DNA of 64,000 bases from Temperatibacter marinus (GTDB taxonomy: Bacteria; Pseudomonadota; Alphaproteobacteria; Sphingomonadales; Kordiimonadaceae): positions 1,240,001 through 1,304,000 of the forward strand of contig NZ_CP123872.1 in the NCBI RefSeq assembly GCF_031598375.1. The letters run 5' to 3'. Positions 1 to 64,000 of this stretch are shown one piece after another. Every line of letters begins with the position of its first letter. Position 1 is the stretch's first letter. The notes under the pieces were generated by a model. It was given only the letters and a program-made list of their open reading frames with translations. It was not told where the DNA came from and searched no databases. The position numbers were made by a program, and so were the translations under genes.

Positions 1-288
1 AGTCTTTTCAAATTATCCTTTGGATCATCTATCTTTTTTCGGAGCACGTCTACCCTCCATTTTGATTTCATCGCCCCTGGAGGCGTTGGGCGCTTGAACT
101 GTGGCTTCTAGGGCTGCTTTTTTAACGCTAAATTCAATCAATTTAATCCTATAAAAGGTTCGAATAGGCCCAAATGGACGACAGTTGATCTAGATTAGGT
201 CTATTGCTCTCAATAGAGAGACTCGTCAGGCGATTGTCTGTTATCTCTCATAATACATTTATAAAATCCCATTAGAAGGAGAATGATA
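1..288. other. Left-edge region without a recognisable gene
   Basis: I see no convincing coding frame here. The only structure noted is a short nested inverted repeat at 201-220 (CTATTG/CAATAG and CTCTC/GAGAG). It may be leader or promoter DNA for the gene that follows. The 5' end is cut by the window. Confidence 0.4.
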
Positions 289-900
289 ATGGAAAAAATA
301 GCGACAGCAATATCACACAGCAATCACTGGCAATCCCGCCTTTTCTTATCCGCAGGCAGTTTAATGGCCTTTAATACAGCGATGCTTTGGCTGCGGCATT
401 TATCGGATTATAAGATCTCAATCATTTGGGCGGCGATCCCTGCTATCCTGGCTTTTTCTTGTGCTGTCTTTGGACTGTTTAAGCTCTACAACCAAGCGTC
501 TCTTGGTGCCCCTTTTATAGCCAAAGTAGGCGCTGGTGCTGCTCTCCTTTCGTTGGGGTCTTTAGGGTGTGCGGCAGGATGGATCTTTTTTCTTTTTAGT
601 TTTGGTCAGGGCATGCCTACTCCACCGCCCCAAGGATTTTTGCTGCTGATTGGCCTCTTTATGATAGCCATGGTGGTGGCGTTCTCTTGTATGGCCCTGT
701 CATTTTTCTCACAAGAGGGTCAGAAAAAAATCGCTTGGCTTCTCTCTTTGCCTGTCGCCATGTGGCTTTTGATGATTGTTGTCAGTCTACAGCAAGGTAT
801 GGCAGTAGGATTGTCTCTGGACTTTTACACAAATGCAGTGATCGCTGCAGCCTTTATGGGGTTAGGGGCAAGTTTTAAATCCAGAGTTGTTCAAGGCTAA
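289..900 (+). CDS. Hypothetical multi-pass membrane protein
   Basis: A protein of about 204 residues that I do not recognise. It is very hydrophobic, with roughly six predicted membrane segments (near residues 18-35, 44-64, 78-105, 120-145, 153-172 and 182-198) and no catalytic motif. An in-frame ATG exists at 283, but the AAGGAG at 276-281 is only one base from it and seven bases from the ATG at 289, so 289 is the better start. It is followed by a hairpin and then, 90 bp on, by a membrane-anchored AraC-type regulator. A functional link to that regulator is possible but not shown. Confidence 0.7.
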   Translation: MEKIATAISHSNHWQSRLFLSAGSLMAFNTAMLWLRHLSDYKISIIWAAIPAILAFSCAVFGLFKLYNQASLGAPFIAKVGAGAALLSLGSLGCAAGWIFFLFSFGQGMPTPPPQGFLLLIGLFMIAMVVAFSCMALSFFSQEGQKKIAWLLSLPVAMWLLMIVVSLQQGMAVGLSLDFYTNAVIAAAFMGLGASFKSRVVQG

Positions 901-915
901 GAGGCGCTTAGCCTT
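893..915 (+). terminator. Terminator-like hairpin after the first gene
   Basis: A perfect 9-bp stem (AAGGCTAAG at 893-901, CTTAGCCTT at 907-915) with a 5-base loop overlaps the stop codon. The T-run after it is weak, so termination is uncertain. Confidence 0.4.
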
Positions 916-990
916 CTTGGGCTTCTATGCTGATGCAGGTTGCTAACCCTGGCTATTAATACTATAAATATCTGATATTACACTTCGTTT

Positions 991-2133
991 ATGTCTGGTA
1001 AAATAATGGTTAATCTCTTACCCACGATCCTTTATTCCTGCATGCTTGGGATGACATTTTTTGCACTCCTAGAAACCTTTAAGAGGCCAAGGAAAAGACA
1101 GTCCATTTTTCTTCTTGGCCTTTTCATACTCTTATTAATTCATATTGCGGGCGAACTTTTTATTTATTCAGGCGCTTATGTCTATGCTCCCTCTTTGGCG
1201 GGCATACAGCTGCCTCTTCGGGTTTTACTGGGACCGGCTTTTTACTTTTATGCTCATGCGACCATGTCACCGGATAAAGCCTTAGGCAAACATATTTGGA
1301 TGGTTGCTCTATCGGGACCAGTTGTTGTACTGGTGGCCATGTTACCTTTTCTGTTGATGATGAGCCCCGAAGCAAAGTTGGCGCTTGCAAATCCGGCTAC
1401 ACGAGATCCAGACCTTTGGGGGATCGCAGTATTTACCTGTCTGTTCTCGACGGCTATTTTTATTGTGTTCACTTTTGCTTTCTTAGCAAAGACTCTTAAG
1501 CTTCATTCTACCCACCAGAAGCAATTGCTCGAACGTTATGCAGAGGTTGAACAGCGTTCAGTGGCATGGATTAGACCGGTCATCGCGATTTGGGGCGTGG
1601 CTTGGCTGCTTTATGCGACGGAGTTTTCACTAGGAGCAATAGGCTGGTATTGGGCTGGCTCTGGTATTGTTTTGCCTCTCTTAGAAACTATAGCTTTGGC
1701 CTTCTTTATCCAAAAATCTTTAAGTCAAAAAATCCTAAATGGTTCTGAAAAGGGCCTTCCCCTAAATCGCCCGGCCAGAACTGCCTTATTAAGTGCTGAG
1801 AAAATGGAGGGTATCGCTGCAAAATTACAGCAAGTGATGACAGAAGAGAAAGCCTATTTGCTTGAAAATTTGTCTTTAAATAAATTGTCTGCACTCACAA
1901 GAGTCTCTGAAAATCATATCTCGGAAACCCTGTCTCAATATTTGGGAACAAACTTTTTTCACTTTGTGAATGATTACAGAATTGAAGAGGCAAAAAAGGC
2001 GCTGCTCAATAAAGATAAGTTGGTAATTTCTATCGCTTACGAAGTGGGGTTCAACTCTAAATCTACTTTTAATACAGCTTTTAAAAAACGAGTTGGGCAA
2101 AACCCTGCTGCTTACAGGAGGTCGCATTTATAA
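991..2133 (+). CDS. Membrane-anchored AraC-family transcriptional regulator
   Basis: A 380-residue protein. The N-terminal two thirds (about residues 8-250) is a block of seven or so membrane helices. The C-terminal 100 residues form an AraC double helix-turn-helix (LNKLSALTRVSENHISETLS, then the VISIAYEVGFNSKSTFNTAF signature and a final PAAYRRS). This architecture is known in regulators that sense a signal in the membrane and act on DNA from the inner face. The effector cannot be read from the sequence. The start at 991 has no clear ribosome site; an ATG at 1006 is an alternative. It stands alone, downstream of an unknown membrane protein, which may be a target or a partner. Confidence 0.8.
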   Translation: MSGKIMVNLLPTILYSCMLGMTFFALLETFKRPRKRQSIFLLGLFILLLIHIAGELFIYSGAYVYAPSLAGIQLPLRVLLGPAFYFYAHATMSPDKALGKHIWMVALSGPVVVLVAMLPFLLMMSPEAKLALANPATRDPDLWGIAVFTCLFSTAIFIVFTFAFLAKTLKLHSTHQKQLLERYAEVEQRSVAWIRPVIAIWGVAWLLYATEFSLGAIGWYWAGSGIVLPLLETIALAFFIQKSLSQKILNGSEKGLPLNRPARTALLSAEKMEGIAAKLQQVMTEEKAYLLENLSLNKLSALTRVSENHISETLSQYLGTNFFHFVNDYRIEEAKKALLNKDKLVISIAYEVGFNSKSTFNTAFKKRVGQNPAAYRRSHL

Positions 2134-2310
2134 TCGCTCCAAGACCTGAGCTTTCACTGTCCTTGATTATAAGACCTGTCTATTGAGAGTCAGTCGTTCC
2201 TTGTTCAGGCTAGGGAAGGGCACTATCCTCCTCATAAGAGAGCATCAGGTTTTCCTTAGGCAGCCACATGTTTTCATTGCATCATACTAATTATCGCTTA
2301 CAGTGAAGAA

Positions 2311-3081
2311 ATGGTTAAAAGGTCGTATCCATTTTTACTGTTTAGCGTCTATGTCTTGTCCCTTTTCAGCGATCAAGATGCGCTAGCCTATGAGGATAAA
2401 GATGTCATTAAAGTTGGGATTACGGCCCAAGTGAAACCCTATGTTATTGATAATGACAAAGCTAAGGGACTAGATCTTGAGTTACTTAATGCCATTTTTA
2501 GTGAGATGGCTTATTCCACGCAGTACTATAGCATTCCTTACCGCCGACAAGCGACAGTAATGAACAATCGCAACATTGATGCTATAGCGGTTTGGCTCTT
2601 TGATGATTTAGACTGCTTTGTTTCTGAACCTTATAGAATGTGGTATAATATCTTAGTGAGCTTAGACCGTGGTCTGGAAACGGATGTCCAAAGTTTGTCA
2701 GACTTGAAAGAAGGGGATATCGCTGCTTTTTACAGAGCGAATGAGACAATATTAGGTTTTAAAGAGACTCCTTTAGCGAAATTCTCTTTATTAAAGTTCG
2801 CTCCGAATGCGAAACTAGCCCTACGCATGCTCAGAGCCAATAGAATGCGGGCTTATATTGGCGATATATACGGGATTAGCTATTATCAAAAAAACGATCA
2901 GGATTCCCAAAAATCAGTGAAGCTAAAAAACCTTTATCAGTTTAAGCCTAATCCACAATATCTATGTTTCAGAGATGAAAATTTAAGGGACCGCTTTAAC
3001 CAAGTAACAAAAAAACTTAGAGCGACAAATATCTTAGAAGATATTGAAACAAAATATGGTAAAGATTTACTGCTACAGTAG
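2311..3081 (+). CDS. Periplasmic solute-binding protein, family 3-like
   Basis: A 256-residue protein with a signal peptide (hydrophobic stretch about residues 6-20, cleavage near ALAYED) followed by a bilobed SBP_bac_3-type fold: the KVGITAQVKPYVIDND opening, the LDLELLNAIF element and a C-terminal helix ending in LEDIETKYGKD. Family members bind amino acids or similar small solutes for ABC import, or act as sensor inputs. No ABC permease or ATPase gene is nearby, so it is a solitary binding protein. Its ligand is unknown. A related solitary protein lies at 60388-61188. The GNAT gene begins 41 bp downstream on the same strand. Confidence 0.7.
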   Translation: MVKRSYPFLLFSVYVLSLFSDQDALAYEDKDVIKVGITAQVKPYVIDNDKAKGLDLELLNAIFSEMAYSTQYYSIPYRRQATVMNNRNIDAIAVWLFDDLDCFVSEPYRMWYNILVSLDRGLETDVQSLSDLKEGDIAAFYRANETILGFKETPLAKFSLLKFAPNAKLALRMLRANRMRAYIGDIYGISYYQKNDQDSQKSVKLKNLYQFKPNPQYLCFRDENLRDRFNQVTKKLRATNILEDIETKYGKDLLLQ

Positions 3082-3122
3082 ACCTGTAAGTCTTCATGAT
3101 GACATGGATTGAGGGAGAGTAT

Positions 3123-3563
3123 ATGAAGATAACTTATAGACCCTCAACAGATCTCCCTGCTGCCGCTGGCCTTACATTTAGTAATATGCGCGCCTATTAC
3201 GAACATTATTCTGCGGGATGGGATGTGAATACTATAATCGAGCAGACAGCGGATCTAGAAAATGTTGACATTTTGGTTGACCAGAAAGTGGCGGGGCTCT
3301 TTCGCCTCCACTTTGACCGTGAGGGATGCAATCTAAGGGATCTTCAGATTGAGGCGTCTTATCAAAGTAGAGGGATTGGTCAGCACGCTTTGGATGAAAT
3401 AAAACGTAGGGCAGAGCTCTCTCAATCGAACCAAATAAAGCTGCGTGTCTTTAAGATGAGTCCCGCTGTGCGACTTTATGAGCGAAACGGTTATCATGTC
3501 ATTACAGAAGATGATAGATTTTACAATATGGCCTTATGTCTCTCTGGTGCACGTAAGACTTGA
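3123..3563 (+). CDS. GNAT-family N-acetyltransferase
   Basis: About 146 residues with the acetyl-CoA binding element of the GNAT fold (beta-4/alpha-3: LQIEASYQSRGIGQHALDEI, containing QSRGIG) and the C-terminal SPAVRLYERNGY motif. It probably transfers an acetyl group from acetyl-CoA to a small-molecule amine or to a protein; the substrate is unknown. An upstream in-frame ATG exists at 3096, but GAGGGAGAG at 3111-3119 places the start at 3123. The 3' end faces the PAS-AraC gene with a 9-bp gap. Confidence 0.8.
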   Translation: MKITYRPSTDLPAAAGLTFSNMRAYYEHYSAGWDVNTIIEQTADLENVDILVDQKVAGLFRLHFDREGCNLRDLQIEASYQSRGIGQHALDEIKRRAELSQSNQIKLRVFKMSPAVRLYERNGYHVITEDDRFYNMALCLSGARKT

Positions 3564-3572
3564 GGCATCAGT

Positions 3573-4307
3573 CTAGAGGCTAGACCGCCTAAACTTCAAC
3601 GGTGTCATGCCTGTCGTTTTACGAAATTGTCGCGTGAAGGTACTTTGGTCTGAATAGCCTACTTGCATGGCAACATCGACAAGGGAATGAGCGCTATACA
3701 TCAGCAGCTTTCGCGCCTCTTCAATTCTCTGCTTTAATATCCATTGTCCTGCAGTGAGGCCGAATATGCGTTGCATTCTTAGATCCAATTGAAAGCGCGA
3801 TAAATTGGCTACTTTTGTTAAACTTTCCACAGTGGGAGGGAGGGATAGATTATCTTGAACAAATTCGATCACGCCAGTCAATTTCTTCATCTCTGAATGA
3901 GAGAGGTCTGGCTGTTTCAAGTCTTGTGAAATGCCGACAATGCCAATAACCTTGCCGTCTTTATCCAACAGTGGCTTCTTATTTGTAATACACCATCCCG
4001 CAGTTTGATTTGCGAATAAATGAAGCTCTAATTGATCAACCACAGCAACACCCTTTCTTAGAAGAGCATTATCCTGAGCTTCGTATCTTTTGCCAAAAGC
4101 TTTTCCCATCAGCTCAGAAGGAGTTTTGCCTATAAGAAGACTTTTATCATTCAGTCCACAGCGCAGCGCTAACGTATTGTTGGAAACAGCATATCGGCCC
4201 CGTCGATCTTTAATAAAGAAAACAGTATCACTCAAGCAATCGAAAATTTGCTCAATGGGATATGATTTGATTGCTTGGTCTAGCGCTATTTTCTCATCTG
4301 TCATCAC
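3573..4307 (-). CDS. PAS-domain AraC-family regulator of the hydroxyproline cluster
   Basis: 244 residues. Residues about 20-130 form a PAS domain (DTVFFIKDRRGRYAVSNN, ending in VIGIVGISQDL). The C-terminal 100 residues are an AraC DNA-binding domain (LTKVANLSRFQLDLRMQRIF, then LVDVAMQVGYSDQSTFTRQF and a terminal PLKFRRSSL). It is divergent from the hydroxyproline catabolic genes across 125 bp, so it is the likely regulator of that operon. PAS domains commonly bind small ligands; hydroxyproline or an intermediate is an inferred effector. Characterised hydroxyproline regulators I know of include GntR and plain AraC types, so the PAS fusion is slightly unusual. Confidence 0.8.
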   Translation of the reverse strand: MMTDEKIALDQAIKSYPIEQIFDCLSDTVFFIKDRRGRYAVSNNTLALRCGLNDKSLLIGKTPSELMGKAFGKRYEAQDNALLRKGVAVVDQLELHLFANQTAGWCITNKKPLLDKDGKVIGIVGISQDLKQPDLSHSEMKKLTGVIEFVQDNLSLPPTVESLTKVANLSRFQLDLRMQRIFGLTAGQWILKQRIEEARKLLMYSAHSLVDVAMQVGYSDQSTFTRQFRKTTGMTPLKFRRSSL

Positions 4308-4432
4308 GGAGTATTATTACATATTTTATGCAATATTTAAAGTTTTTAATATAATTCTCGCTGAGACGATGCCGGTACGATAGCTTATTGTAAAGATATT
4401 CGTGAGCATTTCTATACTAGAGGATTCGTTAA

Positions 4433-5380
4433 ATGACATCGCAAAAAAATATCTTCTCTGGCTGTATGCCAGCCCTTATGACGCCTTGTAATTCAAAAGG
4501 TATACCCGATTTTAACGCATTGGTGAGTACGGGAAAATCCTTAATTCAGGAAGGCATGGATGCAGTAATTTATTGTGGCTCTATGGGGGATTGGCCTTTG
4601 TTGACGGACGAACAGCGTTGTAAAGGTGTTGAGAGTTTATGCCAAAATAATATTCCTACAATTGTAGGAACAGGAGCTCAAAATACGGAAAGAGCGGCGG
4701 CTATATCTGCACACGCAAGTGCGCAGGGTGCTACTGGGTTAATGGTTATTCCTCGTGTGATGTCGCGCGGTAGTTCATCACAGGCTCAATATTTCCACTT
4801 CAAAGAAATTCTGAGTGCAGCCCCAGATTTACCTGCCGTGATTTATAATAGCCCCTATTATGGATTTGAGACAAAAGCGGATTTGTTTTTTAAGCTCAGA
4901 GATGAGCATAGTAATCTTGTGGGCTTTAAAGAATTTGGAGGCAGTCATTCATTGAGCTATGCCGCCGAACATATCACAGGAACAGATGACGATTTATCCC
5001 TAATGATCGGTGTGGATACGCAAGTCTTTCATGGCTATGTAAATTGCGGTGCAAAGGGCGCTATTACAGGTGTTGGCAATGCGCTTCCTGTTCAAGTTCT
5101 TCGTCTCGTAGAGTTGTGTAAAAGAGCCGCACGGGGAGATGCTCAAGCGCGGGTTCTTGCCAAGCAATTGGACGATGCCCTTCATGTGTTGGCAACCTTT
5201 GATGAGGGGCCCGATCTGGTGCTCTACTATAAGCATCTAATGGTGCTCGAAGGCCATCAGGAATATACCCATCAGATCTATGCCCAAGATTATTTGTCTG
5301 CGTCTCAAAAAACATTCATTGAGCAGCAATGGTCTCTGTTTAAAGCTTGGTGGGCAAGCTGGCCTGGCGCTGTTGATTAA
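4433..5380 (+). CDS. hypD: Delta1-pyrroline-4-hydroxy-2-carboxylate deaminase (DapA superfamily)
   Basis: 315 residues of the dihydrodipicolinate synthase/N-acetylneuraminate lyase family. The Schiff-base lysine is K166 (GFKEFGG) and the partner tyrosine is Y138 (VIYNSPYYG); the 28-residue spacing equals that of E. coli DapA (Y133/K161). In hydroxyproline catabolism this branch converts cis-pyrroline-4-hydroxy-2-carboxylate to alpha-ketoglutarate semialdehyde plus ammonia. The specific assignment comes from the neighbours: epimerase, D-amino acid oxidase-like dehydrogenase and semialdehyde dehydrogenase follow directly. It is the first gene of the operon, 9 bp before the epimerase, with AGAGGA at 4419-4424 as ribosome site. 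The symbol follows Sinorhizobium usage and is unrelated to the hydrogenase gene hypD. Confidence 0.87.
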   Translation: MTSQKNIFSGCMPALMTPCNSKGIPDFNALVSTGKSLIQEGMDAVIYCGSMGDWPLLTDEQRCKGVESLCQNNIPTIVGTGAQNTERAAAISAHASAQGATGLMVIPRVMSRGSSSQAQYFHFKEILSAAPDLPAVIYNSPYYGFETKADLFFKLRDEHSNLVGFKEFGGSHSLSYAAEHITGTDDDLSLMIGVDTQVFHGYVNCGAKGAITGVGNALPVQVLRLVELCKRAARGDAQARVLAKQLDDALHVLATFDEGPDLVLYYKHLMVLEGHQEYTHQIYAQDYLSASQKTFIEQQWSLFKAWWASWPGAVD

Positions 5381-5389
5381 GAGGCTCTT

Positions 5390-6334
5390 ATGCGCGTGAT
5401 CGATTCTCATACTGGCGGGCAGCCAACACGGGTACTTATCGACGTGTCTCTCCCCTTAGGGTCAGGGTCTGTTGCAGAACAATTATCAGTGTTGAGGTCT
5501 CAACGAGATGACATCAGAAGAGAGACCGTTCTGGATCCGAAATGTTCTGATGCCATGGTCGGCGCTTTGGTTGTTCCCCCTCAGGATAGCCGGTGCTCGG
5601 CGGGTGTGATCTTCTTCAATTCAGCAGGCTATCTTGGTATGTGCGGGCATGGCCTTATTGGTTTAATGGTTACGCTGTATTATTTGGGCCGAATAGACCA
5701 AGGGGATCATTTCATTGAAACGCCTGTGGGTATTGTTAAGACAACACTCACAGGGCCAAACCAAGTCAGTTTTGTCAATGTGGAAAGTTTTTGTTTTCAA
5801 AAAGATGTACGTGTTACTGGCTCCTCACTAGCCTGTGAGGAAAAACCCATTGTCGGCGATGTCGCGTGGGGGGGGAACTGGTTTTTCTTGGTGGAAACGT
5901 CTCCCCTTAGTCTCTGTACTGCAAATATTTCTTCTTTAACGGACTATGGGTTTGCCATTCGTCGGGCTCTAAAAGAGTTAGGGATTACGGGACTACACGG
6001 AGAAGAAATTGATCATATTGAGTTCTTTGAAAAACCGGAAACTGGCCATGCCAATAGCAAAAATTTTGTTCTTTGCCCAGGCGGAGCTTATGACCGCTCT
6101 CCATGCGGGACGGGCACTAGTGCAAAACTTGCTTGTTTGGCAGAGCGGCATGCGCTTGCCCCGGGGGATGAGTGGGTGCAAGAAAGTATTGTAGGCAGTC
6201 AATTTAAAGCGACGTATGAGCCTGCACAGGCAAAGGGAATCATCCCTACCATTGCAGGAGAAGCTTATATATTTGCTGACGCAACGCTGATTCAGCAGAG
6301 CGGAGATCCGTTTCAAAAAGGGATCAAATGGTAA
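5390..6334 (+). CDS. hypRE: 4-hydroxyproline 2-epimerase (proline racemase family)
   Basis: 314 residues. It carries both catalytic cysteines of the racemase family: C85 in MCGHGLIG and C239 in RSPCGTGTSA. Paired cysteines argue for epimerase activity rather than the related dehydratases, in which the first cysteine is replaced by Ser or Thr. It would convert trans-4-hydroxy-L-proline to cis-4-hydroxy-D-proline in the cytoplasm. The early IDSHTGGQPTRV segment is typical of the family. Its stop overlaps the start of the downstream dehydrogenase (TAATG at 6332-6336 or ATG at 6328), a sign of translational coupling. Confidence 0.92.
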   Translation: MRVIDSHTGGQPTRVLIDVSLPLGSGSVAEQLSVLRSQRDDIRRETVLDPKCSDAMVGALVVPPQDSRCSAGVIFFNSAGYLGMCGHGLIGLMVTLYYLGRIDQGDHFIETPVGIVKTTLTGPNQVSFVNVESFCFQKDVRVTGSSLACEEKPIVGDVAWGGNWFFLVETSPLSLCTANISSLTDYGFAIRRALKELGITGLHGEEIDHIEFFEKPETGHANSKNFVLCPGGAYDRSPCGTGTSAKLACLAERHALAPGDEWVQESIVGSQFKATYEPAQAKGIIPTIAGEAYIFADATLIQQSGDPFQKGIKW

Positions 6335-7587
6335 TGTCTGACAGCAAAGGAAACATTCTGATTGTCGGCGCGGGCATTATTGGAATTGCTTGTGCCCATT
6401 ACCTTCATGAAGACGGGTATCAGGTGACAGTTATCGACAAAGGTAGTGTCGCTGGGGCTTGTTCTCGGAGTAACTGTGGTCATATTCTACCCAGCCATAT
6501 TCTGCCCCTAAACAACATTAGCGCCCTCAAAACTGCCTTTTTTTCTCTTTTCAAAAAAAAAGCAGCCTTTAAAATTACGCCTTCTATGGATACTCGTTTT
6601 CTGCGCTGGTTATGGCATTTTATACGCTGCTGTTTTGGTGGAAAACAATCTGCAACGCAGGGGCTCTATAATTTACTCTCCTCTTCATTTGATGAATATA
6701 AAGCCTTAATCTCCAGCATGATGATTAAGTGCGATTGGCAGCAAAACGGTTTGTTATATCTGTTTAAAAGCCCCTCGAAAATTTCAGAATTTCAATCCGT
6801 GAATGCTTGGTGCCGCGATCACTTCAATGTAGAAGCACAATTTTTGAAGGAAGATGAATTGTCGGCCTTTGATCCAGCCATTGCTGATGCCATGGCTGGC
6901 GGGTTTTTCTATGCAGAAGACGGACATTTGCGCCCTGACCTGTTGGCTCAAGAGTGGGCCGCAGCGCTTAAAAAACAGGGTGTAACATTTATTGAAGACT
7001 GTGAATTGTTGGGGCTTGAAACAGTTGGCAGGAGAGTCACGACGGCGCAGACATCTCAACAGGAATTTCATCCTGATCATCTTGTTCTTGCCACTGGGGC
7101 TTACAGTCAGAACCTAGAGCGGCATTTCAAAGCCAGCATCCCAATACAGCCAGGCAAAGGGTATTCACTGACCCTTAAAAAACCAAAGGTTAGTCCTAGG
7201 ATTTCAATGGTTTTGCCTGAAGTTAATATTGCTATTACCCCTTTTAGCCATCAACTGCGGCTAGGGTCTATTATGGAATTTTCTGGATTTGATGACAGCA
7301 TTCCAGAATTTAGAATGCAGCAATTGCAAGAAGATGTTCAGCCCTACTTGAAGAGCAATTTATCGGGTCCGGCCACTGAAAAATGGTGTGGATGGCGACC
7401 CATGACATGGGATAGCCTGCCAATGATTGGAAGAGCTCCCTTGATGGAAAATACATTCTTTGCAGTCGGTCATAATATGATTGGCTTGATGACAGCCCCT
7501 GCGACGGGGAAGCTGATTGCAGAAATGATATCTGGTACTTCAACGCATATTCCAGCAACACCATTTTCACCCAATAGATTTCAATGA
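6328..7587 (+). CDS. hypO: FAD-dependent cis-4-hydroxy-D-proline dehydrogenase (DadA-like)
   Basis: 419 residues with an N-terminal FAD dinucleotide fold (ILIVGAGIIGIACAHYL, residues about 9-25) and a C-terminal DAO-family segment (GWRPMTWDSLPMIGRAP, then VGHNMIGLMTAPATGKL). It probably oxidises cis-4-hydroxy-D-proline to pyrroline-4-hydroxy-2-carboxylate, passing electrons to the quinone pool or another acceptor. The single-subunit form resembles the Sinorhizobium enzyme rather than the heterotrimeric kind. The start may be 6328 or 6334; AAAAGGGA upstream serves either. It overlaps the epimerase stop. Confidence 0.88.
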   Translation: MVMSDSKGNILIVGAGIIGIACAHYLHEDGYQVTVIDKGSVAGACSRSNCGHILPSHILPLNNISALKTAFFSLFKKKAAFKITPSMDTRFLRWLWHFIRCCFGGKQSATQGLYNLLSSSFDEYKALISSMMIKCDWQQNGLLYLFKSPSKISEFQSVNAWCRDHFNVEAQFLKEDELSAFDPAIADAMAGGFFYAEDGHLRPDLLAQEWAAALKKQGVTFIEDCELLGLETVGRRVTTAQTSQQEFHPDHLVLATGAYSQNLERHFKASIPIQPGKGYSLTLKKPKVSPRISMVLPEVNIAITPFSHQLRLGSIMEFSGFDDSIPEFRMQQLQEDVQPYLKSNLSGPATEKWCGWRPMTWDSLPMIGRAPLMENTFFAVGHNMIGLMTAPATGKLIAEMISGTSTHIPATPFSPNRFQ

Positions 7588-7619
7588 TAAAGTCATTATG
7601 AATAAGAGAAGGAAATCCT

Positions 7620-9056
7620 ATGAAACAATATCATAATTATATCAATGGCGACTGGATAGAAGCTATTGATAGTCAAGCCAACATTAACCCCTCAGATTTA
7701 GGGGACACACTCGGTCACTATGCGAGAGCGGATCAAAAGCAGACGCAAGAGGCGATTGACTGTGCGCACCATGCCTTTCAGAGTTGGTCAATGTCATCTA
7801 TTCAAACAAGGTTCAACTGTCTAGATATGATAGGATCCGAAATTCTTGCACGAAAGGAAGAGCTTGGCTCTCTTTTGGCGAGGGAAGAAGGAAAACCAAT
7901 AGCTGAGGCGACGGGGGAGGTTATTCGGGCAGGGCAGATTTTTAAATTCTATGCCGGCGAAGCTTTGAGACTGCAGGGCGAGCATCTCCCTTCAGTTCGG
8001 CCGAATATCAGTGTAGAGGTCAATCGATCCCCTCTTGGTGTTGTGGGTATTATTACCCCTTGGAATTTCCCTATTGCTATTCCTGCTTGGAAGATTGCAC
8101 CGGCTCTTGCTTATGGAAATACAGTTGTTTTTAAACCGGCAGAACTGACACCCGGTTCCGCTTGGGCTCTAGCAGAGATTATTTCTAGGTCCGGTTTACC
8201 AGAAGGGGTTTTCAACCTAGTAATGGGAGCCGGTACTACAGTGGGTCAAACTTTTATTAATTCCCCAAAAGTAGCTGGAATTACATTTACAGGGTCGCAG
8301 TCTACAGGGGGAAGAGTGGCACAGGCTTGTGTGTCTCGGGGCGCTAAGTTTCAATTGGAAATGGGGGGCAAGAACCCCTTAGTTGTTCTGAAGGACAGTA
8401 ATTTAACCACAGCAGTAGAGTATGCGTTGAACGGCGCCTATTTTTCTACAGGGCAGCGCTGTACAGCATCGTCGCGCTTGATCATTGAGGATGCCATACA
8501 TGATCAATTTGTTGATGCATTGACAGAAAAACTGACAGCCCTGAAAGTTGGGAATGCTCTTGATAAAACGACCCAATTAGGTCCCGTCGCAAGCCAAAGC
8601 CAGTTGGATCAAAATATGAAATATATTGCCATCGGCCAAGACGAAGGGGCTACTGAACATGTAAGGGGAGGCTGCTTAGATCTGGCCACTCCAGGGCATT
8701 ATATGTCTCCCTCTTTGTTTATTGAAACGGATAATAAAGCGCGGATTAATCAAGAGGAAATTTTCGGTCCAATTGCAACAACTATTCGAGTGGCTGATTT
8801 AGAGGAAGCGATTGCGACCGCGAATGATACGCCTTTTGGTTTATCAGCTGGAATTTGTACAGCTTCTCTTTCATCCGCTACGAAATTTAAGACTGAGTGT
8901 GAAGCTGGGATGGTAATGATCAATTTACCCACAGCTGGGGTTGATTATCATGTTCCTTTTGGAGGGACAAAACAGTCAAGCTATGGGTCAAGAGAACAGG
9001 GGCGTTATGCAGCTGAATTTTATACCTCTGTGAAAACAGCCTATATCGGAACATAA
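7620..9056 (+). CDS. hypH: Alpha-ketoglutarate semialdehyde dehydrogenase
   Basis: 478 residues of the aldehyde dehydrogenase superfamily. It shows the ITPWNFPIAIPAWKIAPAL segment, the FTGSQSTGG nucleotide loop, the general base E247 (LEMGGKNP) and the nucleophile C281 (STGQRCTAS). It would oxidise 2,5-dioxopentanoate to 2-oxoglutarate with NAD(P)+, the last step of hydroxyproline breakdown. It lies 32 bp after the dehydrogenase and ends the operon; a strong terminator follows. Related enzymes act in sugar-acid pathways, but the context favours hydroxyproline. Confidence 0.9.
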   Translation: MKQYHNYINGDWIEAIDSQANINPSDLGDTLGHYARADQKQTQEAIDCAHHAFQSWSMSSIQTRFNCLDMIGSEILARKEELGSLLAREEGKPIAEATGEVIRAGQIFKFYAGEALRLQGEHLPSVRPNISVEVNRSPLGVVGIITPWNFPIAIPAWKIAPALAYGNTVVFKPAELTPGSAWALAEIISRSGLPEGVFNLVMGAGTTVGQTFINSPKVAGITFTGSQSTGGRVAQACVSRGAKFQLEMGGKNPLVVLKDSNLTTAVEYALNGAYFSTGQRCTASSRLIIEDAIHDQFVDALTEKLTALKVGNALDKTTQLGPVASQSQLDQNMKYIAIGQDEGATEHVRGGCLDLATPGHYMSPSLFIETDNKARINQEEIFGPIATTIRVADLEEAIATANDTPFGLSAGICTASLSSATKFKTECEAGMVMINLPTAGVDYHVPFGGTKQSSYGSREQGRYAAEFYTSVKTAYIGT

Positions 9057-9120
9057 GAATTTAGGAGAAGAGCTCGAAATTGTTCGACCTTTTAAGGTCA
9101 GACACTCTCCTGAATATCAA

Positions 9121-9153
9121 GGGCCAAGCACTCCTTCTGCTTGGTCCTTTTTT
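9121..9153 (+). terminator. Rho-independent terminator of the hydroxyproline operon
   Basis: A 10-bp stem (GGGCCAAGCA at 9121-9130 with TGCTTGGTCC at 9138-9147, one G-T pair) with a 7-base loop, followed by six T residues at 9148-9153. Confidence 0.85.
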
Positions 9154-9289
9154 ATTTGAACTGCCTTCGACGTCGACCTCTCGATACAGGAGTTCGCAAA
9201 CAAGTGACTCCATGATATACTCTTTAGAATACTATGTTCTGCTCAATATTTTAAGACGATACTTAACGTGATATATGGAGGCCAAGCCT

Positions 9290-10912
9290 ATGAATCTTCT
9301 CACTAAATTTTTTTCACTTTCATTGGGCGCTCTGTTAGCTTCTAACTTTTCACCTTCAGCCTTTGTAGCGCAGAAGAGCGAGGCCCCTGCTGTTCATCTC
9401 GATCAACTTTTTGTGGGAGGATTAGTGTATGATGGTAGTGGACAAGCACCCCGAAAAGCAGATGTAGGCCTTAAGGGGGATACAATTGTTTTTATCGGTC
9501 AGTCCCAAGAGCTCTCCTTTTCAGCAAAAAAAATCATTGATATTAGGGGGCAATGGATTGCCCCAGGTTTTATTGATATGCATAGCCATGCCAATTTAGA
9601 GACGGATTACGGCCATAAAGCACTGCCTTTTTTGTATCAAGGGATTACCACCACTGTTGTCGGTGTCGATGGCTTTGGCACTCATAAAATTTCAGAAAGA
9701 ATGAAAAGTTGGGAGGACCGAGGTCTAGGGATCAATGCGCTGGCCTATGTGGGGCATGGCTCTATACGTCAAACTGTGATGGGAAAGGAAAATCGCAAGC
9801 CTAATCAGAAAGAGCTTGAGCAGATGATCACTCTGGTAAACGCCGGTATGGAAGAAGGAGCTTTCGGCCTTTCAACAGGGCTCTTTTATGTCCCTGGAAC
9901 TTATGCCGGAACGCAGGAAGTGATTGCGCTGGCAAAAGCTGCTGCTGCTTTTGAAGGGGCTCTTTATGATACTCATGATCGAGATTTAGGTGCTGTCTAT
10001 AAAGGTGTTGGTTACGATGCGTCTGTGAGAGAGGGTATAGAGATCATCGAATCTGCTGGCATACGGGGTATTTTTAGCCACTTTAACCTACAGGGCCTGC
10101 ACAATTACGGCAGAGGGGATGTGGGGGCAGGGTATATTAATGAAGCCAGAAAACGTGGGGTTGATGTATGGGCTGCTCAACATCCTTATACAGCAACTCA
10201 AAGTCGCCTTAGTGCCTATACTATTCCAAGTTGGGCTGCAGCCGGTGGACAAGAGGCAATGAATGCTCGATTTGATAATGCAGGCCAGTCTGCGAGAATA
10301 CTTTCAGTAACCAATGAGATGCTGCAAATTCGGGGGGGTGCAGAAAAAATCTTATTCACAGATCCGCGACCAAGTTTGAGTGGTAAAACCCTAGCCGCAG
10401 TCGCCGCTGACCTAGAAATCTCCCCAGCTTATGCTGCGCAACATATTTTGCGAAAAGGGGAAGCCTATGTGATGAATTTGGACCTCTACGATGCCAATAA
10501 TACACAGCGCCTTGCTATGGAGCCGTGGATGATGACATGCACTGACGGCGCAACACCGCGGCCAGATCAAGAAAAAACACATCCAAGGGCTTATGGAGCG
10601 TTTCCTATGAAGTATCGTCTTTTCTTCAGAGAACAATCCTTACTGACACCAGAATTTTTAATTCGGAGCTTTTCAGGCTTGGCTGCGGATTTTTTAGGGT
10701 TGAAGGCAAGGGGGTATATCCGGGAGGGGTATAAGGCAGATCTTGTGATTTTTAATCCGGAACAATATCGAGACTTGGCAACCTATGAAAATCCCAAACT
10801 CTTCAGCCAAGGGATGCAGCATGTTTTAGTGAATGGCATTTATGCAATCTTTGAGGGACATATGACTGGCAATTTGGCAGGCCGCCCTTTAAGGCGTTCA
10901 GGGTCCAATTAA
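9290..10912 (+). CDS. Secreted N-acyl-D-amino-acid deacylase-like amidohydrolase
   Basis: About 540 residues. A signal peptide (about residues 1-27) is followed by a D-aminoacylase/dihydroorotase-type amidohydrolase: the metal-binding IAPGFIDMHSHANLE, a mid-protein YDTHDRD, FSHFNLQG, and the C-terminal GYIREGYKADLVIFNPEQY typical of the superfamily. Family members hydrolyse N-acyl-D-amino acids or N-terminal D-residues. An upstream ATG at 9275 is rejected because its ATGGAGG is itself the ribosome site for the ATG at 9290. It has the same orientation as the hydroxyproline operon but is separated by a terminator, so it is probably its own unit. Export to the periplasm suggests use of external acylated amino acids or peptidoglycan-derived material; this is inferred. 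Confidence 0.8.
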   Translation: MNLLTKFFSLSLGALLASNFSPSAFVAQKSEAPAVHLDQLFVGGLVYDGSGQAPRKADVGLKGDTIVFIGQSQELSFSAKKIIDIRGQWIAPGFIDMHSHANLETDYGHKALPFLYQGITTTVVGVDGFGTHKISERMKSWEDRGLGINALAYVGHGSIRQTVMGKENRKPNQKELEQMITLVNAGMEEGAFGLSTGLFYVPGTYAGTQEVIALAKAAAAFEGALYDTHDRDLGAVYKGVGYDASVREGIEIIESAGIRGIFSHFNLQGLHNYGRGDVGAGYINEARKRGVDVWAAQHPYTATQSRLSAYTIPSWAAAGGQEAMNARFDNAGQSARILSVTNEMLQIRGGAEKILFTDPRPSLSGKTLAAVAADLEISPAYAAQHILRKGEAYVMNLDLYDANNTQRLAMEPWMMTCTDGATPRPDQEKTHPRAYGAFPMKYRLFFREQSLLTPEFLIRSFSGLAADFLGLKARGYIREGYKADLVIFNPEQYRDLATYENPKLFSQGMQHVLVNGIYAIFEGHMTGNLAGRPLRRSGSN

Positions 10913-11699
10913 GGCGGTTCTGCCCCTTATGTCGGCGCGCCTTTGGCAAGGCTTTCTGATTAAAGGGTGCTCTTAGATTTTCGACTGTCCAGAGTTCTCC
11001 CAATATCTACTGCGAGAATAACCAGACCTGCTGGCCTGCTTATTAGAGTATGCTTTCATAATTGCCCCCATACGGGGCCCAACTTTTTTGAAAATGGTCC
11101 TATGGAAATTGTGTCACATTCTATTCATTTTAATTTTGAGTAGTAATCATTTGTATTCTAAATATATTTATGATAGATAGGCGTCAATGGCCCCAGACAT
11201 CAGGGCTTTAGTGTAATTTAGTAAATTTTGATGTCAAAATTTAAAACGGTCTGCCAATTGAAAAGTGCGGCAGAAGACCAATGACCTTCTCAACAAAACT
11301 GAAATTTAAAGTCAGCCTTTGGCTGATTAAATTCTATGCCTGCCTATTAACTAAAGTCGCTTCTATCGAAGAAAAAACCAACCCCTGATGCCTGTAAGGA
11401 CGGTCTGAAAGCTATGTATACTCTATAGATTAGGGCGGCTGTGTCATAAAGTGTCACCGTATAAGTATTGCTAAAATGATTTGTGCACTGTCTTAGGTCT
11501 AACCGTGCAGCATGACTGTTTTTGATCAGCCAAGAAGAACCAAAAAATCTATCGTATTCGAAACATCATGTTGAATAACTTGATTTTTACCGCGTACCTA
11601 TAGTTTTGCCTTTTGCTTTTTGTGTCTTAAGGCTTTGTTATTGGAATAGGGTGATAGTCTGTGTACACTCTCTGTATCTTGAAGAAGGGGAGGGGTATC
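10913..11699. other. 787-bp intergenic region with several hairpins
   Basis: No convincing gene. A weak terminator-like element sits at 11064-11086 (GCCCC/GGGGC, then six T). A perfect inverted repeat lies at 11222-11243. A bulged hairpin lies at about 11304-11333 (core TCAGCC-TTT-GGCTGA at 11312-11326). A 35-codon frame (11281-11388, MTFSTKLKFK start, hydrophobic centre) overlaps this hairpin but has only a weak ribosome site. The region could hold a small RNA or regulatory DNA for the gene at 11700, or be decayed sequence. Confidence 0.4.
11222..11243. repeat. Perfect 22-bp inverted repeat
   Basis: TAAATTTTGA and TCAAAATTTA form perfect 10-bp arms around a TG centre. It could be an operator for a dimeric regulator or an RNA hairpin; it is about 456 bp from the next start codon. 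No regulator is assigned. Confidence 0.5.
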
Positions 11700-12428
11700 A
11701 TGAGTGAATTAGATAGAAAATATTCTGAATTAGAAAGTTTTTCCTTAGCGTCCGAGTTAGCCAAAAGTTGCAGAGATCATGCGGGGCTCGCTATTATGAT
11801 TTCCTATGCGTTGATCACTTTGACGGGACTACTTTACCTCCAAACTTTCTATAGTATTAAATTTGATATAGCAATCCTGGCCTTTGTAACCATTGAGGAT
11901 GTTTTATTGGCTGGAGTTAGAGAACCTCTGATCGTCGGCGTCTTTTTTGCCGTTGTGGTATTTCAACTCATCTCAGATATGGCCATCAGATGGCAAGCAA
12001 AAACAATGAAGGGCATGTTGACTAAAGAGTCGGACACAATTGGGCAAAGAGTGATCAAAAGCCTTCTGTGGGTCCCTAAAAAAGGGATTTCGATTATTTT
12101 CGGCTATTTTGTTTTTCTCATTGTTTTCAATCTGCTGATTTATAAATTTGCGCTTCATAAGGCAGACGAAATCTTACGCGGTGAAAGCAGCAATGAAGTA
12201 GAGATCACACTCGATGGATCAGAAAAGCAGACATTTATTTTGCTAGGGGCTGTTAATCAATATGTTGCGGTTTATGATCAAGGCAGCAAAAAAGCTATCC
12301 TCTATAATCACGAGGCCATCATAGAAATACAAAATCGGGCTAAGTCAAGGGACATGCCGCTTGAAAAGATCCCTGAGACTGAGACCAAAGCGCCCAAAAA
12401 GCCAAAAAGAGAGGGTGAGAATGATTGA
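11700..12428 (+). CDS. Hypothetical membrane protein
   Basis: A protein of about 242 residues that I do not recognise. Membrane segments are predicted near residues 29-50, 58-75, 79-98 and 130-155; the C-terminal 90 residues are polar and end in a Lys/Glu-rich tail (KAPKKPKREGEND). A frame extension to 11661 is rejected because AGGGGAGGGG at 11686-11695 is placed for the ATG at 11700. It is a single gene, convergent with the hydrolase downstream. No enzymatic motif is visible, so no function is offered. Confidence 0.7.
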   Translation: MSELDRKYSELESFSLASELAKSCRDHAGLAIMISYALITLTGLLYLQTFYSIKFDIAILAFVTIEDVLLAGVREPLIVGVFFAVVVFQLISDMAIRWQAKTMKGMLTKESDTIGQRVIKSLLWVPKKGISIIFGYFVFLIVFNLLIYKFALHKADEILRGESSNEVEITLDGSEKQTFILLGAVNQYVAVYDQGSKKAILYNHEAIIEIQNRAKSRDMPLEKIPETETKAPKKPKREGEND

Positions 12429-12440
12429 CCTCTCTTTTTG
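12403..12440. terminator. Bidirectional terminator overlapping a gene end
   Basis: A perfect 12-bp stem (CAAAAAGAGAGG at 12403-12414, CCTCTCTTTTTG at 12429-12440). The A-run and T-run at its two sides let it serve both the gene ending at 12428 and the converging gene ending at 12451. The left arm lies in the coding sequence and encodes part of the Lys-rich tail. Confidence 0.75.
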
Positions 12441-12450
12441 ATTATGGGGT

Positions 12451-13881
12451 CTAGGGAGTCTGGTTGATCCATTGTACAATCAGTTCTAGAACGCGCGGCG
12501 CCATCGTTTCTTTGATGGAGGCATATTCATTCATCAATCCAGTATCTGCCGTTTGAAACAGGTGATTAACACCTTCAATTTCTTTGATCACACTCATGCT
12601 ATGAACGTTTTTTGACAGGGCGAGTTTGATCGCCTTTAAATTTTCACTTGATCGCATTTGTGTATCTTTAGAGCCGTGCAAAGCCAGAACTGGAATGGTT
12701 AATTTATTGAGGGTTTCCTGAGGATCATAACCAAGAAAATATTTTGTCCAAGGCAACATAAGTTGTTGCAGGCGTCCCGCAGAAAGGCTGCCGCCCCCTA
12801 GCCTCGTGAGGGTCTTTTGAGTGTCTGAATTAAAAGAAGCCCATGTTGATTGATAGCTCTTTTTGAGAGCGTCAGACAAGGTAGCACGGTCGTCATGGGT
12901 GAGTACTGTATGATTAAGCGCAGCAGTCATACGACTACCTTTGTCCGCAGACTTTTCAGAGACACCGCTATAGCGGAGGAAGCGTCTAACTTGTTCAACT
13001 GCAATTTCATCGCCCTTAAGTCCAGGGCCTGCAAGCATGACCACAAAGGATACATCCTCATTTGAATTAGCGACAAGGGGGGCAATTAAACCGCCTTCGC
13101 TGTGCCCTATTAAGCCAATAGACTGGATAGGTAAATCCGATTTTTCCTTTAAGAAAGCTACAGCCGCTGATGTATCAGAGGCGAAATCAAGACTCGTCGC
13201 TTTGTAGAATTCTCCTTCAGATTTCCCTACGCCTCTGTCGTCAACTCTGAGGACGATAATCCCATTTCTTGCAAGATGGTCTGCGAGAACTTTGAAGGTT
13301 TTATGGCCCATAAAAGATTGATCCCGGTCTTGAGGGCCAGAGCCTGTGATGAGGACCACTGCTTTTTTCAATGCCGATATCTTCGGGATTGAGAGAGTGC
13401 CAGCAAGGCGATTGGAGGTGGTTGTATTTTTAAAGAATACTTCTGTCTCATCATAGGGCAACGGCAAAGGACCTGCCTGAGGTGCGGGCGCCGGATCCTT
13501 AGTATATCTTTCGAGGATCAAGGGAAATTTTTGGCCAGCCTGCACCCAGTGACCAGAGAGCATTCCTTCGATTAAGTGCCCTTCAAAATAGGCGCTGGCC
13601 ACTGTAATTGTCATTTTTAGTCTCGCACCTTGGATAGAAAGGTCAGATACGGGGAGGTCAGTTACACCTTGCCGAGGGCTATCCATTGTGGCTTTGAGTG
13701 TGTCGCCTGTACCGGGTGAGATATGAAAGAGAATAGGGATTTTTTGAGATCCAACCGTTAGCTCTCCTCTCCAATCGCCCGTAAAGTGAGGGGGCTTTTC
13801 TTGTGCGGCAGCTATAGGGGTTATGTGCATACCAATGAGGAAGGTCAGGAGTATTCTCTTCAAAGACCGTATCATGGGCAC
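12451..13881 (-). CDS. Secreted alpha/beta hydrolase with N-terminal beta domain
   Basis: 476 residues. A signal peptide (about residues 1-27) is followed by a domain of about 100 residues (HFTGDWRGELTVGSQKIPIL and on) found before some bacterial serine hydrolases, and then an alpha/beta hydrolase. The nucleophile is the Ser of GLIGHSEGGLIAP, the acid is probably in LALHGSKDTQM and the histidine in EGVNHLFQ. It resembles COG1073-type dienelactone/peptidase-like hydrolases; the substrate is unknown. The downstream end is convergent with a membrane protein. Upstream it overlaps a 70-residue membrane protein by 10 bp, so the two are co-transcribed. Confidence 0.8.
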   Translation of the reverse strand: MPMIRSLKRILLTFLIGMHITPIAAAQEKPPHFTGDWRGELTVGSQKIPILFHISPGTGDTLKATMDSPRQGVTDLPVSDLSIQGARLKMTITVASAYFEGHLIEGMLSGHWVQAGQKFPLILERYTKDPAPAPQAGPLPLPYDETEVFFKNTTTSNRLAGTLSIPKISALKKAVVLITGSGPQDRDQSFMGHKTFKVLADHLARNGIIVLRVDDRGVGKSEGEFYKATSLDFASDTSAAVAFLKEKSDLPIQSIGLIGHSEGGLIAPLVANSNEDVSFVVMLAGPGLKGDEIAVEQVRRFLRYSGVSEKSADKGSRMTAALNHTVLTHDDRATLSDALKKSYQSTWASFNSDTQKTLTRLGGGSLSAGRLQQLMLPWTKYFLGYDPQETLNKLTIPVLALHGSKDTQMRSSENLKAIKLALSKNVHSMSVIKEIEGVNHLFQTADTGLMNEYASIKETMAPRVLELIVQWINQTP

Positions 13882-14084
13882 TTCCCTTTTACTTGAATAT
13901 CGCTAATGTTTCTTTGGCAGGCCTTTTGGTGGGAGACATGGCTGAATGTCCATAAGCCTATTAGGGTTATAAAAAAGGCTTCTCTCATGTAGCTTTCTCG
14001 AAATAAGAAAGTCAGACCGAGGATCATGACGGCCCAAAGTATATTTTGTTTTACTGTCGCTTTATTAGGTTGCTTATCGTGCAT
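13872..14084 (-). CDS. Small hypothetical membrane protein
   Basis: 70 residues. It has two short hydrophobic segments (ILWAVMILGLTFLF and AFFITLIGLWTF) between charged ends. It overlaps the start of the hydrolase gene by 10 bp on the same strand, which supports it being real and translationally coupled. No family is recognised. Confidence 0.6.
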   Translation of the reverse strand: MHDKQPNKATVKQNILWAVMILGLTFLFRESYMREAFFITLIGLWTFSHVSHQKACQRNISDIQVKGKCP

Positions 14085-14299
14085 TTCTTATCCTTTCGCA
14101 TTATAGTTGGGTTAGTGGGAGGCATTTTAGATTTCTTACATATTTTTATTGTTGCAACGAAAGAAGCTGATCGACAGGGGTGGGTATAGGCCGCATAAGA
14201 TTCTTGATAAAATCAAGGAAAAAGCTCAGAGCAGAATATCACTGCAGGATCGGTTAGATCTATGATATCGTTGACTATAACCAAGAGAAAGCTGGGCCA

Positions 14300-16081
14300 A
14301 TGACAACCGACCAAATAATCTTTTTTCTAATATTAGGATGTGTATTTCTGTTATTTGTATGGGGGCGGTGGCGCTATGATTTTATTGCCTTCGGCGCTTT
14401 GCTAGCCTCGGTTTTTGCGGGATTAGTCTCATCAGAAATAGCCTTCAGTGGTTTCTCTCATCCTGCTGTGATTACAGTTGCGTCCGTGCTTATTATCAGT
14501 CGTGGAATTGCGGTTTCTGGGGCAATTGACCGCATTGCCCACATCGTAGTGCCCCCTGTAAAAAGTCTGGCGCTTCAAATTGGCTGTATGTCCGGGTTCG
14601 CGGCACTGTTATCTGCTATCATGAATAATGTAGCAGCCTTAGCCCTGCTGATGCCAGCCACAATCGAGAGTGCAAAAAACGCAAAGAGATCGCCAGCCCT
14701 TTTGCTCATGCCGCTTTCCTTTGGATCGATCCTTGGGGGATTGATTACTTTGATTGGCACGCCGCCTAACATTGTCATTGGAAGCTATCGTCAAGATGCC
14801 TTGGGTGAACCTTTTTCTATGTTTGACTTTGCCCCTGTAGGCGGGGTGATTGCCCTTGTTGGTGTGATATACCTAGCTCTTATTGGCTGGCGCCTTCTTC
14901 CAAAGGAAAGGCAGTCTAATGCAGTGACGGATGAACTTTTTGATATTGATAATTATACCAGTGAGGTTGTCGTCAAAGGAGACTCTGCAGTCATCGGGAT
15001 GAAGCTTTCAGAGTTTTCAAGGTTGGCAAAAGAACAAGATGTCATTGTGGTAGACTTTGTGCGCAATCATCAACCTTTAGGTCTCAGAAAATCTGCCACT
15101 TTGATCAAGGAAAAAGATTGTTTGATCGTCGTGGCAACACCAAAGGATTTGGATGGGTTTACCAACAAAAATTCACTAGAATTGAAAGGTCAGGACGAAG
15201 AAGGAAAAGGCATATTTAGTGTGAGCGATGCCATGATGATGGAGGCAGTCATTTCATCAGATAGCCGTTTAATCGGACGTGAAAGCGGCGATATTCGCCT
15301 TAAATCACGCTATGGTCTCAATCTTCTCGGAGTCTCTCGACAAGGGAAAACCATCAGAAAACGCTTGCATAAAGTGATTTTCCAAGCGGGCGATATTTTG
15401 CTTTTGCAAGGAGATGACTGTATGCCCGATGCCCTGGCCAAGTTTAAGCTATTACCTTTGGAATCGCGTGATATTCAGATTGGTAAAAGAAGTCATGCTT
15501 GGCTTGCTATAGGTCTGTTGGCTTTTGCTTTGATACTAACAGCAACAGGAACTTTTGGCCTCACCATTTGTTTGGCCATTGCTGCCTTTGGTATGGTGGC
15601 GACATCCATTGTGCCTCTAAGGGATGTATACGATTCTATTGACTGGCCTGTCCTTGTGCTTGTGGGGGCGATGATTCCCATCGGAGGGGCCCTTGAAACA
15701 ACCGGTTCTACAACATTGATTACAGACTTTATATTAAGCGTCTCTGAGGGGTATTCTCCCGTCATTGTTTTGCTGCTGCTCTTTATTATTACGATGACAT
15801 TGTCTGATATTATGAATAATGTGGCGACAGCTGTGATGATGGCGCCCATCGGAGTCGCTTTAGCAACAGCACTGGATGTCAATCCTGATACTTTTCTGAT
15901 GGCTGTAGCCGTTTCTTCATCCTGTGCATTCCTTACACCCATTGGGCATAAGAATAATGCCCTTGTCATGGGGCCTGGGGGGTATGAATTTGGAGATTAC
16001 TGGCGCGTGGGCTTACCCTTAGAAGTCATTATAACCTGTGTGGCGATCCCCATGATTTTACTCGTTTGGCCACTCACATAG
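14300..16081 (+). CDS. SLC13/DASS-type transporter with two TrkA-C domains
   Basis: 593 residues. Two blocks of membrane helices (about residues 1-205 and 395-593) flank two cytoplasmic TrkA-C-like domains (about 215-300 and 305-390; for example the SRLIGRESGDIRLKSRYGLN and QAGDILLLQGDD segments). The repeated SNNA-type hairpins appear as AIMNNVAALALL and DIMNNVATAVMM, and IGTPPNIVIG is the typical SLC13 signature. The family carries dicarboxylates, sulfate or similar anions with Na+. TrkA-C-containing members are often annotated as sulfate or citrate permeases, but the substrate cannot be fixed here. It stands alone; the alginate regulator begins 90 bp downstream. Confidence 0.85.
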   Translation: MTTDQIIFFLILGCVFLLFVWGRWRYDFIAFGALLASVFAGLVSSEIAFSGFSHPAVITVASVLIISRGIAVSGAIDRIAHIVVPPVKSLALQIGCMSGFAALLSAIMNNVAALALLMPATIESAKNAKRSPALLLMPLSFGSILGGLITLIGTPPNIVIGSYRQDALGEPFSMFDFAPVGGVIALVGVIYLALIGWRLLPKERQSNAVTDELFDIDNYTSEVVVKGDSAVIGMKLSEFSRLAKEQDVIVVDFVRNHQPLGLRKSATLIKEKDCLIVVATPKDLDGFTNKNSLELKGQDEEGKGIFSVSDAMMMEAVISSDSRLIGRESGDIRLKSRYGLNLLGVSRQGKTIRKRLHKVIFQAGDILLLQGDDCMPDALAKFKLLPLESRDIQIGKRSHAWLAIGLLAFALILTATGTFGLTICLAIAAFGMVATSIVPLRDVYDSIDWPVLVLVGAMIPIGGALETTGSTTLITDFILSVSEGYSPVIVLLLLFIITMTLSDIMNNVATAVMMAPIGVALATALDVNPDTFLMAVAVSSSCAFLTPIGHKNNALVMGPGGYEFGDYWRVGLPLEVIITCVAIPMILLVWPLT

Positions 16082-16122
16082 GAATATTGATCTCTGGAAA
16101 AATTCTTCTTGCGTGGTAAACC

Positions 16123-16140
16123 AATTTGGTATATCGCTTA
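16123..16140. promoter_or_regulatory. Candidate GntR operator O1 (UxuR/ExuR-like half palindrome)
   Basis: AATTTGGTATATCGCTTA agrees at 13 of 18 positions with the UxuR/ExuR palindrome AAATTGGTATACCAATTT. It lies 31 bp before the regulator start and 2 bp from a second, better site. Binding is inferred. Confidence 0.5.
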
Positions 16141-16142
16141 TT

Positions 16143-16160
16143 GAAGTGGTTTACCAATTG
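16143..16160. promoter_or_regulatory. Candidate GntR operator O2, next to the regulator's ribosome site
   Basis: GAAGTGGTTTACCAATTG agrees with the UxuR/ExuR consensus at 14 of 18 positions. It abuts the GGGAG ribosome site at 16161-16165, so repressor binding here would give autoregulation. Confidence 0.6.
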
Positions 16161-16170
16161 GGGAGTAAGT

Positions 16171-16923
16171 ATGACAGAAAAACGATTATATCAAAAAATT
16201 GCTGATGCAATTTTGTCCTTGATTGAGGAGCGTAAATTAACGCCAGGTAGTCGCTTGCCAGGGGAGCGGGAACTTGCGGAGCAATTTGGGGTGAGTCGTG
16301 TGATCATTCGTGAAGCTGAGATTGCTCTCGAAACCAGAGGATATATTGAAGTCCGGACGGGATCAGGGGCCTATGTTATAGAGCAAAATGGCAAGGGACA
16401 GGCAGAATATTTACCAGAGGTCAGTCCCTTCGAGCTTACAGAAGCGCGAACTCTTTTTGAAGGAGAGGCTGCTGCACTGGCTGCTCCTATCATATCCGAA
16501 GAAGATCTTAATAAATTAGAGGCCTCTATCTTCGCAATGTCAGAGGAACAGCCACATAATGGACTATCAGGAGATGAGGCAGATCGTGAATTTCACATGA
16601 CGATTGCACGTGCCTCTAAAAACCCAGCTGTGATTCATATGGTTGAATTACTGTGGAAGTTACGTGCCAAAGGGCGTGCAACTCAGTCTGTTTATAAACG
16701 GGTATGCGAGGAAGATACGGCTTACCGTGAATCAGAGCATGAACACATTCTTCAGGCTTTGAGAGAACGGGACCCGATGAAGGCTCGGGCGGCGATGCGC
16801 CAGCATTTTAATCGATTATTAGACGCCATGCTTGTTGCGACTGAGCAAGAGGCCGTTGAGAAAATTAAAGAGCAAGTGTCTGCCAGTAGAGAGCGCTTTA
16901 CCATTGCCAGAAACCTTGGTTAA
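16171..16923 (+). CDS. GntR-family (FadR subfamily) regulator of alginate utilisation
   Basis: About 250 residues. The N-terminal winged helix (LTPGSRLPGERELAEQFGVS, then VIIREAEIALETRGYIEVRTGSGAYV) is followed by an all-helical FCD ligand domain with the usual metal-site histidines (DREFHMTIARASKNP, SEHEHILQAL, AMRQHFNRLL). Its operators next to the gene and next to the receptor gene resemble UxuR/ExuR sites, regulators that respond to hexuronate-pathway intermediates. The effector is probably an alginate breakdown product such as KDG, by inference. The frame extends to 16126, but GGGAG at 16161-16165 and the domain start favour 16171. It is closed by its own terminator. Confidence 0.88.
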   Translation: MTEKRLYQKIADAILSLIEERKLTPGSRLPGERELAEQFGVSRVIIREAEIALETRGYIEVRTGSGAYVIEQNGKGQAEYLPEVSPFELTEARTLFEGEAAALAAPIISEEDLNKLEASIFAMSEEQPHNGLSGDEADREFHMTIARASKNPAVIHMVELLWKLRAKGRATQSVYKRVCEEDTAYRESEHEHILQALRERDPMKARAAMRQHFNRLLDAMLVATEQEAVEKIKEQVSASRERFTIARNLG

Positions 16924-16947
16924 AGAGCTGAAAATCGGTAAAAAAAT

Positions 16948-16989
16948 TGGCCAAACTGGAGAATATCTTCTGGTTTGGCCATTTTTTTT
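16948..16989 (+). terminator. Rho-independent terminator after the GntR gene
   Basis: A 9-bp stem TGGCCAAAC (16948-16956) with GTTTGGCCA (16973-16981), a 16-base apical region, then eight T at 16982-16989. Confidence 0.85.
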
Positions 16990-17033
16990 AAAAAACAAAA
17001 ACACGTAAATAACTGTAATATATACACAATACC

Positions 17034-17051
17034 AAATTGGTATACCAATAT
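17034..17051. promoter_or_regulatory. Near-perfect UxuR/ExuR-like operator before the alginate receptor
   Basis: AAATTGGTATACCAATAT matches the UxuR/ExuR palindrome at 17 of 18 positions. It lies 130 bp upstream of the receptor start. A second inverted repeat, GTCAAC-N6-GTTGAC at 17073-17090, follows and may be an accessory site or leader hairpin. Confidence 0.75.
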
Positions 17052-17181
17052 AGCAAATAAAGTAAGTCATTGGTCAACATTATGGTTGACTATTATTGTT
17101 ATATTGGTTAGTCCTGATAAGCCGAAATGATTAGGAGGGAAGTCCAATTCAAATTCGGTTAGGAACACAGGGAGGGAAGTT

Positions 17182-20100
17182 ATGCTTTCTACAAAAAATA
17201 AGTTTGCGCATGGACAAGCTTTCAAGGGGAGATCCCTTAAAACAATTTTAATGGCTGGCGTTGCCATGCCGGTCCTATCACTTTCAGCTTTGGCTCAAGA
17301 CGATGACAAAGAGCAAGTTGAAGAAATTGAAGTAACCGGTACACGGGCAACTATTCGCTCTTCTATTGATGTAAAAAGAAATTCAACATCAATCGTTGAA
17401 GCGCTCAGCTCTAAAGATATCGGTGATATTCCAGCCCTTTCAATTGGTGAAGCGCTTGAAACACTAACCAGTGCTGCTTCACACCGTGAGCAAGGCGGCG
17501 CAACAGAGATTTCTATTCGTGGTTTAGGGCCGTATCTTGGTTCAACCATAATTAATGGTCGTGAAGCGGCGAACGGTTCTGGTGACAGATCTGTTAACTT
17601 TAGCCAATTTCCATCTGAACTTTTCAGCAAGCTTGCCATCTACAAAAGTATGGAAGCGCGGTTGATTGAAGGCGGTGTTTCTGGCCAGATCCAATTGGAT
17701 ACTTTGAAGCCGCTTGAATACGGTAAGCGCCGTATACAGGCTGACTATAAGCTTAATTATAATCCAGATAATTTCAATATTGACGAAGACTTACGGTCAC
17801 GTGATTTCGGTCATCGTTTGACTTTGAGTTATGTTGATCAGTTTGAATTAAACGGTTTGGGTGATGTTGGTATTTCACTTGGTTTCCAAAAAAATACAAG
17901 CACAAACCCAGAGCAAGAAGCACGAACATCTAGTGGTTTCCGCGATTGTCGTAATGTTGTTTCAGGGGATCCTGACAGTGATAATTTTGGTGTAGATAGC
18001 CTTGGTGATCGTGATCAGAATTGTGATTCAGGGGGCGGTGATCTTGTGCTTGAGGTTGATCCAGAAACAGGTGTGGCACCAGATGCAGGTACACCGTTTC
18101 TTTTCACATCTAGTCAGCGTCACTTCCGTCAAAACATCACTGACGATGATCGTAAATCTGTTTTTGCTGCCCTTCAGTGGCGACCAGATGATCGTTGGGA
18201 TATCAATGTGGATTTCCAATATTCTGACCGTAATTTTTCAGAGCGTCGCCATGACCTCACTATTGATGGTAACTCTATCTTAAACGTTGGAGAGACAGGC
18301 GAGGTCGTTCCTCTAAATGTAACATCTCTTGGCGCGCCTATTGGATTTACAACATATGATGGAGCTGAAATTTCAGCACAGTATGCTGAGCGTTTGGAAG
18401 AATATATTGGGGGTGGCCTTAGTATTGCTTATCAAGTCAACGATCAGTTGAACGTATCTCTTGATTACTCTTATACAAAAACTGAGCGTCGTGAGAATAT
18501 TATCCAAACTCGTCTGCGTTCAAATACAGATAGTGATACGGGTTCAGAAGATGTCTACACAGGTGTGATTGTTGAAAATGACGTGCACCGCTTCATCTTC
18601 CGTGACTTTGACGTGACAGACCCGAACAGCTTTATCGTTGGACCAAGAACACGGGAAGACCTTAATCAGTTCAGAAATAACAGCATTGAAGGTCTAAGAG
18701 CTGATTTTGAATATGAGCTTGGTGATACCTTCATTACAAGTGTCTATGGTGGTGTTCGTTTTTCTGAATTGAAATATGACGCGCTTCCACGTGTACGTCG
18801 TGAGACAGATGGCAATCCTCTTGCTGTAGGCGATAGCTATGCTGCGAGTGCTGCTTGTATTTATAATGGTTTCCCAGAATCAGGTTTCTTGTCTTCTGTG
18901 AGTGATGGCCCGATCATCACAAACGTTGATGCTGACGGTAATGAAATTGCAAGTGGCACAGGTAATGGCTATGTTGCATTTGATCCAATGTGTCTTGCAA
19001 CAGCTATTCTTGGTCGTGATCCAAGTATTCCTGATGCCGATGATGTTTTCCTTGATCGTGATGTCATGGGAACAGGGAATAATCCTCTGCAAATTACAGA
19101 CGTAGAAGAGAAATCTATGGCGGCTTATTTGCAGGCGAATTTCCAAACCAACTTTGGGGATATTCCTGCTCGCGGTAACTTTGGCGTGCGTGTCGTTCAG
19201 ACTGAAGTGAACTCTTCTGGTTACCGTGGTTCTATCGTTCTTGATCGTGATGACGATAATATCATCACAGGTCTCGGCGTAGATAACAGTGCGCTAGTAT
19301 CAATAACGGATACTCATAAATATACACGCTTCCTCCCAAGCGCAAATCTTGTTCTTGATTTGAGAGATGATGTATTGATGCGCTTTGGGGTCTTCCAAGC
19401 AATGTCACGTCCTGATCCTTCAGACCTTGGCGTTGGTCGTTCATTCAGCTCAAGCATTGATAACGACAATGGTTCAACAGAAGTTGCTGATGTTGTTGCT
19501 CAGGTTTCTGGTTATGGTAACCCGCAACTTGATCCTCTGATGTCTTTGAACTTTGATATTGCTCTTGAGTGGTACCCAAATGAGGATACGATCCTTGCTG
19601 GTGGTATTTATCACAAACGCTTCAATGGTGGGTTCAAAAATGTTGGTCAGTTAGAGACATTTAACATTGACGGCCAAGATCTAACGGCGATTGTAACAAC
19701 GCAAGCTTTGGACGATGAGAAGAGTGAGATTACAGGGTTTGAAGTTACTGCAGCTCATAGTTTCAGTTACCTTCCAGGTGCTCTTTCAGGTCTGGGCGTT
19801 AAGCTAAGTTATAACTATGCAGACTCTAACTTTGAGTTTGAAGATGCGAACTTTGGTGCTGCTGATATTATCAGAAGCGACGGATCAGTCGTTCAGCGTG
19901 TTGGTATTACTGCTCCTGCAAATGTTCCTGGACTATCAAAGCATGTGTTTGCCGGCCAGCTTTATTACAATATCGGTGACTTTGATTTCCAAGCTGTTTA
20001 TAAATATCGTAGTGAATATTTCCAGCAGTACATTAACACACCGGGTAATCTCCGTTACGTTGCGGGCACTGGTGTTGTCGAGGCGCGTGCTTCTTATAAC

Positions 20101-20244
20101 ATTAGAGACAATGTTAGATTGTCTGTTGAAGCAGTGAACCTCTTCGATAAGCCAAAGATTCAGTCGAACCCGATCCCAGAGAATTTCTCTGAGGTGAATG
20201 TTTACGGCCCTAGAATCTATGTTGGTCTTCGCGCCAAATTCTAA
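17182..20244 (+). CDS. TonB-dependent outer-membrane receptor, probably for alginate oligomers
   Basis: 1020 residues. A signal peptide ends near LSALAQDDDK; a TonB-box-like EEIEVTGTRA lies at about residues 49-58; the plug domain spans roughly 60-190 (NSTSIVEALSSKDIGDIPAL, SIRGLG, NGREA); a 22-strand barrel follows and ends in VNVYGPRIYVGLRAKF with a terminal aromatic. It belongs to the Caulobacter-type receptor class associated with carbohydrate uptake in proteobacteria. Position between the GntR regulator and the lyases, with an operator upstream, indicates uptake of alginate oligosaccharides. GGGAGGGAAG at 17170-17179 is the ribosome site. A hairpin follows the gene, so transcription into the lyase genes is probably reduced rather than blocked. 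Confidence 0.88.
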   Translation: MLSTKNKFAHGQAFKGRSLKTILMAGVAMPVLSLSALAQDDDKEQVEEIEVTGTRATIRSSIDVKRNSTSIVEALSSKDIGDIPALSIGEALETLTSAASHREQGGATEISIRGLGPYLGSTIINGREAANGSGDRSVNFSQFPSELFSKLAIYKSMEARLIEGGVSGQIQLDTLKPLEYGKRRIQADYKLNYNPDNFNIDEDLRSRDFGHRLTLSYVDQFELNGLGDVGISLGFQKNTSTNPEQEARTSSGFRDCRNVVSGDPDSDNFGVDSLGDRDQNCDSGGGDLVLEVDPETGVAPDAGTPFLFTSSQRHFRQNITDDDRKSVFAALQWRPDDRWDINVDFQYSDRNFSERRHDLTIDGNSILNVGETGEVVPLNVTSLGAPIGFTTYDGAEISAQYAERLEEYIGGGLSIAYQVNDQLNVSLDYSYTKTERRENIIQTRLRSNTDSDTGSEDVYTGVIVENDVHRFIFRDFDVTDPNSFIVGPRTREDLNQFRNNSIEGLRADFEYELGDTFITSVYGGVRFSELKYDALPRVRRETDGNPLAVGDSYAASAACIYNGFPESGFLSSVSDGPIITNVDADGNEIASGTGNGYVAFDPMCLATAILGRDPSIPDADDVFLDRDVMGTGNNPLQITDVEEKSMAAYLQANFQTNFGDIPARGNFGVRVVQTEVNSSGYRGSIVLDRDDDNIITGLGVDNSALVSITDTHKYTRFLPSANLVLDLRDDVLMRFGVFQAMSRPDPSDLGVGRSFSSSIDNDNGSTEVADVVAQVSGYGNPQLDPLMSLNFDIALEWYPNEDTILAGGIYHKRFNGGFKNVGQLETFNIDGQDLTAIVTTQALDDEKSEITGFEVTAAHSFSYLPGALSGLGVKLSYNYADSNFEFEDANFGAADIIRSDGSVVQRVGITAPANVPGLSKHVFAGQLYYNIGDFDFQAVYKYRSEYFQQYINTPGNLRYVAGTGVVEARASYNIRDNVRLSVEAVNLFDKPKIQSNPIPENFSEVNVYGPRIYVGLRAKF

Positions 20245-20278
20245 GAGATAGATCTAAGTATTGAGTAACACAAGATTG

Positions 20279-20310
20279 GGGCTGGTATGAAATCCGTGCC
20301 AGCCCATTTT
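20279..20310 (+). terminator. Terminator or attenuating hairpin after the receptor
   Basis: GGGCTGG (20279-20285) pairs with CCAGCCC (20299-20305), with a T-rich tail ATTTTCC. It lies in the 92-bp gap before the lyase gene, which has no other obvious promoter, so partial read-through is likely. Confidence 0.6.
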
Positions 20311-20336
20311 CCTAGTCCACATTAGTAAGAGCAGGT

Positions 20337-22610
20337 ATGATTTCGATGATGAACCTCCTAAAATATATATCCTTCATAATCGTGATGATCACTGTACTTT
20401 CGCCTTCGGCTTATTCGAAAGACTATTTAGTTACTTCGAAAAAAGAATATAATAAGGTGTCAAAATCCGTAAAAGCTGGGGATGTCATTCGTCTAAGAGA
20501 TGGCATATGGAAAGATTTTGATATTCGCCTTGAGGCCAAGGGAACAAAAGATAAGCCAATTGTCCTCACCGCTGAAACAAAAGGGGGGGTCATTCTTGTT
20601 GGTCAAAGTTCCTTGCGCTTCGCTGGGGAATATCTTCACATTTCAGGCCTTGTCTTCAAAGATGGATATACACCACGCTCCTCTGTGATTGAGTATCGGA
20701 TCAATAAAGATCGATTGGCAAATAATAGCCGCGTGAGCGAAGTAGTCATCGATTCTTATAATAACCCAGAACGTTATGAAACGGATTTTTGGGTGATGAT
20801 GTATGGGAAAAATAATCGCTTTGACCATAATCATTTGATTGGAAAGCGTAATAAAGGGGTGACGATGGCAGTGCGTCTTAATAGTGCAGCAAGTCAAGAA
20901 AATCACCACCGTATTGATCATAATTATTTTGGGCCACGGCCAATCTTAGGCTCTAATGGCGGTGAAACACTGAGGATCGGGACCAGTCATTACTCTTTAT
21001 CTAATTCCTTCACAGTTGTAGAGAATAACTATTTCGATCGTACAAACGGGGAGCTCGAGATTATCTCCGTAAAGGCTGGTAAGAATATCATCCGAAATAA
21101 TACATTTTTTGAAGCCCGCGGCACATTAACATTGCGCCATGGCAATGGTAATCTTCTTGAGGGCAATATATTCCTTGGAAACGGTAAAGATCACACGGGC
21201 GGTCTTCGCGTTATTAATGCGGATCATATTGTGCGTAATAACTATATGGAGGGGCTTAAGGGCTATCGTTTTGGCGGGGCACTCGTCGTTATGAACGGTG
21301 TACCCAACTCACCGATCAATCGCTACCACCAAGTGAAAAATACCATTATTGAAAATAACACATTGGTGAATAGCGATCATATTCAGCTGGCAGCCGGCAG
21401 CGATAAAGAGCGTTCAGCGGTGCCTGTGGGGTCTAAGTTTCAAGACAATCTTATCTATAATGAAGATAAGCGGAATAGCTTTACGGTCTATGATGATATT
21501 TCGGGCATTGATTTTGAAAGTAATCTAATAAAAAAAGGGACGCCGAATGAAATTGGTGAAGGATTCAAGTCTGTCAACTTAACTTTAAAACGCGCCAGCA
21601 ATGGGTTGCTCTATCCAAAAGAGACAAGCAAGGGTGTTTCGTCGTCCTTAAAAGTGACACATAAGGATGCTACAGGTGTTACATGGTATTCAAAGCCATC
21701 AGAAACATCGCCTTTTGATACAGGAAAAACCTACGACGTCCACCCAGGTGAAGACACCCTTTATGACGCTGTACAGAGTGCTAAAGCAGGGGATATTCTC
21801 TATCTGAATCCGGGTACTTATACGGCAACAAAGCTCATTGCTCTTTCTAAGCCGCTAACAATTCGTTCTAAAGTGCCTGTGGAAAATCCTGAAGAGTCAA
21901 AAGTTAAAATTTTGTTTGAACGCACAGCTCTATTTGAAATTGCAGATGGGGGTTCTCTTAAATTATATGGCCTCTTAATCTCTGGAGAGGATGCTCCTGA
22001 CAGTGTCGGCAATGCTGTTATTCGGACGAGCAAATATTCCATGCTTCAAAATTATCATTTGATAATTAAAAACAGCCACTTCGTAAATCTCGACAAAAAT
22101 AGATCTTTTGATCTTTTGAAAGTTGCGCCTGGTACAATGGCTGATCAAATATCTATAGAAAATACTTATGTGGATACGGTGTCAGGCACTATCCTAAAGT
22201 TAGATCAAGAACGAGATGATTACGGCCGTTATAACGCTGAATATGTAGACATTAGCGGCTCTCGTTTTACTAATATTCAGGGGCCACTCATCTCGTTTTA
22301 TCGGGGTGGGACAGATGAAAGTACCTTTGGTCCTCATTTCTCACTCAGAACTTCCCTCCTGGGCAAGGTTGGTCGAGGCAAAAAGAATGGTCTTAATGCA
22401 TCGATCTTCCTCCACGGTGTGCAAGTGTCGCGGATTGCAAATACTGTCTTCAAAGACAGTCAGGTCATCCGTGTCGAACACACCGTGGGAGAGCCCGTCA
22501 CTCAGATTGTGGGCAACAAGTTTCAACGAACTTCTGGTCCTACGGTTTCAGAATTATACAGCCTAAAGAAAAACACAGCTGTGATAAAAGATAACGAGGA
22601 AAGTCAGTAA
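20337..22610 (+). CDS. Two-domain PL6 alginate lyase
   Basis: 757 residues. A signal peptide (about 1-27, no lipobox Cys) is followed by a chondroitinase-B-type parallel beta-helix (about 30-410) and a second beta-helix domain (about 460-757), the arrangement of AlyGC-type PL6 enzymes. The Bronsted pair is K246 (EIISVKAGKN) and R267 (LTLRHGNG), and acidic residues E239 and E241 precede them. Each is offset by +26 from AlyGC K220, R241, E213 and E215 as I recall them, so catalysis and the metal site appear intact. It would cleave alginate by beta-elimination in the periplasm. It is followed one base later by the PL17 gene. Endo- versus exo-action and M/G preference cannot be decided by reading. 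Confidence 0.9.
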   Translation: MISMMNLLKYISFIIVMITVLSPSAYSKDYLVTSKKEYNKVSKSVKAGDVIRLRDGIWKDFDIRLEAKGTKDKPIVLTAETKGGVILVGQSSLRFAGEYLHISGLVFKDGYTPRSSVIEYRINKDRLANNSRVSEVVIDSYNNPERYETDFWVMMYGKNNRFDHNHLIGKRNKGVTMAVRLNSAASQENHHRIDHNYFGPRPILGSNGGETLRIGTSHYSLSNSFTVVENNYFDRTNGELEIISVKAGKNIIRNNTFFEARGTLTLRHGNGNLLEGNIFLGNGKDHTGGLRVINADHIVRNNYMEGLKGYRFGGALVVMNGVPNSPINRYHQVKNTIIENNTLVNSDHIQLAAGSDKERSAVPVGSKFQDNLIYNEDKRNSFTVYDDISGIDFESNLIKKGTPNEIGEGFKSVNLTLKRASNGLLYPKETSKGVSSSLKVTHKDATGVTWYSKPSETSPFDTGKTYDVHPGEDTLYDAVQSAKAGDILYLNPGTYTATKLIALSKPLTIRSKVPVENPEESKVKILFERTALFEIADGGSLKLYGLLISGEDAPDSVGNAVIRTSKYSMLQNYHLIIKNSHFVNLDKNRSFDLLKVAPGTMADQISIENTYVDTVSGTILKLDQERDDYGRYNAEYVDISGSRFTNIQGPLISFYRGGTDESTFGPHFSLRTSLLGKVGRGKKNGLNASIFLHGVQVSRIANTVFKDSQVIRVEHTVGEPVTQIVGNKFQRTSGPTVSELYSLKKNTAVIKDNEESQ

Positions 22611-22611
22611 G

Positions 22612-24795
22612 ATGAAGAGAGTTATAACGCCCATACTTTTCTTGATTTTTCTGGTTTCTTTTGGGGCAATTGGCAAAGATCATCCTTCCTTAATTCTGAC
22701 TTCATCAGATGTGAAGTTGATGCAAGAGGGTTACGGAAAATCTCCTCTCTTTAGAACCAATGTTGACCGTGTTCAACGTGAGTTAGACGCTGAAATGCAG
22801 CGCCCTCTCGCAGTACCTGTGCCTAAGGATGCTGGTGGAGGATATACGCATGAGCAGCATAAGAAAAACGGCCGCCTGATTATGAATGCTGGCGTTCTTT
22901 ATCAGGTGAGTGGAAAGCAAAAATATGCTGACTTTGCAGCCAACTTATTTTTAAAATATGCGGCGCTATATCCTTCTTTAGGTGAGCATCCTAAGAAGAA
23001 AAACCAAGCCCCAGGGCGTCTGTTTTGGCAGAGCTTGAATGAGAGTGTATGGCTTGTAATGGCAATCCAAGGGTATGATGCTATTTATAAAGCTCTTGAC
23101 CATAGAACACGTCAAAATATCGAACTTAACGTCTTGCGTCCTATGGCAGACTTTCTCTCTGTTGGGCAACCAAAAACATTTGATAAAATCCATAACCATG
23201 GCACTTGGGCAGCAGCGGCCGTTGGAATGACCGGCTATGTTATTGGGGAAGATGACTATGTTGAAAAAGCGCTTCTGGGGTTGGATAAATCTGGAAAATC
23301 AGGGTTTTTGAAACAGCTTTCATTGTTGTTTTCGCCGGAAGGGTACTATGCTGAGGGGCCCTATTATCAGCGGTATGCCCTCATGCCCTTTGTCTTGTTT
23401 GCACAGGCAATTGAAACCAACCAACCTGAGCGTAAGATTTTTGAATATCGCAATTCAATCGTTATGAAAGCCATCTATACCACTGTTCAATTGAGCTATA
23501 ATGATCTTTTCTTTCCAATTAATGATGCCATCAAAAGCAAAGGCCTTGATACCATGGAGTTGGTGAGCGGCCTAGCTATTGCTTATGGTATGAGTGGTGA
23601 TAATCAACTTCTTGATATCTCTGCTCGCCAGAAAAGAGTTGCCTTGACCGGAGGCGGAGCAAAAATAGCCTTGGCCCGTGACGCCGGAAAAATAGTGCCT
23701 TTTCAATTTAAAACAATGAAACTGAGCGACGGCGCTGAAGGGGATGAAGGCGCGCTTGTGATCCTACGCTCTTCAGATAAGCCAGGACATCAGGCACTTG
23801 TATTGAAAAACACATCTCAAGGAATGGGACACGGTCATTTCGATAAACTCTCTTGGATTTTTTATGATAATGGTCAGGAGATTATTACGGACTATGGCGC
23901 TGCGCGGTTCTTAAATGTGGAAGCCAAAAATGGAGGCCGCTATTTGCCTGAAAATAAAAGTTGGGCAAAGCAGACCATTGCGCACAACACACTGGTCGTG
24001 GATGAAACCAGCCATTTTCATGGGAAATGGAAAGACGGTCAAAAGAAAAGTCCAGAACAGCTCGCCTTTGATGAGACTGAAACAATCCAACTTTCTTCTG
24101 CAGTTATGAGAGGTGCCTACGAGGGCGTTGCCATGACACGTACGATAGCCTTGATTAAGGATCCTGAATTAGAATTTCCAGTGACGCTTGATGTGTTGAA
24201 AGTTGATGCAACTCAGCCTCACCTCTATGACCTTCCTGTTCATTATAATGGCCAATTAATGGATCAGTCAGTTGTCTTGAAATCTGCAACCTCAGGCATG
24301 AGAGCCTTAGGGGATAAAAATGGGTATGAACATTTATGGTTAAAGGCAGTTGGAACGCCTAAAGAAGGCAAGCTTGCACGATTTACATGGTTAACAGATA
24401 ATCGCTTTTACACATTAAATACAGTCAGTGAAGAGCAATCTCAGTTTTTATTCACTGAGCTTGGGGCACATGACCCGAACTTTAATTTGCGGCGTGAACA
24501 AGCGATTATCCACCGGATTCCAAAGGGTGAAAAAACAATATTTGTCAGTCTTTTAGAGCCACATGGGGATTATAACCCTGCTGTTGAATATACACTAGGC
24601 AGTCATAGTCAGATTAAAAGTTTGAAGCTTCACAAGCGTGGTTCGTATCAGGCGATAACTTTTACAACTGTCTTTGGCAAGCGCTGGATTTTGACACTCT
24701 CTTATGATCAGGACAAGCAAAAAACTCATCAGATAAAGCTTGGTGATAAAGAAATTAGTTGGCAGGGATTTTATAGCCTGCAGACGGTGGAGTGA
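22612..24795 (+). CDS. PL17 exolytic oligoalginate lyase
   Basis: 727 residues. A signal peptide (about 1-21) is followed by an alpha/alpha-barrel alginate lyase domain (about 25-340) and a heparinase II/III-like beta domain (about 360-640). N195 and H196 (IHNHGTW), Y252 (GPYYQRYA), H407 (GMGHGHFD) and Y444 match Alg17C N201, H202, Y258, H413 and Y450 at a constant offset of -6, so the active site is complete. Family enzymes release unsaturated monouronates from oligoalginates. With no lipobox, it should be a soluble periplasmic enzyme. The gene starts 1 bp after the PL6 stop and 7 bp before kdgF, an obvious operon. Confidence 0.93.
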   Translation: MKRVITPILFLIFLVSFGAIGKDHPSLILTSSDVKLMQEGYGKSPLFRTNVDRVQRELDAEMQRPLAVPVPKDAGGGYTHEQHKKNGRLIMNAGVLYQVSGKQKYADFAANLFLKYAALYPSLGEHPKKKNQAPGRLFWQSLNESVWLVMAIQGYDAIYKALDHRTRQNIELNVLRPMADFLSVGQPKTFDKIHNHGTWAAAAVGMTGYVIGEDDYVEKALLGLDKSGKSGFLKQLSLLFSPEGYYAEGPYYQRYALMPFVLFAQAIETNQPERKIFEYRNSIVMKAIYTTVQLSYNDLFFPINDAIKSKGLDTMELVSGLAIAYGMSGDNQLLDISARQKRVALTGGGAKIALARDAGKIVPFQFKTMKLSDGAEGDEGALVILRSSDKPGHQALVLKNTSQGMGHGHFDKLSWIFYDNGQEIITDYGAARFLNVEAKNGGRYLPENKSWAKQTIAHNTLVVDETSHFHGKWKDGQKKSPEQLAFDETETIQLSSAVMRGAYEGVAMTRTIALIKDPELEFPVTLDVLKVDATQPHLYDLPVHYNGQLMDQSVVLKSATSGMRALGDKNGYEHLWLKAVGTPKEGKLARFTWLTDNRFYTLNTVSEEQSQFLFTELGAHDPNFNLRREQAIIHRIPKGEKTIFVSLLEPHGDYNPAVEYTLGSHSQIKSLKLHKRGSYQAITFTTVFGKRWILTLSYDQDKQKTHQIKLGDKEISWQGFYSLQTVE

Positions 24796-24802
24796 AAAGA
24801 TT

Positions 24803-25171
24803 ATGGATACTTCTGTTAGTGAAAAATTTCTACTGTCCGAGTCCTTGCCAAAAGAGCAAGTGGCGAAGGGCGTGTTTCGACAGATACACGGCTACAATAA
24901 GGACATTATGTTAGTCCGCGCTTATTTTGACAAAGATGGTATCGGTGCGATGCATAATCACTTCCACTCACAAGTGACATACGTTGAGAGTGGTAGATTT
25001 GCTGTGACCATAGACGGCGAGGAAAAGATTTTAGCTGCAGGAGACAGTTTTTTCATACCGCCGCATGAAGATCACGGGGCTGTTTGCCTTGAAGAAGGGA
25101 CATTGGTCGATGTCTTTTCTCCCGTTAGAGAAGACTTTTTGAGAGGGGAGGGCCTTTATAATGAAGATTAA
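24803..25171 (+). CDS. kdgF: KdgF-like cupin, unsaturated uronate to DEH conversion
   Basis: About 122 residues forming a single cupin. The metal motif reads HNHFHSQ (H51, H53, H55, Q57), followed by GDSFFIPPHEDH with the downstream histidine. KdgF proteins speed the conversion of 4,5-unsaturated monouronates to the linear ketonised form (DKI or DEH), feeding the reductase. A frame extension to 24740 lies inside the PL17 gene and is rejected. Its last 11 bp overlap the transporter start. No signal peptide, so it acts in the cytoplasm. Confidence 0.87.
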   Translation: MDTSVSEKFLLSESLPKEQVAKGVFRQIHGYNKDIMLVRAYFDKDGIGAMHNHFHSQVTYVESGRFAVTIDGEEKILAAGDSFFIPPHEDHGAVCLEEGTLVDVFSPVREDFLRGEGLYNED

Positions 25172-26432
25172 CGGACTGAGATGGTATATCGTATCGCTAG
25201 TGGCGCTCGCGACCATTATTAACTATATTGATAGAGGGGCGCTTGGATTTCTCTGGCCTGAAATATCCAAAGATTTGGGCCTGACGAAAACAGATTATGC
25301 AATAATTTTGAATGTCTTTACATTCTCATATGCTTTTGGACAGACCCTTTTTGGGAAAATCTTTGATTGGATTGGGACTAGGACTGGCTTTATACTTTCG
25401 ATTGTTGTCTGGTCTGCAGCGACAATGCTGCATGCCGTCGCAACCTCTTTAACAACTTTTGCTATTTTTCGAGCTATTCTCGGGGTGTCTGAGGCAGGAA
25501 ACTGGCCGGGTGCAACGAAGGCAAATGCAGAATGGTTCCCCATTAAGGAGCGCGCATTAGCACAGGGAATTTTTAACTCTGGTGCAGCGATAGGCGGCAT
25601 CGTCTCTCCTTTGATTATTGGCTATCTTTTTGTCTTTTTAGGCAGTTGGCAGGCAACATTTGTTGTGATTGGCCTATTAGGCTTTTTATGGCTTGTTCCT
25701 TGGCTCATCTTATATAAATCCGGACCCGATAGCCATCCATGGCTTGGTGATGAAGAGCGTGAATATATATTAACCGGTCAGAAGAATACGGAAACAAATT
25801 CTGAAGCTGATTACGCGCCCACTTCTAAAGAGATATTATCCCGCAAAGAGAGTTGGGGGGTCATTCTTGCCTCTTTCTTCCTTGATCCCATCTGGTGGCT
25901 TTTTGTGGGCTGGTTACCGCTATACCTTTCTGAAACATATGGTTTCGGTGTTGCTGAAATTGCAGTCTATGCTTGGATCCCATACGTGGGCGCTATGTTT
26001 GGGGCTTGGTTTGGTGGATTGCTGGCACAGAACCGTATCAAAGCGGGCTGGACTGTGAATAAAACAAGAAAATTTGTGATTGGGCTTGGCGGCTTAATCA
26101 TGCTGGTCTCACTCTTGATGACAGTAAAAGCGTCATCGCCCATTATAGCGGTTCTTTTAATGGCCGCCATATTATTTGGTTTTCAGACAGTGGTTGGTAA
26201 TATTCAGACACTACCGAGCGATTTTTACAGTGGTAAATCTGTCGCTTCGCTTGCAGGATTTGCAGGCACAGCAGCGAAACTTGCTGTTGTAGGTCTGAAC
26301 TTCCTAATCCCTATTATCACAGTGAATAGCTATGCTCCTGCATTTGTTGTTGGAGCGGCCCTTGCCATTCTGACAGTGGCTTCAGTCTGGCTTCTGTGTG
26401 GTCGAATTCAACCTTTAAAACCTAAAACATAA
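25161..26432 (+). CDS. MFS hexuronate-type transporter for unsaturated uronate/DEH
   Basis: 423 residues with about 12 membrane helices. It has the anion:cation symporter features of the ExuT/GudP group (NYIDRGALGFLWPEI near the start, SEAGNWPGATKANAEWFP after helix 4, GIFNSGAAIGGIVSPLIIGYL). It would import monouronates produced by the periplasmic PL17 enzyme. It overlaps kdgF by 11 bp and has a strong GAGAGGGGAGGG ribosome site inside that gene. The substrate is assigned from context; galacturonate or glucuronate carriers look similar. Confidence 0.85.
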   Translation: MKINGLRWYIVSLVALATIINYIDRGALGFLWPEISKDLGLTKTDYAIILNVFTFSYAFGQTLFGKIFDWIGTRTGFILSIVVWSAATMLHAVATSLTTFAIFRAILGVSEAGNWPGATKANAEWFPIKERALAQGIFNSGAAIGGIVSPLIIGYLFVFLGSWQATFVVIGLLGFLWLVPWLILYKSGPDSHPWLGDEEREYILTGQKNTETNSEADYAPTSKEILSRKESWGVILASFFLDPIWWLFVGWLPLYLSETYGFGVAEIAVYAWIPYVGAMFGAWFGGLLAQNRIKAGWTVNKTRKFVIGLGGLIMLVSLLMTVKASSPIIAVLLMAAILFGFQTVVGNIQTLPSDFYSGKSVASLAGFAGTAAKLAVVGLNFLIPIITVNSYAPAFVVGAALAILTVASVWLLCGRIQPLKPKT

Positions 26433-26460
26433 AATTATCTTCAACTGAAGGATTCAGAAC

Positions 26461-27213
26461 ATGAAACTAGAAAATAAAGTAGCAATCGTCACTGGTGGTG
26501 GCCGTGATATCGGTAAACAAGTTTCTCTAAAGCTTGCTGCTGAAGGCGCAAAAGTTGTAGTAAACTATTTCGATAGTGAGGAAGAGTGCCAAGCCACTGT
26601 TCAAGAAATTAAAGATGCAGGCGGTGAAGCAATACTTGTCTACGGTGATATGACCAAAGAAGAAGATGTTGCAAATCTTGTTGCTCAAACGACCAAGGCT
26701 TATGGGAATTCAATTGATGTACTTGTCAATGTCGCTGGCGGCCTAGTTGCTCGAAAGACAATCGGCGAGATGGATCTTGATTTCTTTGAATTTGTGATGA
26801 AACTTAATCTTACAAGTACATTCCTTGTGACAAAGGCAGTGGTGCCTCATATGTCTTCTGGGGCTTCTATAGTTAATTTTGCGTCTCAAGCTGGCCGTGA
26901 TGGCGGGGGACCTGGTGCGTCTGTTTATGCCACATCTAAAGGGGCTGTGATGACCCTTACACGTTCCTATGCAAAGGAATTTGGTCCAAAAGGCATTCGC
27001 GTCAACGCACTTTGCCCAGGCGTCATTAGCACCACCTTCCATGATACTTTCTCAAAAGATGAAGTGCGCAAATTCTTGCAAGGCGCGACCCCCCTAAAGC
27101 GTGAAGGTAATCCAAAAGAAGTGGGTGATGTTGTTGCGTATCTTGCTTCAGACGAGTCTTCCTTCCTGAATGGCATTAACTTGGATGTTAATGGTGGATT
27201 GTTAATGTCATAA
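26461..27213 (+). CDS. SDR oxidoreductase, probable DEH reductase
   Basis: 250 residues of a classical short-chain dehydrogenase. The cofactor loop is TGGGRDIGKQ at about residues 11-20, with NVAGG in place of NNAG; the catalytic set is S142, Y156 and K160 (SVYATSKGA). In alginate pathways an SDR reduces 4-deoxy-L-erythro-5-hexoseulose uronate to 2-keto-3-deoxygluconate. The position between the uronate carrier and KDPG aldolase supports that role. NADH or NADPH preference cannot be settled by eye. 28 bp separate it from the carrier and 16 bp from the aldolase. Confidence 0.87.
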   Translation: MKLENKVAIVTGGGRDIGKQVSLKLAAEGAKVVVNYFDSEEECQATVQEIKDAGGEAILVYGDMTKEEDVANLVAQTTKAYGNSIDVLVNVAGGLVARKTIGEMDLDFFEFVMKLNLTSTFLVTKAVVPHMSSGASIVNFASQAGRDGGGPGASVYATSKGAVMTLTRSYAKEFGPKGIRVNALCPGVISTTFHDTFSKDEVRKFLQGATPLKREGNPKEVGDVVAYLASDESSFLNGINLDVNGGLLMS

Positions 27214-27229
27214 GTGCATTAGGCTTGAT

Positions 27230-27883
27230 ATGATTTACGATAAACTTAAAAAAATGGCTGTGGTGCCTGTCGTCGAGATTGAGGACAGTCACCAGGCAGT
27301 CCCCGTGGCAGAAGCCTTAATAAATGCGGGACTGCCTGTGATAGAAATTACTTTCAGAACGGACGCTGCATTAGAGGCCATTAAAAATATTGCAGATCAG
27401 TACCCTAGTTTTCTCATCGGAGCTGGAACGATTTCGTCTGTCCAGCAAGTTCAAGAAGCTGTGGATGCAGGGGCAACATTTATCGTGACTCCGGGTGTGA
27501 ATATTCCTGTTCTTACTTATTGTAGAGATATGAAAATTCCTGTGATTCCAGGCGTTTGTACACCTTCAGATATTGAACGTCTTTTAGGCTACGATCTTCC
27601 TATGTTGAAATTTTTCCCCGCAGAAGCAGCGGGGGGTGTTGCAATGTTAAAAGCGCTCGCTGGGCCTTATGGTGCCATACAATTTATGCCAACTGGTGGG
27701 ATCTCTCCTGAAAATTTAGAGTCCTATCTTTCTTGTGGTAATGTGAGTGTATGTGGGGGATCATGGATTGCAGCCAAAGGCCTGATTCAAAAGGCTGATT
27801 TTGAAGAAATTCAAAAACTTGGTGAAAAAGCGGTGGCTCAGGTCTCTTCAATTCGAGCAAAGGGGCAGTCATATGCGGCATAA
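27230..27883 (+). CDS. eda: KDPG aldolase
   Basis: 217 residues, the usual length. The Schiff-base lysine is K127 (LKFFPAEAAGG) and the general acid/base is E39 (EITFRT); their 88-residue spacing equals E. coli Eda E45/K133. The TGGISPENLESYL phosphate loop is present. It splits 2-keto-3-deoxy-6-phosphogluconate into pyruvate and glyceraldehyde-3-phosphate. The last 11 bp overlap the kinase gene. Confidence 0.95.
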   Translation: MIYDKLKKMAVVPVVEIEDSHQAVPVAEALINAGLPVIEITFRTDAALEAIKNIADQYPSFLIGAGTISSVQQVQEAVDAGATFIVTPGVNIPVLTYCRDMKIPVIPGVCTPSDIERLLGYDLPMLKFFPAEAAGGVAMLKALAGPYGAIQFMPTGGISPENLESYLSCGNVSVCGGSWIAAKGLIQKADFEEIQKLGEKAVAQVSSIRAKGQSYAA

Positions 27884-28904
27884 AGTCATAACATTTGGAG
27901 AAATGCTACTCAGGTTGAAAACGCCGGGCTATGAGCGGTTTTTTCAGACGCAAGCCTTAGAAGCTACTTTTGGCGGTGCAGAGTCTAATGTGGCTGTCGC
28001 GCTTTGTAATTACGAAATGGATGCGTCTCATGTGACAGCTGTTCCAGATAATGAACTTGGCATCGCAGCCATTCAAGAGTTGCGTCGATTCGGAGTTGAT
28101 ACTCGGTTTATCAAGAAACAAGGCGAACGCCTAGGGACATATTATCTTGAAGCTGGGGCTGCTCAGAGGCCAAGTCGTGTGGTTTATGATCGGGCATATT
28201 CGTCTCTCGCGATGGCCCAGCCAAGTGATTTCGATTGGGAAGAGATCTTTAAAGGGGCCACTTGGTTTCATACATCAGGTATTACGCCAGCGATTAGTCA
28301 ATCAGCCGCTGATATGTCTTTAGAAGCTATGAAGGCCGCAAAAGCACGCGGTGTGACGACGTCTTTAGACTTAAATTACCGGGGTAAGCTATGGACCTAT
28401 GGTAAAGGGCCCAAGGACGTCATGCCGGCCCTTGTGGAACAAGCAGATCTTGTGATTGCAGGCCGAGAAGATTGTCAAAAATGCCTGGGTATTGATAGCG
28501 ACATTCCCGCAGAAGAAGATATCGCACAGCTTGATCATTTTCATGATCTCGCGGATGAATTCCTCAAAAAATTTGACAGTGTCAGCAAATTATCCATCAC
28601 TCTTCGGCAGTCAATGAGTGCTAATTATCATCGGTGGTCAGCCTGTCTATGGGACCGAGATAGTAAAGTTGTAGCTGATATATACAAAATTAAAAACATC
28701 ATAGACCGAGTGGGAGGCGGGGATAGTTTCGCTTCCGGATTGATATATGGTTTAACTCATTATAAAACCGCACAACAAGCTTTGGATTTTGCTACAGCTG
28801 CCAGTTGTTTGAAGCATTCAATACCAGGAGACTTAAATCGAGTGACAGCTTCGGAAGTAGAATGTTTAATGGCTGGGGATAGTACTGGCCGAGTGCAGAG
28901 ATAA
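27873..28904 (+). CDS. kdgK: 2-keto-3-deoxygluconate kinase (PfkB family)
   Basis: About 343 residues. It has the PfkB N-terminal substrate segment (ITFGEMLLRLKTPGYERF, FGGAESNVAVAL) and the C-terminal anion hole and catalytic Asp in DRVGGGDSFASGL, where GAGD is replaced by GGGD as in other KdgK proteins. It phosphorylates KDG for the aldolase. The frame continues upstream to 27801, but the domain start and an AAAGGGG ribosome site at 27860-27866 favour 27873. It is the last gene of the alginate operon. Confidence 0.93.
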   Translation: MRHKVITFGEMLLRLKTPGYERFFQTQALEATFGGAESNVAVALCNYEMDASHVTAVPDNELGIAAIQELRRFGVDTRFIKKQGERLGTYYLEAGAAQRPSRVVYDRAYSSLAMAQPSDFDWEEIFKGATWFHTSGITPAISQSAADMSLEAMKAAKARGVTTSLDLNYRGKLWTYGKGPKDVMPALVEQADLVIAGREDCQKCLGIDSDIPAEEDIAQLDHFHDLADEFLKKFDSVSKLSITLRQSMSANYHRWSACLWDRDSKVVADIYKIKNIIDRVGGGDSFASGLIYGLTHYKTAQQALDFATAASCLKHSIPGDLNRVTASEVECLMAGDSTGRVQR

Positions 28905-28958
28905 GAACCTCCGATTTATTAGCAAATATTGTGGACCAGCTGCTAATGAATCAACGGT

Positions 28959-28987
28959 GGGAAGAGGAGTAATCCTCTTCCCTTTTT
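28959..28987 (+). terminator. Strong terminator of the alginate operon
   Basis: A perfect 10-bp stem GGGAAGAGGA/TCCTCTTCCC with a GTAA tetraloop (28969-28972) and five T following. Confidence 0.92.
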
Positions 28988-29094
28988 CTTTACCGGGTCT
29001 AATCTTTTTCTAGATTAATATGAAGCTTCTCAAAACCTTTAATTGAAAGTATGAAGATACTCTCAAATATAGGAAATCGGGTCGGAGTAAATAC

Positions 29095-29658
29095 ATGCAA
29101 GAAAGAAGTCTCGAAGTACAGCGCGACGAGTATAAGAGAAGACGGTTCTTAGCCATGCCCCTAGCAGGGACAATAATGTGGTTTGCTGTCGGTATGGCTA
29201 GCTTATTTTTAGAAGGCTATCAGCTTGTGTTGATGACGTATATATGTGTCGGTTCTATTGCCTATCTCGGGATGTTTTTATCGAAGCTAACTGGAGAGGA
29301 TTTTCTTGATAAATCGAAACCAAAGAATGAATTTGATACTCTATTTATGATGACAGTTATGATGTCATTTCTTGTTTTTTCTATTGCTATTCCCTTTGGC
29401 CTTCAAGATCCGCAATCTATTCCGTTTTCCTTAGGTATTTTAACAGGATTGATGTGGTTGCCTTTGTCCTGGACAATCAAACATCCTATAGGAATTTTAC
29501 ATGCTGTTGGAAGAACAGTTGCCTTGCTGTTGATTTGGTTCCTTTTCCCAAATGAGACATATACGCTTATTCCATTTACAATTGTTGGGATTTATCTGGT
29601 TGTCATATTTGTCTTGGAACGTCGCTGGAAACAGTTTCAGGTGAATGAGATACCCTAA
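29095..29658 (+). CDS. Hypothetical multi-pass membrane protein
   Basis: 187 residues. A basic N-terminal segment (QRDEYKRRRFLAMP) is followed by about six hydrophobic helices (near 22-38, 44-62, 84-104, 112-125, 139-152 and 158-174) and a short polar tail. No family is recognised. GGAG at 29084-29087 may be the ribosome site. It is a single gene whose 3' end is 2 bp from a converging esterase gene. Confidence 0.7.
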   Translation: MQERSLEVQRDEYKRRRFLAMPLAGTIMWFAVGMASLFLEGYQLVLMTYICVGSIAYLGMFLSKLTGEDFLDKSKPKNEFDTLFMMTVMMSFLVFSIAIPFGLQDPQSIPFSLGILTGLMWLPLSWTIKHPIGILHAVGRTVALLLIWFLFPNETYTLIPFTIVGIYLVVIFVLERRWKQFQVNEIP

Positions 29659-29660
29659 GC

Positions 29661-30566
29661 TTATCTTAGCCGTTTCACCCAATTTGCAAAAAGCATGATC
29701 CACTGATCGGTGCCATCTTCAGCCCGGCCTAAGCCAAAGCCATGACCGCCTTTTGGGAAAAGATGCATTTCCATAGGGACCTTATGTTTGGCCAGCTGTT
29801 CAGCGTAAAGAGTGCTTTCACTATAGTGACAGACATCATCGTCCATTGAATGAACAAGAAAGGCAGGGACAGTATTCTCTGTCACAAGATTGAGCAGACG
29901 ATTTGCCTTGATTTCGTGTGCAGTCATAGGCCGGTGATAGAGACTGTTCTCAAGCCATTTTTGATTTTCTACATTTAAGCGGGTAACACCGTAGATAAGG
30001 GCAGAAAAATCAGGGTTCTTGTCTGAATCTGAATCAGTCCAGAGGCTCGCGACTGTCGCGAGATGGCTGCCTGCAGAAAAGCCCAATAGGCCTATTTGCC
30101 CTTGGATGCCATACTCGGGCGCCCTTGTTCGCAATATTTTCAAGGCCTGCCTGACATCCTGTAGGGGAACTTGGTGAGGTCGATGAAAAGCTTGTTTTTT
30201 GGGTAGACGGTATTTAAGAACAATGGCTGTGATCCCTTGGCCAGATAGGGTTTTCGCGACGTCATACCCTTCATGAAGAAGGGCTTCTACTTCATATCCT
30301 CCTCCAGGTAGAATAAGCACAGCCTTGCCCGAATTATCTCCTTGAGCATGATAGATGGTCATGGTTGGCACAGTAATATCGTAGCGACATATATATCCAC
30401 CGCAATCAGCTTCATATTCTTTCAAATTGTGAGGCTTGTTGTTGGGTATTTCTCCGCTCGGCCACAGGGGTATGATAACAGGTGCTCTCGAGAATTCTCC
30501 TGTTTGTTCAGCACCCGTCGTGAAGGATACGATTATTAAAAGAAAGAAACTGAGAGGCTTAATCAT
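29661..30566 (-). CDS. Secreted alpha/beta-hydrolase esterase (BD-FAE/acetylxylan-esterase-like)
   Basis: 301 residues. A signal peptide (about 1-19) is followed by an alpha/beta hydrolase with the oxyanion segment ILPGGGYE, the nucleophile in LLGFSAGSHLA, an acidic residue in HSMDDDVCHYSES and the histidine in FPKGGHGFGLGR. Related secreted enzymes remove acyl groups from carbohydrates or hydrolyse small esters. It is the last gene of a four-gene operon with a DUF3237 protein, a BCCT carrier and a carboxylesterase; its start overlaps the DUF3237 stop by 4 bp. Confidence 0.82.
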   Translation of the reverse strand: MIKPLSFFLLIIVSFTTGAEQTGEFSRAPVIIPLWPSGEIPNNKPHNLKEYEADCGGYICRYDITVPTMTIYHAQGDNSGKAVLILPGGGYEVEALLHEGYDVAKTLSGQGITAIVLKYRLPKKQAFHRPHQVPLQDVRQALKILRTRAPEYGIQGQIGLLGFSAGSHLATVASLWTDSDSDKNPDFSALIYGVTRLNVENQKWLENSLYHRPMTAHEIKANRLLNLVTENTVPAFLVHSMDDDVCHYSESTLYAEQLAKHKVPMEMHLFPKGGHGFGLGRAEDGTDQWIMLFANWVKRLR

Positions 30567-31015
30567 AGGAGTGCAAAGGCCCTATATTCTACTTTATTCC
30601 CAGTTTCTCGTGCTTCTGCAACTGCCATGGTTCTATTGAGCCATTGATATTTTTCATGACCAGTTTCAAATTGCATTTGGACTTGGAATAAGGTTTCGCC
30701 ATAGTCATAGCCAAGGCCTTTTCGAAGGCGCTCGGACAAGCTTTCATTAAATTGATATAAGCCTTGGTATGTCACATAAATCAAAGCATCATCGTGTGTC
30801 ACAAAGGTTTTACGCACATCGATTTTCGAAAGACCATCATTGACAATCATCATCCAGTCAGCAGAAACGCCGTCTTTGACATAGCCGCTCAGTCGTGGCC
30901 CCTCGAACTGACCCCCAGTGACTTGATAAATATACCGTGTACCATAAGGGGTTGTTCCCACATTCTGGATTTCTTTGACGTCGCTGTCAAAGGTCATCAA
31001 ATAGTCAAGTTTCAT
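30563..31015 (-). CDS. DUF3237 family protein
   Basis: 150 residues matching the DUF3237 pattern: an opening LDYLMTFDSDV, GTRYIYQVTGGQFEGPRLSG, then VKDGVSADWMMI. No reaction is established for the family as far as I know; members are often found in catabolic clusters for aromatic or cyclic compounds. It has no signal peptide. It overlaps the BCCT gene by 11 bp at its start and the esterase by 4 bp at its end, so it is firmly part of the operon. Confidence 0.82.
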   Translation of the reverse strand: MKLDYLMTFDSDVKEIQNVGTTPYGTRYIYQVTGGQFEGPRLSGYVKDGVSADWMMIVNDGLSKIDVRKTFVTHDDALIYVTYQGLYQFNESLSERLRKGLGYDYGETLFQVQMQFETGHEKYQWLNRTMAVAEARETGNKVEYRAFALL

Positions 31016-32516
31016 GAGGATCCTCCTTGAGCCATCTAAGCAGTGTTCGTGTCATGAAAACGAAAGCGAAAGCGATCGGCAGCCCAGAGAGAAGAGTTGC
31101 AGACTGCACAACTTTTAAACCGCCAATGAACATCAATCCAATGGGAAGAATTCCCAAGAAAAAAGCCCAAAAGAGTCTATGCCACCGCGCGGGGTTTTCC
31201 CCAGCATGGAGCTCTTTTGTCGCTGCGGATGCGAGTGTGTAACTGGCTGAATCATAGGTTGTTGCCACAAAGATTATGACCACAAGGGTAAAGACCACAA
31301 GAGCAACTTTGCCAAGCGGTAAGCTGCTGATCACCTTTGCAATGGCAGTGAACCCCTCACCGCCATTCACCATCGAGGCAACAGGTAAGATATTTTCTAA
31401 TTCTAAGAAAAGCGCATAATTGCCCAAGATGATATAAAAAGCCCATGCGCCTAAGCTGCCATACGCACACATAGATAAAATAATTTGCTTTATGGTGCGG
31501 CCTTTAGAGATGCGTGTCACGAAGATGCCTACATAGGGTGCAAACGCGAGCCACCAGGCCCAGTAAAAGATGGTCCAGTCTTGTACAAATCCTGTTTCTT
31601 TTATTGGGTCCGTCCAAGTGATCATGGTAAAGACGTTGTTGATCATCGTTCCGATGCTTTCAGTACCCATGGCGAGAATAAAGCCTGTAGGCCCAGCGAC
31701 CAGAACAAATAGTAAGAAGACAATAGACATATAGAGATTGGCATCAGCCAATTTTTTAATGCCCTTTTCCAAGCCGAGATACACTGAGGCAGCAAATAAA
31801 GAAACACAAACCACGATGACAAAAATATCAAGTGGTACACCACTTTCAATACCAGTTAATTCAGATAGGCCAGCGGAAACCATCGGCGTCGTCAAAGCGA
31901 GAGATGTCCCTGCCCCACCAATAAGACCAAACATAAAAGCCAAATCAATAACCTTTGCCCATGGGGATGTGGCTGCTTTATCGCCCAGGATAGCAGCGCT
32001 GAGCCTCAAATATGGAATTTTCTTTTTGTAAAAGGCATACCCAATTGCCACTGTTGGTAGGGCGTAAATACACCATGCTGTGAAGCCCCAGTGAAAAAGA
32101 CCATAGCTTGTGGCCCATTTAATGGCATCCATCGACTTTGGTTTAGCCCCAAAGGGCGGTGCATCATAATAAAAGGCCCATTCAATACCTGCCCAATAGA
32201 GCAGACCGCCGCCAACGCCTGCGGAAAAGAGCATGGCTATCCAACTTGTTGTAGAAAATTCAGGAACATCATCTGGATCCCCGAGCTTGACCGAACCATA
32301 TTTTCCAAAAGCCAGCCAACCCAAGAGGATCATTGTGGCTATCGCCACCCACTGAAAGAGCAAGCCCATATTCGAAGCAACCCAGTCATATAGCTGTGTA
32401 ATAAACGGGCCCATTGTTTTATTCATCAAAATCATGGGCACAGCAACAATAAGCATACTCACAACAGCAATAAAAAAAGTTGGTTTATCTATAGGTTTAT
32501 TATGGTCATCAGCCAT
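31005..32516 (-). CDS. BCCT-family transporter
   Basis: 503 residues with about 12 membrane helices. The family hallmark is clear: WTIFYWAWWLAFAPYVGIFV followed by TRISKGRTIKQ, plus GLFHWGFTAWCIYALP. BCCT carriers move betaine, choline, carnitine, DMSP or similar quaternary compounds, driven by Na+ or by exchange. The short cytoplasmic tail, without a long osmosensing C-terminus, fits a catabolic rather than osmoprotective role. It sits between a secreted carboxylesterase (2 bp away) and DUF3237, which suggests uptake of an ester-derived substrate. Confidence 0.92.
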   Translation of the reverse strand: MADDHNKPIDKPTFFIAVVSMLIVAVPMILMNKTMGPFITQLYDWVASNMGLLFQWVAIATMILLGWLAFGKYGSVKLGDPDDVPEFSTTSWIAMLFSAGVGGGLLYWAGIEWAFYYDAPPFGAKPKSMDAIKWATSYGLFHWGFTAWCIYALPTVAIGYAFYKKKIPYLRLSAAILGDKAATSPWAKVIDLAFMFGLIGGAGTSLALTTPMVSAGLSELTGIESGVPLDIFVIVVCVSLFAASVYLGLEKGIKKLADANLYMSIVFLLFVLVAGPTGFILAMGTESIGTMINNVFTMITWTDPIKETGFVQDWTIFYWAWWLAFAPYVGIFVTRISKGRTIKQIILSMCAYGSLGAWAFYIILGNYALFLELENILPVASMVNGGEGFTAIAKVISSLPLGKVALVVFTLVVIIFVATTYDSASYTLASAATKELHAGENPARWHRLFWAFFLGILPIGLMFIGGLKVVQSATLLSGLPIAFAFVFMTRTLLRWLKEDPHET

Positions 32517-32518
32517 TC

Positions 32519-34039
32519 TTACATTCCTTTAAACAGGCGGCAAATCGCCTGAAAGTTATCGGTATTTTTTCGGATCGGGCTATCTAATTCCTGAATATAG
32601 GGATCAGGCGTATCATAGTTTGGCCAAGTGGGTACTGACGGACCGTTCGGATTGCCAGTGGCAGCGAAATTAACCCAGTAACTGACCATTGCAGCGGTTA
32701 ACGCTCTGTCTTCTTCCTCTGTGGGGAGCCATGAATCGTGCGTATTAAAAACATAAGGAATTTCTGCACCGTGATAGGCAAGAAGTTTCTCACTTCCCTT
32801 TCTTGCACGAGAGAAATTATAAACATAGCGCTCTGAGGAAAGTGCATTGGCCAGTCTTAAACTCGGGCAGGTGAAACTTTCCAGCGTGGTGATAAAGTCG
32901 AGCTGCAGTGATGGCTCGCTATATTTCTGTGCCGCAAAGGCTCTGATTTTTGGATCGTAATTTTTCAAGGCCTTCGCATTAATTTCAGCATCTTGAGAGA
33001 GATACATGAGCATTTCATTTGCATTGCTGCCAATTAAGAGAGGGATATCGCTTTGATACGCTGGTTCAGCTAACACATTCTGACCATCATGCACTGGATA
33101 ATGATAGTAGCCAATCCCTGTTTTTCTCGGCCAATCAAGGAACTGAGGCCAGTCTAAGCGTCTTGCTTGCTCAAGTGAGGATAGGGTCAGTTTATGATAA
33201 AATTGCCGGCTCTTCTCAGCGGCTTCTTCTTGACTGATTGTTGGGTAAGGTCCTAGGGCTCCGCTCTGAATGATGGCTTTATGAAAGAGGCCTTTTGAGG
33301 CGGGGTTGAGCATTAATGCAGCGATGTTACCCCCTCCAGCACTTTCGCCGAATAGGGTGACATTCTCTGGATCACCGCCAAAAGCATGAATGTTTTTTTG
33401 AACCCACCTTAGCGCCGCGTTGAGATCTGAGAGGCCGTAATTATTGGCAAAGGCATCTTTATTTTGGCCAAAGGGGGTCGGCAAAAAACCAAGCGGTCCC
33501 ATTCGATACTGGACGGAAATAATCACCACATCTTTTGTTGCAAGGAACTGGCCTCGATAGTTTGGCTCATAGGACCAGCCATTCACATTCGCGCCACCGT
33601 GAATCCAAACCATGACAGGCTTCTTCCCGTCATGGCTCTTTGTCCATATATTGAGATGAAGGCAATCTTCAGAAATGGAAGTGAGATCTGGAATCAGCGA
33701 TGGGTCCTTCTGAAACCCTTTGGCGACATCTCTATACCAATCAGGATTGCCCTGATCTTGAGGACAGGCTGCAGGAAAATGTATGGCTTCGATGGGCGCC
33801 TTATATAAAAAATCTTGTGCAGGCTTAAATCTTAGAGTGCCCGTGGGGGCTTGGGCATATTGAATGCCGCGGTAAGAATACACACCATTTGGCTCACGTA
33901 AGCCAGTGATTTTCTGCCCCTGAATGGATGTGACAGCTGTTGTTTCTTTTGCAATAGTTTTTTGTGCAATACTTGAGATAAAGTAAGCCAAAGCAGCCAT
34001 CGTGAGTAAAAAAACAAAATGTGATCGTCGCTTCAACAT
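32519..34039 (-). CDS. Secreted type-B carboxylesterase
   Basis: 506 residues. A signal peptide (about 1-31) is followed by a type-B carboxylesterase fold: EDCLHLNIWT near residue 122, the PVMVWIHGGANVNG oxyanion segment, the nucleophile in VTLFGESAGGGNIA, a glutamate in GSNANEM and the histidine in YHGAEIPYVFN. It would hydrolyse esters in the periplasm. As first gene of the operon with a BCCT carrier, release of a choline-, carnitine- or betaine-like moiety is a reasonable but unproven idea. A candidate LysR site lies 77 bp upstream. Confidence 0.88.
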   Translation of the reverse strand: MLKRRSHFVFLLTMAALAYFISSIAQKTIAKETTAVTSIQGQKITGLREPNGVYSYRGIQYAQAPTGTLRFKPAQDFLYKAPIEAIHFPAACPQDQGNPDWYRDVAKGFQKDPSLIPDLTSISEDCLHLNIWTKSHDGKKPVMVWIHGGANVNGWSYEPNYRGQFLATKDVVIISVQYRMGPLGFLPTPFGQNKDAFANNYGLSDLNAALRWVQKNIHAFGGDPENVTLFGESAGGGNIAALMLNPASKGLFHKAIIQSGALGPYPTISQEEAAEKSRQFYHKLTLSSLEQARRLDWPQFLDWPRKTGIGYYHYPVHDGQNVLAEPAYQSDIPLLIGSNANEMLMYLSQDAEINAKALKNYDPKIRAFAAQKYSEPSLQLDFITTLESFTCPSLRLANALSSERYVYNFSRARKGSEKLLAYHGAEIPYVFNTHDSWLPTEEEDRALTAAMVSYWVNFAATGNPNGPSVPTWPNYDTPDPYIQELDSPIRKNTDNFQAICRLFKGM

Positions 34040-34115
34040 CTATTAATCCTGTCAATTTCATAGGATCATGCGCATATTGAACCCCAATTACAAATGAGAA
34101 TAATCCGTCTATGTA

Positions 34116-34128
34116 ATAGTTTTTCTCA
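34116..34128. promoter_or_regulatory. Candidate LysR-type operator, carboxylesterase promoter
   Basis: ATAGTTTTTCTCA. The 13 bases TAGTTTTTCTCAC at 34117-34129 are identical to 35106-35118 in front of the LysR gene and its divergent operon. It lies 77 bp upstream of the carboxylesterase start. Confidence 0.5.
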
Positions 34129-34135
34129 CACCATC

Positions 34136-35086
34136 CTATGTTATTAGAGAGGCGAGACGGCGGGACTTTAGATCCTCATCTTCCTCTAATTTTTCTAGGA
34201 GCCACTCTCTAAACTGCTTTACCTTTTTCACTGTTCTTTTTTCAGAAGGGCACACCAAGTACCAATTGCCTGGCGCTGGTGTTGTCAGGTCTTTGAAGGG
34301 GCGAACGAGAACGCCGCTGTTTATTTCTTCCTCGACATAGGGTTGCATGCCGAGGGCAATCCCAAGGCCACGTACTGCAGTCTTGAGCGCATGGTCATAT
34401 GAATCGAAGTTAATGCCAGAGCTTAGATCAATATTCTCAACCTTATATTTATTGAGCCAGACAAGCCAATCCCGCTCTGAAGGGTAAACTTGCAGGATGG
34501 TGTGATTAGCTAGGTCCGTTGGCTTTTCAAGGGGAGTTTCACCCTCAAGCATGCTCGGAGCACAGACGGGAAAAATCTCTGGGGAGAATAGATATTCAAA
34601 GAAGAGATCACTCTCTTCAGGGTGGCCGATCATAATGGCCAGATCTATATCTTGGTTGTTAAAGTCCACATCAATCTGTGATGTATTAAGGCGAACTTGA
34701 TAGTCGGGATACATTTCTGAGAATTCAGGCAAGCGTTGGATAAGCCACCGAATTGCGAAGGAGGAATAGGTTTGAATAGTTAAGACATTGCTTTGATGGG
34801 GTTGCAACAGGACTTTCGTTCCTTCTGAAATTCGGTCAAACGACTCGCGAAGGACAAGAAAGTATTTTTTACCGGCTGAAGTTAACTCCACGGACCGAGG
34901 GTAGCGAATAAATAATTCAGTCAAGAGATGGTCTTCAAGTTTCTTTATCTGATGTGAAATCGCTGAGTGAGAGACAAAAAGTTCGTCCGCAGCATCTCTA
35001 AATGAACCAAGACGTGCCGCTGCTTCAAAAGCTTTCAGAGCGTTTAGAGGGGGGAGTTGGCGCCTCACTGAGGTATCCTTTCTCAT
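34136..35086 (-). CDS. LysR-type transcriptional regulator (GcvA-like)
   Basis: 316 residues. The N-terminal helix-turn-helix reads LKAFEAAARLGSFRDAADEL then FVSHSAISHQIKKLEDHL, and the LysR effector domain follows (about 95-300). The PPLNALKAFEAAARLGS opening places it in the GcvA/AmpR-like group. It is divergent from an SDR/quinone oxidoreductase/sulfotransferase operon and lies upstream of the carboxylesterase operon. A 13-base motif shared by both promoters makes it the likely controller of both. The effector is unknown. Confidence 0.9.
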   Translation of the reverse strand: MRKDTSVRRQLPPLNALKAFEAAARLGSFRDAADELFVSHSAISHQIKKLEDHLLTELFIRYPRSVELTSAGKKYFLVLRESFDRISEGTKVLLQPHQSNVLTIQTYSSFAIRWLIQRLPEFSEMYPDYQVRLNTSQIDVDFNNQDIDLAIMIGHPEESDLFFEYLFSPEIFPVCAPSMLEGETPLEKPTDLANHTILQVYPSERDWLVWLNKYKVENIDLSSGINFDSYDHALKTAVRGLGIALGMQPYVEEEINSGVLVRPFKDLTTPAPGNWYLVCPSEKRTVKKVKQFREWLLEKLEEDEDLKSRRLASLIT

Positions 35087-35104
35087 ATCAAAAATATCAT
35101 TGAG

Positions 35105-35117
35105 TTAGTTTTTCTCA
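35105..35117. promoter_or_regulatory. Candidate LysR-type box in the divergent promoter
   Basis: TTAGTTTTTCTCA fits the T-N11-A form of LysR sites. It lies 18 bp upstream of the LysR start and 79 bp upstream of the SDR start, a classical position for activation of one gene and autorepression of the other. Confidence 0.6.
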
Positions 35118-35196
35118 CCCTAGTGAATGTAATATCAAATTGTCAATAGCTCTTAAACCCTTCATTTATATAGGGTGATCTTAGGAGGTGGTTTTC

Positions 35197-35985
35197 ATGC
35201 AGTATGAAAATAATTTACTACAAAATAAACGCGTGATTATAACGGCGGGTGCTGGAGGCATCGGCCTGGGCATGGCAGAAGCTTTTGTTGCAGCTGGGGC
35301 AGCTGTATCCATTTGTGATGTGGACGATCAATCATTTGCTGACATAAAGGACAAAGGCATTGTGCATTGTGGCCAGGCGAATGTAGCGTCTTTTGATTGC
35401 ATGCAGGCGTATTTTGAAGACGCCTTAAAGGCATTGGGTGGGCTGGACATACTAGTGAATAATGCTGGAATCGCAGGGCCAAACGGACTGATGGAAGATA
35501 TTGACCCTGAAGAGTGGCGGAAAACAATTGATGTAGATTTGAACGGTGTTTTCTATGCGACGAAATTGGCAATTCCTCATTTAAAGAAAAATGATGCAGG
35601 GTCGATTTTAAACATTGCCTCAAGTGCTGCATTTTTTGGGTATCCAAATCGGGCACCCTATGCGTCAGCGAAATGGGCCGTTGTCGGAATGACGAAGACA
35701 ATGGCAATGGAATTGGGGCCTCACAACATTCGTGTGAATGCCATTTGTCCAGGAAGTGTGAACGGGGACCGAATTGACCGAGTGATCCGGGCTGAATCAG
35801 AAAGTAGAAATATATCTGAGCGGGAAGTCATGGATAGTTATTTAAAACATGTCTCCTTAAAAACCTTTGTTGATAAGGAAGATGTCGCCAATGCAGCGCT
35901 TTTCCTTTTATCAGATTTAGGCAGGCGTATTTCAGGGCAAATTATTGGTGTTGATGGGCATACAGAGTCACTGAGTCAGCATTAA
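35197..35985 (+). CDS. Short-chain dehydrogenase/reductase
   Basis: About 262 residues of a classical SDR: ITAGAGGIGLGMAEAF at the cofactor loop, DILVNNAGIAGP, a catalytic Ser in NIASSAAF, then YASAKWAVVG with Tyr and Lys, and the long C-terminal GRRISGQIIGVDGHTES. It oxidises or reduces an alcohol/ketone of unknown identity. The frame begins at a GTG at 35188, but that triplet overlaps the AGGAGG ribosome site at 35183-35188, so the ATG at 35197 is the start. First gene of a LysR-linked operon. Confidence 0.88.
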   Translation: MQYENNLLQNKRVIITAGAGGIGLGMAEAFVAAGAAVSICDVDDQSFADIKDKGIVHCGQANVASFDCMQAYFEDALKALGGLDILVNNAGIAGPNGLMEDIDPEEWRKTIDVDLNGVFYATKLAIPHLKKNDAGSILNIASSAAFFGYPNRAPYASAKWAVVGMTKTMAMELGPHNIRVNAICPGSVNGDRIDRVIRAESESRNISEREVMDSYLKHVSLKTFVDKEDVANAALFLLSDLGRRISGQIIGVDGHTESLSQH

Positions 35986-36030
35986 ATTGATCAAATCATA
36001 GAGTAATTGAAGAAGAGAGTAGGACAAGAA

Positions 36031-37014
36031 ATGAAGGCTGTTTGGTATGAAACGACTGGTGAGGCTGAATCAGTATTAACGATTGGGGAAATTGCTGTAC
36101 CTGAGTTGAATGCTGGAGAAGTGATGGTGAGAGTGCATGCTTCAGGAGTTAATCCTTCTGACGTAAAAACACGGGCTGGTGCTAGAGGCCCTCTTGCTTT
36201 TGATCGCGTTATTCCTCATTCAGACGGAGCTGGTGTGATTGAGGCTGTCGGTGCGGGTGTTTCTACAGAGCGTATTGGGGAGCGTGTTTGGATCTGGAAT
36301 GGCGCATGGGCGCGGGCGATGGGGACCAATGCTGAATATATTGTAGTTCCCGCCGAACAAGCAGCGCATTTGCCTGATGCCGTGAGTTTCGAAGCAGGGG
36401 CTTGTCTTGGCATTCCAGCTTCTACAGCTTACTATGGTGTATATGCTGACGGCTCTGTAGAGGGGAAAACTATCCTTGTCACAGGCGGTGCTGGCGCTGT
36501 TGGTCACTATGCTATTCAATTTGCCAAAGCGGGCGGTGCGAAAGTTATTACAACGGTTAGCGGCCCTGAAAAAGCAGCCCATGCTGAGACCGCGGGTCCC
36601 GACGCAGTGATCAATTATAGAGAAGGGGATGCAGCAGAAGCCATTTTGGCTGCAACGAACGGAGAAGGCGTTGATCGTGTTGTCGAGGTTGAATTTGGTG
36701 GAAATCTAGAGGTAACCAATAAAATCTTAAAACCAAATGGTGTTGTTGCGACCTATGGTTCAATGGGAGATATGGAACCTAAATTGCCCTTCTACCCAAT
36801 GATGTTTAATTGCGTAACTGTGCGAATGTACCTTGTATACCTATTGTCACAAGAGGCGCGTGCATTGACTGTCAATGGTGTGAATGAATGTATTAAGGAC
36901 CCTTCATTTAAGCATATGATCACAGAAGTTTACCCTTTTGAAAAAACTGCAGAAGCGCATAAAGCTGTTGAAAGTGGAACGCTTATTGGTAATGTTGTCG
37001 TTAAAGTCAAATAA
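36031..37014 (+). CDS. NADPH:quinone oxidoreductase-like zinc-independent MDR protein
   Basis: About 327 residues of the medium-chain dehydrogenase/reductase superfamily. The GroES-like domain (VRVHASGVNPSDVKTRAG) is followed by a Rossmann domain (ILVTGGAGAVGHYAIQFAKAGGAKVI). The zinc-binding cysteines of alcohol dehydrogenases are absent, which places it with quinone oxidoreductases and enone reductases. A TTG at 36007 in frame is less likely than the ATG at 36031, which has AGGA at 36021-36024. It lies 45 bp after the SDR and 17 bp before the sulfotransferase gene. Confidence 0.86.
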   Translation: MKAVWYETTGEAESVLTIGEIAVPELNAGEVMVRVHASGVNPSDVKTRAGARGPLAFDRVIPHSDGAGVIEAVGAGVSTERIGERVWIWNGAWARAMGTNAEYIVVPAEQAAHLPDAVSFEAGACLGIPASTAYYGVYADGSVEGKTILVTGGAGAVGHYAIQFAKAGGAKVITTVSGPEKAAHAETAGPDAVINYREGDAAEAILAATNGEGVDRVVEVEFGGNLEVTNKILKPNGVVATYGSMGDMEPKLPFYPMMFNCVTVRMYLVYLLSQEARALTVNGVNECIKDPSFKHMITEVYPFEKTAEAHKAVESGTLIGNVVVKVK

Positions 37015-37031
37015 CGAAAGCAGTCTGCATC

Positions 37032-38627
37032 ATGGTGGCCGTAGATTCAGCATCTGAAAAGCTTCATCAAGCCTATGCACTTTTCCAGAAAGGGCAGATT
37101 GAAGAGGCTGAATCTCTGAGCCGAGATCTATTAAGAAAAGATCCGAATAATGTTTCAGCACTTCGATTATTAGCTGAGATAGGAATTCAAGTGGGCGTCT
37201 ATGAAGAGGCAGAAAATTTGCTTCTTCATTGCTTAGACTTAGCCCCTGATTTTACCCTTGCTCGTTTAAATTATGCTGCCTTGCTTGCCAAGCGAACGCG
37301 CTATCAAGAGAGTATGCTTGAGCTAAAGCGTTTACTCGAAAGCGAGCCTGATAATGTTGCTATTCTTGTGCAAAAAGCTTCGGTTCTTGTGAGCCTCGGT
37401 GATTTTGACGCAGCGGAAAAATTATACCGAAATTTGACAAAGAGGCTGCCTGAGCATGCTCATATTCAATTGTCACTTGGTCATGTTCTAAAAACAAAAG
37501 GGGATGTGGCAAAAGCTATTGACGCTTATCGGGCTGCTATTGCACTTGAACCAGCGATGGGGGAGGCCTATTGGTCTTTGGCTAATTTAAAAACATTCAC
37601 TTTCACGGACGCGGATATTCTGCAAATGAAAGAACAGATGTTGGTTGAACAGCCCAAGGCACAAGATTTTGTGCATCTCTGTTTTGCTCTTGGCTATGCT
37701 CTCGAGAAGCAAGGTGATGTGGACGGTTCTTTCGCAGCTTATGCAAAAGGTAATCAGGTGAAGCGGCACATTGTTCACTATGATGCGCGAACGCATTGCC
37801 AGGATATGTTGCGCCAAAAAAGATTTTTTTCACCGGCTCATTATGAAAAGAAAGGGATGGAGGGCTGTGATGATTCTGCCCCTATTTTTATCGTCGGTCT
37901 CCCTCGTGCGGGCTCCACACTCATCGAGCAAATTCTCTCTTCCCACTCTCAGGTGGAAGGAACAATGGAATTGCCCGATATTATTTCTATGGCCCGCCGC
38001 TTGAGCGGAAAAAAAGTTGTCACGGATAAAGGAAACTATCCTGAAATTCTATCTACTCTTTCCTCAGAGGACATTGAAAACTTAGGGGAAGAATATATTG
38101 AAAGGACGAAGGTGCATCGGTCTGGCTTGCCTTTCTTTATTGATAAGATGCCAAACAATTTCATGCATATTGGGTTTATAAAAGAAATTTTACCAAAGGC
38201 AAAAATTATTGATGCCAGACGCCATCCGATGGCTGGATGTTTTAGCTGTTTCAAACAGCTCTTCGCAAAGGGTCAAAACTTTACATATTCTTTGAACGAT
38301 ATCGGGAATTATTACTGCGATTATTATGAAATAATGGAGCACTGGGACACTGTTTTACCGCAAGCCGTTCACAGGGTATATTATGAAAAAATGATTACTG
38401 ATACGGAAATGGAAGTGCGCCGTTTGCTAGACTATTGCGGCTTGCCTTTTGAAGAAGCATGTCTCACATTCTATCAAAATGACCGAGCAGTGCGGACGGC
38501 CAGTTCGGAACAAGTTCGCCAGCCCATTTACCAAAGTGGCCTTGAGGCATGGAAGCCCTATGAAGGCCACCTTGCGCCCCTTCAAAAAGCACTTGCTCAT
38601 GTATTGCCGAAATATCCGGCACTCTAA
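37032..38627 (+). CDS. TPR-sulfotransferase (first of two)
   Basis: 531 residues. Tetratricopeptide repeats fill about residues 8-260 (for example ALRLLAEIGIQVGVYEEAEN and LGHVLKTKGDVAKAIDAYRA). A P-loop sulfotransferase domain follows (about 280-531), with the PAPS 5'-phosphosulfate motif in FIVGLPRAGSTLIEQIL and a 3'-phosphate region around KIIDARRHPMAGC. The domain resembles protein and small-molecule sulfotransferases; TPRs suggest a protein or peptide partner. No signal peptide. It is the third gene of the LysR-linked operon and is clearly paralogous to the gene at 46813-48834 in the catalytic half. The acceptor is unknown. Confidence 0.88.
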   Translation: MVAVDSASEKLHQAYALFQKGQIEEAESLSRDLLRKDPNNVSALRLLAEIGIQVGVYEEAENLLLHCLDLAPDFTLARLNYAALLAKRTRYQESMLELKRLLESEPDNVAILVQKASVLVSLGDFDAAEKLYRNLTKRLPEHAHIQLSLGHVLKTKGDVAKAIDAYRAAIALEPAMGEAYWSLANLKTFTFTDADILQMKEQMLVEQPKAQDFVHLCFALGYALEKQGDVDGSFAAYAKGNQVKRHIVHYDARTHCQDMLRQKRFFSPAHYEKKGMEGCDDSAPIFIVGLPRAGSTLIEQILSSHSQVEGTMELPDIISMARRLSGKKVVTDKGNYPEILSTLSSEDIENLGEEYIERTKVHRSGLPFFIDKMPNNFMHIGFIKEILPKAKIIDARRHPMAGCFSCFKQLFAKGQNFTYSLNDIGNYYCDYYEIMEHWDTVLPQAVHRVYYEKMITDTEMEVRRLLDYCGLPFEEACLTFYQNDRAVRTASSEQVRQPIYQSGLEAWKPYEGHLAPLQKALAHVLPKYPAL

Positions 38628-38643
38628 AAGATAAGCTTAACCT

Positions 38644-38656
38644 TTAGTTTTATTCA
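38644..38656. promoter_or_regulatory. Weaker LysR-box-like site before TonB receptor
   Basis: TTAGTTTTATTCA agrees at 11 of 13 positions with the box at 35105-35117 and keeps T-N11-A. It lies 138 bp upstream of the receptor start. T-rich, so chance matching is possible. Confidence 0.35.
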
Positions 38657-38794
38657 TACAATTTGCTGGGTTTTTGATGATTTTCCCTATTCAAGGGTAA
38701 ATTTAATTCATGTCAGTGTATGAAAAGGTCGTTTGCCTAATTCTTTCTGCTTCCCTAGCCTGCGAGATGGGAAAAATATATTCTGGAGGGAAAT

Positions 38795-41119
38795 ATGAAA
38801 GAATATTCAAAAGCCACGTTAAAAGTGGCACTGTTAACTACAACTGTTATGTCAGCACCGCTGGCGGCTCAGGCACAAGATGATGAAATGATGCTTGAAG
38901 AAATTGTCGTTACCGCACGTAAGACATCTGAATCTATGCAGTCAGTTCCTATCTCAATTCAAGCTTTAGGCCAGTCTAAACTAGAGGATGCTAATGTCGG
39001 AGGTTTCTCTGATTTTACCAAAATGCTGCCAAGCGTCTCTATCGCTTCCGTAGGCCCAGGGAATGCCCAAATTTATATGCGGGGTATTTCTGATGGCGGG
39101 GATGGTAACTTTTCTGGGACAAATCCGAGTGTGGGTGTCTATCTAGACGATCAACCTGTAACGGCAATTGGGCGTGTGCTGGACGTTCACATGTATGACA
39201 TTGCTCGTGTGGAAGCTCTCTCTGGACCGCAAGGCACGTTATACGGGGCAAGCTCTCAGGCGGGAACCATAAGAATTATTACAAATGAGCCAGACCCATC
39301 AGGGTTTTCAGCCGGCATTGACATGAGTGCTGGATTCACCAGAAAAGGTGAAGAAAGCTACTCACTTGAAGGGTTTGTCAATGTGCCTGTGTCTGATACT
39401 GCAGCGCTCCGTGTTGTTGGATGGCATGTGAGTGATGGCGGATATATTGACAATGTGAAAGGCGCAAAAGTCTTTACAGTTGATGGATTAAACAATGCTG
39501 GAAATCCAGCTACATCGCGTATCAGAGTCACCAATGATGACTATCTAGAGAAAGACTTTAACGATGAAGAAAACACAGGGATGCGTGCAGCGTTAAAAGT
39601 AGACCTCAATGATAGTTGGACGGCAACAGCTAAATTGATGCATCAAAAGCAAAAGACAACAGGTGTTTGGGATCACGACCCTGAAGATGTTGGGGATTTA
39701 AAGGTGCAGCGCTTCTTTGAGGATCGCGGAGAAGATAAATTCACTCAAGCCGGGTTAACCATTGAAGGTGAAGTTGCAGGCATGGATCTTGTCTATGCTG
39801 GATCCTACCTAGACCGTGATGTTCAATATGATATTGATTATAGTGAATATGCGGCATACTCAAGCTTCATCCCTTACTATACGTGTGATTTTGATGCGAA
39901 CTATTATTTCTTGACGGACACTTGTACAGACCCACGCATTCAGTTTGATCAAGAATCTAAATATAAAGTTCAAACTCATGAAATTCGCCTTCAGAGCGCT
40001 CAGGATAAACGCTTAAGATTCATCGCAGGGTTATTCTATCAGGATGCTGAGCATGCTTACGACAATCAGTGGCGTATTCCAACACTGCGCGCTGGTAAAC
40101 GAGCAGATGATAACTTTACAGGGAATGTCTCTGGCCATTATTCAGATTCATACTTCATTACTGATCAAGTTAGGACGGACACAGAAAAAGCAGTGTTCGG
40201 GGAAGTGACTTACGACATTAATGAACAGCTTTCTGCGACAGTTGGGGCAAGGTTTTTCAAATCCAGCAGTAAGCTTGAGGGTGTGGTTGCTACATTCTGG
40301 TGGAATGGCGAATTGTTAGATTTAGAGTCGTCAGAGAGCAGTTCGATTTTTAAATTCTCACTTGATTATCAGGTGAATGATGATGTGCTCTTGTATGGTA
40401 CGGTCTCTGAAGGATTTAGACCTGGTGGTAATAATCGGGTGACAGGCACATCGGCAGGTGCAACCTATAATTCTGATCTGATTACAAACTATGAATTTGG
40501 TTGGAAATCTACATTGGCAGATGGTCGGGCGCGTTTTAATGGGTCGATCTTTGTGATGGATTGGTCCGACATTCAATTAACACGCTTTGATCCTAGCATC
40601 TCTCTCCTTGGCTTAACAGCCAACGTGGGCAGTGCCAAAGTGAAAGGGTTAGAGACCGACATCACTGTTGCCGCAACAGAGTCGCTTACTTTGTCAGCAA
40701 GCATGTCGTATATTGATGCATCACTGTCAGAGAATTATGCTGTTGATGTTGCCAATATAGACAGCAATCCTGACGCGCCTGAGGGAACACGATTGTCAAT
40801 GATCCCTAAATTTAAGGTGCATATGAGTGCACGCCAATCCTTTGAATTTATGGACTATAGCAGCTTCTTCCAAGCGTCTCTAAGTCATCAGGGGAGTTCC
40901 TATAATGACTTTTTCATAAACAACAGAGAAAAACAGGCTGGCTATACAATCGCAGACCTTTCAATTGGTATTGAGGAAGATGATTGGTCCTTAATTCTGT
41001 TTGCGGAAAACCTCTTTGACGAACGTGCTGAAATGTACCGCAACTCTATCGATTACGATAGTCGGATCACAACGAACAGACCGCGTTCCTTCACTGTTAG
41101 ATATTCGAAGCAGTTCTAG
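38795..41119 (+). CDS. TonB-dependent receptor (first of a related pair)
   Basis: 774 residues. A signal peptide ends near PLAAQAQDDE; the TonB box/plug begins LEEIVVTARKTSESMQSVPI; the plug carries YMRGIS, VGVYLDDQPV and ARVEALSGPQGTLYGASSQA; the barrel ends in RPRSFTVRYSKQF with terminal Phe. It belongs to a large receptor group common in sphingomonads and relatives, where substrates are mostly unknown. A loop at about residues 345-373 is rich in tyrosine (eight in about 29) and contains cysteines nearby. TTCTGGAGGG at 38781-38790 is the ribosome site. The receptor at 41393 and the partial one at 63018 share its plug signatures. Confidence 0.9.
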   Translation: MKEYSKATLKVALLTTTVMSAPLAAQAQDDEMMLEEIVVTARKTSESMQSVPISIQALGQSKLEDANVGGFSDFTKMLPSVSIASVGPGNAQIYMRGISDGGDGNFSGTNPSVGVYLDDQPVTAIGRVLDVHMYDIARVEALSGPQGTLYGASSQAGTIRIITNEPDPSGFSAGIDMSAGFTRKGEESYSLEGFVNVPVSDTAALRVVGWHVSDGGYIDNVKGAKVFTVDGLNNAGNPATSRIRVTNDDYLEKDFNDEENTGMRAALKVDLNDSWTATAKLMHQKQKTTGVWDHDPEDVGDLKVQRFFEDRGEDKFTQAGLTIEGEVAGMDLVYAGSYLDRDVQYDIDYSEYAAYSSFIPYYTCDFDANYYFLTDTCTDPRIQFDQESKYKVQTHEIRLQSAQDKRLRFIAGLFYQDAEHAYDNQWRIPTLRAGKRADDNFTGNVSGHYSDSYFITDQVRTDTEKAVFGEVTYDINEQLSATVGARFFKSSSKLEGVVATFWWNGELLDLESSESSSIFKFSLDYQVNDDVLLYGTVSEGFRPGGNNRVTGTSAGATYNSDLITNYEFGWKSTLADGRARFNGSIFVMDWSDIQLTRFDPSISLLGLTANVGSAKVKGLETDITVAATESLTLSASMSYIDASLSENYAVDVANIDSNPDAPEGTRLSMIPKFKVHMSARQSFEFMDYSSFFQASLSHQGSSYNDFFINNREKQAGYTIADLSIGIEEDDWSLILFAENLFDERAEMYRNSIDYDSRITTNRPRSFTVRYSKQF

Positions 41120-41156
41120 ACCATCGTCGAATATCATGATTTTAGAGAATATTATG

Positions 41157-41178
41157 GGGCCCTTCGGGGCCCTTTTTT
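41157..41178 (+). terminator. Terminator with TTCG tetraloop
   Basis: GGGCCC (41157-41162), loop TTCG, GGGCCC (41167-41172), then six T. A compact, strong intrinsic terminator for the first receptor gene. Confidence 0.93.
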
Positions 41179-41288
41179 GTGAAGTCTATTAGGATCAAGG
41201 GCTTAAAATTTTTCAACTGAAACTCTCGTACTAAGCATCATAATTATTGAAAGTAGTTGAATTTTTACCTCTTGAACCCTTTTAAGGA

Positions 41289-41301
41289 TTAGTTTTTCTA
41301 A
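41289..41301. promoter_or_regulatory. Candidate LysR-box before the second TonB receptor
   Basis: TTAGTTTTTCTAA is a perfect TTAG-N5-CTAA palindrome of T-N11-A form. It shares its first 11 bases with the box at 35105-35117 and lies 91 bp upstream of the receptor start. Confidence 0.45.
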
Positions 41302-41392
41302 AGCTAGAGTTGAGATAAACAGTTTGTATTCGGTGTGTGAACTATGGTTAATTAAAGATGGGATCGTATCGTAAAGCTTTTGGGAGGATAAA

Positions 41393-43780
41393 ATGATCAA
41401 AAATTTACGGGAAAAACATCATCTGAAATTGTTAGCGGGCGTTTCAGCTTATTCGCTTTTGATGATGACGCCGCAGGCAAGTTATGCTCAGGATGCTGAT
41501 AAGGACGACGATGATGATATTGAAGAGCTGATCGTTATTGGTACAAAGTCAGCCTCTAATATTCAGGATGTGGCTCAAAGTATCACTGCGATTAGCGGGG
41601 AAACAATTGAGAAAGAAGGGTTGATGAACTTGGCGGATTATGCCCGGTCGATCCCTTCACTCACTTTTTATGCCTTGCAGCCAGGCCGGAATCAAATTGT
41701 ATTCCGCGGTGTTTCTACTGGCACAGACGAATTTAGGACAGATAGTTCCACATCTGTTTATTTTGATGAGCAACCGATGACTGCTATCAGTCAGCAAATT
41801 GATCCGCGCATGGTCGATATTCAAAGAATTGAAGCTTTGCCTGGACCTCAAGGAACTCTGTTTGGATCTTCCTCCCAATCAGGGACTATTCGCTTCATTA
41901 CGAATAAACCCGATACTTCAGGTTTTGGTGGTCAGGTAGAAGCATCGGTTGGCTTTACTAAAGGCGGTGAAGCAAGTTATGACATCAACGGTGTTCTGAA
42001 TATTCCACTCACAGATGATTTGGCTGTACGGGCTGTCGGTTTTAAAGTTCAAGACGGTGGCTATATCGATAATGTGTTTGGGACAGGGCTAACCGGATCC
42101 TATGATAACAGTGATGTTGTTGAAGATGATTTCAATGACTGGGGTGTTTATGGAGGCCGTCTCTCTGCAAAATGGGATGTGAGTGATACATGGTCTGTTC
42201 TGGCAACAGGCATGTATGAAAAATCCGAATCTAACGGAGACTGGAAAACAGACCCCTCAGCTGGGGACTATGCGATTGTTCGTTTCCGTGATGATTTCCG
42301 AAATGATGAATGGTGGTCAGCAGCCTTAACAATCCGTGGAGATTTGGGCTTTGCAGATCTGGTTTCTGCAACCACCTATCTTGACCGTAAAATCAGTTAT
42401 GAGTGGGACGGGTCCACCTATGATGCTTGGCGCTCAAGTTATTATGAGACTTTTGGTAATTATGCGGCTTACTATGCGCTCCAAGAAACTGGAGATCGTA
42501 AATCATATACCTATAACAATCAGACTCAAAAAAGATTCACGCAAGAAATTCGCCTGTCCTCTAAAGGGGATAGCCGGTTCCAGTGGATGGTCGGTGGCTT
42601 TTATGAAAAAGTAGAAGATGACTGGGATTGGGGCACTAAAGTTCCAGATTATTTTAGTACAAAAAGTTATGCGTCTGCCAATTACTGGTCATGCTATTAT
42701 GCCTATTACGAGCCTGCCTTCCAGTGCCCGTTAAAATCAGGCGATCGCTATTATTCACAGCTATATGATCGCACGGTTTCTCAGGTCGCTGTTTTTGGTG
42801 AGCTTTCTTATAATTTCACAGATAACCTCATGGCTGTCTTTGGGGCGCGTTGGTTCGAATTTGAACGGGACCGCACAGAAATTAATCAGTGGCCATTCGG
42901 TCTGCCGCCCGAGGGTGTCACAGGTGATTTTTATGGTGGAACTGATATTATTCAGGCAAAGAATAATGACACTGTCTATAAGTTTGGCCTAGAGTATCGT
43001 ATTGATGACGATCGAATGGTTTACTTTAACTATAGTGAAGGCTTCAGACTTGGCGGTGTAAACTCGCTGAGGGCTGCAAATACTGGCTTTGTTCCACGCG
43101 AATACGGTCCTGATACTTTAACCAACTATGAGGCTGGCCTAAAAAGTCAATGGTTGGATGATCGACTGACGTTAAATCTTTCTGTCTTCAGAATGGAGTG
43201 GCAAGATATCCAGCGCAGTGTTTGGTCTAATAGTGTTTGGTGGCTAAACGGGAATGTGAATGGGGGTGAAGCTGTGTCAAAAGGCTTTGAAGGGTCTATG
43301 TGGGCACAAGTCACACCGCGCTTAACATTCAATGCCAATTTATTCCTTTCGGATGCGAAATTAAAAGATCCTATCCTGAATAGTGATGGATCAATTGGTG
43401 TCGCAGCAGGGACAGATCTCACCTTTGCACCGTCCAGTAAATATTCCTTTGGATTTGAATATACTATTCCTGATGCAATGTGGGGGGCAGACTTTTGGGT
43501 TCGCTATGATTTTTGGGGACAAGCTTCACAGCTACAAAACCAATATACTGGCTTAGTTATCCCGTCTTATAACGAGAGCAACCTAACCGCAGGTCTTTGG
43601 AAAGAAGGCGATTGGGATGGCACACTTGCTATTTATAATCTCTTTGATCAGCGTAATATCAGCTCAATTGATGAGGGTGATAATTATGCTGCAGATTATT
43701 TCGGAACGAATATGTACCGGAATATGCAAAATGTTAATCGTCCTCGGACACTTTGGCTCACGGTTAGAAAACGTTTCTAA
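41393..43780 (+). CDS. TonB-dependent receptor (second of a related pair)
   Basis: 795 residues. A signal peptide ends near ASYAQDADKDD; an acidic linker (DKDDDDDIEE) precedes the plug start LIVIGTKSASNIQDVAQSI; the plug has VFRGVSTG, TSVYFDEQPM and RIEALPGPQGTLFGSSSQSG; the barrel ends in RPRTLWLTVRKRF. Two extracellular-loop regions are strikingly tyrosine-rich (about residues 335-370 and 420-455; the second contains two Cys). It has its own promoter region and terminator. Substrate unknown; the neighbourhood of sulfotransferases and an amidohydrolase suggests a common substrate or a shared modification. Confidence 0.9.
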   Translation: MIKNLREKHHLKLLAGVSAYSLLMMTPQASYAQDADKDDDDDIEELIVIGTKSASNIQDVAQSITAISGETIEKEGLMNLADYARSIPSLTFYALQPGRNQIVFRGVSTGTDEFRTDSSTSVYFDEQPMTAISQQIDPRMVDIQRIEALPGPQGTLFGSSSQSGTIRFITNKPDTSGFGGQVEASVGFTKGGEASYDINGVLNIPLTDDLAVRAVGFKVQDGGYIDNVFGTGLTGSYDNSDVVEDDFNDWGVYGGRLSAKWDVSDTWSVLATGMYEKSESNGDWKTDPSAGDYAIVRFRDDFRNDEWWSAALTIRGDLGFADLVSATTYLDRKISYEWDGSTYDAWRSSYYETFGNYAAYYALQETGDRKSYTYNNQTQKRFTQEIRLSSKGDSRFQWMVGGFYEKVEDDWDWGTKVPDYFSTKSYASANYWSCYYAYYEPAFQCPLKSGDRYYSQLYDRTVSQVAVFGELSYNFTDNLMAVFGARWFEFERDRTEINQWPFGLPPEGVTGDFYGGTDIIQAKNNDTVYKFGLEYRIDDDRMVYFNYSEGFRLGGVNSLRAANTGFVPREYGPDTLTNYEAGLKSQWLDDRLTLNLSVFRMEWQDIQRSVWSNSVWWLNGNVNGGEAVSKGFEGSMWAQVTPRLTFNANLFLSDAKLKDPILNSDGSIGVAAGTDLTFAPSSKYSFGFEYTIPDAMWGADFWVRYDFWGQASQLQNQYTGLVIPSYNESNLTAGLWKEGDWDGTLAIYNLFDQRNISSIDEGDNYAADYFGTNMYRNMQNVNRPRTLWLTVRKRF

Positions 43781-43800
43781 TTAGAGATCCTCACAATTGA

Positions 43801-43841
43801 AAGGGTACTATTCGCTTAGGCGGGTGGTACCCTTGTTTTTT
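43801..43841 (+). terminator. Terminator after the second TonB receptor
   Basis: AAGGGTAC (43801-43808) pairs with GTACCCTT (43827-43834), followed by G and six T. Confidence 0.85.
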
Positions 43842-43919
43842 ATGTAGAAAAATCTGGTGAGACGGGTTGATTTGTCTGACTGCATATGCAGAACTACAGA
43901 TAGAAAAGAGGAGACTTTG

Positions 43920-44837
43920 GTGAAATTAATTGCGACGTCTGTAGTGCGAGGGAGTTTTCAAGGGGAAAGTCACGGCGGTGTTTATCTACTAGACCTAGAT
44001 CAGCAGCAGGTGACGCAACCTCTTGATTGGAATACAGCGGATATTGATTGGCAAGGAAGGGGATGGGATCGAGGCCTGAGGGGTATCGCTTTTCATGCGG
44101 GTCTCGTTTATATCGCAGCCAGTGATGAACTGTTTGCCTATACACCAGATTTTCAACCAGTTGGGTCATGGCGAAACCCTTATTTAAAGCATTGTCATGA
44201 AATTTCAGTTCACGAGAATACTCTGTTCTTAACGTCTACGGCTTATGACAGTATTTTGGGATTTGATCTCATCGAAAAAAAGTTTAATTGGGCCCTGCAT
44301 GTTGATTTAGAAGGCCTCAATTATAAAGGATCAATCTATGATCCATACGGAGATGAAGGCCCATTATCCCTCAATAAATTGCATTTAAATATGGTCACAG
44401 CCACCACGGGTGGTTTGTATATAAGTGGCCGTAAATCAGGGGGCATGTTGCTCTTCAACGGCGAAACTATCCATATGTCAGCCATGTTGCCGCCAGGTAC
44501 GCATAACGCACAACCCTTTCGTGAGGGTGTGTTGTTTAATGACAGCGACTCTGATGTCGTGCGTTATGCATCACGCAGCGGCGATGAGGACAGAGCCTTA
44601 AAAGTTCCGCTTTATCCGTCAAGTGATCTGACCCATCAGGACTTCGACGATAGCCGGACTGCACGACAGGGATTTGCAAGAGGCCTTTGTGTGATTAATG
44701 AGCGGTTAATTGCGGGAGGATCCTCGCCTTCAACCATCTGTGTTCACGACCTGCAAGAAGGCAAGACAGCCCTGAAGGTTAATTTAACAATGGATATCAG
44801 AAATGCAGTCCATGGCTTAGAAGTTTGGCCCTACTAA
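43920..44837 (+). CDS. Hypothetical beta-propeller-like protein
   Basis: About 305 residues. The sequence repeats beta-rich blade-like segments (GGVYLLDLDQQQV, GLVYIAASDELFAYT, NTLFLTSTAYDSILGFDL, GGLYISGRKSGGMLLF, ERLIAGGSSPSTICVHDL), which suggests a propeller. Conserved-looking histidines occur in LKHCHEISVH, KLHLNMV and GTHNAQPF. I do not recognise a characterised family; it may be DUF4915-like. No signal peptide is visible. Several upstream starts exist; GAGGAG at 43908-43913 points to the GTG at 43920. The 3' end overlaps the converging amidohydrolase by 4 bp. It lies between two receptors and two sulfotransferases. Confidence 0.7.
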   Translation: MKLIATSVVRGSFQGESHGGVYLLDLDQQQVTQPLDWNTADIDWQGRGWDRGLRGIAFHAGLVYIAASDELFAYTPDFQPVGSWRNPYLKHCHEISVHENTLFLTSTAYDSILGFDLIEKKFNWALHVDLEGLNYKGSIYDPYGDEGPLSLNKLHLNMVTATTGGLYISGRKSGGMLLFNGETIHMSAMLPPGTHNAQPFREGVLFNDSDSDVVRYASRSGDEDRALKVPLYPSSDLTHQDFDDSRTARQGFARGLCVINERLIAGGSSPSTICVHDLQEGKTALKVNLTMDIRNAVHGLEVWPY

Positions 44838-46816
44838 TCCGCTTGATAAACAATTTTACCGTCTACATATGTGACAAGAACTTTCGTTTTACAGTGGGGC
44901 CCTTTAAAAGCCTCACATATACTATAAGCTTCTCGGCTATAGGCTAATGTTGGGGTTTTCCCCAATGTTTCAGCGGCTTTGATGATGTCATGGTTTATGA
45001 TAATAAAATCTGCTTTTTTCCCGATTTCTAGGGAACCAGTCATGTGATCATGATTCAATGCTTTTGCACCATTGATGGTATGGGCATCAATCAGATCTCT
45101 GATGGAAAGCCGCTCCCGCTTATTCATCATCATCCATTGAGGGTCTACTTGCTTATTCGCCCCTTCTAGAGAAGGAGTGATGAAATCGCCGCGCATCAGA
45201 CCGTACATGATGTCGGAAAAGGGACGCAGCCCCACTGCTTCGACAGGGACATCGCTTCCAGCAGAGAGTGTCGCGCCGTGCTCTTGCATGCTCTTAAAGA
45301 TATATGCCTTACTCATATAGTCTGAGTTTTGATTATAAAGATCCTTGAATTCATAGACATTATTATGTCGCTGTAAGAAAGGCATAACGGTTACGTCATA
45401 AGCGGGACTTGGGGAAAGCCAAGATAAAGTTGGGGTGACAAAAACACCCAGATCTTTGAGCCGGCCTAAATCATTCGGATCCATGACTTGCATATGAGAA
45501 ATATTGTGCGGCAAAGTGCTTAGTTGTCTCGCTCTTGCTGCTTCTATCGCCGTGAGTGTGACATCGATGGCGCGATCGCCGAGAGAATGAAAATGTGCTG
45601 TAATCCCTGCTTTATCAAGGGCCTTAACAGTATCGATTAAACTTTTTTCATCAAATTCTATGATCCCATAATTTTGGGTATCATGGCTGTAGGTTGTGTG
45701 GCCTTTTTGATCCCAATGAACCGTTTTATACGGACTTTTCAAGGCGGCAGTTTGGGTTGGGGTTTCAATCACACCGTCTACCATAATTTTCACTGCCATA
45801 GATTTTAAAAAATCAGAATAAGGGGCTAAATCACGGCTCACCTTTAGGACATCCTGAATAAAGGCTTCGGTCTTAATTTTGTTGTTTTGGTCCACATAGA
45901 GATCTTCTCTCAGGGCGTAAGCTAACGTCAGTCGGACCTTCAATTCATTCTTCTCAGCAAGAGGTTTGAATACGGCGATTTCTCTATCTGTCGACCACAC
46001 ATCCTGTGCAGAGGTCACCCCTTTAGATAAAAAGAAGTGGTTGATATCATCCGCTCTAGAGATCAAAGAATTGACAGACTCTTTCTTATAGAAAAAGAGA
46101 TCATAGGCTCCAGCATCTTTAATCAAACCAGACGGCCGTCCTTCTGCGTCCCGAGCAAAATATTCCTGGTAGGCTTTCAAATCCGTTTTTAATGTCTCTG
46201 CGGTTACAGCAATTGCTTTTTCATGGAGGGTTGCCCCGTGCATAAATCCATAACTGTTGGTGGCATAGGCATGGCCGTCTGTGCCGAGAAGGTAAACAAT
46301 ATGCGTCTCACTCACTTGATCAAGACCGTCTCGTAAACTTGCATAAGGGCCCAAAAATTGAGGGCTGTCGACACCATAGCCACTGAACTGGCCAACTGTA
46401 ATCCAAGAGCCCGATTTTGGAAGTTGTTGCCCGTCAGATTGGAGACATTTCTTAATATAATCAATGATTTCCTGCAGTGTGAATATATTACCTTCAGGGA
46501 GCGTGCAGGTCAATTTTTCGACGGCGAGTAAAGGATGGACATGAGCATCATGCAGACCAGGTAAGATCATCTTTCCTTTTAGGTCAATCATTTCTGTATG
46601 AGGGCCTGCGTAGGTTGTAGCTTTGTTGATTGACCCAGCATATAGAATTGTATCGCCTTTAATGGCGAGGGCCGTCACTGACGATTGTTGATCATCAGCC
46701 GTATAAATGACACCATTCCAAAAAATTTTATCGGCACCCTTATCGTCAGCCGCCATAAGCGGCATGCTAATGAATAGAAAGAGAGTTAAACTATATAGGG
46801 TGCAATTTTTTATCAT
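44834..46816 (-). CDS. Secreted YtcJ-like amidohydrolase
   Basis: 660 residues. A signal peptide (about 1-22) is followed by an amidohydrolase family 3 domain: the metal motif in LPGLHDAHVHPLLA, TAHFHSLGDRAIDVTL, SGSDVPVEA and the C-terminal GSLEIGKKADFIIINHD. Family members hydrolyse amides, formamides or similar C-N bonds; substrates are usually unknown. Its start overlaps the stop of the upstream TPR-sulfotransferase by 4 bp (ATGA type), so the two are translationally coupled although one appears periplasmic and the other cytoplasmic. Confidence 0.87.
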   Translation of the reverse strand: MIKNCTLYSLTLFLFISMPLMAADDKGADKIFWNGVIYTADDQQSSVTALAIKGDTILYAGSINKATTYAGPHTEMIDLKGKMILPGLHDAHVHPLLAVEKLTCTLPEGNIFTLQEIIDYIKKCLQSDGQQLPKSGSWITVGQFSGYGVDSPQFLGPYASLRDGLDQVSETHIVYLLGTDGHAYATNSYGFMHGATLHEKAIAVTAETLKTDLKAYQEYFARDAEGRPSGLIKDAGAYDLFFYKKESVNSLISRADDINHFFLSKGVTSAQDVWSTDREIAVFKPLAEKNELKVRLTLAYALREDLYVDQNNKIKTEAFIQDVLKVSRDLAPYSDFLKSMAVKIMVDGVIETPTQTAALKSPYKTVHWDQKGHTTYSHDTQNYGIIEFDEKSLIDTVKALDKAGITAHFHSLGDRAIDVTLTAIEAARARQLSTLPHNISHMQVMDPNDLGRLKDLGVFVTPTLSWLSPSPAYDVTVMPFLQRHNNVYEFKDLYNQNSDYMSKAYIFKSMQEHGATLSAGSDVPVEAVGLRPFSDIMYGLMRGDFITPSLEGANKQVDPQWMMMNKRERLSIRDLIDAHTINGAKALNHDHMTGSLEIGKKADFIIINHDIIKAAETLGKTPTLAYSREAYSICEAFKGPHCKTKVLVTYVDGKIVYQAD

Positions 46817-48834
46817 GATAACCCTGCCTTTTTTACTGTGGTCGGGAGTCGGTCCAATATGTCTTCAAGACTATACTTCCAGTCTTCAAGATGGCTTTCA
46901 TATTCGCGCCACTTGCCAAGACCTCCTTTATAGATTGGCTGGCGAACTTGTTCTGAACTGGCCGTGAGCACAGCCCGTTTATTTTCATGAAAATTCAGGC
47001 AATTTTCTTCAAAGGGCAGGCCGCAAAAGTCTAGAAGCCCCCTGACTTGGTCTTCCAAATTAAGAACAGTATGCTCGTAATGCGCTGTGTAAATTTTCCC
47101 GGGCAGGACGGAGTGCCAGTAAGTCATAAGAGAATCATAATTTTGGTAATATTCTCCCAGTTCAAAGATATCGTAGGTGAAATTCTGCCCAGCCGCGAAT
47201 AGCTGCTTGTAAGCCCCGAGACAACTATCAAGAGGATGCCGTCTCGCATCAATAATCTTTGCATTGGGGAGGATGGTTGATAAAAGCCCGATATGAGCAA
47301 AATTGTTCGGTAGTTTATCCGTGAAAAACGGCTTTCCTTCCACTCTGTGCGGTTTCACGGCTTCGAGATATTCTTGACCATAAGCCTTAAAGTCCATATC
47401 TCGTAGGTCCAGAACAGACTGAGGGTAGTGAATTTTATCAACGCGGTATTTGCCAATTGAACTAGCGATCCGGCCGAGATCGGAAAGCTCAGCCGTTCCT
47501 TCAACTTGACTATGGCTCGCAAGAATTTGCTCTATAAGTGTCGAGCCCGATCGCGGTAAACCAACGATAAATATAGGATCTGGACTCGGATCTCCAACGG
47601 CTTTTTTCTCTTCTAAAAAGTCAGCAGTAAACGTATCCATAAGTCCTTTATGCATTACATTCATTTGAGCTGGGTCGAACGTGACTGAAGGCCGCTGTTT
47701 CAGGTTGCCTTCATGGTAGTGATGCCAAGCTTTGTCAAACTCCTTTTGATCTTCATAGGCTTTCCCTAGGGAGAAATGCATATGGACAGATGATTTGACG
47801 TCCAGCTGTTCGTTGGTGGCAAGCTGCTCTTCCATGGCTTTGATCTCAGTGTCTCTAAATTTAAAAATCTTTAAATTCGCCATTGACCAATAGACTTCAC
47901 CGTAATCAGGTCTCAACTCGATAGCACGTCTATAGGCCGTCAGAGACTCTTCCATATGTCCTGTTGTTTTTAAAACATGTCCAAATCCCATTTGATAGCC
48001 TGCAATTTCAGGCCTAATACTAATGAGCTTTCTATAAACATCTAAGGCTTTATCTGGGAAGTTTGCGGTTCCATATGCACTGGCTAGACCTGCAAGAGCA
48101 TCTGCGTTATCGGCCTCATGGATCAGAACGGCCTCAAAGCATTTAATGGCTTCATCTGCCCGCATCAGGCTCTGTAAAAGCCCCCCTAAGTCGAGCCAAG
48201 CAAAAAGAAAATCTGGGGCTATGTCTGTTGCCCGTCTCAATAAAGCCTCTGCATCGGAGAGTTTTTTATCCTGATCTCTGTAGCTAAGCGCGAGTAAACG
48301 CATAGCATCAACATTATCAGGCGCTTCTCTGAGGGCTTTTTTGAAAGCTATTTCCGCCTCTTCAAGGCGGCCGGACCGGATATGCTCGAGACCAATTGCA
48401 ATATTCTCTTTGCCTTTATCACGAGTAAAATAATCTTGAAAGGAGGTGTCTGCCTCTTGACCGCGTCCCATAGCAGCAAGGACTTGGCCAATTTTTTTAT
48501 GAACTTCGGCGTTGGACGAATCTAATCTTGCAGCCCTTTCAAGTAGTGGTAAGGCTTCTTCAAGATCGCCCTTTTGGGCCAAGATGCTTCCTAAATCTTC
48601 ATATAAGGGAGGAAAATCATCTGTGATGGTCAGTGCAAATCTAAGCTGTTGTTCGGCTGCTTCGCCCTTTCCTTGACGCAATAGGCTATGGGCCAATAAT
48701 CGTAAAAAAGGAGGGCTGGATGGATTTTCAATCAGAACATCGCGGCAGAGTGCCTCAGCTTGCTTAGCTTTGCCCGTTTTTAAAGCATTAATAATTTTTG
48801 CGGATTGTGCGGCTAAATGCATCTCTTGTGTCAC
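46813..48834 (-). CDS. TPR-sulfotransferase (second, with more repeats)
   Basis: About 673 residues. At least nine tetratricopeptide repeats (about 15-390, for example LGSILAQKGDLEEALPLLER and LGGLLQSLMRADEAIKCFEA) precede a sulfotransferase domain (about 430-673) with the PAPS loop FIVGLPRSGSTLIEQILAS and KIIDARRHPLDSC. The catalytic half is closely similar to that of 37032-38627 (shared HSQVEGT, ASSEQVRQPIY and CGLPFEE). The frame opens at 48873, but a GTG at 48834 has a GGAGG ribosome site five bases away and fits the protein start. It is coupled to the amidohydrolase and divergent from the beta-hydroxylase-like gene. Confidence 0.88.
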   Translation of the reverse strand: MTQEMHLAAQSAKIINALKTGKAKQAEALCRDVLIENPSSPPFLRLLAHSLLRQGKGEAAEQQLRFALTITDDFPPLYEDLGSILAQKGDLEEALPLLERAARLDSSNAEVHKKIGQVLAAMGRGQEADTSFQDYFTRDKGKENIAIGLEHIRSGRLEEAEIAFKKALREAPDNVDAMRLLALSYRDQDKKLSDAEALLRRATDIAPDFLFAWLDLGGLLQSLMRADEAIKCFEAVLIHEADNADALAGLASAYGTANFPDKALDVYRKLISIRPEIAGYQMGFGHVLKTTGHMEESLTAYRRAIELRPDYGEVYWSMANLKIFKFRDTEIKAMEEQLATNEQLDVKSSVHMHFSLGKAYEDQKEFDKAWHHYHEGNLKQRPSVTFDPAQMNVMHKGLMDTFTADFLEEKKAVGDPSPDPIFIVGLPRSGSTLIEQILASHSQVEGTAELSDLGRIASSIGKYRVDKIHYPQSVLDLRDMDFKAYGQEYLEAVKPHRVEGKPFFTDKLPNNFAHIGLLSTILPNAKIIDARRHPLDSCLGAYKQLFAAGQNFTYDIFELGEYYQNYDSLMTYWHSVLPGKIYTAHYEHTVLNLEDQVRGLLDFCGLPFEENCLNFHENKRAVLTASSEQVRQPIYKGGLGKWREYESHLEDWKYSLEDILDRLPTTVKKAGLS

Positions 48835-49019
48835 GTCTTCCTCCAGAAATAATCCCATCTTTAGTGTTAGCAAAGAAAAGGCCTGATCTGAACTGAAAAG
48901 TCCTGCCCTATATATTTTTCGCCCATGACTGAATTTCTTTCATCCTTGAAAGAGACTTTCTCCTTGAGCTTTGTGCTGGACTTACCATAATGGAAGTGAA
49001 CAAGGGAGGAGTGTGCGCC

Positions 49020-49592
49020 ATGGATATTGCGGTGCCTGTAAAAAATTTAGGACCTGTCGATGTGGCGCCGCTGATAAAAGCGGTGCTCGCTCAGGACGAA
49101 GCATCATGGTTTGAACAGGATTATCGGCAAAAATCATATGATGTGCACAAAGAGACCAGTTCAATAGTCATGATCTTTTGTGATGATGAATGGCCAAATG
49201 TTTCCACCTTCAAGGACAAGGGCTGGGATAAGCTCGAGTCCGCGTTGATGCCAACAATCAATCGGATTATTGCAGAGAATTATCCAGCGGGCGGAACTAT
49301 TCTAAGGGCCATGGTCGCCCGCTTGCATCCTAAAGGACGGATTACGCCCCATGTTGATGCCAAACCGTCTTTTCATGCGGGTCATAGAGTGCATATCCCT
49401 TTGGTTACAAATCCTGCTTGTCGGTTCACAGTAGACGGTCGCCCCTACAAGTTTGAAGTGGGACAAGCATACGAGATAAATAATCAAAAGCCCCATAGTG
49501 TCATCAACAACGGGCGGGACAATCGGCTTCATATTATTTTTGATTATATGCCTAAAGGGATGAATGAGGAAGATGATGGAAGCAGTAGATAA
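49020..49592 (+). CDS. Aspartyl/asparaginyl beta-hydroxylase-like oxygenase
   Basis: About 190 residues. The double-stranded beta-helix iron site is visible as PHVD in RITPHVDAKPSFHAGHRVHI with the distal histidine in NNQKPHSVINNG, and an Arg in DNRLHIIFDY that could bind 2-oxoglutarate. Family enzymes hydroxylate Asp/Asn side chains in peptides or related small molecules. An ATG at 48990 is possible, but AGGGAGGA at 49003-49010 favours 49020. It overlaps the homocysteine methyltransferase gene and is divergent from a TPR-sulfotransferase. The substrate is unknown. Confidence 0.83.
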   Translation: MDIAVPVKNLGPVDVAPLIKAVLAQDEASWFEQDYRQKSYDVHKETSSIVMIFCDDEWPNVSTFKDKGWDKLESALMPTINRIIAENYPAGGTILRAMVARLHPKGRITPHVDAKPSFHAGHRVHIPLVTNPACRFTVDGRPYKFEVGQAYEINNQKPHSVINNGRDNRLHIIFDYMPKGMNEEDDGSSR

Positions 49593-50463
49593 GATTATTA
49601 TCATGGACGGGGCCATGGGCACTGAGCTGAGAGCAAGGGGGGCGCGCGTGGCGGATTATAAGTCCTCTGCTTGGTCGGCTTTTGCCTTGCTGGAAGACCC
49701 AGATGTTATCGAAGAAATTCATCTTGATTATATTCTGGCAGGTGCCAGGGTTATTACAGCTAATAATTATGCTGTGACCTCGTCATTATTAGAGCGCGCA
49801 GGCCTCGAAGCAAGGCAGGAAGAGTTGCTGAAACAGGCTGTTGAATTGGCCCTTAAGGCGCGAAAAAGAGCTGGAATCTCTTCAGTAAAAATTGCTGCCT
49901 CTCTCCCTCCGCTCAATACCAGCTATCAATCTGATTTGGTCGGTGATTTTGACCATATTTTAACGGAGTACCAACACATTGCACACAGTGTTAAACATTC
50001 AGTAGATATGTTTATTTGCGAGACAATGACCACTATTTCAGAGGCAAAAGCGGCCGCGAGAGCTGGATGCGCAACAGGGGTGCCGACCTTTGTTTCTTTT
50101 ACCCTAGAGCCCTCAACCGGTAAATTGCGCGGCGGAGAAACAATAGAAGCTTTGGTAACGGGACTTGCTGACTTACCAATCGCTGGATTTTTGTTCAATT
50201 GCTGTGATTGTCATACCATTTTGAAAATGCTGCCTGAGCTTTCAGCCTTGGTCACGGTTCCAATTGGCGCCTATGCGAACCCAGTTTTACACGAGCCCTT
50301 AGAGAATGGGGAGCCCGAACAGGTTATTGCCAAGCCATTAAATGCCGAAGAATACGCAGACCAAGTGGTTCAATGGGTTCAAGCCGGTGCGACCTATGTC
50401 GGTGGCTGCTGTGATACAAGTCCCGCCTATATACAGCGTATGAAGCAGAAATTAAATCACTGA
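49576..50463 (+). CDS. Homocysteine S-methyltransferase family protein
   Basis: About 295 residues of a TIM-barrel methyltransferase. The opening IMDGAMGTELRARG, the zinc cysteine in FLFNCCDCHT and the C-terminal pair in VGGCCDTSP match MmuM/BHMT-like enzymes, which move a methyl group from S-methylmethionine, betaine or a similar onium donor to homocysteine. Several ATGs are clustered at 49564-49576; GAGGA at 49566-49570 best serves 49576. The gene overlaps the beta-hydroxylase gene by 17 bp. A methyl-onium donor would fit the BCCT carrier in the region; this is inference. Confidence 0.87.
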   Translation: MEAVDKIIIMDGAMGTELRARGARVADYKSSAWSAFALLEDPDVIEEIHLDYILAGARVITANNYAVTSSLLERAGLEARQEELLKQAVELALKARKRAGISSVKIAASLPPLNTSYQSDLVGDFDHILTEYQHIAHSVKHSVDMFICETMTTISEAKAAARAGCATGVPTFVSFTLEPSTGKLRGGETIEALVTGLADLPIAGFLFNCCDCHTILKMLPELSALVTVPIGAYANPVLHEPLENGEPEQVIAKPLNAEEYADQVVQWVQAGATYVGGCCDTSPAYIQRMKQKLNH

Positions 50464-50479
50464 AGCCATATTTCTCTGG

Positions 50480-52459
50480 TTAAAGAGTCATGGCGATTGA
50501 AAAGCCCTCTCTCGTGGCAGCAAGGGGAGAGCGGGGTGCAAAAGCATCTCCCAATAATTTAACATCTATCCCTGCATCCCTTAGAGGACCTAATAAATCA
50601 TTATTAGGAACGCGCGCTGTTGAAAAGGTGATGGCTGCGATATTTTCAACGTCTACCATAGAGCCATTGTAAACATTTTTAAGGCGAACGATGCCGTCTT
50701 CCAGACGATCCAAAAACTCAGGTTCTACACTGGTAATAATTTCAATCTTTTTGTCGTGTAAACGCTGATAAAAGCCCTGTCGATTCACAAGGGCCATATC
50801 TGAGCCTATGCGTTCACGGGGGGTGGCAAGAACAAGATGATCAAATACAGAACTAAAATATTCAGCGGCCGCATAGGTCATGTCTGTATGATCCTGGTCA
50901 TAAATAAGCAGGGTCCCTGCTTCACTGCGCGACCTGTCTAGGAACATTTCAGAGAAAAGTCTAAGATCGATGATAAAGCCCTCTGCAGCATATTCTTCAG
51001 GAATGAAATTTGGGATTGATGGGGTAGAGCCTGTCGCTAACAGAACAACATCGGGTTCAAGAGCTTTAATATCCTCAGCAGTTGCTTCAGTTCCAAGCTT
51101 AAACGTGACCCCTTGTTTAACCGCAGCTTCATATTGATAATCATAGATGCTGGATAGGTTTTCTCCGCCCGGTAATTCAGCGTGGAGGCGGGTTTTGCCG
51201 CCTACTTCTTGTGACGCTGAAAAGAGCGTAACTACATGCCCCCGCGCCGCCGCCACCCATGCAGCCTCAAGGCCAGAAATTCCGCCGCCGACAATCACAA
51301 CCTTTTTGCTGATTTCTGCGGCAGAAGGGGTCCAATCGTCTTCACCAGGTTGCCCTACAAGGGGGTTGTTATCACATTCAAGTTTATTCCCGTCTACAAT
51401 GGTTCTCCAGCACGTATTACAAGAAACACAGTACCGAATGGTACCTTCGCGGCCCTCCCTGGCTTTATTGCCAAAGGCGGGGTCTGTCACAAGGGGGCGT
51501 CCGAAGAATGCCAATTCAGCTTGCCCTGATGTGAGTGCATGTTCTGCTTCGTTTGGGTCTGTCATATACCCAAGGGCGCCAGTGGGAATAGAGGGAGCTG
51601 CTTTTCGAATCTCAGCAATTTTCCCATTGTAAGGCGCCCGGTCTCCGTGCGCGTCAGGCAAATGGGTATAAAGCGAATTCGCGTGTGCGCCCCAAGCAAA
51701 AGTCCAATAGTCAAAGTGACCATGATCTCCAATTTCTTTGGCAATATTAAAGGCTTCTGTCATATCGATGCCACCTGGTACATAATCTTCACCGGGTAGT
51801 TTGAGGCCAAGGATGAAGTGATTGCCGCATCGCTCTCTGATGGCATCAATAAGGCTGATGATCATTTGACAGCGACGTCTTGTATCACCGCCAAAACTAT
51901 CGTCTCTCTTATTGGCTTGTGGCGATAAAAATTGATGGAATATATGGCCGTGTCCTGCTGAAATTTCTACCCCTGAAAAACCACAGTTTTTAAGCTTTAA
52001 AGTCGAGTCTGCAAAAGTTTCAATCATTGCCAAAATTTCTTGTTCTGACATAGGGTGAGGTACCGTCCAGCTCAGGTCGTCCGGTAAGGCTGAAGCCCCC
52101 ACGGCGTTGCTTCCACGGCCTACTTCATGTCGGCCCCGACCAAACTCTTGAATTTGCCCTAGCAAACGAGTGTCTTCCCCTTCGACGGCAGCAGCAAGTC
52201 TAGCGAGTGCCTCTAATCCGGCTTGAGAGAAGACAGTGGGACGTCGCGGATCTGCTTCGTGACGCTCTAGCAAGGCAAGGGGTTCTGTGACGATGAGACC
52301 TGTACCGCCTTTAGCACGGCTATGATGATAATTGATGAAATTTTCTGTCAGGACACCGTCTTTACAAAAGCGGGTAGTCATAGAGGCATGACCCAAGCGA
52401 TTTTTCAATGTCATGCCGGCCATTTTCATAGGAGAAAAGAGAGTAGGATAACTGCTCAT
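50480..52459 (-). CDS. Old-yellow-enzyme/2,4-dienoyl-CoA-reductase-like FMN, Fe-S, FAD enzyme
   Basis: 659 residues in three parts: an FMN TIM barrel (about 1-345; SAGHGHIFHQFLSPQANKR, GRPLVTDPAF), a [4Fe-4S] segment with cysteines in RYCVSCNTCW plus LECDNN, and a C-terminal FAD/NAD(P) domain (VVIVGGGISGLEAAWVAAARG). This layout is shared by 2,4-dienoyl-CoA reductase, trimethylamine dehydrogenase, bile-acid enoyl reductases and N-methylproline demethylase. It could reduce an enone/dienoyl bond or demethylate an amine. Convergent with the methyltransferase gene (16 bp) and divergent from the HapK-SDR fusion. Confidence 0.88.
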   Translation of the reverse strand: MSSYPTLFSPMKMAGMTLKNRLGHASMTTRFCKDGVLTENFINYHHSRAKGGTGLIVTEPLALLERHEADPRRPTVFSQAGLEALARLAAAVEGEDTRLLGQIQEFGRGRHEVGRGSNAVGASALPDDLSWTVPHPMSEQEILAMIETFADSTLKLKNCGFSGVEISAGHGHIFHQFLSPQANKRDDSFGGDTRRRCQMIISLIDAIRERCGNHFILGLKLPGEDYVPGGIDMTEAFNIAKEIGDHGHFDYWTFAWGAHANSLYTHLPDAHGDRAPYNGKIAEIRKAAPSIPTGALGYMTDPNEAEHALTSGQAELAFFGRPLVTDPAFGNKAREGREGTIRYCVSCNTCWRTIVDGNKLECDNNPLVGQPGEDDWTPSAAEISKKVVIVGGGISGLEAAWVAAARGHVVTLFSASQEVGGKTRLHAELPGGENLSSIYDYQYEAAVKQGVTFKLGTEATAEDIKALEPDVVLLATGSTPSIPNFIPEEYAAEGFIIDLRLFSEMFLDRSRSEAGTLLIYDQDHTDMTYAAAEYFSSVFDHLVLATPRERIGSDMALVNRQGFYQRLHDKKIEIITSVEPEFLDRLEDGIVRLKNVYNGSMVDVENIAAITFSTARVPNNDLLGPLRDAGIDVKLLGDAFAPRSPLAATREGFSIAMTL

Positions 52460-52589
52460 AATAACACACCCTGTATCAAGTAGTACACAGCCATATACCG
52501 GGATATTCCCGTCTAAGTCGCCGTAATCCTTGAAAAATATTATAGTATAGTTGACGTCACAAAATAATTGTTATTCACTTTAATTACAG

Positions 52590-52601
52590 TAGTTCATCTC
52601 A
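52590..52601. promoter_or_regulatory. Weak LysR-box-like site in a divergent promoter
   Basis: TAGTTCATCTCA agrees at 10 of 12 positions with TAGTTTTTCTCA found before the LysR gene. It lies between the divergent flavoenzyme and HapK-SDR genes. Tentative. Confidence 0.25.
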
Positions 52602-52722
52602 AGCTGGGCGTAAATGACTTAGCTCAATGGCACTGCCTTAAAAATGTGTATGATAAACTGCGACATAAAAAGCGACCCCAGCGAGAGGGAAGCATTTGTT
52701 GTATTCTATGGGAGAAGGGAAG

Positions 52723-53877
52723 ATGAGTACACTCGTTGTATTATTTAACTTAAAAGAAGGCGCGGATGTCGCCCAATATGAGAAATGGGCAGAGACAACA
52801 GATCTTGCGATCGTTAGGAAATTATCTTCCATCGAAGCTTTTCGTTTATTCAAGTCTGAGGGCCTGTTGATGAGCGAAGACACACCGCCTTATGCGTATG
52901 TCGAACTCATCGATGTGAAAGACATGGAACAATTTGGGGCGGATGTCGGCACGGACGTTATGCAAAAAGTTGCCGGAGAATTCCAAGAATTTGCAGATAA
53001 TCCAATGTTTATACTGACCAGCGAACTTTTCCCGGCCGCTCCGAAGAGACCGCTCGAAGGAAAAGTCGCCGTGATTACAGGGTCTGGTCGTGAGGCTGGA
53101 CTTGGTGTTGCAATTGCAAAGCGCCTTGCCGAGGAAGGGGCTTCTATTGTCATTTCAGATTTAGGTCAGTCTCAAGATGAAGCCACGCCAGATCGTATGA
53201 TTGGATCGACTTCAGAAATGCAAGAAATTGCTGACTCGATCCGTGCTCTTGGTGTTGAAGTCTCTACATGCCCTTGTGACGTCAGAGATAAAGGCCAAGT
53301 TGAAGCGCTGGCCCAGCATGCTGTGGACACTCATGGTAGCCTTGATATCTGGGTCAATAACGCAGGCATCGGTTATATCATGAAGCCTATGGAAGAGATT
53401 TCTGAAGAAGATTGGCGTGCTGTCATTGACGTGAACCTCTCTGGCGCTTTCTTTGGAGTGCAGGCTGCAGCCCAAGCCATGAAGGCGCAGGGCAGTGGCG
53501 GTAGGATTATAAATATTGCCAGTCAAGCGGCTAAATCAGGTTTCCCTTTTGCTCAGGCCTATTGTAGTTCCAAGCACGGCCTTGTAGGCCTTGCTCGGTC
53601 AGCAGCCATTGAACTGGGGAGCCATGCGATCACAGTCAACAATGTGTGCCCGAACCATGTGACAACGGGGTTGGGAGCATGGCAAAATGAATATTTTGCA
53701 GAAAAACTTGGTAAAACACTTGAGCAATATAAAAAGGATATGGCCGACCGTATTCCTTTGGGCCGTCCTGGCTTGGCATCTGATACAGCCAATGCTGTGG
53801 CTTTCCTCTGTTCAGACCAAGCTCAATATATTACGGCTGAATCGATGAATGTGTCGGGCGGCGAGGAACCACATTAA
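52723..53877 (+). CDS. HapK-like (REDY) domain fused to a short-chain dehydrogenase
   Basis: About 384 residues. The N-terminal 100 residues (STLVVLFNLKEGADVAQYEK, AYVELIDVKDMEQF) resemble the ferredoxin-like REDY/HapK domain. From about residue 112 a full SDR follows: GKVAVITGSGREAGLGVAIA, DIWVNNAGIGY, a Ser in NIASQAAK, then AYCSSKHGLVGL with Tyr and Lys. Such a fusion is not one I know from a characterised enzyme. GGAGAAGG at 52711-52718 fixes the start at 52723. It is divergent from the flavoenzyme, so both may act on the same substrate. Confidence 0.82.
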   Translation: MSTLVVLFNLKEGADVAQYEKWAETTDLAIVRKLSSIEAFRLFKSEGLLMSEDTPPYAYVELIDVKDMEQFGADVGTDVMQKVAGEFQEFADNPMFILTSELFPAAPKRPLEGKVAVITGSGREAGLGVAIAKRLAEEGASIVISDLGQSQDEATPDRMIGSTSEMQEIADSIRALGVEVSTCPCDVRDKGQVEALAQHAVDTHGSLDIWVNNAGIGYIMKPMEEISEEDWRAVIDVNLSGAFFGVQAAAQAMKAQGSGGRIINIASQAAKSGFPFAQAYCSSKHGLVGLARSAAIELGSHAITVNNVCPNHVTTGLGAWQNEYFAEKLGKTLEQYKKDMADRIPLGRPGLASDTANAVAFLCSDQAQYITAESMNVSGGEEPH

Positions 53878-53885
53878 ACGGAAAA

Positions 53886-53909
53886 AAAGAGGCCATTGAA
53901 AGCCTCTTT
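53886..53909. terminator. Terminator between convergent genes
   Basis: AAAGAGGC (53886-53893) and GCCTCTTT (53902-53909) form a perfect 8-bp stem with flanking A- and T-runs, able to stop transcription from both sides. Confidence 0.8.
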
Positions 53910-53931
53910 AAAATTTATCATGGTCTCCGAA

Positions 53932-54279
53932 TTACGAGTCCGCGGTCCCTTCAGGCCGCGGTTTCATGCCATCCAACTCTTGTTCGACTGAGCGCAGAAC
54001 AGTGGAAATTAATTTCCTGTGCGCTAAGGCACGCTCTTGGGCGGCAATCGTATCGGGGCGGTAAGATTCTATCTTTGAACGAGGAAGAATTCCGGTGTCT
54101 TCCATGACACGTTCTAGGCTATCAAGACGCTCGCGTGTGACGGCTAACTCTTGCATCAAACTAAGGTTCATGGACATGAGATGTTCCATGGCCGGGTCGT
54201 CAAAATACTTAGGGCGTTTGCCTTTGGATTTGGCGTTCACATGTTGAAAAGGATCGATACTTGCTGTTTGATTGGTCAT
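53932..54279 (-). CDS. Small hypothetical protein with coiled-coil-like helix
   Basis: About 115 residues. The middle (about 30-60: MEHLMSMNLSLMQELAVTRE and on) has a heptad-like leucine/methionine pattern and is probably helical; the rest is polar. The start at 54279 follows AAAGGA and lies only 5 bp after the methyltransferase stop, so the two genes are surely co-transcribed. No family is recognised; a partner or accessory subunit of the methyltransferase is a reasonable guess. Confidence 0.7.
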   Translation of the reverse strand: MTNQTASIDPFQHVNAKSKGKRPKYFDDPAMEHLMSMNLSLMQELAVTRERLDSLERVMEDTGILPRSKIESYRPDTIAAQERALAHRKLISTVLRSVEQELDGMKPRPEGTADS

Positions 54280-54284
54280 CGTCT

Positions 54285-55496
54285 TTATCCTTTCATTTCT
54301 TTGCGCGCGCCCATAGCGTGCCATGCTGCGGCACGACCATGATCTTCAGATTTACCAGAAACATCACCTGTTGCGAGCACGGGGTCTGGTACGGCTTTGA
54401 CTTTAAATTCCACATGGCTGCTTTTGTGAAAGCCAGCTTCTTCCATGACGGCTACAAGATCCATCTCATGCAGGCGAGTCCAAAATGGCTCGTTGTTATT
54501 GAAGGCGTCCCAGTCACGGATGAACTGTTCAAAAAGCGGGACTGAGTCGTCATATGATGGTTGCTCTAGATGCAACATGAGGCCTCCAGGGGTTAAAATG
54601 CGGTGAAACTCGGCCATCATTTTCCGCATGCTTTTCTCTGAAGTTTCATGCAGGAACATAGTGGTTTGGACCCAGTCAACGCTATTGTCAGGAATGACAG
54701 AGAGGTCTTCAGCGTTGAGCTGGCGAAAGCTAATATTTTTGACATCAAGTGCGGCTGCTCGGGCTGCAGCATAGCGGAGCACAGCGCCAGAGACATCAAT
54801 CCCAATCACTTCTGCATCAGGGAAGGCTTTCGCGATAGGCAAGAGACTGTGTCCGACAGTGCATCCGACATCTACTATTCTTTTGGGATGAAAATCTTTG
54901 AGATCATTCTTGGCAAAGTTTGCAAGAGCTTGCCCGCCGCCGTCGCTAAAACGGCCCATTGCCCCACCAGTGGTTACAAAAATGCCGCAGTCATAATTTG
55001 CTCCTGCAGAAATGTCATTAGGTATTAATTCTGTGTGATAGCTTCCTGGCATACAGTGGTGATCAACCCCTGCTACATAATTTGGCAGCTCTAGGGAGGG
55101 GTCTAGTTCAAGATTGCCATTTTCTTCGGTCAGGGCTGTCGCTTTGTTCACAAGGTCATCAATTTGACGCAAAACGAGACTGCGGCCGGCTTGTTGGCGT
55201 TGCTCCATCGTATTGCGTTTCAAGGCAGACCAAACGCGATGAAAGCTATCTTGGTTCATAACATCCCTGATCTCATGACGAGACGCAGGCTCGCGCCCTT
55301 CTCGTTTTTCAAAAGCAGGCTTAACACGTGTTTCGTATGTTTTCTTGTTGCCAGGCCCCAATGTTTCCGCGAGATATCTATTCATATTTGCCAGGAAATT
55401 AAACCGCGCAATTTCATCTAGGTCTGCCTCTGGAAAAACGTCATGTTTCCCAACTAAATGCCACGGCGGCGGCGTTGTTGTCTTCATATGAGTCAT
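54285..55496 (-). CDS. Class I SAM-dependent methyltransferase with long N-terminal extension
   Basis: 403 residues. The C-terminal half (about 195-340) is a Rossmann methyltransferase with motif I in RIVDVGCTVGHSLLPIAK, an acidic ribose ligand in EVIGIDVSGAV and MLHLEQPSYDD later. The N-terminal 180 residues are mostly helical (RHEIRDVMNQDSFHRVWSAL) and not recognised. The acceptor is unknown. It forms a two-gene unit with the small protein downstream. A CRP/FNR-type palindrome lies 54 bp upstream of the start, suggesting global control. Confidence 0.85.
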   Translation of the reverse strand: MTHMKTTTPPPWHLVGKHDVFPEADLDEIARFNFLANMNRYLAETLGPGNKKTYETRVKPAFEKREGREPASRHEIRDVMNQDSFHRVWSALKRNTMEQRQQAGRSLVLRQIDDLVNKATALTEENGNLELDPSLELPNYVAGVDHHCMPGSYHTELIPNDISAGANYDCGIFVTTGGAMGRFSDGGGQALANFAKNDLKDFHPKRIVDVGCTVGHSLLPIAKAFPDAEVIGIDVSGAVLRYAAARAAALDVKNISFRQLNAEDLSVIPDNSVDWVQTTMFLHETSEKSMRKMMAEFHRILTPGGLMLHLEQPSYDDSVPLFEQFIRDWDAFNNNEPFWTRLHEMDLVAVMEEAGFHKSSHVEFKVKAVPDPVLATGDVSGKSEDHGRAAAWHAMGARKEMKG

Positions 55497-55516
55497 TCAT
55501 TCTCTCCCAACTGCGT

Positions 55517-55543
55517 CACTGTGAAGGCGCTCCCTGCACAGTG
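55517..55543. repeat. Inverted repeat in the methyltransferase promoter
   Basis: CACTGTG (55517-55523) and CACAGTG (55537-55543), perfect 7-bp arms separated by 13 bp. It could be a leader hairpin or an operator. Confidence 0.45.
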
Positions 55544-55550
55544 GAATTCG

Positions 55551-55566
55551 TGTGAAGTCATTCACA
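55551..55566. promoter_or_regulatory. Candidate CRP/FNR-family binding site
   Basis: TGTGA-N6-TCACA is present exactly (TGTGAAGTCATTCACA), the consensus form for CRP. It lies 54 bp upstream of the methyltransferase start, which would suit activation or repression depending on the transcription start. No CRP-family gene lies in the window. Confidence 0.65.
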
Positions 55567-55713
55567 TTCACCTGTTCCTAACACGTGGAAAGAGTATTAA
55601 GCGGTCTGGATAAAGTTGCATTAATTTAAATCAATCCCAGTCAAAAAAGTCTAGAACCGATGATAAAAAGGATAACAATAAAGAACCCTTCAGAGGAGAA
55701 TTCTCAGCAGCCT

Positions 55714-56586
55714 TTAGGACGAACGAGGGGGTAAAGGCAGTAAGAGAGAGGTTCGCTTTATATAGTTTTGATAGTCAGGATTTTCACCCCATTTTTTTAG
55801 CCCGTGCTTCTGGAGCATGGGGATGCCACTGATCTTAGTGAGTAAGAAATAGACAAAGATTGGTGAGATGAGAAGGATCCACTCAGCCCCAATGAGCGTT
55901 GGCATCGCCATTAGAGCTATTCCAGCCCATAACAAAATTTCGCCGAAATAATTCGGATGGCGAGACCATGACCATAAACCTGTTTGGATGAAAGCTTCTT
56001 TATTTGAAGGATCTTTTCTAAAGGCTTTCTTTTGATTATCAGCAACGACTTCAATAGCAAATCCAATGCACCACATAAAGGTCCCTAGGAGAAAATAAAT
56101 ATCCAAAGGCATGCGGTTAGGCGTTGTTATCATATAAAGCGCACAAGCCGCAGTCAGGGTGACCCAAGTGCCCTGCAAGGTCCAAGCAATTAGAAAACGC
56201 AAGGGGTTTAACTTAATCTCATTAAAGCGACGATCGTGTCCATCTTTAGTAATGCGTGTAAAAAGAAAACTGCCTAACCTGAGAGCCCAAAGCACGACCA
56301 TTGCAGCGACAATCATCCCTTGAAGGCTTAGCGGTGCTGCTGCATAACATGCTAAGGCCGTCACAGATAGATAGGTTAGCGTGCCAGTGATATCATAATA
56401 TTTTTCAGTTTGTGCTAGAGCAGCAGGAATGAAAGCAATCCAATTTATAGCATAAGCCAATAGACCACAACCAACCAACAGGGAGATGCCATTCAGTCGG
56501 GTATCAGATCCGCCTGCTAACCACATCACCCCCATCCCTATAGATGTTGCGATTAGAAAGATTATTATTGTGCGCAGTATTTTCAT
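55714..56586 (-). CDS. DUF1295/steroid 5-alpha-reductase-like membrane protein
   Basis: About 290 residues with seven to eight membrane helices. The C-terminal part has the family signature: GLWSWSRHPNYFGEILLWAG, preceded by a helix with FAIEVVADNQKKAF. This superfamily includes NADPH-dependent steroid reductases and isoprenylcysteine methyltransferases; the bacterial DUF1295 members are uncharacterised. An ATG at 56616 is possible, but AAGGAG places the start at 56586. Single gene; the substrate cannot be named. Confidence 0.83.
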   Translation of the reverse strand: MKILRTIIIFLIATSIGMGVMWLAGGSDTRLNGISLLVGCGLLAYAINWIAFIPAALAQTEKYYDITGTLTYLSVTALACYAAAPLSLQGMIVAAMVVLWALRLGSFLFTRITKDGHDRRFNEIKLNPLRFLIAWTLQGTWVTLTAACALYMITTPNRMPLDIYFLLGTFMWCIGFAIEVVADNQKKAFRKDPSNKEAFIQTGLWSWSRHPNYFGEILLWAGIALMAMPTLIGAEWILLISPIFVYFLLTKISGIPMLQKHGLKKWGENPDYQNYIKRTSLLLPLPPRSS

Positions 56587-56716
56587 CCCACTACTCCTTG
56601 AATCCCTAATTGTCATGCATTTTTGATCATGATTTTTTAATTCTTATATTAAAGTCTACGGCGTAAAATAGAAAATGGATCGACCTATTATTAGGGACTC
56701 TCTATATTTCTCCGCT

Positions 56717-57403
56717 TTATAGCGCATCCTGCACAAAATTTTGTATATGGCGGCATACTGATTTTGAATGAGATGGTTTTGACAAGGACGTCAGGGCTTG
56801 ATCAGCTAATTGAGTTGAAATAGTCACACCGCGTCTTTCCTCCAACAAAGCTTTTTCGTACCCAATTAAAAACTCTGGATGGGCCTGGAAAGTTAAAATA
56901 TGCGTACCATATTGTAAGCCCGCATAAGGGCAGAAATCAGAATGAGCAATCACATGGGCGTCTTTGGGAAGGGAATAGACCTGATCTTGGTGCCATGCAT
57001 AGAGGGAAATTTCTCTCATTTCATTGTCTATTTTCATTTGATATGTCATCAAGCCCACACCAAATCCCTTCTCATCTTTTCTTACTTTACCCCCCAAGGC
57101 TTGGGCAATGATTTGATGACCAAAGCAAATACCAATCACTTTCTTGCGGGCAGCATTCATGCCTCTAATTTTTTCCTCTAGAGGAGGTATCCAGCTATGA
57201 TTTTCATAGACGCCGTATTTAGACCCCGTGATGACAAAAGCATCATAGGCTGAAATCTCTGGGAAGTGATGATCAAAAATACGATAGCTGGTTGCCTCGC
57301 TTGGGGAGAGGCCGAGCATGGTTTTACACATTTCATCATAATCACCAAAAAGGTCAATTGCTGATTCTATTGATTCACCGCACTGTAAGATTGCTATTTT
57401 CAT
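56717..57403 (-). CDS. Class I glutamine amidotransferase-like protein
   Basis: 228 residues of the GMP-synthase-type GATase fold. The nucleophilic Cys is in KVIGICFGHQIIAQALGG and the His/Glu pair in TFQAHPEFL. Stand-alone members hydrolyse gamma-glutamyl compounds or act on glutamine for an unidentified partner. It is divergent from the LacI regulator across 198 bp and has no obvious partner synthetase in the window. Confidence 0.87.
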   Translation of the reverse strand: MKIAILQCGESIESAIDLFGDYDEMCKTMLGLSPSEATSYRIFDHHFPEISAYDAFVITGSKYGVYENHSWIPPLEEKIRGMNAARKKVIGICFGHQIIAQALGGKVRKDEKGFGVGLMTYQMKIDNEMREISLYAWHQDQVYSLPKDAHVIAHSDFCPYAGLQYGTHILTFQAHPEFLIGYEKALLEERRGVTISTQLADQALTSLSKPSHSKSVCRHIQNFVQDAL

Positions 57404-57550
57404 ATTTATCGTACTTTATTTTAGCCCTTATAGTGGCAAGTCACTCTAATTTATCGCAAACATCATGCCTTATTATACAGGGTAATATCAATAGTGAAAA
57501 AGATGCTAATAATTTTCCTTGCATGAAGGGGTGTGAGTGAATATTATAAA

Positions 57551-57564
57551 TGATAGCGCTAACA
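57551..57564. promoter_or_regulatory. LacI-family operator before the LacI gene
   Basis: TGATAGC-GCTAACA, a palindrome with one mismatch per arm and the central AGCGCT typical of LacI-family sites. It lies 37 bp upstream of the regulator start, so the regulator is probably autoregulated together with the GH43 gene. Confidence 0.75.
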
Positions 57565-57601
57565 TTGCGGAATTAGAATGTTATAACCCCTAAGGGATCA
57601 A

Positions 57602-58651
57602 ATGGTTATTAATTTTGATAAATCGCTGGTCACTATGAAAGATGTTGCTGAGCATGCAGGTGTCTCAATGATGACTGTCTCTCGCGTCTTGAATAAAGAG
57701 GTTAAAGTCCGTGAATCAACGCGGGAAAAGGTGATGACGTCTGTGAGTGAACTTGGCTATAAGCCGAACCTATCGGCCCGTAGTCTAGCTGCGTCCAAGT
57801 CATTCTTTGTTGGGTCCTTTTATCTGGATGCTCGCTCTGGTTATTATGCGCAATTCCTTGTGGGGGCTTTACATAAAAGTCGTGATGTTGGTTACCATCT
57901 CGTTGTTGAACCCATTCCCGACGCTAAAGAAGAATGGGTCTATGATAGCCTTTCTTTTTATAAAGAGTCGAATTTAGCGGGAGTGATATTGCCGCCACCC
58001 CTGTGTGAAAGTTTACCCGTCGTTGAGGCATTGCATTCAATTGAGGCGCCGATCGTACGAGTTTCACCCAGCAAACATGATGCCCGTGCTGCGTCTATTC
58101 GGATCGATGAATTTCAAGCAGCTTATGATATGACACAATATCTTCTGTCTCATGGCCATCGCAAAATTGGGTTCATTCTGGGTGCAGATGATCAACAAGC
58201 AAGCCATCAGCGATACGAAGGTTTTTGTGCGGCTCTCAGTGAAGCGGGCTTATCCCCTAACCCTAAATGGATTGGGAAGGGCGAATACCGTTTCAAGCAA
58301 GCCTTGATTGCCGCAGATTATATCCTCAAAGATGAGAATAATCGTCCCACAGCTATTTTCGCGAGTAATGATGATATGGCATCGGCAGTCTACTCTTCTG
58401 CTCATCGCCACGGCCTATCCGTGCCACAAGATCTCTCAGTCACTGGATTTGACGACACACCTATAGCAACAACAATATGGCCAGCCCTGACCACTGTTAA
58501 GCAGCCGATTGACCGTATGGCTGCGGAAGCTGTTGAAACACTGGTTCATATGCTTTCAGAACATAGAAGCCATGGTGTTATGCCCATTGATGATAAAGTC
58601 ATTGGTCACACAATCATGGAGCGCGGATCTGTGAGACAGCTTGAGCCATAA
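57602..58651 (+). CDS. LacI-family transcriptional regulator
   Basis: 349 residues. The N-terminal LacI helix-turn-helix is clear (VTMKDVAEHAGVSMMTVSRV, hinge LSARSLAASKS) and a periplasmic-binding-protein-like effector domain follows (about 65-345; GFILGADDQQASHQRYEGF, VTGFDDTPIATTIWPALTTV). It is 35 bp upstream of a GH43 glycosidase, so it probably responds to a xylose- or arabinose-containing sugar. AAGGGA at 57592-57597 is the ribosome site. Confidence 0.92.
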   Translation: MVINFDKSLVTMKDVAEHAGVSMMTVSRVLNKEVKVRESTREKVMTSVSELGYKPNLSARSLAASKSFFVGSFYLDARSGYYAQFLVGALHKSRDVGYHLVVEPIPDAKEEWVYDSLSFYKESNLAGVILPPPLCESLPVVEALHSIEAPIVRVSPSKHDARAASIRIDEFQAAYDMTQYLLSHGHRKIGFILGADDQQASHQRYEGFCAALSEAGLSPNPKWIGKGEYRFKQALIAADYILKDENNRPTAIFASNDDMASAVYSSAHRHGLSVPQDLSVTGFDDTPIATTIWPALTTVKQPIDRMAAEAVETLVHMLSEHRSHGVMPIDDKVIGHTIMERGSVRQLEP

Positions 58652-58686
58652 GTATGAATTTTAGCCCTGGGAGGGGTGTTATCGTC

Positions 58687-60288
58687 ATGATCAATAATCC
58701 TATCTTGCCCGGATTTAATCCTGATCCCTCAATCTGCAGAGTTGGGGATGATTATTATATCGCTACGTCTACATTTGAGTGGTACCCTGGCGTTCAAATT
58801 CATCATTCAAAAGATTTGAAGAATTGGCAGTTAGTCGCACGCCCTTTAAATAGGGCAGATCTCTTAGACATGACAGGCGTGCCTGATAGTTGTGGTGTAT
58901 GGGCCCCTTGTTTATCCTATAGTGATGATAAATTTTGGCTGTGCTTTACGAATGTGCAGCGCTTTGATGGTAACTTTAAAGACACCCCTAATTTTTTAAC
59001 CACCTGTGCGACGATTGATGGCGAATGGTCTAGCCCCACCTATATGAATAGTAGTGGCTTTGATCCTAGCCTCTTTCATGATGAGGATGGCCTTAAATGG
59101 TTTTTGAATATGGTTTGGGATCATCGACCGGACCGGACATTTTTTGGGGGCATTATGATGCAAGAATATTGCCCCAAAAATGATAAACTTATCGGACCCA
59201 GAAAAAATATATTTCAGGGAACGCCATCTGATGGAACAGAGGCGCCTCATTTGTATAAGAAAAATGGCTATTATTATTTAATGACCGCTGAAGGGGGGAC
59301 GGGATACGCGCATGCTGTGACTGTTGCTCGATCAAAAGATATTTGGGGCCCTTACGAAGTGGATCCAGAAGGCCATCCTCTAACAGCGGCTGATAAACCT
59401 GCGAAAGGGTTGCAGCGATGTGGCCATGCCAGTCTTGTTGAAACGCAAGAGGGTGATTTCTATCTGCCGCATCTTTGCTCCCGTCCTTTAGAAGGGTTGA
59501 AGCGTTCCCCTCTTGGGCGCGAGACCGCCATACAAAAATTCACGTACACAGAGGATGGATGGTTTAGAATGGCCTCAGGGGGGAATGGTCCGGAAGATCA
59601 GGTTGTCATGCCTGATTTGCCAGAGTTTCCTGTGCCTGCCGAGATGACCTATGATGATTTTTCGAACTCAACACTTAATCCTGTGTATCAATGGCTAAGA
59701 ACACCTTATCCAGAACGGTTTTATTCTTTAACAGAGCGAGCCGGCTATTTACGGTTAAAAGGCAACCAATCAATAGGTAGCACGTTCATGCAAGCGTTGA
59801 TTGCGCGTCGTCAGGTAGACCTTGCCTATTCAGCAACGACAGCTGTTGAGTTTGAGCCCAATGATTTTCAGCAAATGGCGGGATTGATCTGTTACTACAA
59901 TAGTCAGCAATTTCACTATCTCTATATTTCCCATGATGAAGAGATTGGTCGCTATCTAAGTGTGATGAGTTGTGAAGGGGAAGCTTCTATGGCGCTTTCT
60001 TTCCCGACAGATTTTGAGAAAATTCAATTACCGCCGTCTGGCAGTGTCACCCTAAAGGTTGATGTCAATCACGCAGAGATGCATTTCAGTTGGTCGCTTG
60101 ATCAACGGACGTGGTCATCGCTGGGCGTGACTTTGGACGCAAGTCTTTTGTCTGATGAGGCGGGTCGCGGGGACGGTGCTAATTTCACAGGCACTTTTGT
60201 GGGTCTGTGCTGTCAGGATCTAACAGGTGATAACACGCCAGCTGATTTTAGCTTCTTTGAGTATCGAGGTCATGACGAAGATCAGTGA
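58687..60288 (+). CDS. GH43 beta-xylosidase/alpha-L-arabinofuranosidase
   Basis: About 533 residues. A five-bladed GH43 catalytic domain (about 1-305) is followed by a C-terminal beta-sandwich (about 325-530). The catalytic trio is D13 (FNPDPS), D126 (GFDPSLFHD) and E185 (GTEAPHLY), each one less than the SXA xylosidase residues D14, D127 and E186. No signal peptide, so it acts on imported oligosaccharides. An ATG at 58654 is in frame but GGGAGGGG at 58669-58676 favours 58687. No sugar transporter lies next to it. Confidence 0.92.
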   Translation: MINNPILPGFNPDPSICRVGDDYYIATSTFEWYPGVQIHHSKDLKNWQLVARPLNRADLLDMTGVPDSCGVWAPCLSYSDDKFWLCFTNVQRFDGNFKDTPNFLTTCATIDGEWSSPTYMNSSGFDPSLFHDEDGLKWFLNMVWDHRPDRTFFGGIMMQEYCPKNDKLIGPRKNIFQGTPSDGTEAPHLYKKNGYYYLMTAEGGTGYAHAVTVARSKDIWGPYEVDPEGHPLTAADKPAKGLQRCGHASLVETQEGDFYLPHLCSRPLEGLKRSPLGRETAIQKFTYTEDGWFRMASGGNGPEDQVVMPDLPEFPVPAEMTYDDFSNSTLNPVYQWLRTPYPERFYSLTERAGYLRLKGNQSIGSTFMQALIARRQVDLAYSATTAVEFEPNDFQQMAGLICYYNSQQFHYLYISHDEEIGRYLSVMSCEGEASMALSFPTDFEKIQLPPSGSVTLKVDVNHAEMHFSWSLDQRTWSSLGVTLDASLLSDEAGRGDGANFTGTFVGLCCQDLTGDNTPADFSFFEYRGHDEDQ

Positions 60289-60387
60289 TGGCCCCTCTCT
60301 TTCTCTCTCTTGAAGGGGACTATTTTATACAAATTATAAGACAGCGCAGTTCTAGTCTGTTACAGTCTCTTTCGTATCGTTCTAAGT

Positions 60388-61188
60388 TTGTTAACCAAGA
60401 TTTTGGATTTTAGAGTGGCGTTTCGCATAGGTATTGGATTGATTTTTTTCTGTTTGATCAGCTTTTCCTTGATGGGAAAAGCTAGTGAGCGCAAGCCTGT
60501 CTCTGATCAAAATCCCCTGATTGTTATCTTAACTGACGGCCTTCCTTTTGCTTCGTTAAAAAAATCTCAAGGCATTTTTGTTGAAATGTTTGCAGAGATA
60601 CAGAATGAATTAGATATTCCAATTCAAGTAGTTACACTCCCTTGGAAAAGAGGGCTTAAGCAATTGGCCCAGGCCAAACATCCCACAGTTTTGATCAATC
60701 TTGTCCGAACAGTAAAAAGGGAAAAGCACTATGATTGGTTATCCCCTCTCATTGTTTCTTATTCTCAATTTGCTTCGCTCGGTCCTGAAAAATTAACACC
60801 CGACCTTGCGAAAAAAAAGCAAAGAGCTCTTGTTAAAAAGGGAACAATCTATGAAGCCTATCTCAGGCAAGAGGGATATGAAAATATCATGGCCCTGAAT
60901 GCGAGTGTTTGTCAGCTTTCAGCAATGGTAGAGTATGGAAGGGGTGACTTTGTCTTTTCCGGACATGGGCTTTTGACCTCTTGCCTTGAAGAAGCAAAGC
61001 TTGATCGCCTTGTCCTCTCTGACAAAGTGCATGCAATTACCACCTATATGGTCAGCAAATGGTCTCTTACCTCTGACCAAAGAACGAAACTCACAAATGC
61101 AGTGCAGGCATATGTGAAGACAGACGCTTTTAAAAACCTTCTGATCAAATATAATTATTCTTCAAAAAATAAAGCGGATGAACAATAA
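60388..61188 (+). CDS. Periplasmic solute-binding protein-like (second solitary copy)
   Basis: 266 residues. A hydrophobic signal segment (about 12-31) is followed by an SBP_bac_3-type fold (PLIVILTDGLPFASLKKSQG, TLPWKRGLKQLAQAK, then GRGDFVFSGHGLL). It is distantly related to 2311-3081 in layout and size, and also lacks permease genes. The start is unsure: TTG at 60388 or GTG at 60415, neither with a clear ribosome site. Ligand unknown. Confidence 0.65.
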   Translation: MLTKILDFRVAFRIGIGLIFFCLISFSLMGKASERKPVSDQNPLIVILTDGLPFASLKKSQGIFVEMFAEIQNELDIPIQVVTLPWKRGLKQLAQAKHPTVLINLVRTVKREKHYDWLSPLIVSYSQFASLGPEKLTPDLAKKKQRALVKKGTIYEAYLRQEGYENIMALNASVCQLSAMVEYGRGDFVFSGHGLLTSCLEEAKLDRLVLSDKVHAITTYMVSKWSLTSDQRTKLTNAVQAYVKTDAFKNLLIKYNYSSKNKADEQ

Positions 61189-61213
61189 TCTCCGTACATA
61201 AGGAAGGGTTATT

Positions 61214-61654
61214 TTAAAGGCTTCTTTTCACGAGCGGCTTTAAAATCTGTCTAAGCGTATCCGGTATTGGTGTTGGTTTTCTAGTGTTTCGATCCACATA
61301 AACATGAACAAAATACCCCTGTGCCACAGGTTTTAGAGGGTCCTTTGTGAAAAGACCAATTTCATAACGCACACTGCTATTGCCAAGATGGCTCACTTTC
61401 AAGCCCGCCGTGATGTCCATAGGGAATTCTATGGGGGCAAGATAGGTGCACTGAGTTTCAATAACCAGACCAATGATCGGACTTTCGTGAATGTCGAGTC
61501 CTTTATTTTCGATTAAATAGCTGTTTACCACTGTATCAAAATAGCTGTAATAGACCACATTATTCACATGCCCATAAATGTCATTGTCCATCCAGCGGGT
61601 TTGCAATTCTTTTGTATGAGGATAATGATCTAAGGGATAAGGATCCATTACCAA
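61214..61654 (-). CDS. Acyl-CoA thioesterase (4HBT hot-dog family)
   Basis: 146 residues. The hot-dog signature reads TRWMDNDIYGHVNNVVYYSY with the catalytic Asp of the DxxGHVNN motif. It would hydrolyse a thioester of CoA; chain length or aromatic preference is unknown. Its start overlaps the alcohol dehydrogenase stop by 7 bp, so they are co-transcribed. Confidence 0.88.
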   Translation of the reverse strand: MVMDPYPLDHYPHTKELQTRWMDNDIYGHVNNVVYYSYFDTVVNSYLIENKGLDIHESPIIGLVIETQCTYLAPIEFPMDITAGLKVSHLGNSSVRYEIGLFTKDPLKPVAQGYFVHVYVDRNTRKPTPIPDTLRQILKPLVKRSL

Positions 61655-62784
61655 GCCTCCTTATATAGAGAGAGGGCCGTCTCGTATGATACCTCTCTCG
61701 GGTTGTTGACCAATAACCGCGTTTGCAACTGGCTGTCTTTTGCCAACTGAGGTAAATCACCTTCACGGATATTCACTTCTCTTAACTTTGTTGGAAGCCC
61801 AGAAAGGGCGATAAGATCGTCTATCCATTTGAGGAAATGATCAGCGGATTCTGGCAACCCAACAGACTTTGCAAGCGCGCCGTATAAGGGTCCAGCCACA
61901 GGCTGATTAAATCGAAGGACTGACGGCAACATGAGTGAGTTCGATAGGCCGTGGGGAATATGATGTATGGCACCCAGTGGATAGGCTAGGGCGTGAACAG
62001 CGCCCACAGGGGCATTCGCGAAAGCCGTTCCAGCCAGAGAAGCGCCTATTAGAATTTGCCGCCGAGCGTCTAGATCACTCCCGTCTTTCAATACTCGATT
62101 AAAATGAGGGCCGATGAGGTGCAGGGCCGTCTTTGCATAGAGATCGGATAGTAAGTTTTTCTTGATCTTAGATGTGAAGGCTTCAATGGCATGTACCATG
62201 GCATCAAGGGCCGTATAGGCTGTGATGGAAGGCGGTAAACCAAGAGTAAGCTCGGCATCCAAAATGGCCATGTCAGCATAGAGGACCGGCGATACAACCC
62301 CCATTTTACTCTGTTCTCCAGTGGTCACAATGGCAATAGGTGTCGCTTCAGATCCCGATCCTGCTGTCGTGGGGATTTGAATCAGCGGTAAACGTTTTTC
62401 AGTGATTTTATCGAGACCATAAAAAGAGGCCAGAGGATGCTGTGCGTGGCATAAGACGGCCACCAGTTTAGCAACATCAATACTGCTACCACCGCCAAGA
62501 CCGATGATAAGGTCGGCTCTACATGCTTGGGCTTTGCGTGTGGCTTTTTCAATGACCTGTTCAGCGGGGTCAGGTTTCACTTCGCTGAAAAAAGAAACCT
62601 GATAGCCATTGGTGATCAAATCTTTGGACAGCCTGTCTCCATATCCAAGATCCATAAGCCCTTGATCTGTGACAATCAGGATAGAACGACATGAAAATCG
62701 CTTATGAATCAGAGAGGCGAGTCGGGCTGTGATTCCGTCCTCAACGATGGTTTCTTTAAGTGATGAAAAAGTCATCTCATACAT
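61648..62784 (-). CDS. Iron-containing alcohol dehydrogenase
   Basis: 378 residues of the group III alcohol dehydrogenase family. The NAD(P) segment is LIIGLGGGSSIDVAKLVAVL, with PTTAGSGSEATP next; metal ligands fall in DAMVHAIEAF and AYPLGAIHHIPHGLSNSL. Members reduce or oxidise small alcohols, lactaldehyde, hydroxybutyrate or maleylacetate; the substrate is open. Coupled to a thioesterase and divergent from a TonB receptor. Confidence 0.9.
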   Translation of the reverse strand: MYEMTFSSLKETIVEDGITARLASLIHKRFSCRSILIVTDQGLMDLGYGDRLSKDLITNGYQVSFFSEVKPDPAEQVIEKATRKAQACRADLIIGLGGGSSIDVAKLVAVLCHAQHPLASFYGLDKITEKRLPLIQIPTTAGSGSEATPIAIVTTGEQSKMGVVSPVLYADMAILDAELTLGLPPSITAYTALDAMVHAIEAFTSKIKKNLLSDLYAKTALHLIGPHFNRVLKDGSDLDARRQILIGASLAGTAFANAPVGAVHALAYPLGAIHHIPHGLSNSLMLPSVLRFNQPVAGPLYGALAKSVGLPESADHFLKWIDDLIALSGLPTKLREVNIREGDLPQLAKDSQLQTRLLVNNPREVSYETALSLYKEAW

Positions 62785-63017
62785 TTTTTGACCTCCCCAA
62801 GTCTGAAAAATAGATCAAAAGCATATCAGAGTTTCAAAAGAAGTATATGAGAAAAGTCTGTGCAGAATGGACAGAAATCATCCATTTCCTATGGGGGTCC
62901 CCTCTATTGGAGTAAACCCTATAAAACTGTAATTATATAATGATTTCAACAAGATAACACTTTATTTACCTTTTGTTGAGATGGTGCATTTGTCAATAAA
63001 TCAATTGGGGATGAACA

Positions 63018-64000
63018 ATGACACTTAACAATCGATCACATATAAAATCTAAATCATTACTCTTATCTTCCGCTTCTTTGGCGCTTATGGCAGCTTTCTC
63101 TGCGCCCTCTCTGGCACAAGATGAAGAGGCGGACGTTTGGCTGGAAGAAGTTACCGTTACAGCGACGAAGCGGGCCACAAGCACACAGGATATTCCTGTA
63201 GCGATTACAGCCCTTGGTGAAAAAACATTGAAGCAAACACATATCAATGTTTTCACGGACTATCTCTTACAGTTACCGAGTGTTTCTTCCGGTGGGACTG
63301 GCCCTGCTCAACATTCCATTTATATCCGGGGTCTCTCGTCGACAACACCGGATCTTGCAGGCGCAGGGGTAGCAGGTCTTGCCCCTAATGTTGCGCTTTA
63401 CTTGGACGAGCAGCCTGTAACACAAGTGGGTAGGAATTTGGATGTTTATGCTGCCGACTTAAACCGAATTGAAGTTTTACCGGGCTCACAAGGAACGCTC
63501 TTTGGAGCTAGTTCTCAAGCAGGCACCATTCGGCTCATTACCAATAAGCCTGTTCTTGATGAATTCTCTGCGCGACTTGCTGGGGGCTATGCCTTTACGG
63601 AAGGGGGCGATGAAAGCACAAAAGTTGAAGGTGTTATTAACTTTCCTGTCACTGACAATCTGGCCATTCGATCGGTCTTCTATACTGATGATCAGGGCGG
63701 GTACATTGATAATCGTCGTGGGGAGCTATCTGCACGAGAAAGCGCTCGCTTTCAAAGCTCAATGTCTCGACCTAATGGCACCTTGACAGAGAATGGCTTC
63801 CAATCAACAGCAAATCTGACAGGGGTCACTTTTCTGAATGCACGCAATGATGATTTAGTTGAGAAAAACTTTAACGATGTCTCTTATGAGGGGGTTCGTC
63901 TCTCTGCTCTTTACACACCCATGGATGACATGACTGTGACTGTTTCTCATATGCGTCAAACAATGGAATCAGAAGGGGTTTTCTTTATTGACCCTGAACT
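63018..64000 (+). CDS. TonB-dependent receptor, 3' end beyond the window
   Basis: The first 327 codons of a receptor that runs off the right edge. A signal peptide ends near PSLAQDEEAD; the plug begins LEEVTVTATKRATSTQDIPV and has SIYIRGLSS, ALYLDEQPVTQVGR and RIEVLPGSQGTLFGASSQAG, closely like those of the receptors at 38795 and 41393. GGGG at 63007-63010 precedes the ATG at 63018; an ATG at 63011 leads to an immediate stop. The substrate is unknown. It is divergent from the alcohol dehydrogenase. Confidence 0.9.
   Translation, partial: MTLNNRSHIKSKSLLLSSASLALMAAFSAPSLAQDEEADVWLEEVTVTATKRATSTQDIPVAITALGEKTLKQTHINVFTDYLLQLPSVSSGGTGPAQHSIYIRGLSSTTPDLAGAGVAGLAPNVALYLDEQPVTQVGRNLDVYAADLNRIEVLPGSQGTLFGASSQAGTIRLITNKPVLDEFSARLAGGYAFTEGGDESTKVEGVINFPVTDNLAIRSVFYTDDQGGYIDNRRGELSARESARFQSSMSRPNGTLTENGFQSTANLTGVTFLNARNDDLVEKNFNDVSYEGVRLSALYTPMDDMTVTVSHMRQTMESEGVFFIDPE

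Follow-up and report, generated by a model that had tools for sequence, protein, structure and literature searches.

In animals and plants, the sulfation of tyrosine is a familiar modification. The eukaryotic enzymes TPST1 and TPST2 share with the proteins described here the catalytic fold, the PAPS motifs, a Glu in the catalytic-base position and an acidic tyrosine acceptor motif, but they are Golgi-membrane enzymes without TPRs, and TPST-like activity is only predicted here. According to a 2019 paper, RaxX is the only documented case of bacterial tyrosine sulfation (PMC6637879). In Xanthomonas oryzae, RaxST carries out PAPS-dependent tyrosine sulfation of the RaxX precursor before export and its gene adjoins that of its substrate, as in our proposal. 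However, RaxX is a peptide of 60 residues that is secreted and has its own type I exporter, whereas the target proposed here is a TonB receptor, the sulfotransferase bears TPRs and the pairs are widespread. Genes for a RaxX-type small leader peptide and type I exporter were not found among the annotated or recurrent neighbours. O-GlcNAc transferase and SPINDLY also have a TPR superhelix fused to a transferase, and their TPR part helps choose protein substrates, but the catalytic domain is an unrelated glycosyltransferase. With AAH and TibC, the protein is modified in the cytosol and only then exported by Sec, and the transferase gene adjoins the autotransporter gene. These dedicated heptosyltransferases modify the outer-membrane proteins AIDA-I and TibA (PMC4358343), which resembles our proposal of a dedicated transferase acting on an outer-membrane protein, except that a sugar and not sulfate is transferred, and to an autotransporter passenger instead of a TonB receptor. 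No description of the pair reported here, or of sulfated outer-membrane proteins, was found in the literature searched, which covered few subscription papers.

The window analysed is a stretch of 64,000 nucleotides from Temperatibacter marinus, and its relevant features are listed in Table 1. Two modules were found, each centred on a TPR-sulfotransferase (TPR-ST) and a TonB-dependent receptor (TBDR). A first-pass annotation of this DNA had seen one neighbourhood; every gene that it named proved to be open and correctly placed in an ORF and domain check, and the genes are grouped beyond chance, but they really form two modules, with module A reaching left to about 31005. ST1 and ST2 are paralogous (45% identity over 531 aa) and the two receptors are related (34% identity over 807 aa), as had been proposed. 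Most of module A was found again in four further loci. The catabolic genes flanking the pairs vary from cassette to cassette and, therefore, the receptor is the common partner of the sulfotransferase.

Table 1. Modules, genes and receptor loops, with positions in the window.
Feature	Module	Position	Strand	Remarks
Module A	A	31005-41119		BCCT, esterase, LysR, SDR, QOR, ST1, TBDR1
BCCT-type (betaine/carnitine/choline) transporter	A	31005..32516	-	BLAST cluster shared with L161:995-2668 (Pfam BCCT 8e-171); also kept in L099, L119
Carboxylesterase	A	32519..34039	-	Clusters with L166:82-1689 (Pfam COesterase 6e-101); counterparts in L099, L119, L166
LysR-type regulator	A	34136..35086	-	TPR-ST-adjacent homologs in L099/L112/L119/L166, E 1e-79 to 1e-96
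SDR oxidoreductase	A	35188..35985	+	Homologs in L099/L112/L119/L166, E 1e-65 to 1e-69
Zinc-binding/quinone oxidoreductase (QOR)	A	36007..37014	+	Pfam ADH_zinc_N; homologs in L099/L112/L119/L166
ST1, TPR-sulfotransferase	A	37032..38627	+	Sulfotransfer_3 1e-49; OGT-like TPR superhelix joined to a TPST-like catalytic domain
TBDR1, partner of ST1	A	38795..41119	+	Plug and barrel domains
TBDR1 loop L4	A	39827..39943 (residues 345-383)	+	Acidic Tyr motif DYSEY, residues 348-352, nt 39836-39850; candidate sulfation site
Module B	B	41393-49592		TBDR2, propeller-like protein, amidohydrolase, ST2, Asp/Asn hydroxylase
TBDR2	B	41393..43780	+	Plug and barrel domains
TBDR2 loop L4	B	42395..42511 (residues 335-373)	+	Tyr-rich; variant motif DGSTY, residues 339-343, nt 42407-42421
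Propeller-like protein	B	43857..44837	+	Name from the first reading; recurs with TPR-ST and TBDR
Secreted-type amidohydrolase	B (facultative)	44834..46816	-	Amidohydrolase_3 (Amidohydro_3)
ST2, TPR-sulfotransferase	B	46813..48873	-	Sulfotransfer_3 8e-44
Asp/Asn beta-hydroxylase-fold 2OG oxygenase	B (facultative)	48990..49592	+	Asp_Arg_Hydrox 9e-17; HxD...H and Arg conserved
Homocysteine S-methyltransferase-like protein		49564..50463	+	Overlaps the hydroxylase gene; at times near module B

The sulfotransferase model (pLDDT 92) has a TPST-type fold in which a Glu occupies the position of the base. Seven TPST entries top the PDB list with Z scores of 22.5-23.9, at about 17-20% sequence identity, and other sulfotransferases, including the polyketide-type enzymes CurM and olefin synthase, follow at 18.2-18.7. 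A sequence search led to both the TPST and CurM families. The motifs of PAPS-dependent sulfotransferases, 5'-PSB (PRxGST) and 3'-PB (R...S), are present; in ST1 the 5'-PSB reads PRAGSTL (residues 291-297), accompanied by Glu313, Lys372, Arg397 and Ser405. Across 63 STs, R292, Glu313, Lys372 and R397 are invariant and S405 is conserved in 92%. Glu313 is the candidate catalytic base, judging from its position. No signal peptide or TM segment is apparent in the STs, and an APS kinase is present in the genome for PAPS supply. TPR proteins often bind unfolded clients, and a 1:1 pairing would suit a private chaperone. That the ST serves chiefly, through its TPRs, as an export chaperone or adaptor for the receptor, and catalyses a reaction on an unrelated target or none at all, is nevertheless very unlikely, since the near-invariance of the PAPS-binding and catalytic residues indicates that catalysis is under selection.

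A TBDR was found near all eight strong TPR-STs of the T. marinus genome, at a spacing of 61-168 bp in seven of them, although its 3.18 Mb contain no more than about 40 TBDRs. Because of this, and because both halves of the neighbourhood recur elsewhere, the grouping greatly exceeds what chance would give. In a tree of the 40 receptors the linked ones cluster, requiring 3 changes compared to a shuffled mean of 7.4 (0/500 shuffles were as low). A TBDR lies within 500 bp of 75 of the 80 ST homologs taken from named genomes, in 72 cases on the same strand, and the two genes are mostly immediate neighbours. Genomes were also searched by receptor only. A TPR-ST adjoins 23/23 clade receptors from 387 Alphaproteobacteria genomes and 13/14 from 276 Gammaproteobacteria genomes, or 36/37 combined. 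The lone exception, L280 from the Gammaproteobacteria, carries the loop motif described below, and the same genome has an orphan ST, L281. STs above 700 bits were confined to the same 16 alphaproteobacterial and 9 gammaproteobacterial genomes as the clade receptors. Four fairly high-scoring ST genes on three stretches (L246-L248) have no adjoining TBDR, and a generic Pfam survey of the neighbours of unlinked TPR-STs revealed no dominant family. Some of the pairs come from related genomes, which would fit chance or lineage-wide synteny, with neighbours co-inherited without functional coupling. This explanation is extremely improbable and is largely refuted by the reciprocal samples: paralogous pairs occur inside one genome, two classes are represented, the flanking genes differ and the receptor-first result was nearly uniform. 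We hold with high confidence that the ST-receptor association is real.

Both receptors contain PF07715 and PF00593. The receptor model (AF2, pLDDT 87; closest structure FyuA) places L4 at the end of the barrel that bears the long loops, the other end having the short turns, with low confidence within L4 itself. The motif [DE]YxxY was found in L4 of 103/105 linked main-clade receptors compared to 2/32 unlinked ones. Tyrosine makes up 16.4% and 17.5% of L4 in linked receptors versus 4.7% in unlinked receptors, and most other loops do not differ in this respect. Over whole receptors of the T. marinus genome the signal is weak (5.3% vs 4.2%, p 0.006 uncorrected). In 63 receptors with a mean identity of 30%, Y352 is invariant and D348 and Y349 are conserved in at least 90%. 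A conserved S/T is also present in the motif. An example from another genome is the pair JI59_RS19740/JI59_RS19735 of Novosphingobium pentaromativorans US6-1, with the receptor loop PDYSYYSVAYDSYTYEYD. Receptors paired with a second ST clade (T260197, T743481 and T2480480) are without the motif, as is the receptor of S323007. In partial Mantel tests of ST-loop co-evolution, L4 gave a partial r of 0.34 compared to at most 0.14 for other loops, but windows of the barrel wall scored as high as L4 and, thus, this result was not counted as support.

TPR-STs of other subfamilies adjoin autotransporters. A TPR-ST, a GT8 and an autotransporter occur together in Enterobacter sp. 638, and in Thalassospira marina a TPR-ST lies 36 bp from an autotransporter. 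The autotransporters beside these other TPR-STs are not Tyr-rich and lack the acidic Tyr motif, so the TPR-ST family is probably not tyrosine-only. This, together with the S/T of the loop motif, is what would be expected if the ST modified its receptor off tyrosine, on Ser/Thr or a receptor-borne glycan, as its relatives may on autotransporters. We consider this improbable for the linked receptors, given their strong, loop-specific Tyr enrichment in an acidic context and the lack of a conserved glycosyltransferase in these modules.

The motif marks a receptor clade and, therefore, may be inherited, serving ligand binding without modification. In a rival reading, the ST would sulfate a small molecule linked to the receptor, either a nutrient after import or a secreted ligand that is retaken, and the Tyr-rich loop would be an unmodified ligand-binding site. 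Betaine- or amine-type catabolic genes nearby (BCCT, AA permease, Rieske, DAO and aminotransferase) and the polyketide-type sulfotransferases as next-best fold matches are consistent with such a role. It is unlikely, however, since ST and receptor remain paired amid widely differing catabolic neighbours, neither an exporter nor biosynthetic genes were seen to be conserved, and the catalytic domain is nearest the peptide-sulfating TPSTs and attached to an OGT-like TPR scaffold. The first-pass annotation had named a peptide, a secreted metabolite or the receptors as the sulfation target. The receptors are favoured by the near-obligate 1:1 pairing with one receptor clade, the TPST-like domain and the acidic Tyr motif, which is conserved in an extracellular loop of that clade only. 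The suggestion of the first-pass annotation that the receptors import the sulfated product found no support, as no conserved peptide gene or exporter was found among the annotated or recurrent neighbours and the flanking catabolic genes vary.

Module B was examined by querying other genomes with the propeller-like protein alone. In the 20 loci examined, a TPR-ST and a TBDR2-type receptor were always present (20/20), while the hydroxylase was found in 7, the amidohydrolase in 4 and the homocysteine S-methyltransferase-like gene in 3. Both this search and the receptor-first Gammaproteobacteria sample revealed a conserved module B set, and the co-occurrence survey that the first-pass annotation had suggested thus shows propeller, ST and receptor, less often with hydroxylase and amidohydrolase, conserved across two classes. 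Propeller and hydroxylase homologs were absent around ST1-like loci chosen by ST similarity. For the propeller-like protein, Pfam and NCBIfam gave no match and PDB sequences none that was meaningful, and six His are invariant in three aligned members of its family. In the hydroxylase, whose gene is divergent from ST2, residues H121, D123, H169 and R179 are invariant in four aligned sequences; it is also weakly similar to proline cis-4-hydroxylase, a free amino-acid hydroxylase. A relative sits between sulfotransferase genes, with a TBDR alongside, on an Asticcacaulis plasmid.

In many environmental bacteria, the gene for a sulfotransferase resembling the human protein-tyrosine enzyme adjoins that for a receptor with a conserved acidic, Tyr-rich surface loop, and this suggests that these bacteria sulfate their own receptors. 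That each TPR-ST is a dedicated cytosolic sulfotransferase for tyrosines of its neighbouring TBDR has, in our judgement, about an even chance of being correct. The TPR superhelix would hold the unfolded receptor precursor in the cytosol, while the TPST-like domain would move sulfate from PAPS onto tyrosines of one receptor loop. In the main clade the acceptor would be DY[ST]xY, and in the propeller-linked clade a Tyr-rich loop that contains DxxxY. The sulfated receptor would then undergo Sec export and BAM insertion. Its modified loop would point out of the cell, and the sulfotyrosine there would change how ligands bind or act as a shield for the receptor. We infer four elements of this reading: L4 as acceptor, tyrosine as the residue, modification before export, and the purpose. 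In module B, the propeller-like protein and, where present, the hydroxylase might assist or modify the same receptor, although this is a weaker inference. More tentatively, the modules may represent a widespread system that matures outer-membrane receptors by loop tyrosine sulfation, plus Asp/Asn hydroxylation in some propeller modules. If this is true, surface-receptor sulfation would be a common trait of Alpha- and Gammaproteobacteria, among them relatives of Sphingomonas, Caulobacter, Lysobacter, Novosphingobium and SAR86. It would add a previously undescribed class to the known modifications of outer-membrane proteins, and would change the view of the nutrient specificity of TonB receptors and perhaps of phage or bacteriocin recognition.

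Every gene named by the first-pass annotation between 37032 and 50463 was found as described, including the hydroxylase-like gene, whose start adjoins the second TPR-sulfotransferase (TPR-ST), ST2, in the opposite direction. ST1 and ST2 share 45% identity across 531 aa; for the TonB-dependent receptors (TBDRs) TBDR1 and TBDR2, the figure is 34% across 807 aa. The genes fall into two modules, as seen in the table. Most module A genes were found again around TPR-STs in three Halieaceae loci (L099, L112 and L119) and in L166, and this recurring content suggests that module A imports and degrades a betaine- or carnitine-ester-like compound. The oxidoreductase beyond module B resembles the mycofactocin OYE_2 and BaiCD families, with scores below their cut-offs.

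Features of the window and of loci from other genomes (window coordinates unless marked)
Feature	Coordinates	Strand	Content
Module A	31005-41119		BCCT transporter, carboxylesterase, LysR, SDR, QOR, ST1, TBDR1
ST1	37032-38627	+	TPR-ST
TBDR1	38795-41119	+	TBDR
Module B	41393-49592		TBDR2, propeller, amidohydrolase, ST2, hydroxylase
TBDR2	41393-43780	+	TBDR
Propeller	43857-44837	+	
Amidohydrolase	44834-46816	-	
ST2	46813-48873	-	TPR-ST
Hydroxylase	48990-49592	+	Asp/Asn beta-hydroxylase-like
Oxidoreductase	50480-52459		OYE-type, FMN/FAD
Third linked receptor	63018-64000 (genome 1303018-1305558)		TBDR, begins in window
Asticcacaulis sp. DW145 plasmid	L299:5498-13366		TBDR, family 2 sulfotransferase, Asp/Asn hydroxylase, TPR-ST, further sulfotransferase
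Enterobacter sp. 638 plasmid	L300:7473-13686		Other-subfamily TPR-ST, autotransporter, GT8 glycosyltransferase
Thalassospira marina plasmid	L301:5641-9635		Other-subfamily TPR-ST, autotransporter
Neighbor of unlinked TPR-ST	L170:7504-11658		OGT-type (GT41) protein fused to FkbM methyltransferase domain

The window covers positions 1240001-1304000 of a complete 3.18 Mb chromosome. Strong TPR-STs number 8 in this genome, and TBDRs number about 40. Seven of the 8 TPR-STs lie 61-168 bp from a TBDR, and ST2 lies 3.0 kb from TBDR2. If about 80 of some 3000 genes adjoin a TBDR, which is our own estimate, seven direct neighbors among eight STs are far beyond chance. ST-linked receptors group together in a quick tree of all 40 receptors, and the groupings of the ST tree broadly parallel theirs. 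The third linked receptor carries a DYTDY loop motif, and its TPR-ST starts 64 bp downstream, just beyond the window edge.

The same pairing was seen in other genomes. For ST homologs from named genomes, the neighborhoods of the best 80 were inspected (sources include Sphingomonas, Caulobacter, Lysobacter, Dyella, Rhodanobacter, Halieaceae, SAR86, Nitrospirillum and Kordiimonas, the alphaproteobacterium with the closest named homolog): 75 had a TBDR within 500 bp, on the same strand in 72. The limits of linkage were probed with 60 TPR-STs drawn from 150 sampled genomes of the phylum. The top-scoring subfamily was linked, a TBDR lying within 150 bp of each of the nine highest scorers, and most lower-scoring TPR-STs were without TBDR linkage. 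In a FastTree tree of 164 catalytic domains, the linked STs fell into a supported clade, in which 94 of 101 rows were linked, and a second, smaller clade. Since the draw and the tree confine linkage in this way, it is one TPR-ST subfamily, not the whole family, that partners TBDRs. Elsewhere, three stretches (L172, L127 and L179) each array 4-6 TPR-STs with no TonB receptor nearby; near neighbors of unlinked TPR-STs include two proteins matching flagellin and an OGT-type fusion protein.

A receptor-profile search was also used so that ST similarity would not choose the loci. Across 387 alphaproteobacterial genomes, 23 receptors in 16 genomes scored at least 665 bits, and a TPR-ST adjoined all 23 (one cut by a contig end); linkage defines this clade, since linked receptors supplied the profile. 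Similarity alone set the ranking of hits, and a wide score gap lies beneath the clade. STs above 700 bits were found in the same 16 genomes. STs in three stretches of these genomes (L246-L248) had no adjoining TBDR. In 276 gammaproteobacterial genomes, 14 receptors above 600 bits occurred in 9 genomes, 13 of them with a TPR-ST within 1.8 kb; the exception (L280) comes from a genome that also encodes an orphan ST of that clade (L281). Neither ST nor motif was found for several receptors that fall narrowly outside the receptor clade (260-396 bits; L249-L252 and T1773072 of the same genome as the window).

The propeller family was searched separately and turned up in 35 of the 177 genomes searched from one gammaproteobacterial order and in 5 of the 176 from the order of the window's organism. 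The first-pass annotation had grouped sulfotransferases, receptors, hydroxylase and propeller as one set. At the 20 propeller loci retrieved from the gammaproteobacterial order, a TPR-ST and a TBDR2-type receptor were present in all 20 (some receptors partial at a contig or stretch end; that of L333 cut and 6.7 kb away). Because contig ends cut loci, the counts of hydroxylase (at least 7), amidohydrolase (at least 4) and homocysteine methyltransferase (at least 3) are lower bounds. Loci including L330, L335, L343 and L347 share the window's layout of TBDR, propeller and ST on the opposite strand. The propeller family had no match in Pfam, NCBIfam or PDB sequences; three aligned members share six invariant histidines (H21, H94, H96, H158, H198 and H301, aligned-form numbering), and it is possibly a metalloprotein. 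The Asticcacaulis plasmid operon, which follows phosphonate-degradation genes, encodes a hydroxylase with 36% identity to that of the window, together with a TBDR and two sulfotransferases. A comparable sulfotransferase/hydroxylase/sulfotransferase row has been listed beside lasso-peptide-type genes (PMC10040529).

The AF2 model of ST1 (pLDDT 92) combines an OGT-like TPR superhelix with a catalytic domain for which tyrosylprotein sulfotransferases (TPSTs), some peptide-bound, take the first seven places among PDB matches (Z 22.5-23.9), followed by sulfotransferase domains of polyketide-type enzymes (Z 18.2-18.7). By sequence, the domain alone matched the CurM and TPST families. All 63 STs compared have P291, R292, G294, T296, E313, K372 and R397, and 92% have S405; we assign E313, by position, as the candidate counterpart of the TPST catalytic Glu. 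Hydropathy gave no signal peptide or membrane segment in the STs. The genome encodes APS kinase, for PAPS.

In linked main-clade receptors, loop L4 (residues 345-383 in TBDR1) contains an acidic stretch rich in Tyr, such as SDYSDYSFWYD, VDYTDYLFVGQYLPYYICD and QDYTNYARGVYGTYYQC; that of TBDR1 is IDYSEYAAYSSFIPYY. Among 63 receptors averaging 30% identity, every one has Y352, and conservation of D348 and Y349 is at least 90%. [DE]YxxY occurs in L4 of 103 of 105 linked main-clade receptors; among unlinked receptors of the window's genome, 2 of 32 have it. Tyr content of L4 is 16.4% in the linked main clade, 17.5% in the propeller-linked clade, which keeps a variant D-x-x-x-Y motif, and 4.7% in unlinked receptors; most other loops showed no such difference. 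The AF2 model of TBDR1 (pLDDT 87) has a TonB receptor fold, nearest to FyuA. L4 is extracellular by the modeled topology, since long strands flank it and it emerges on the side with the long loops, at the other end from the short turns; confidence is low inside the loop. The motif and the ST could both be markers of a single receptor clade. Receptors paired with the second ST clade lack the motif, and a co-evolution test of ST against receptor did not single out L4 over barrel segments.

Sulfation of receptor tyrosines by the paired ST is the reading that we favor from the sequences, models and known analogs, and it would take place in the cytosol, ahead of export. A peptide, a secreted metabolite or the receptors had been proposed as targets. 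The receptors are preferred among these, as catabolic neighbors vary by cassette (amino-acid permease, Rieske, DAO and aminotransferase; alpha-glucosidase; phosphonate genes) and, therefore, the receptor is the constant partner of the ST. Precedents for such a mechanism are RaxST, which sulfates Tyr-41 of the RaxX precursor prior to secretion, described in 2019 as the sole documented case of tyrosine sulfation in bacteria (PMC6637879), and TibC, a glycosyltransferase of autotransporters (PMC4358343). No description of a TPR-ST/TBDR pair was found in the open-access literature searched. TPR-STs of other subfamilies adjoin autotransporters on the Enterobacter and Thalassospira plasmids; these are not Tyr-rich and, therefore, their acceptor may differ. 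These loci suggest that the wider TPR-ST family modifies surface or outer-membrane proteins. Sulfation may aid ligand binding or protect the receptor against phage and bacteriocins.
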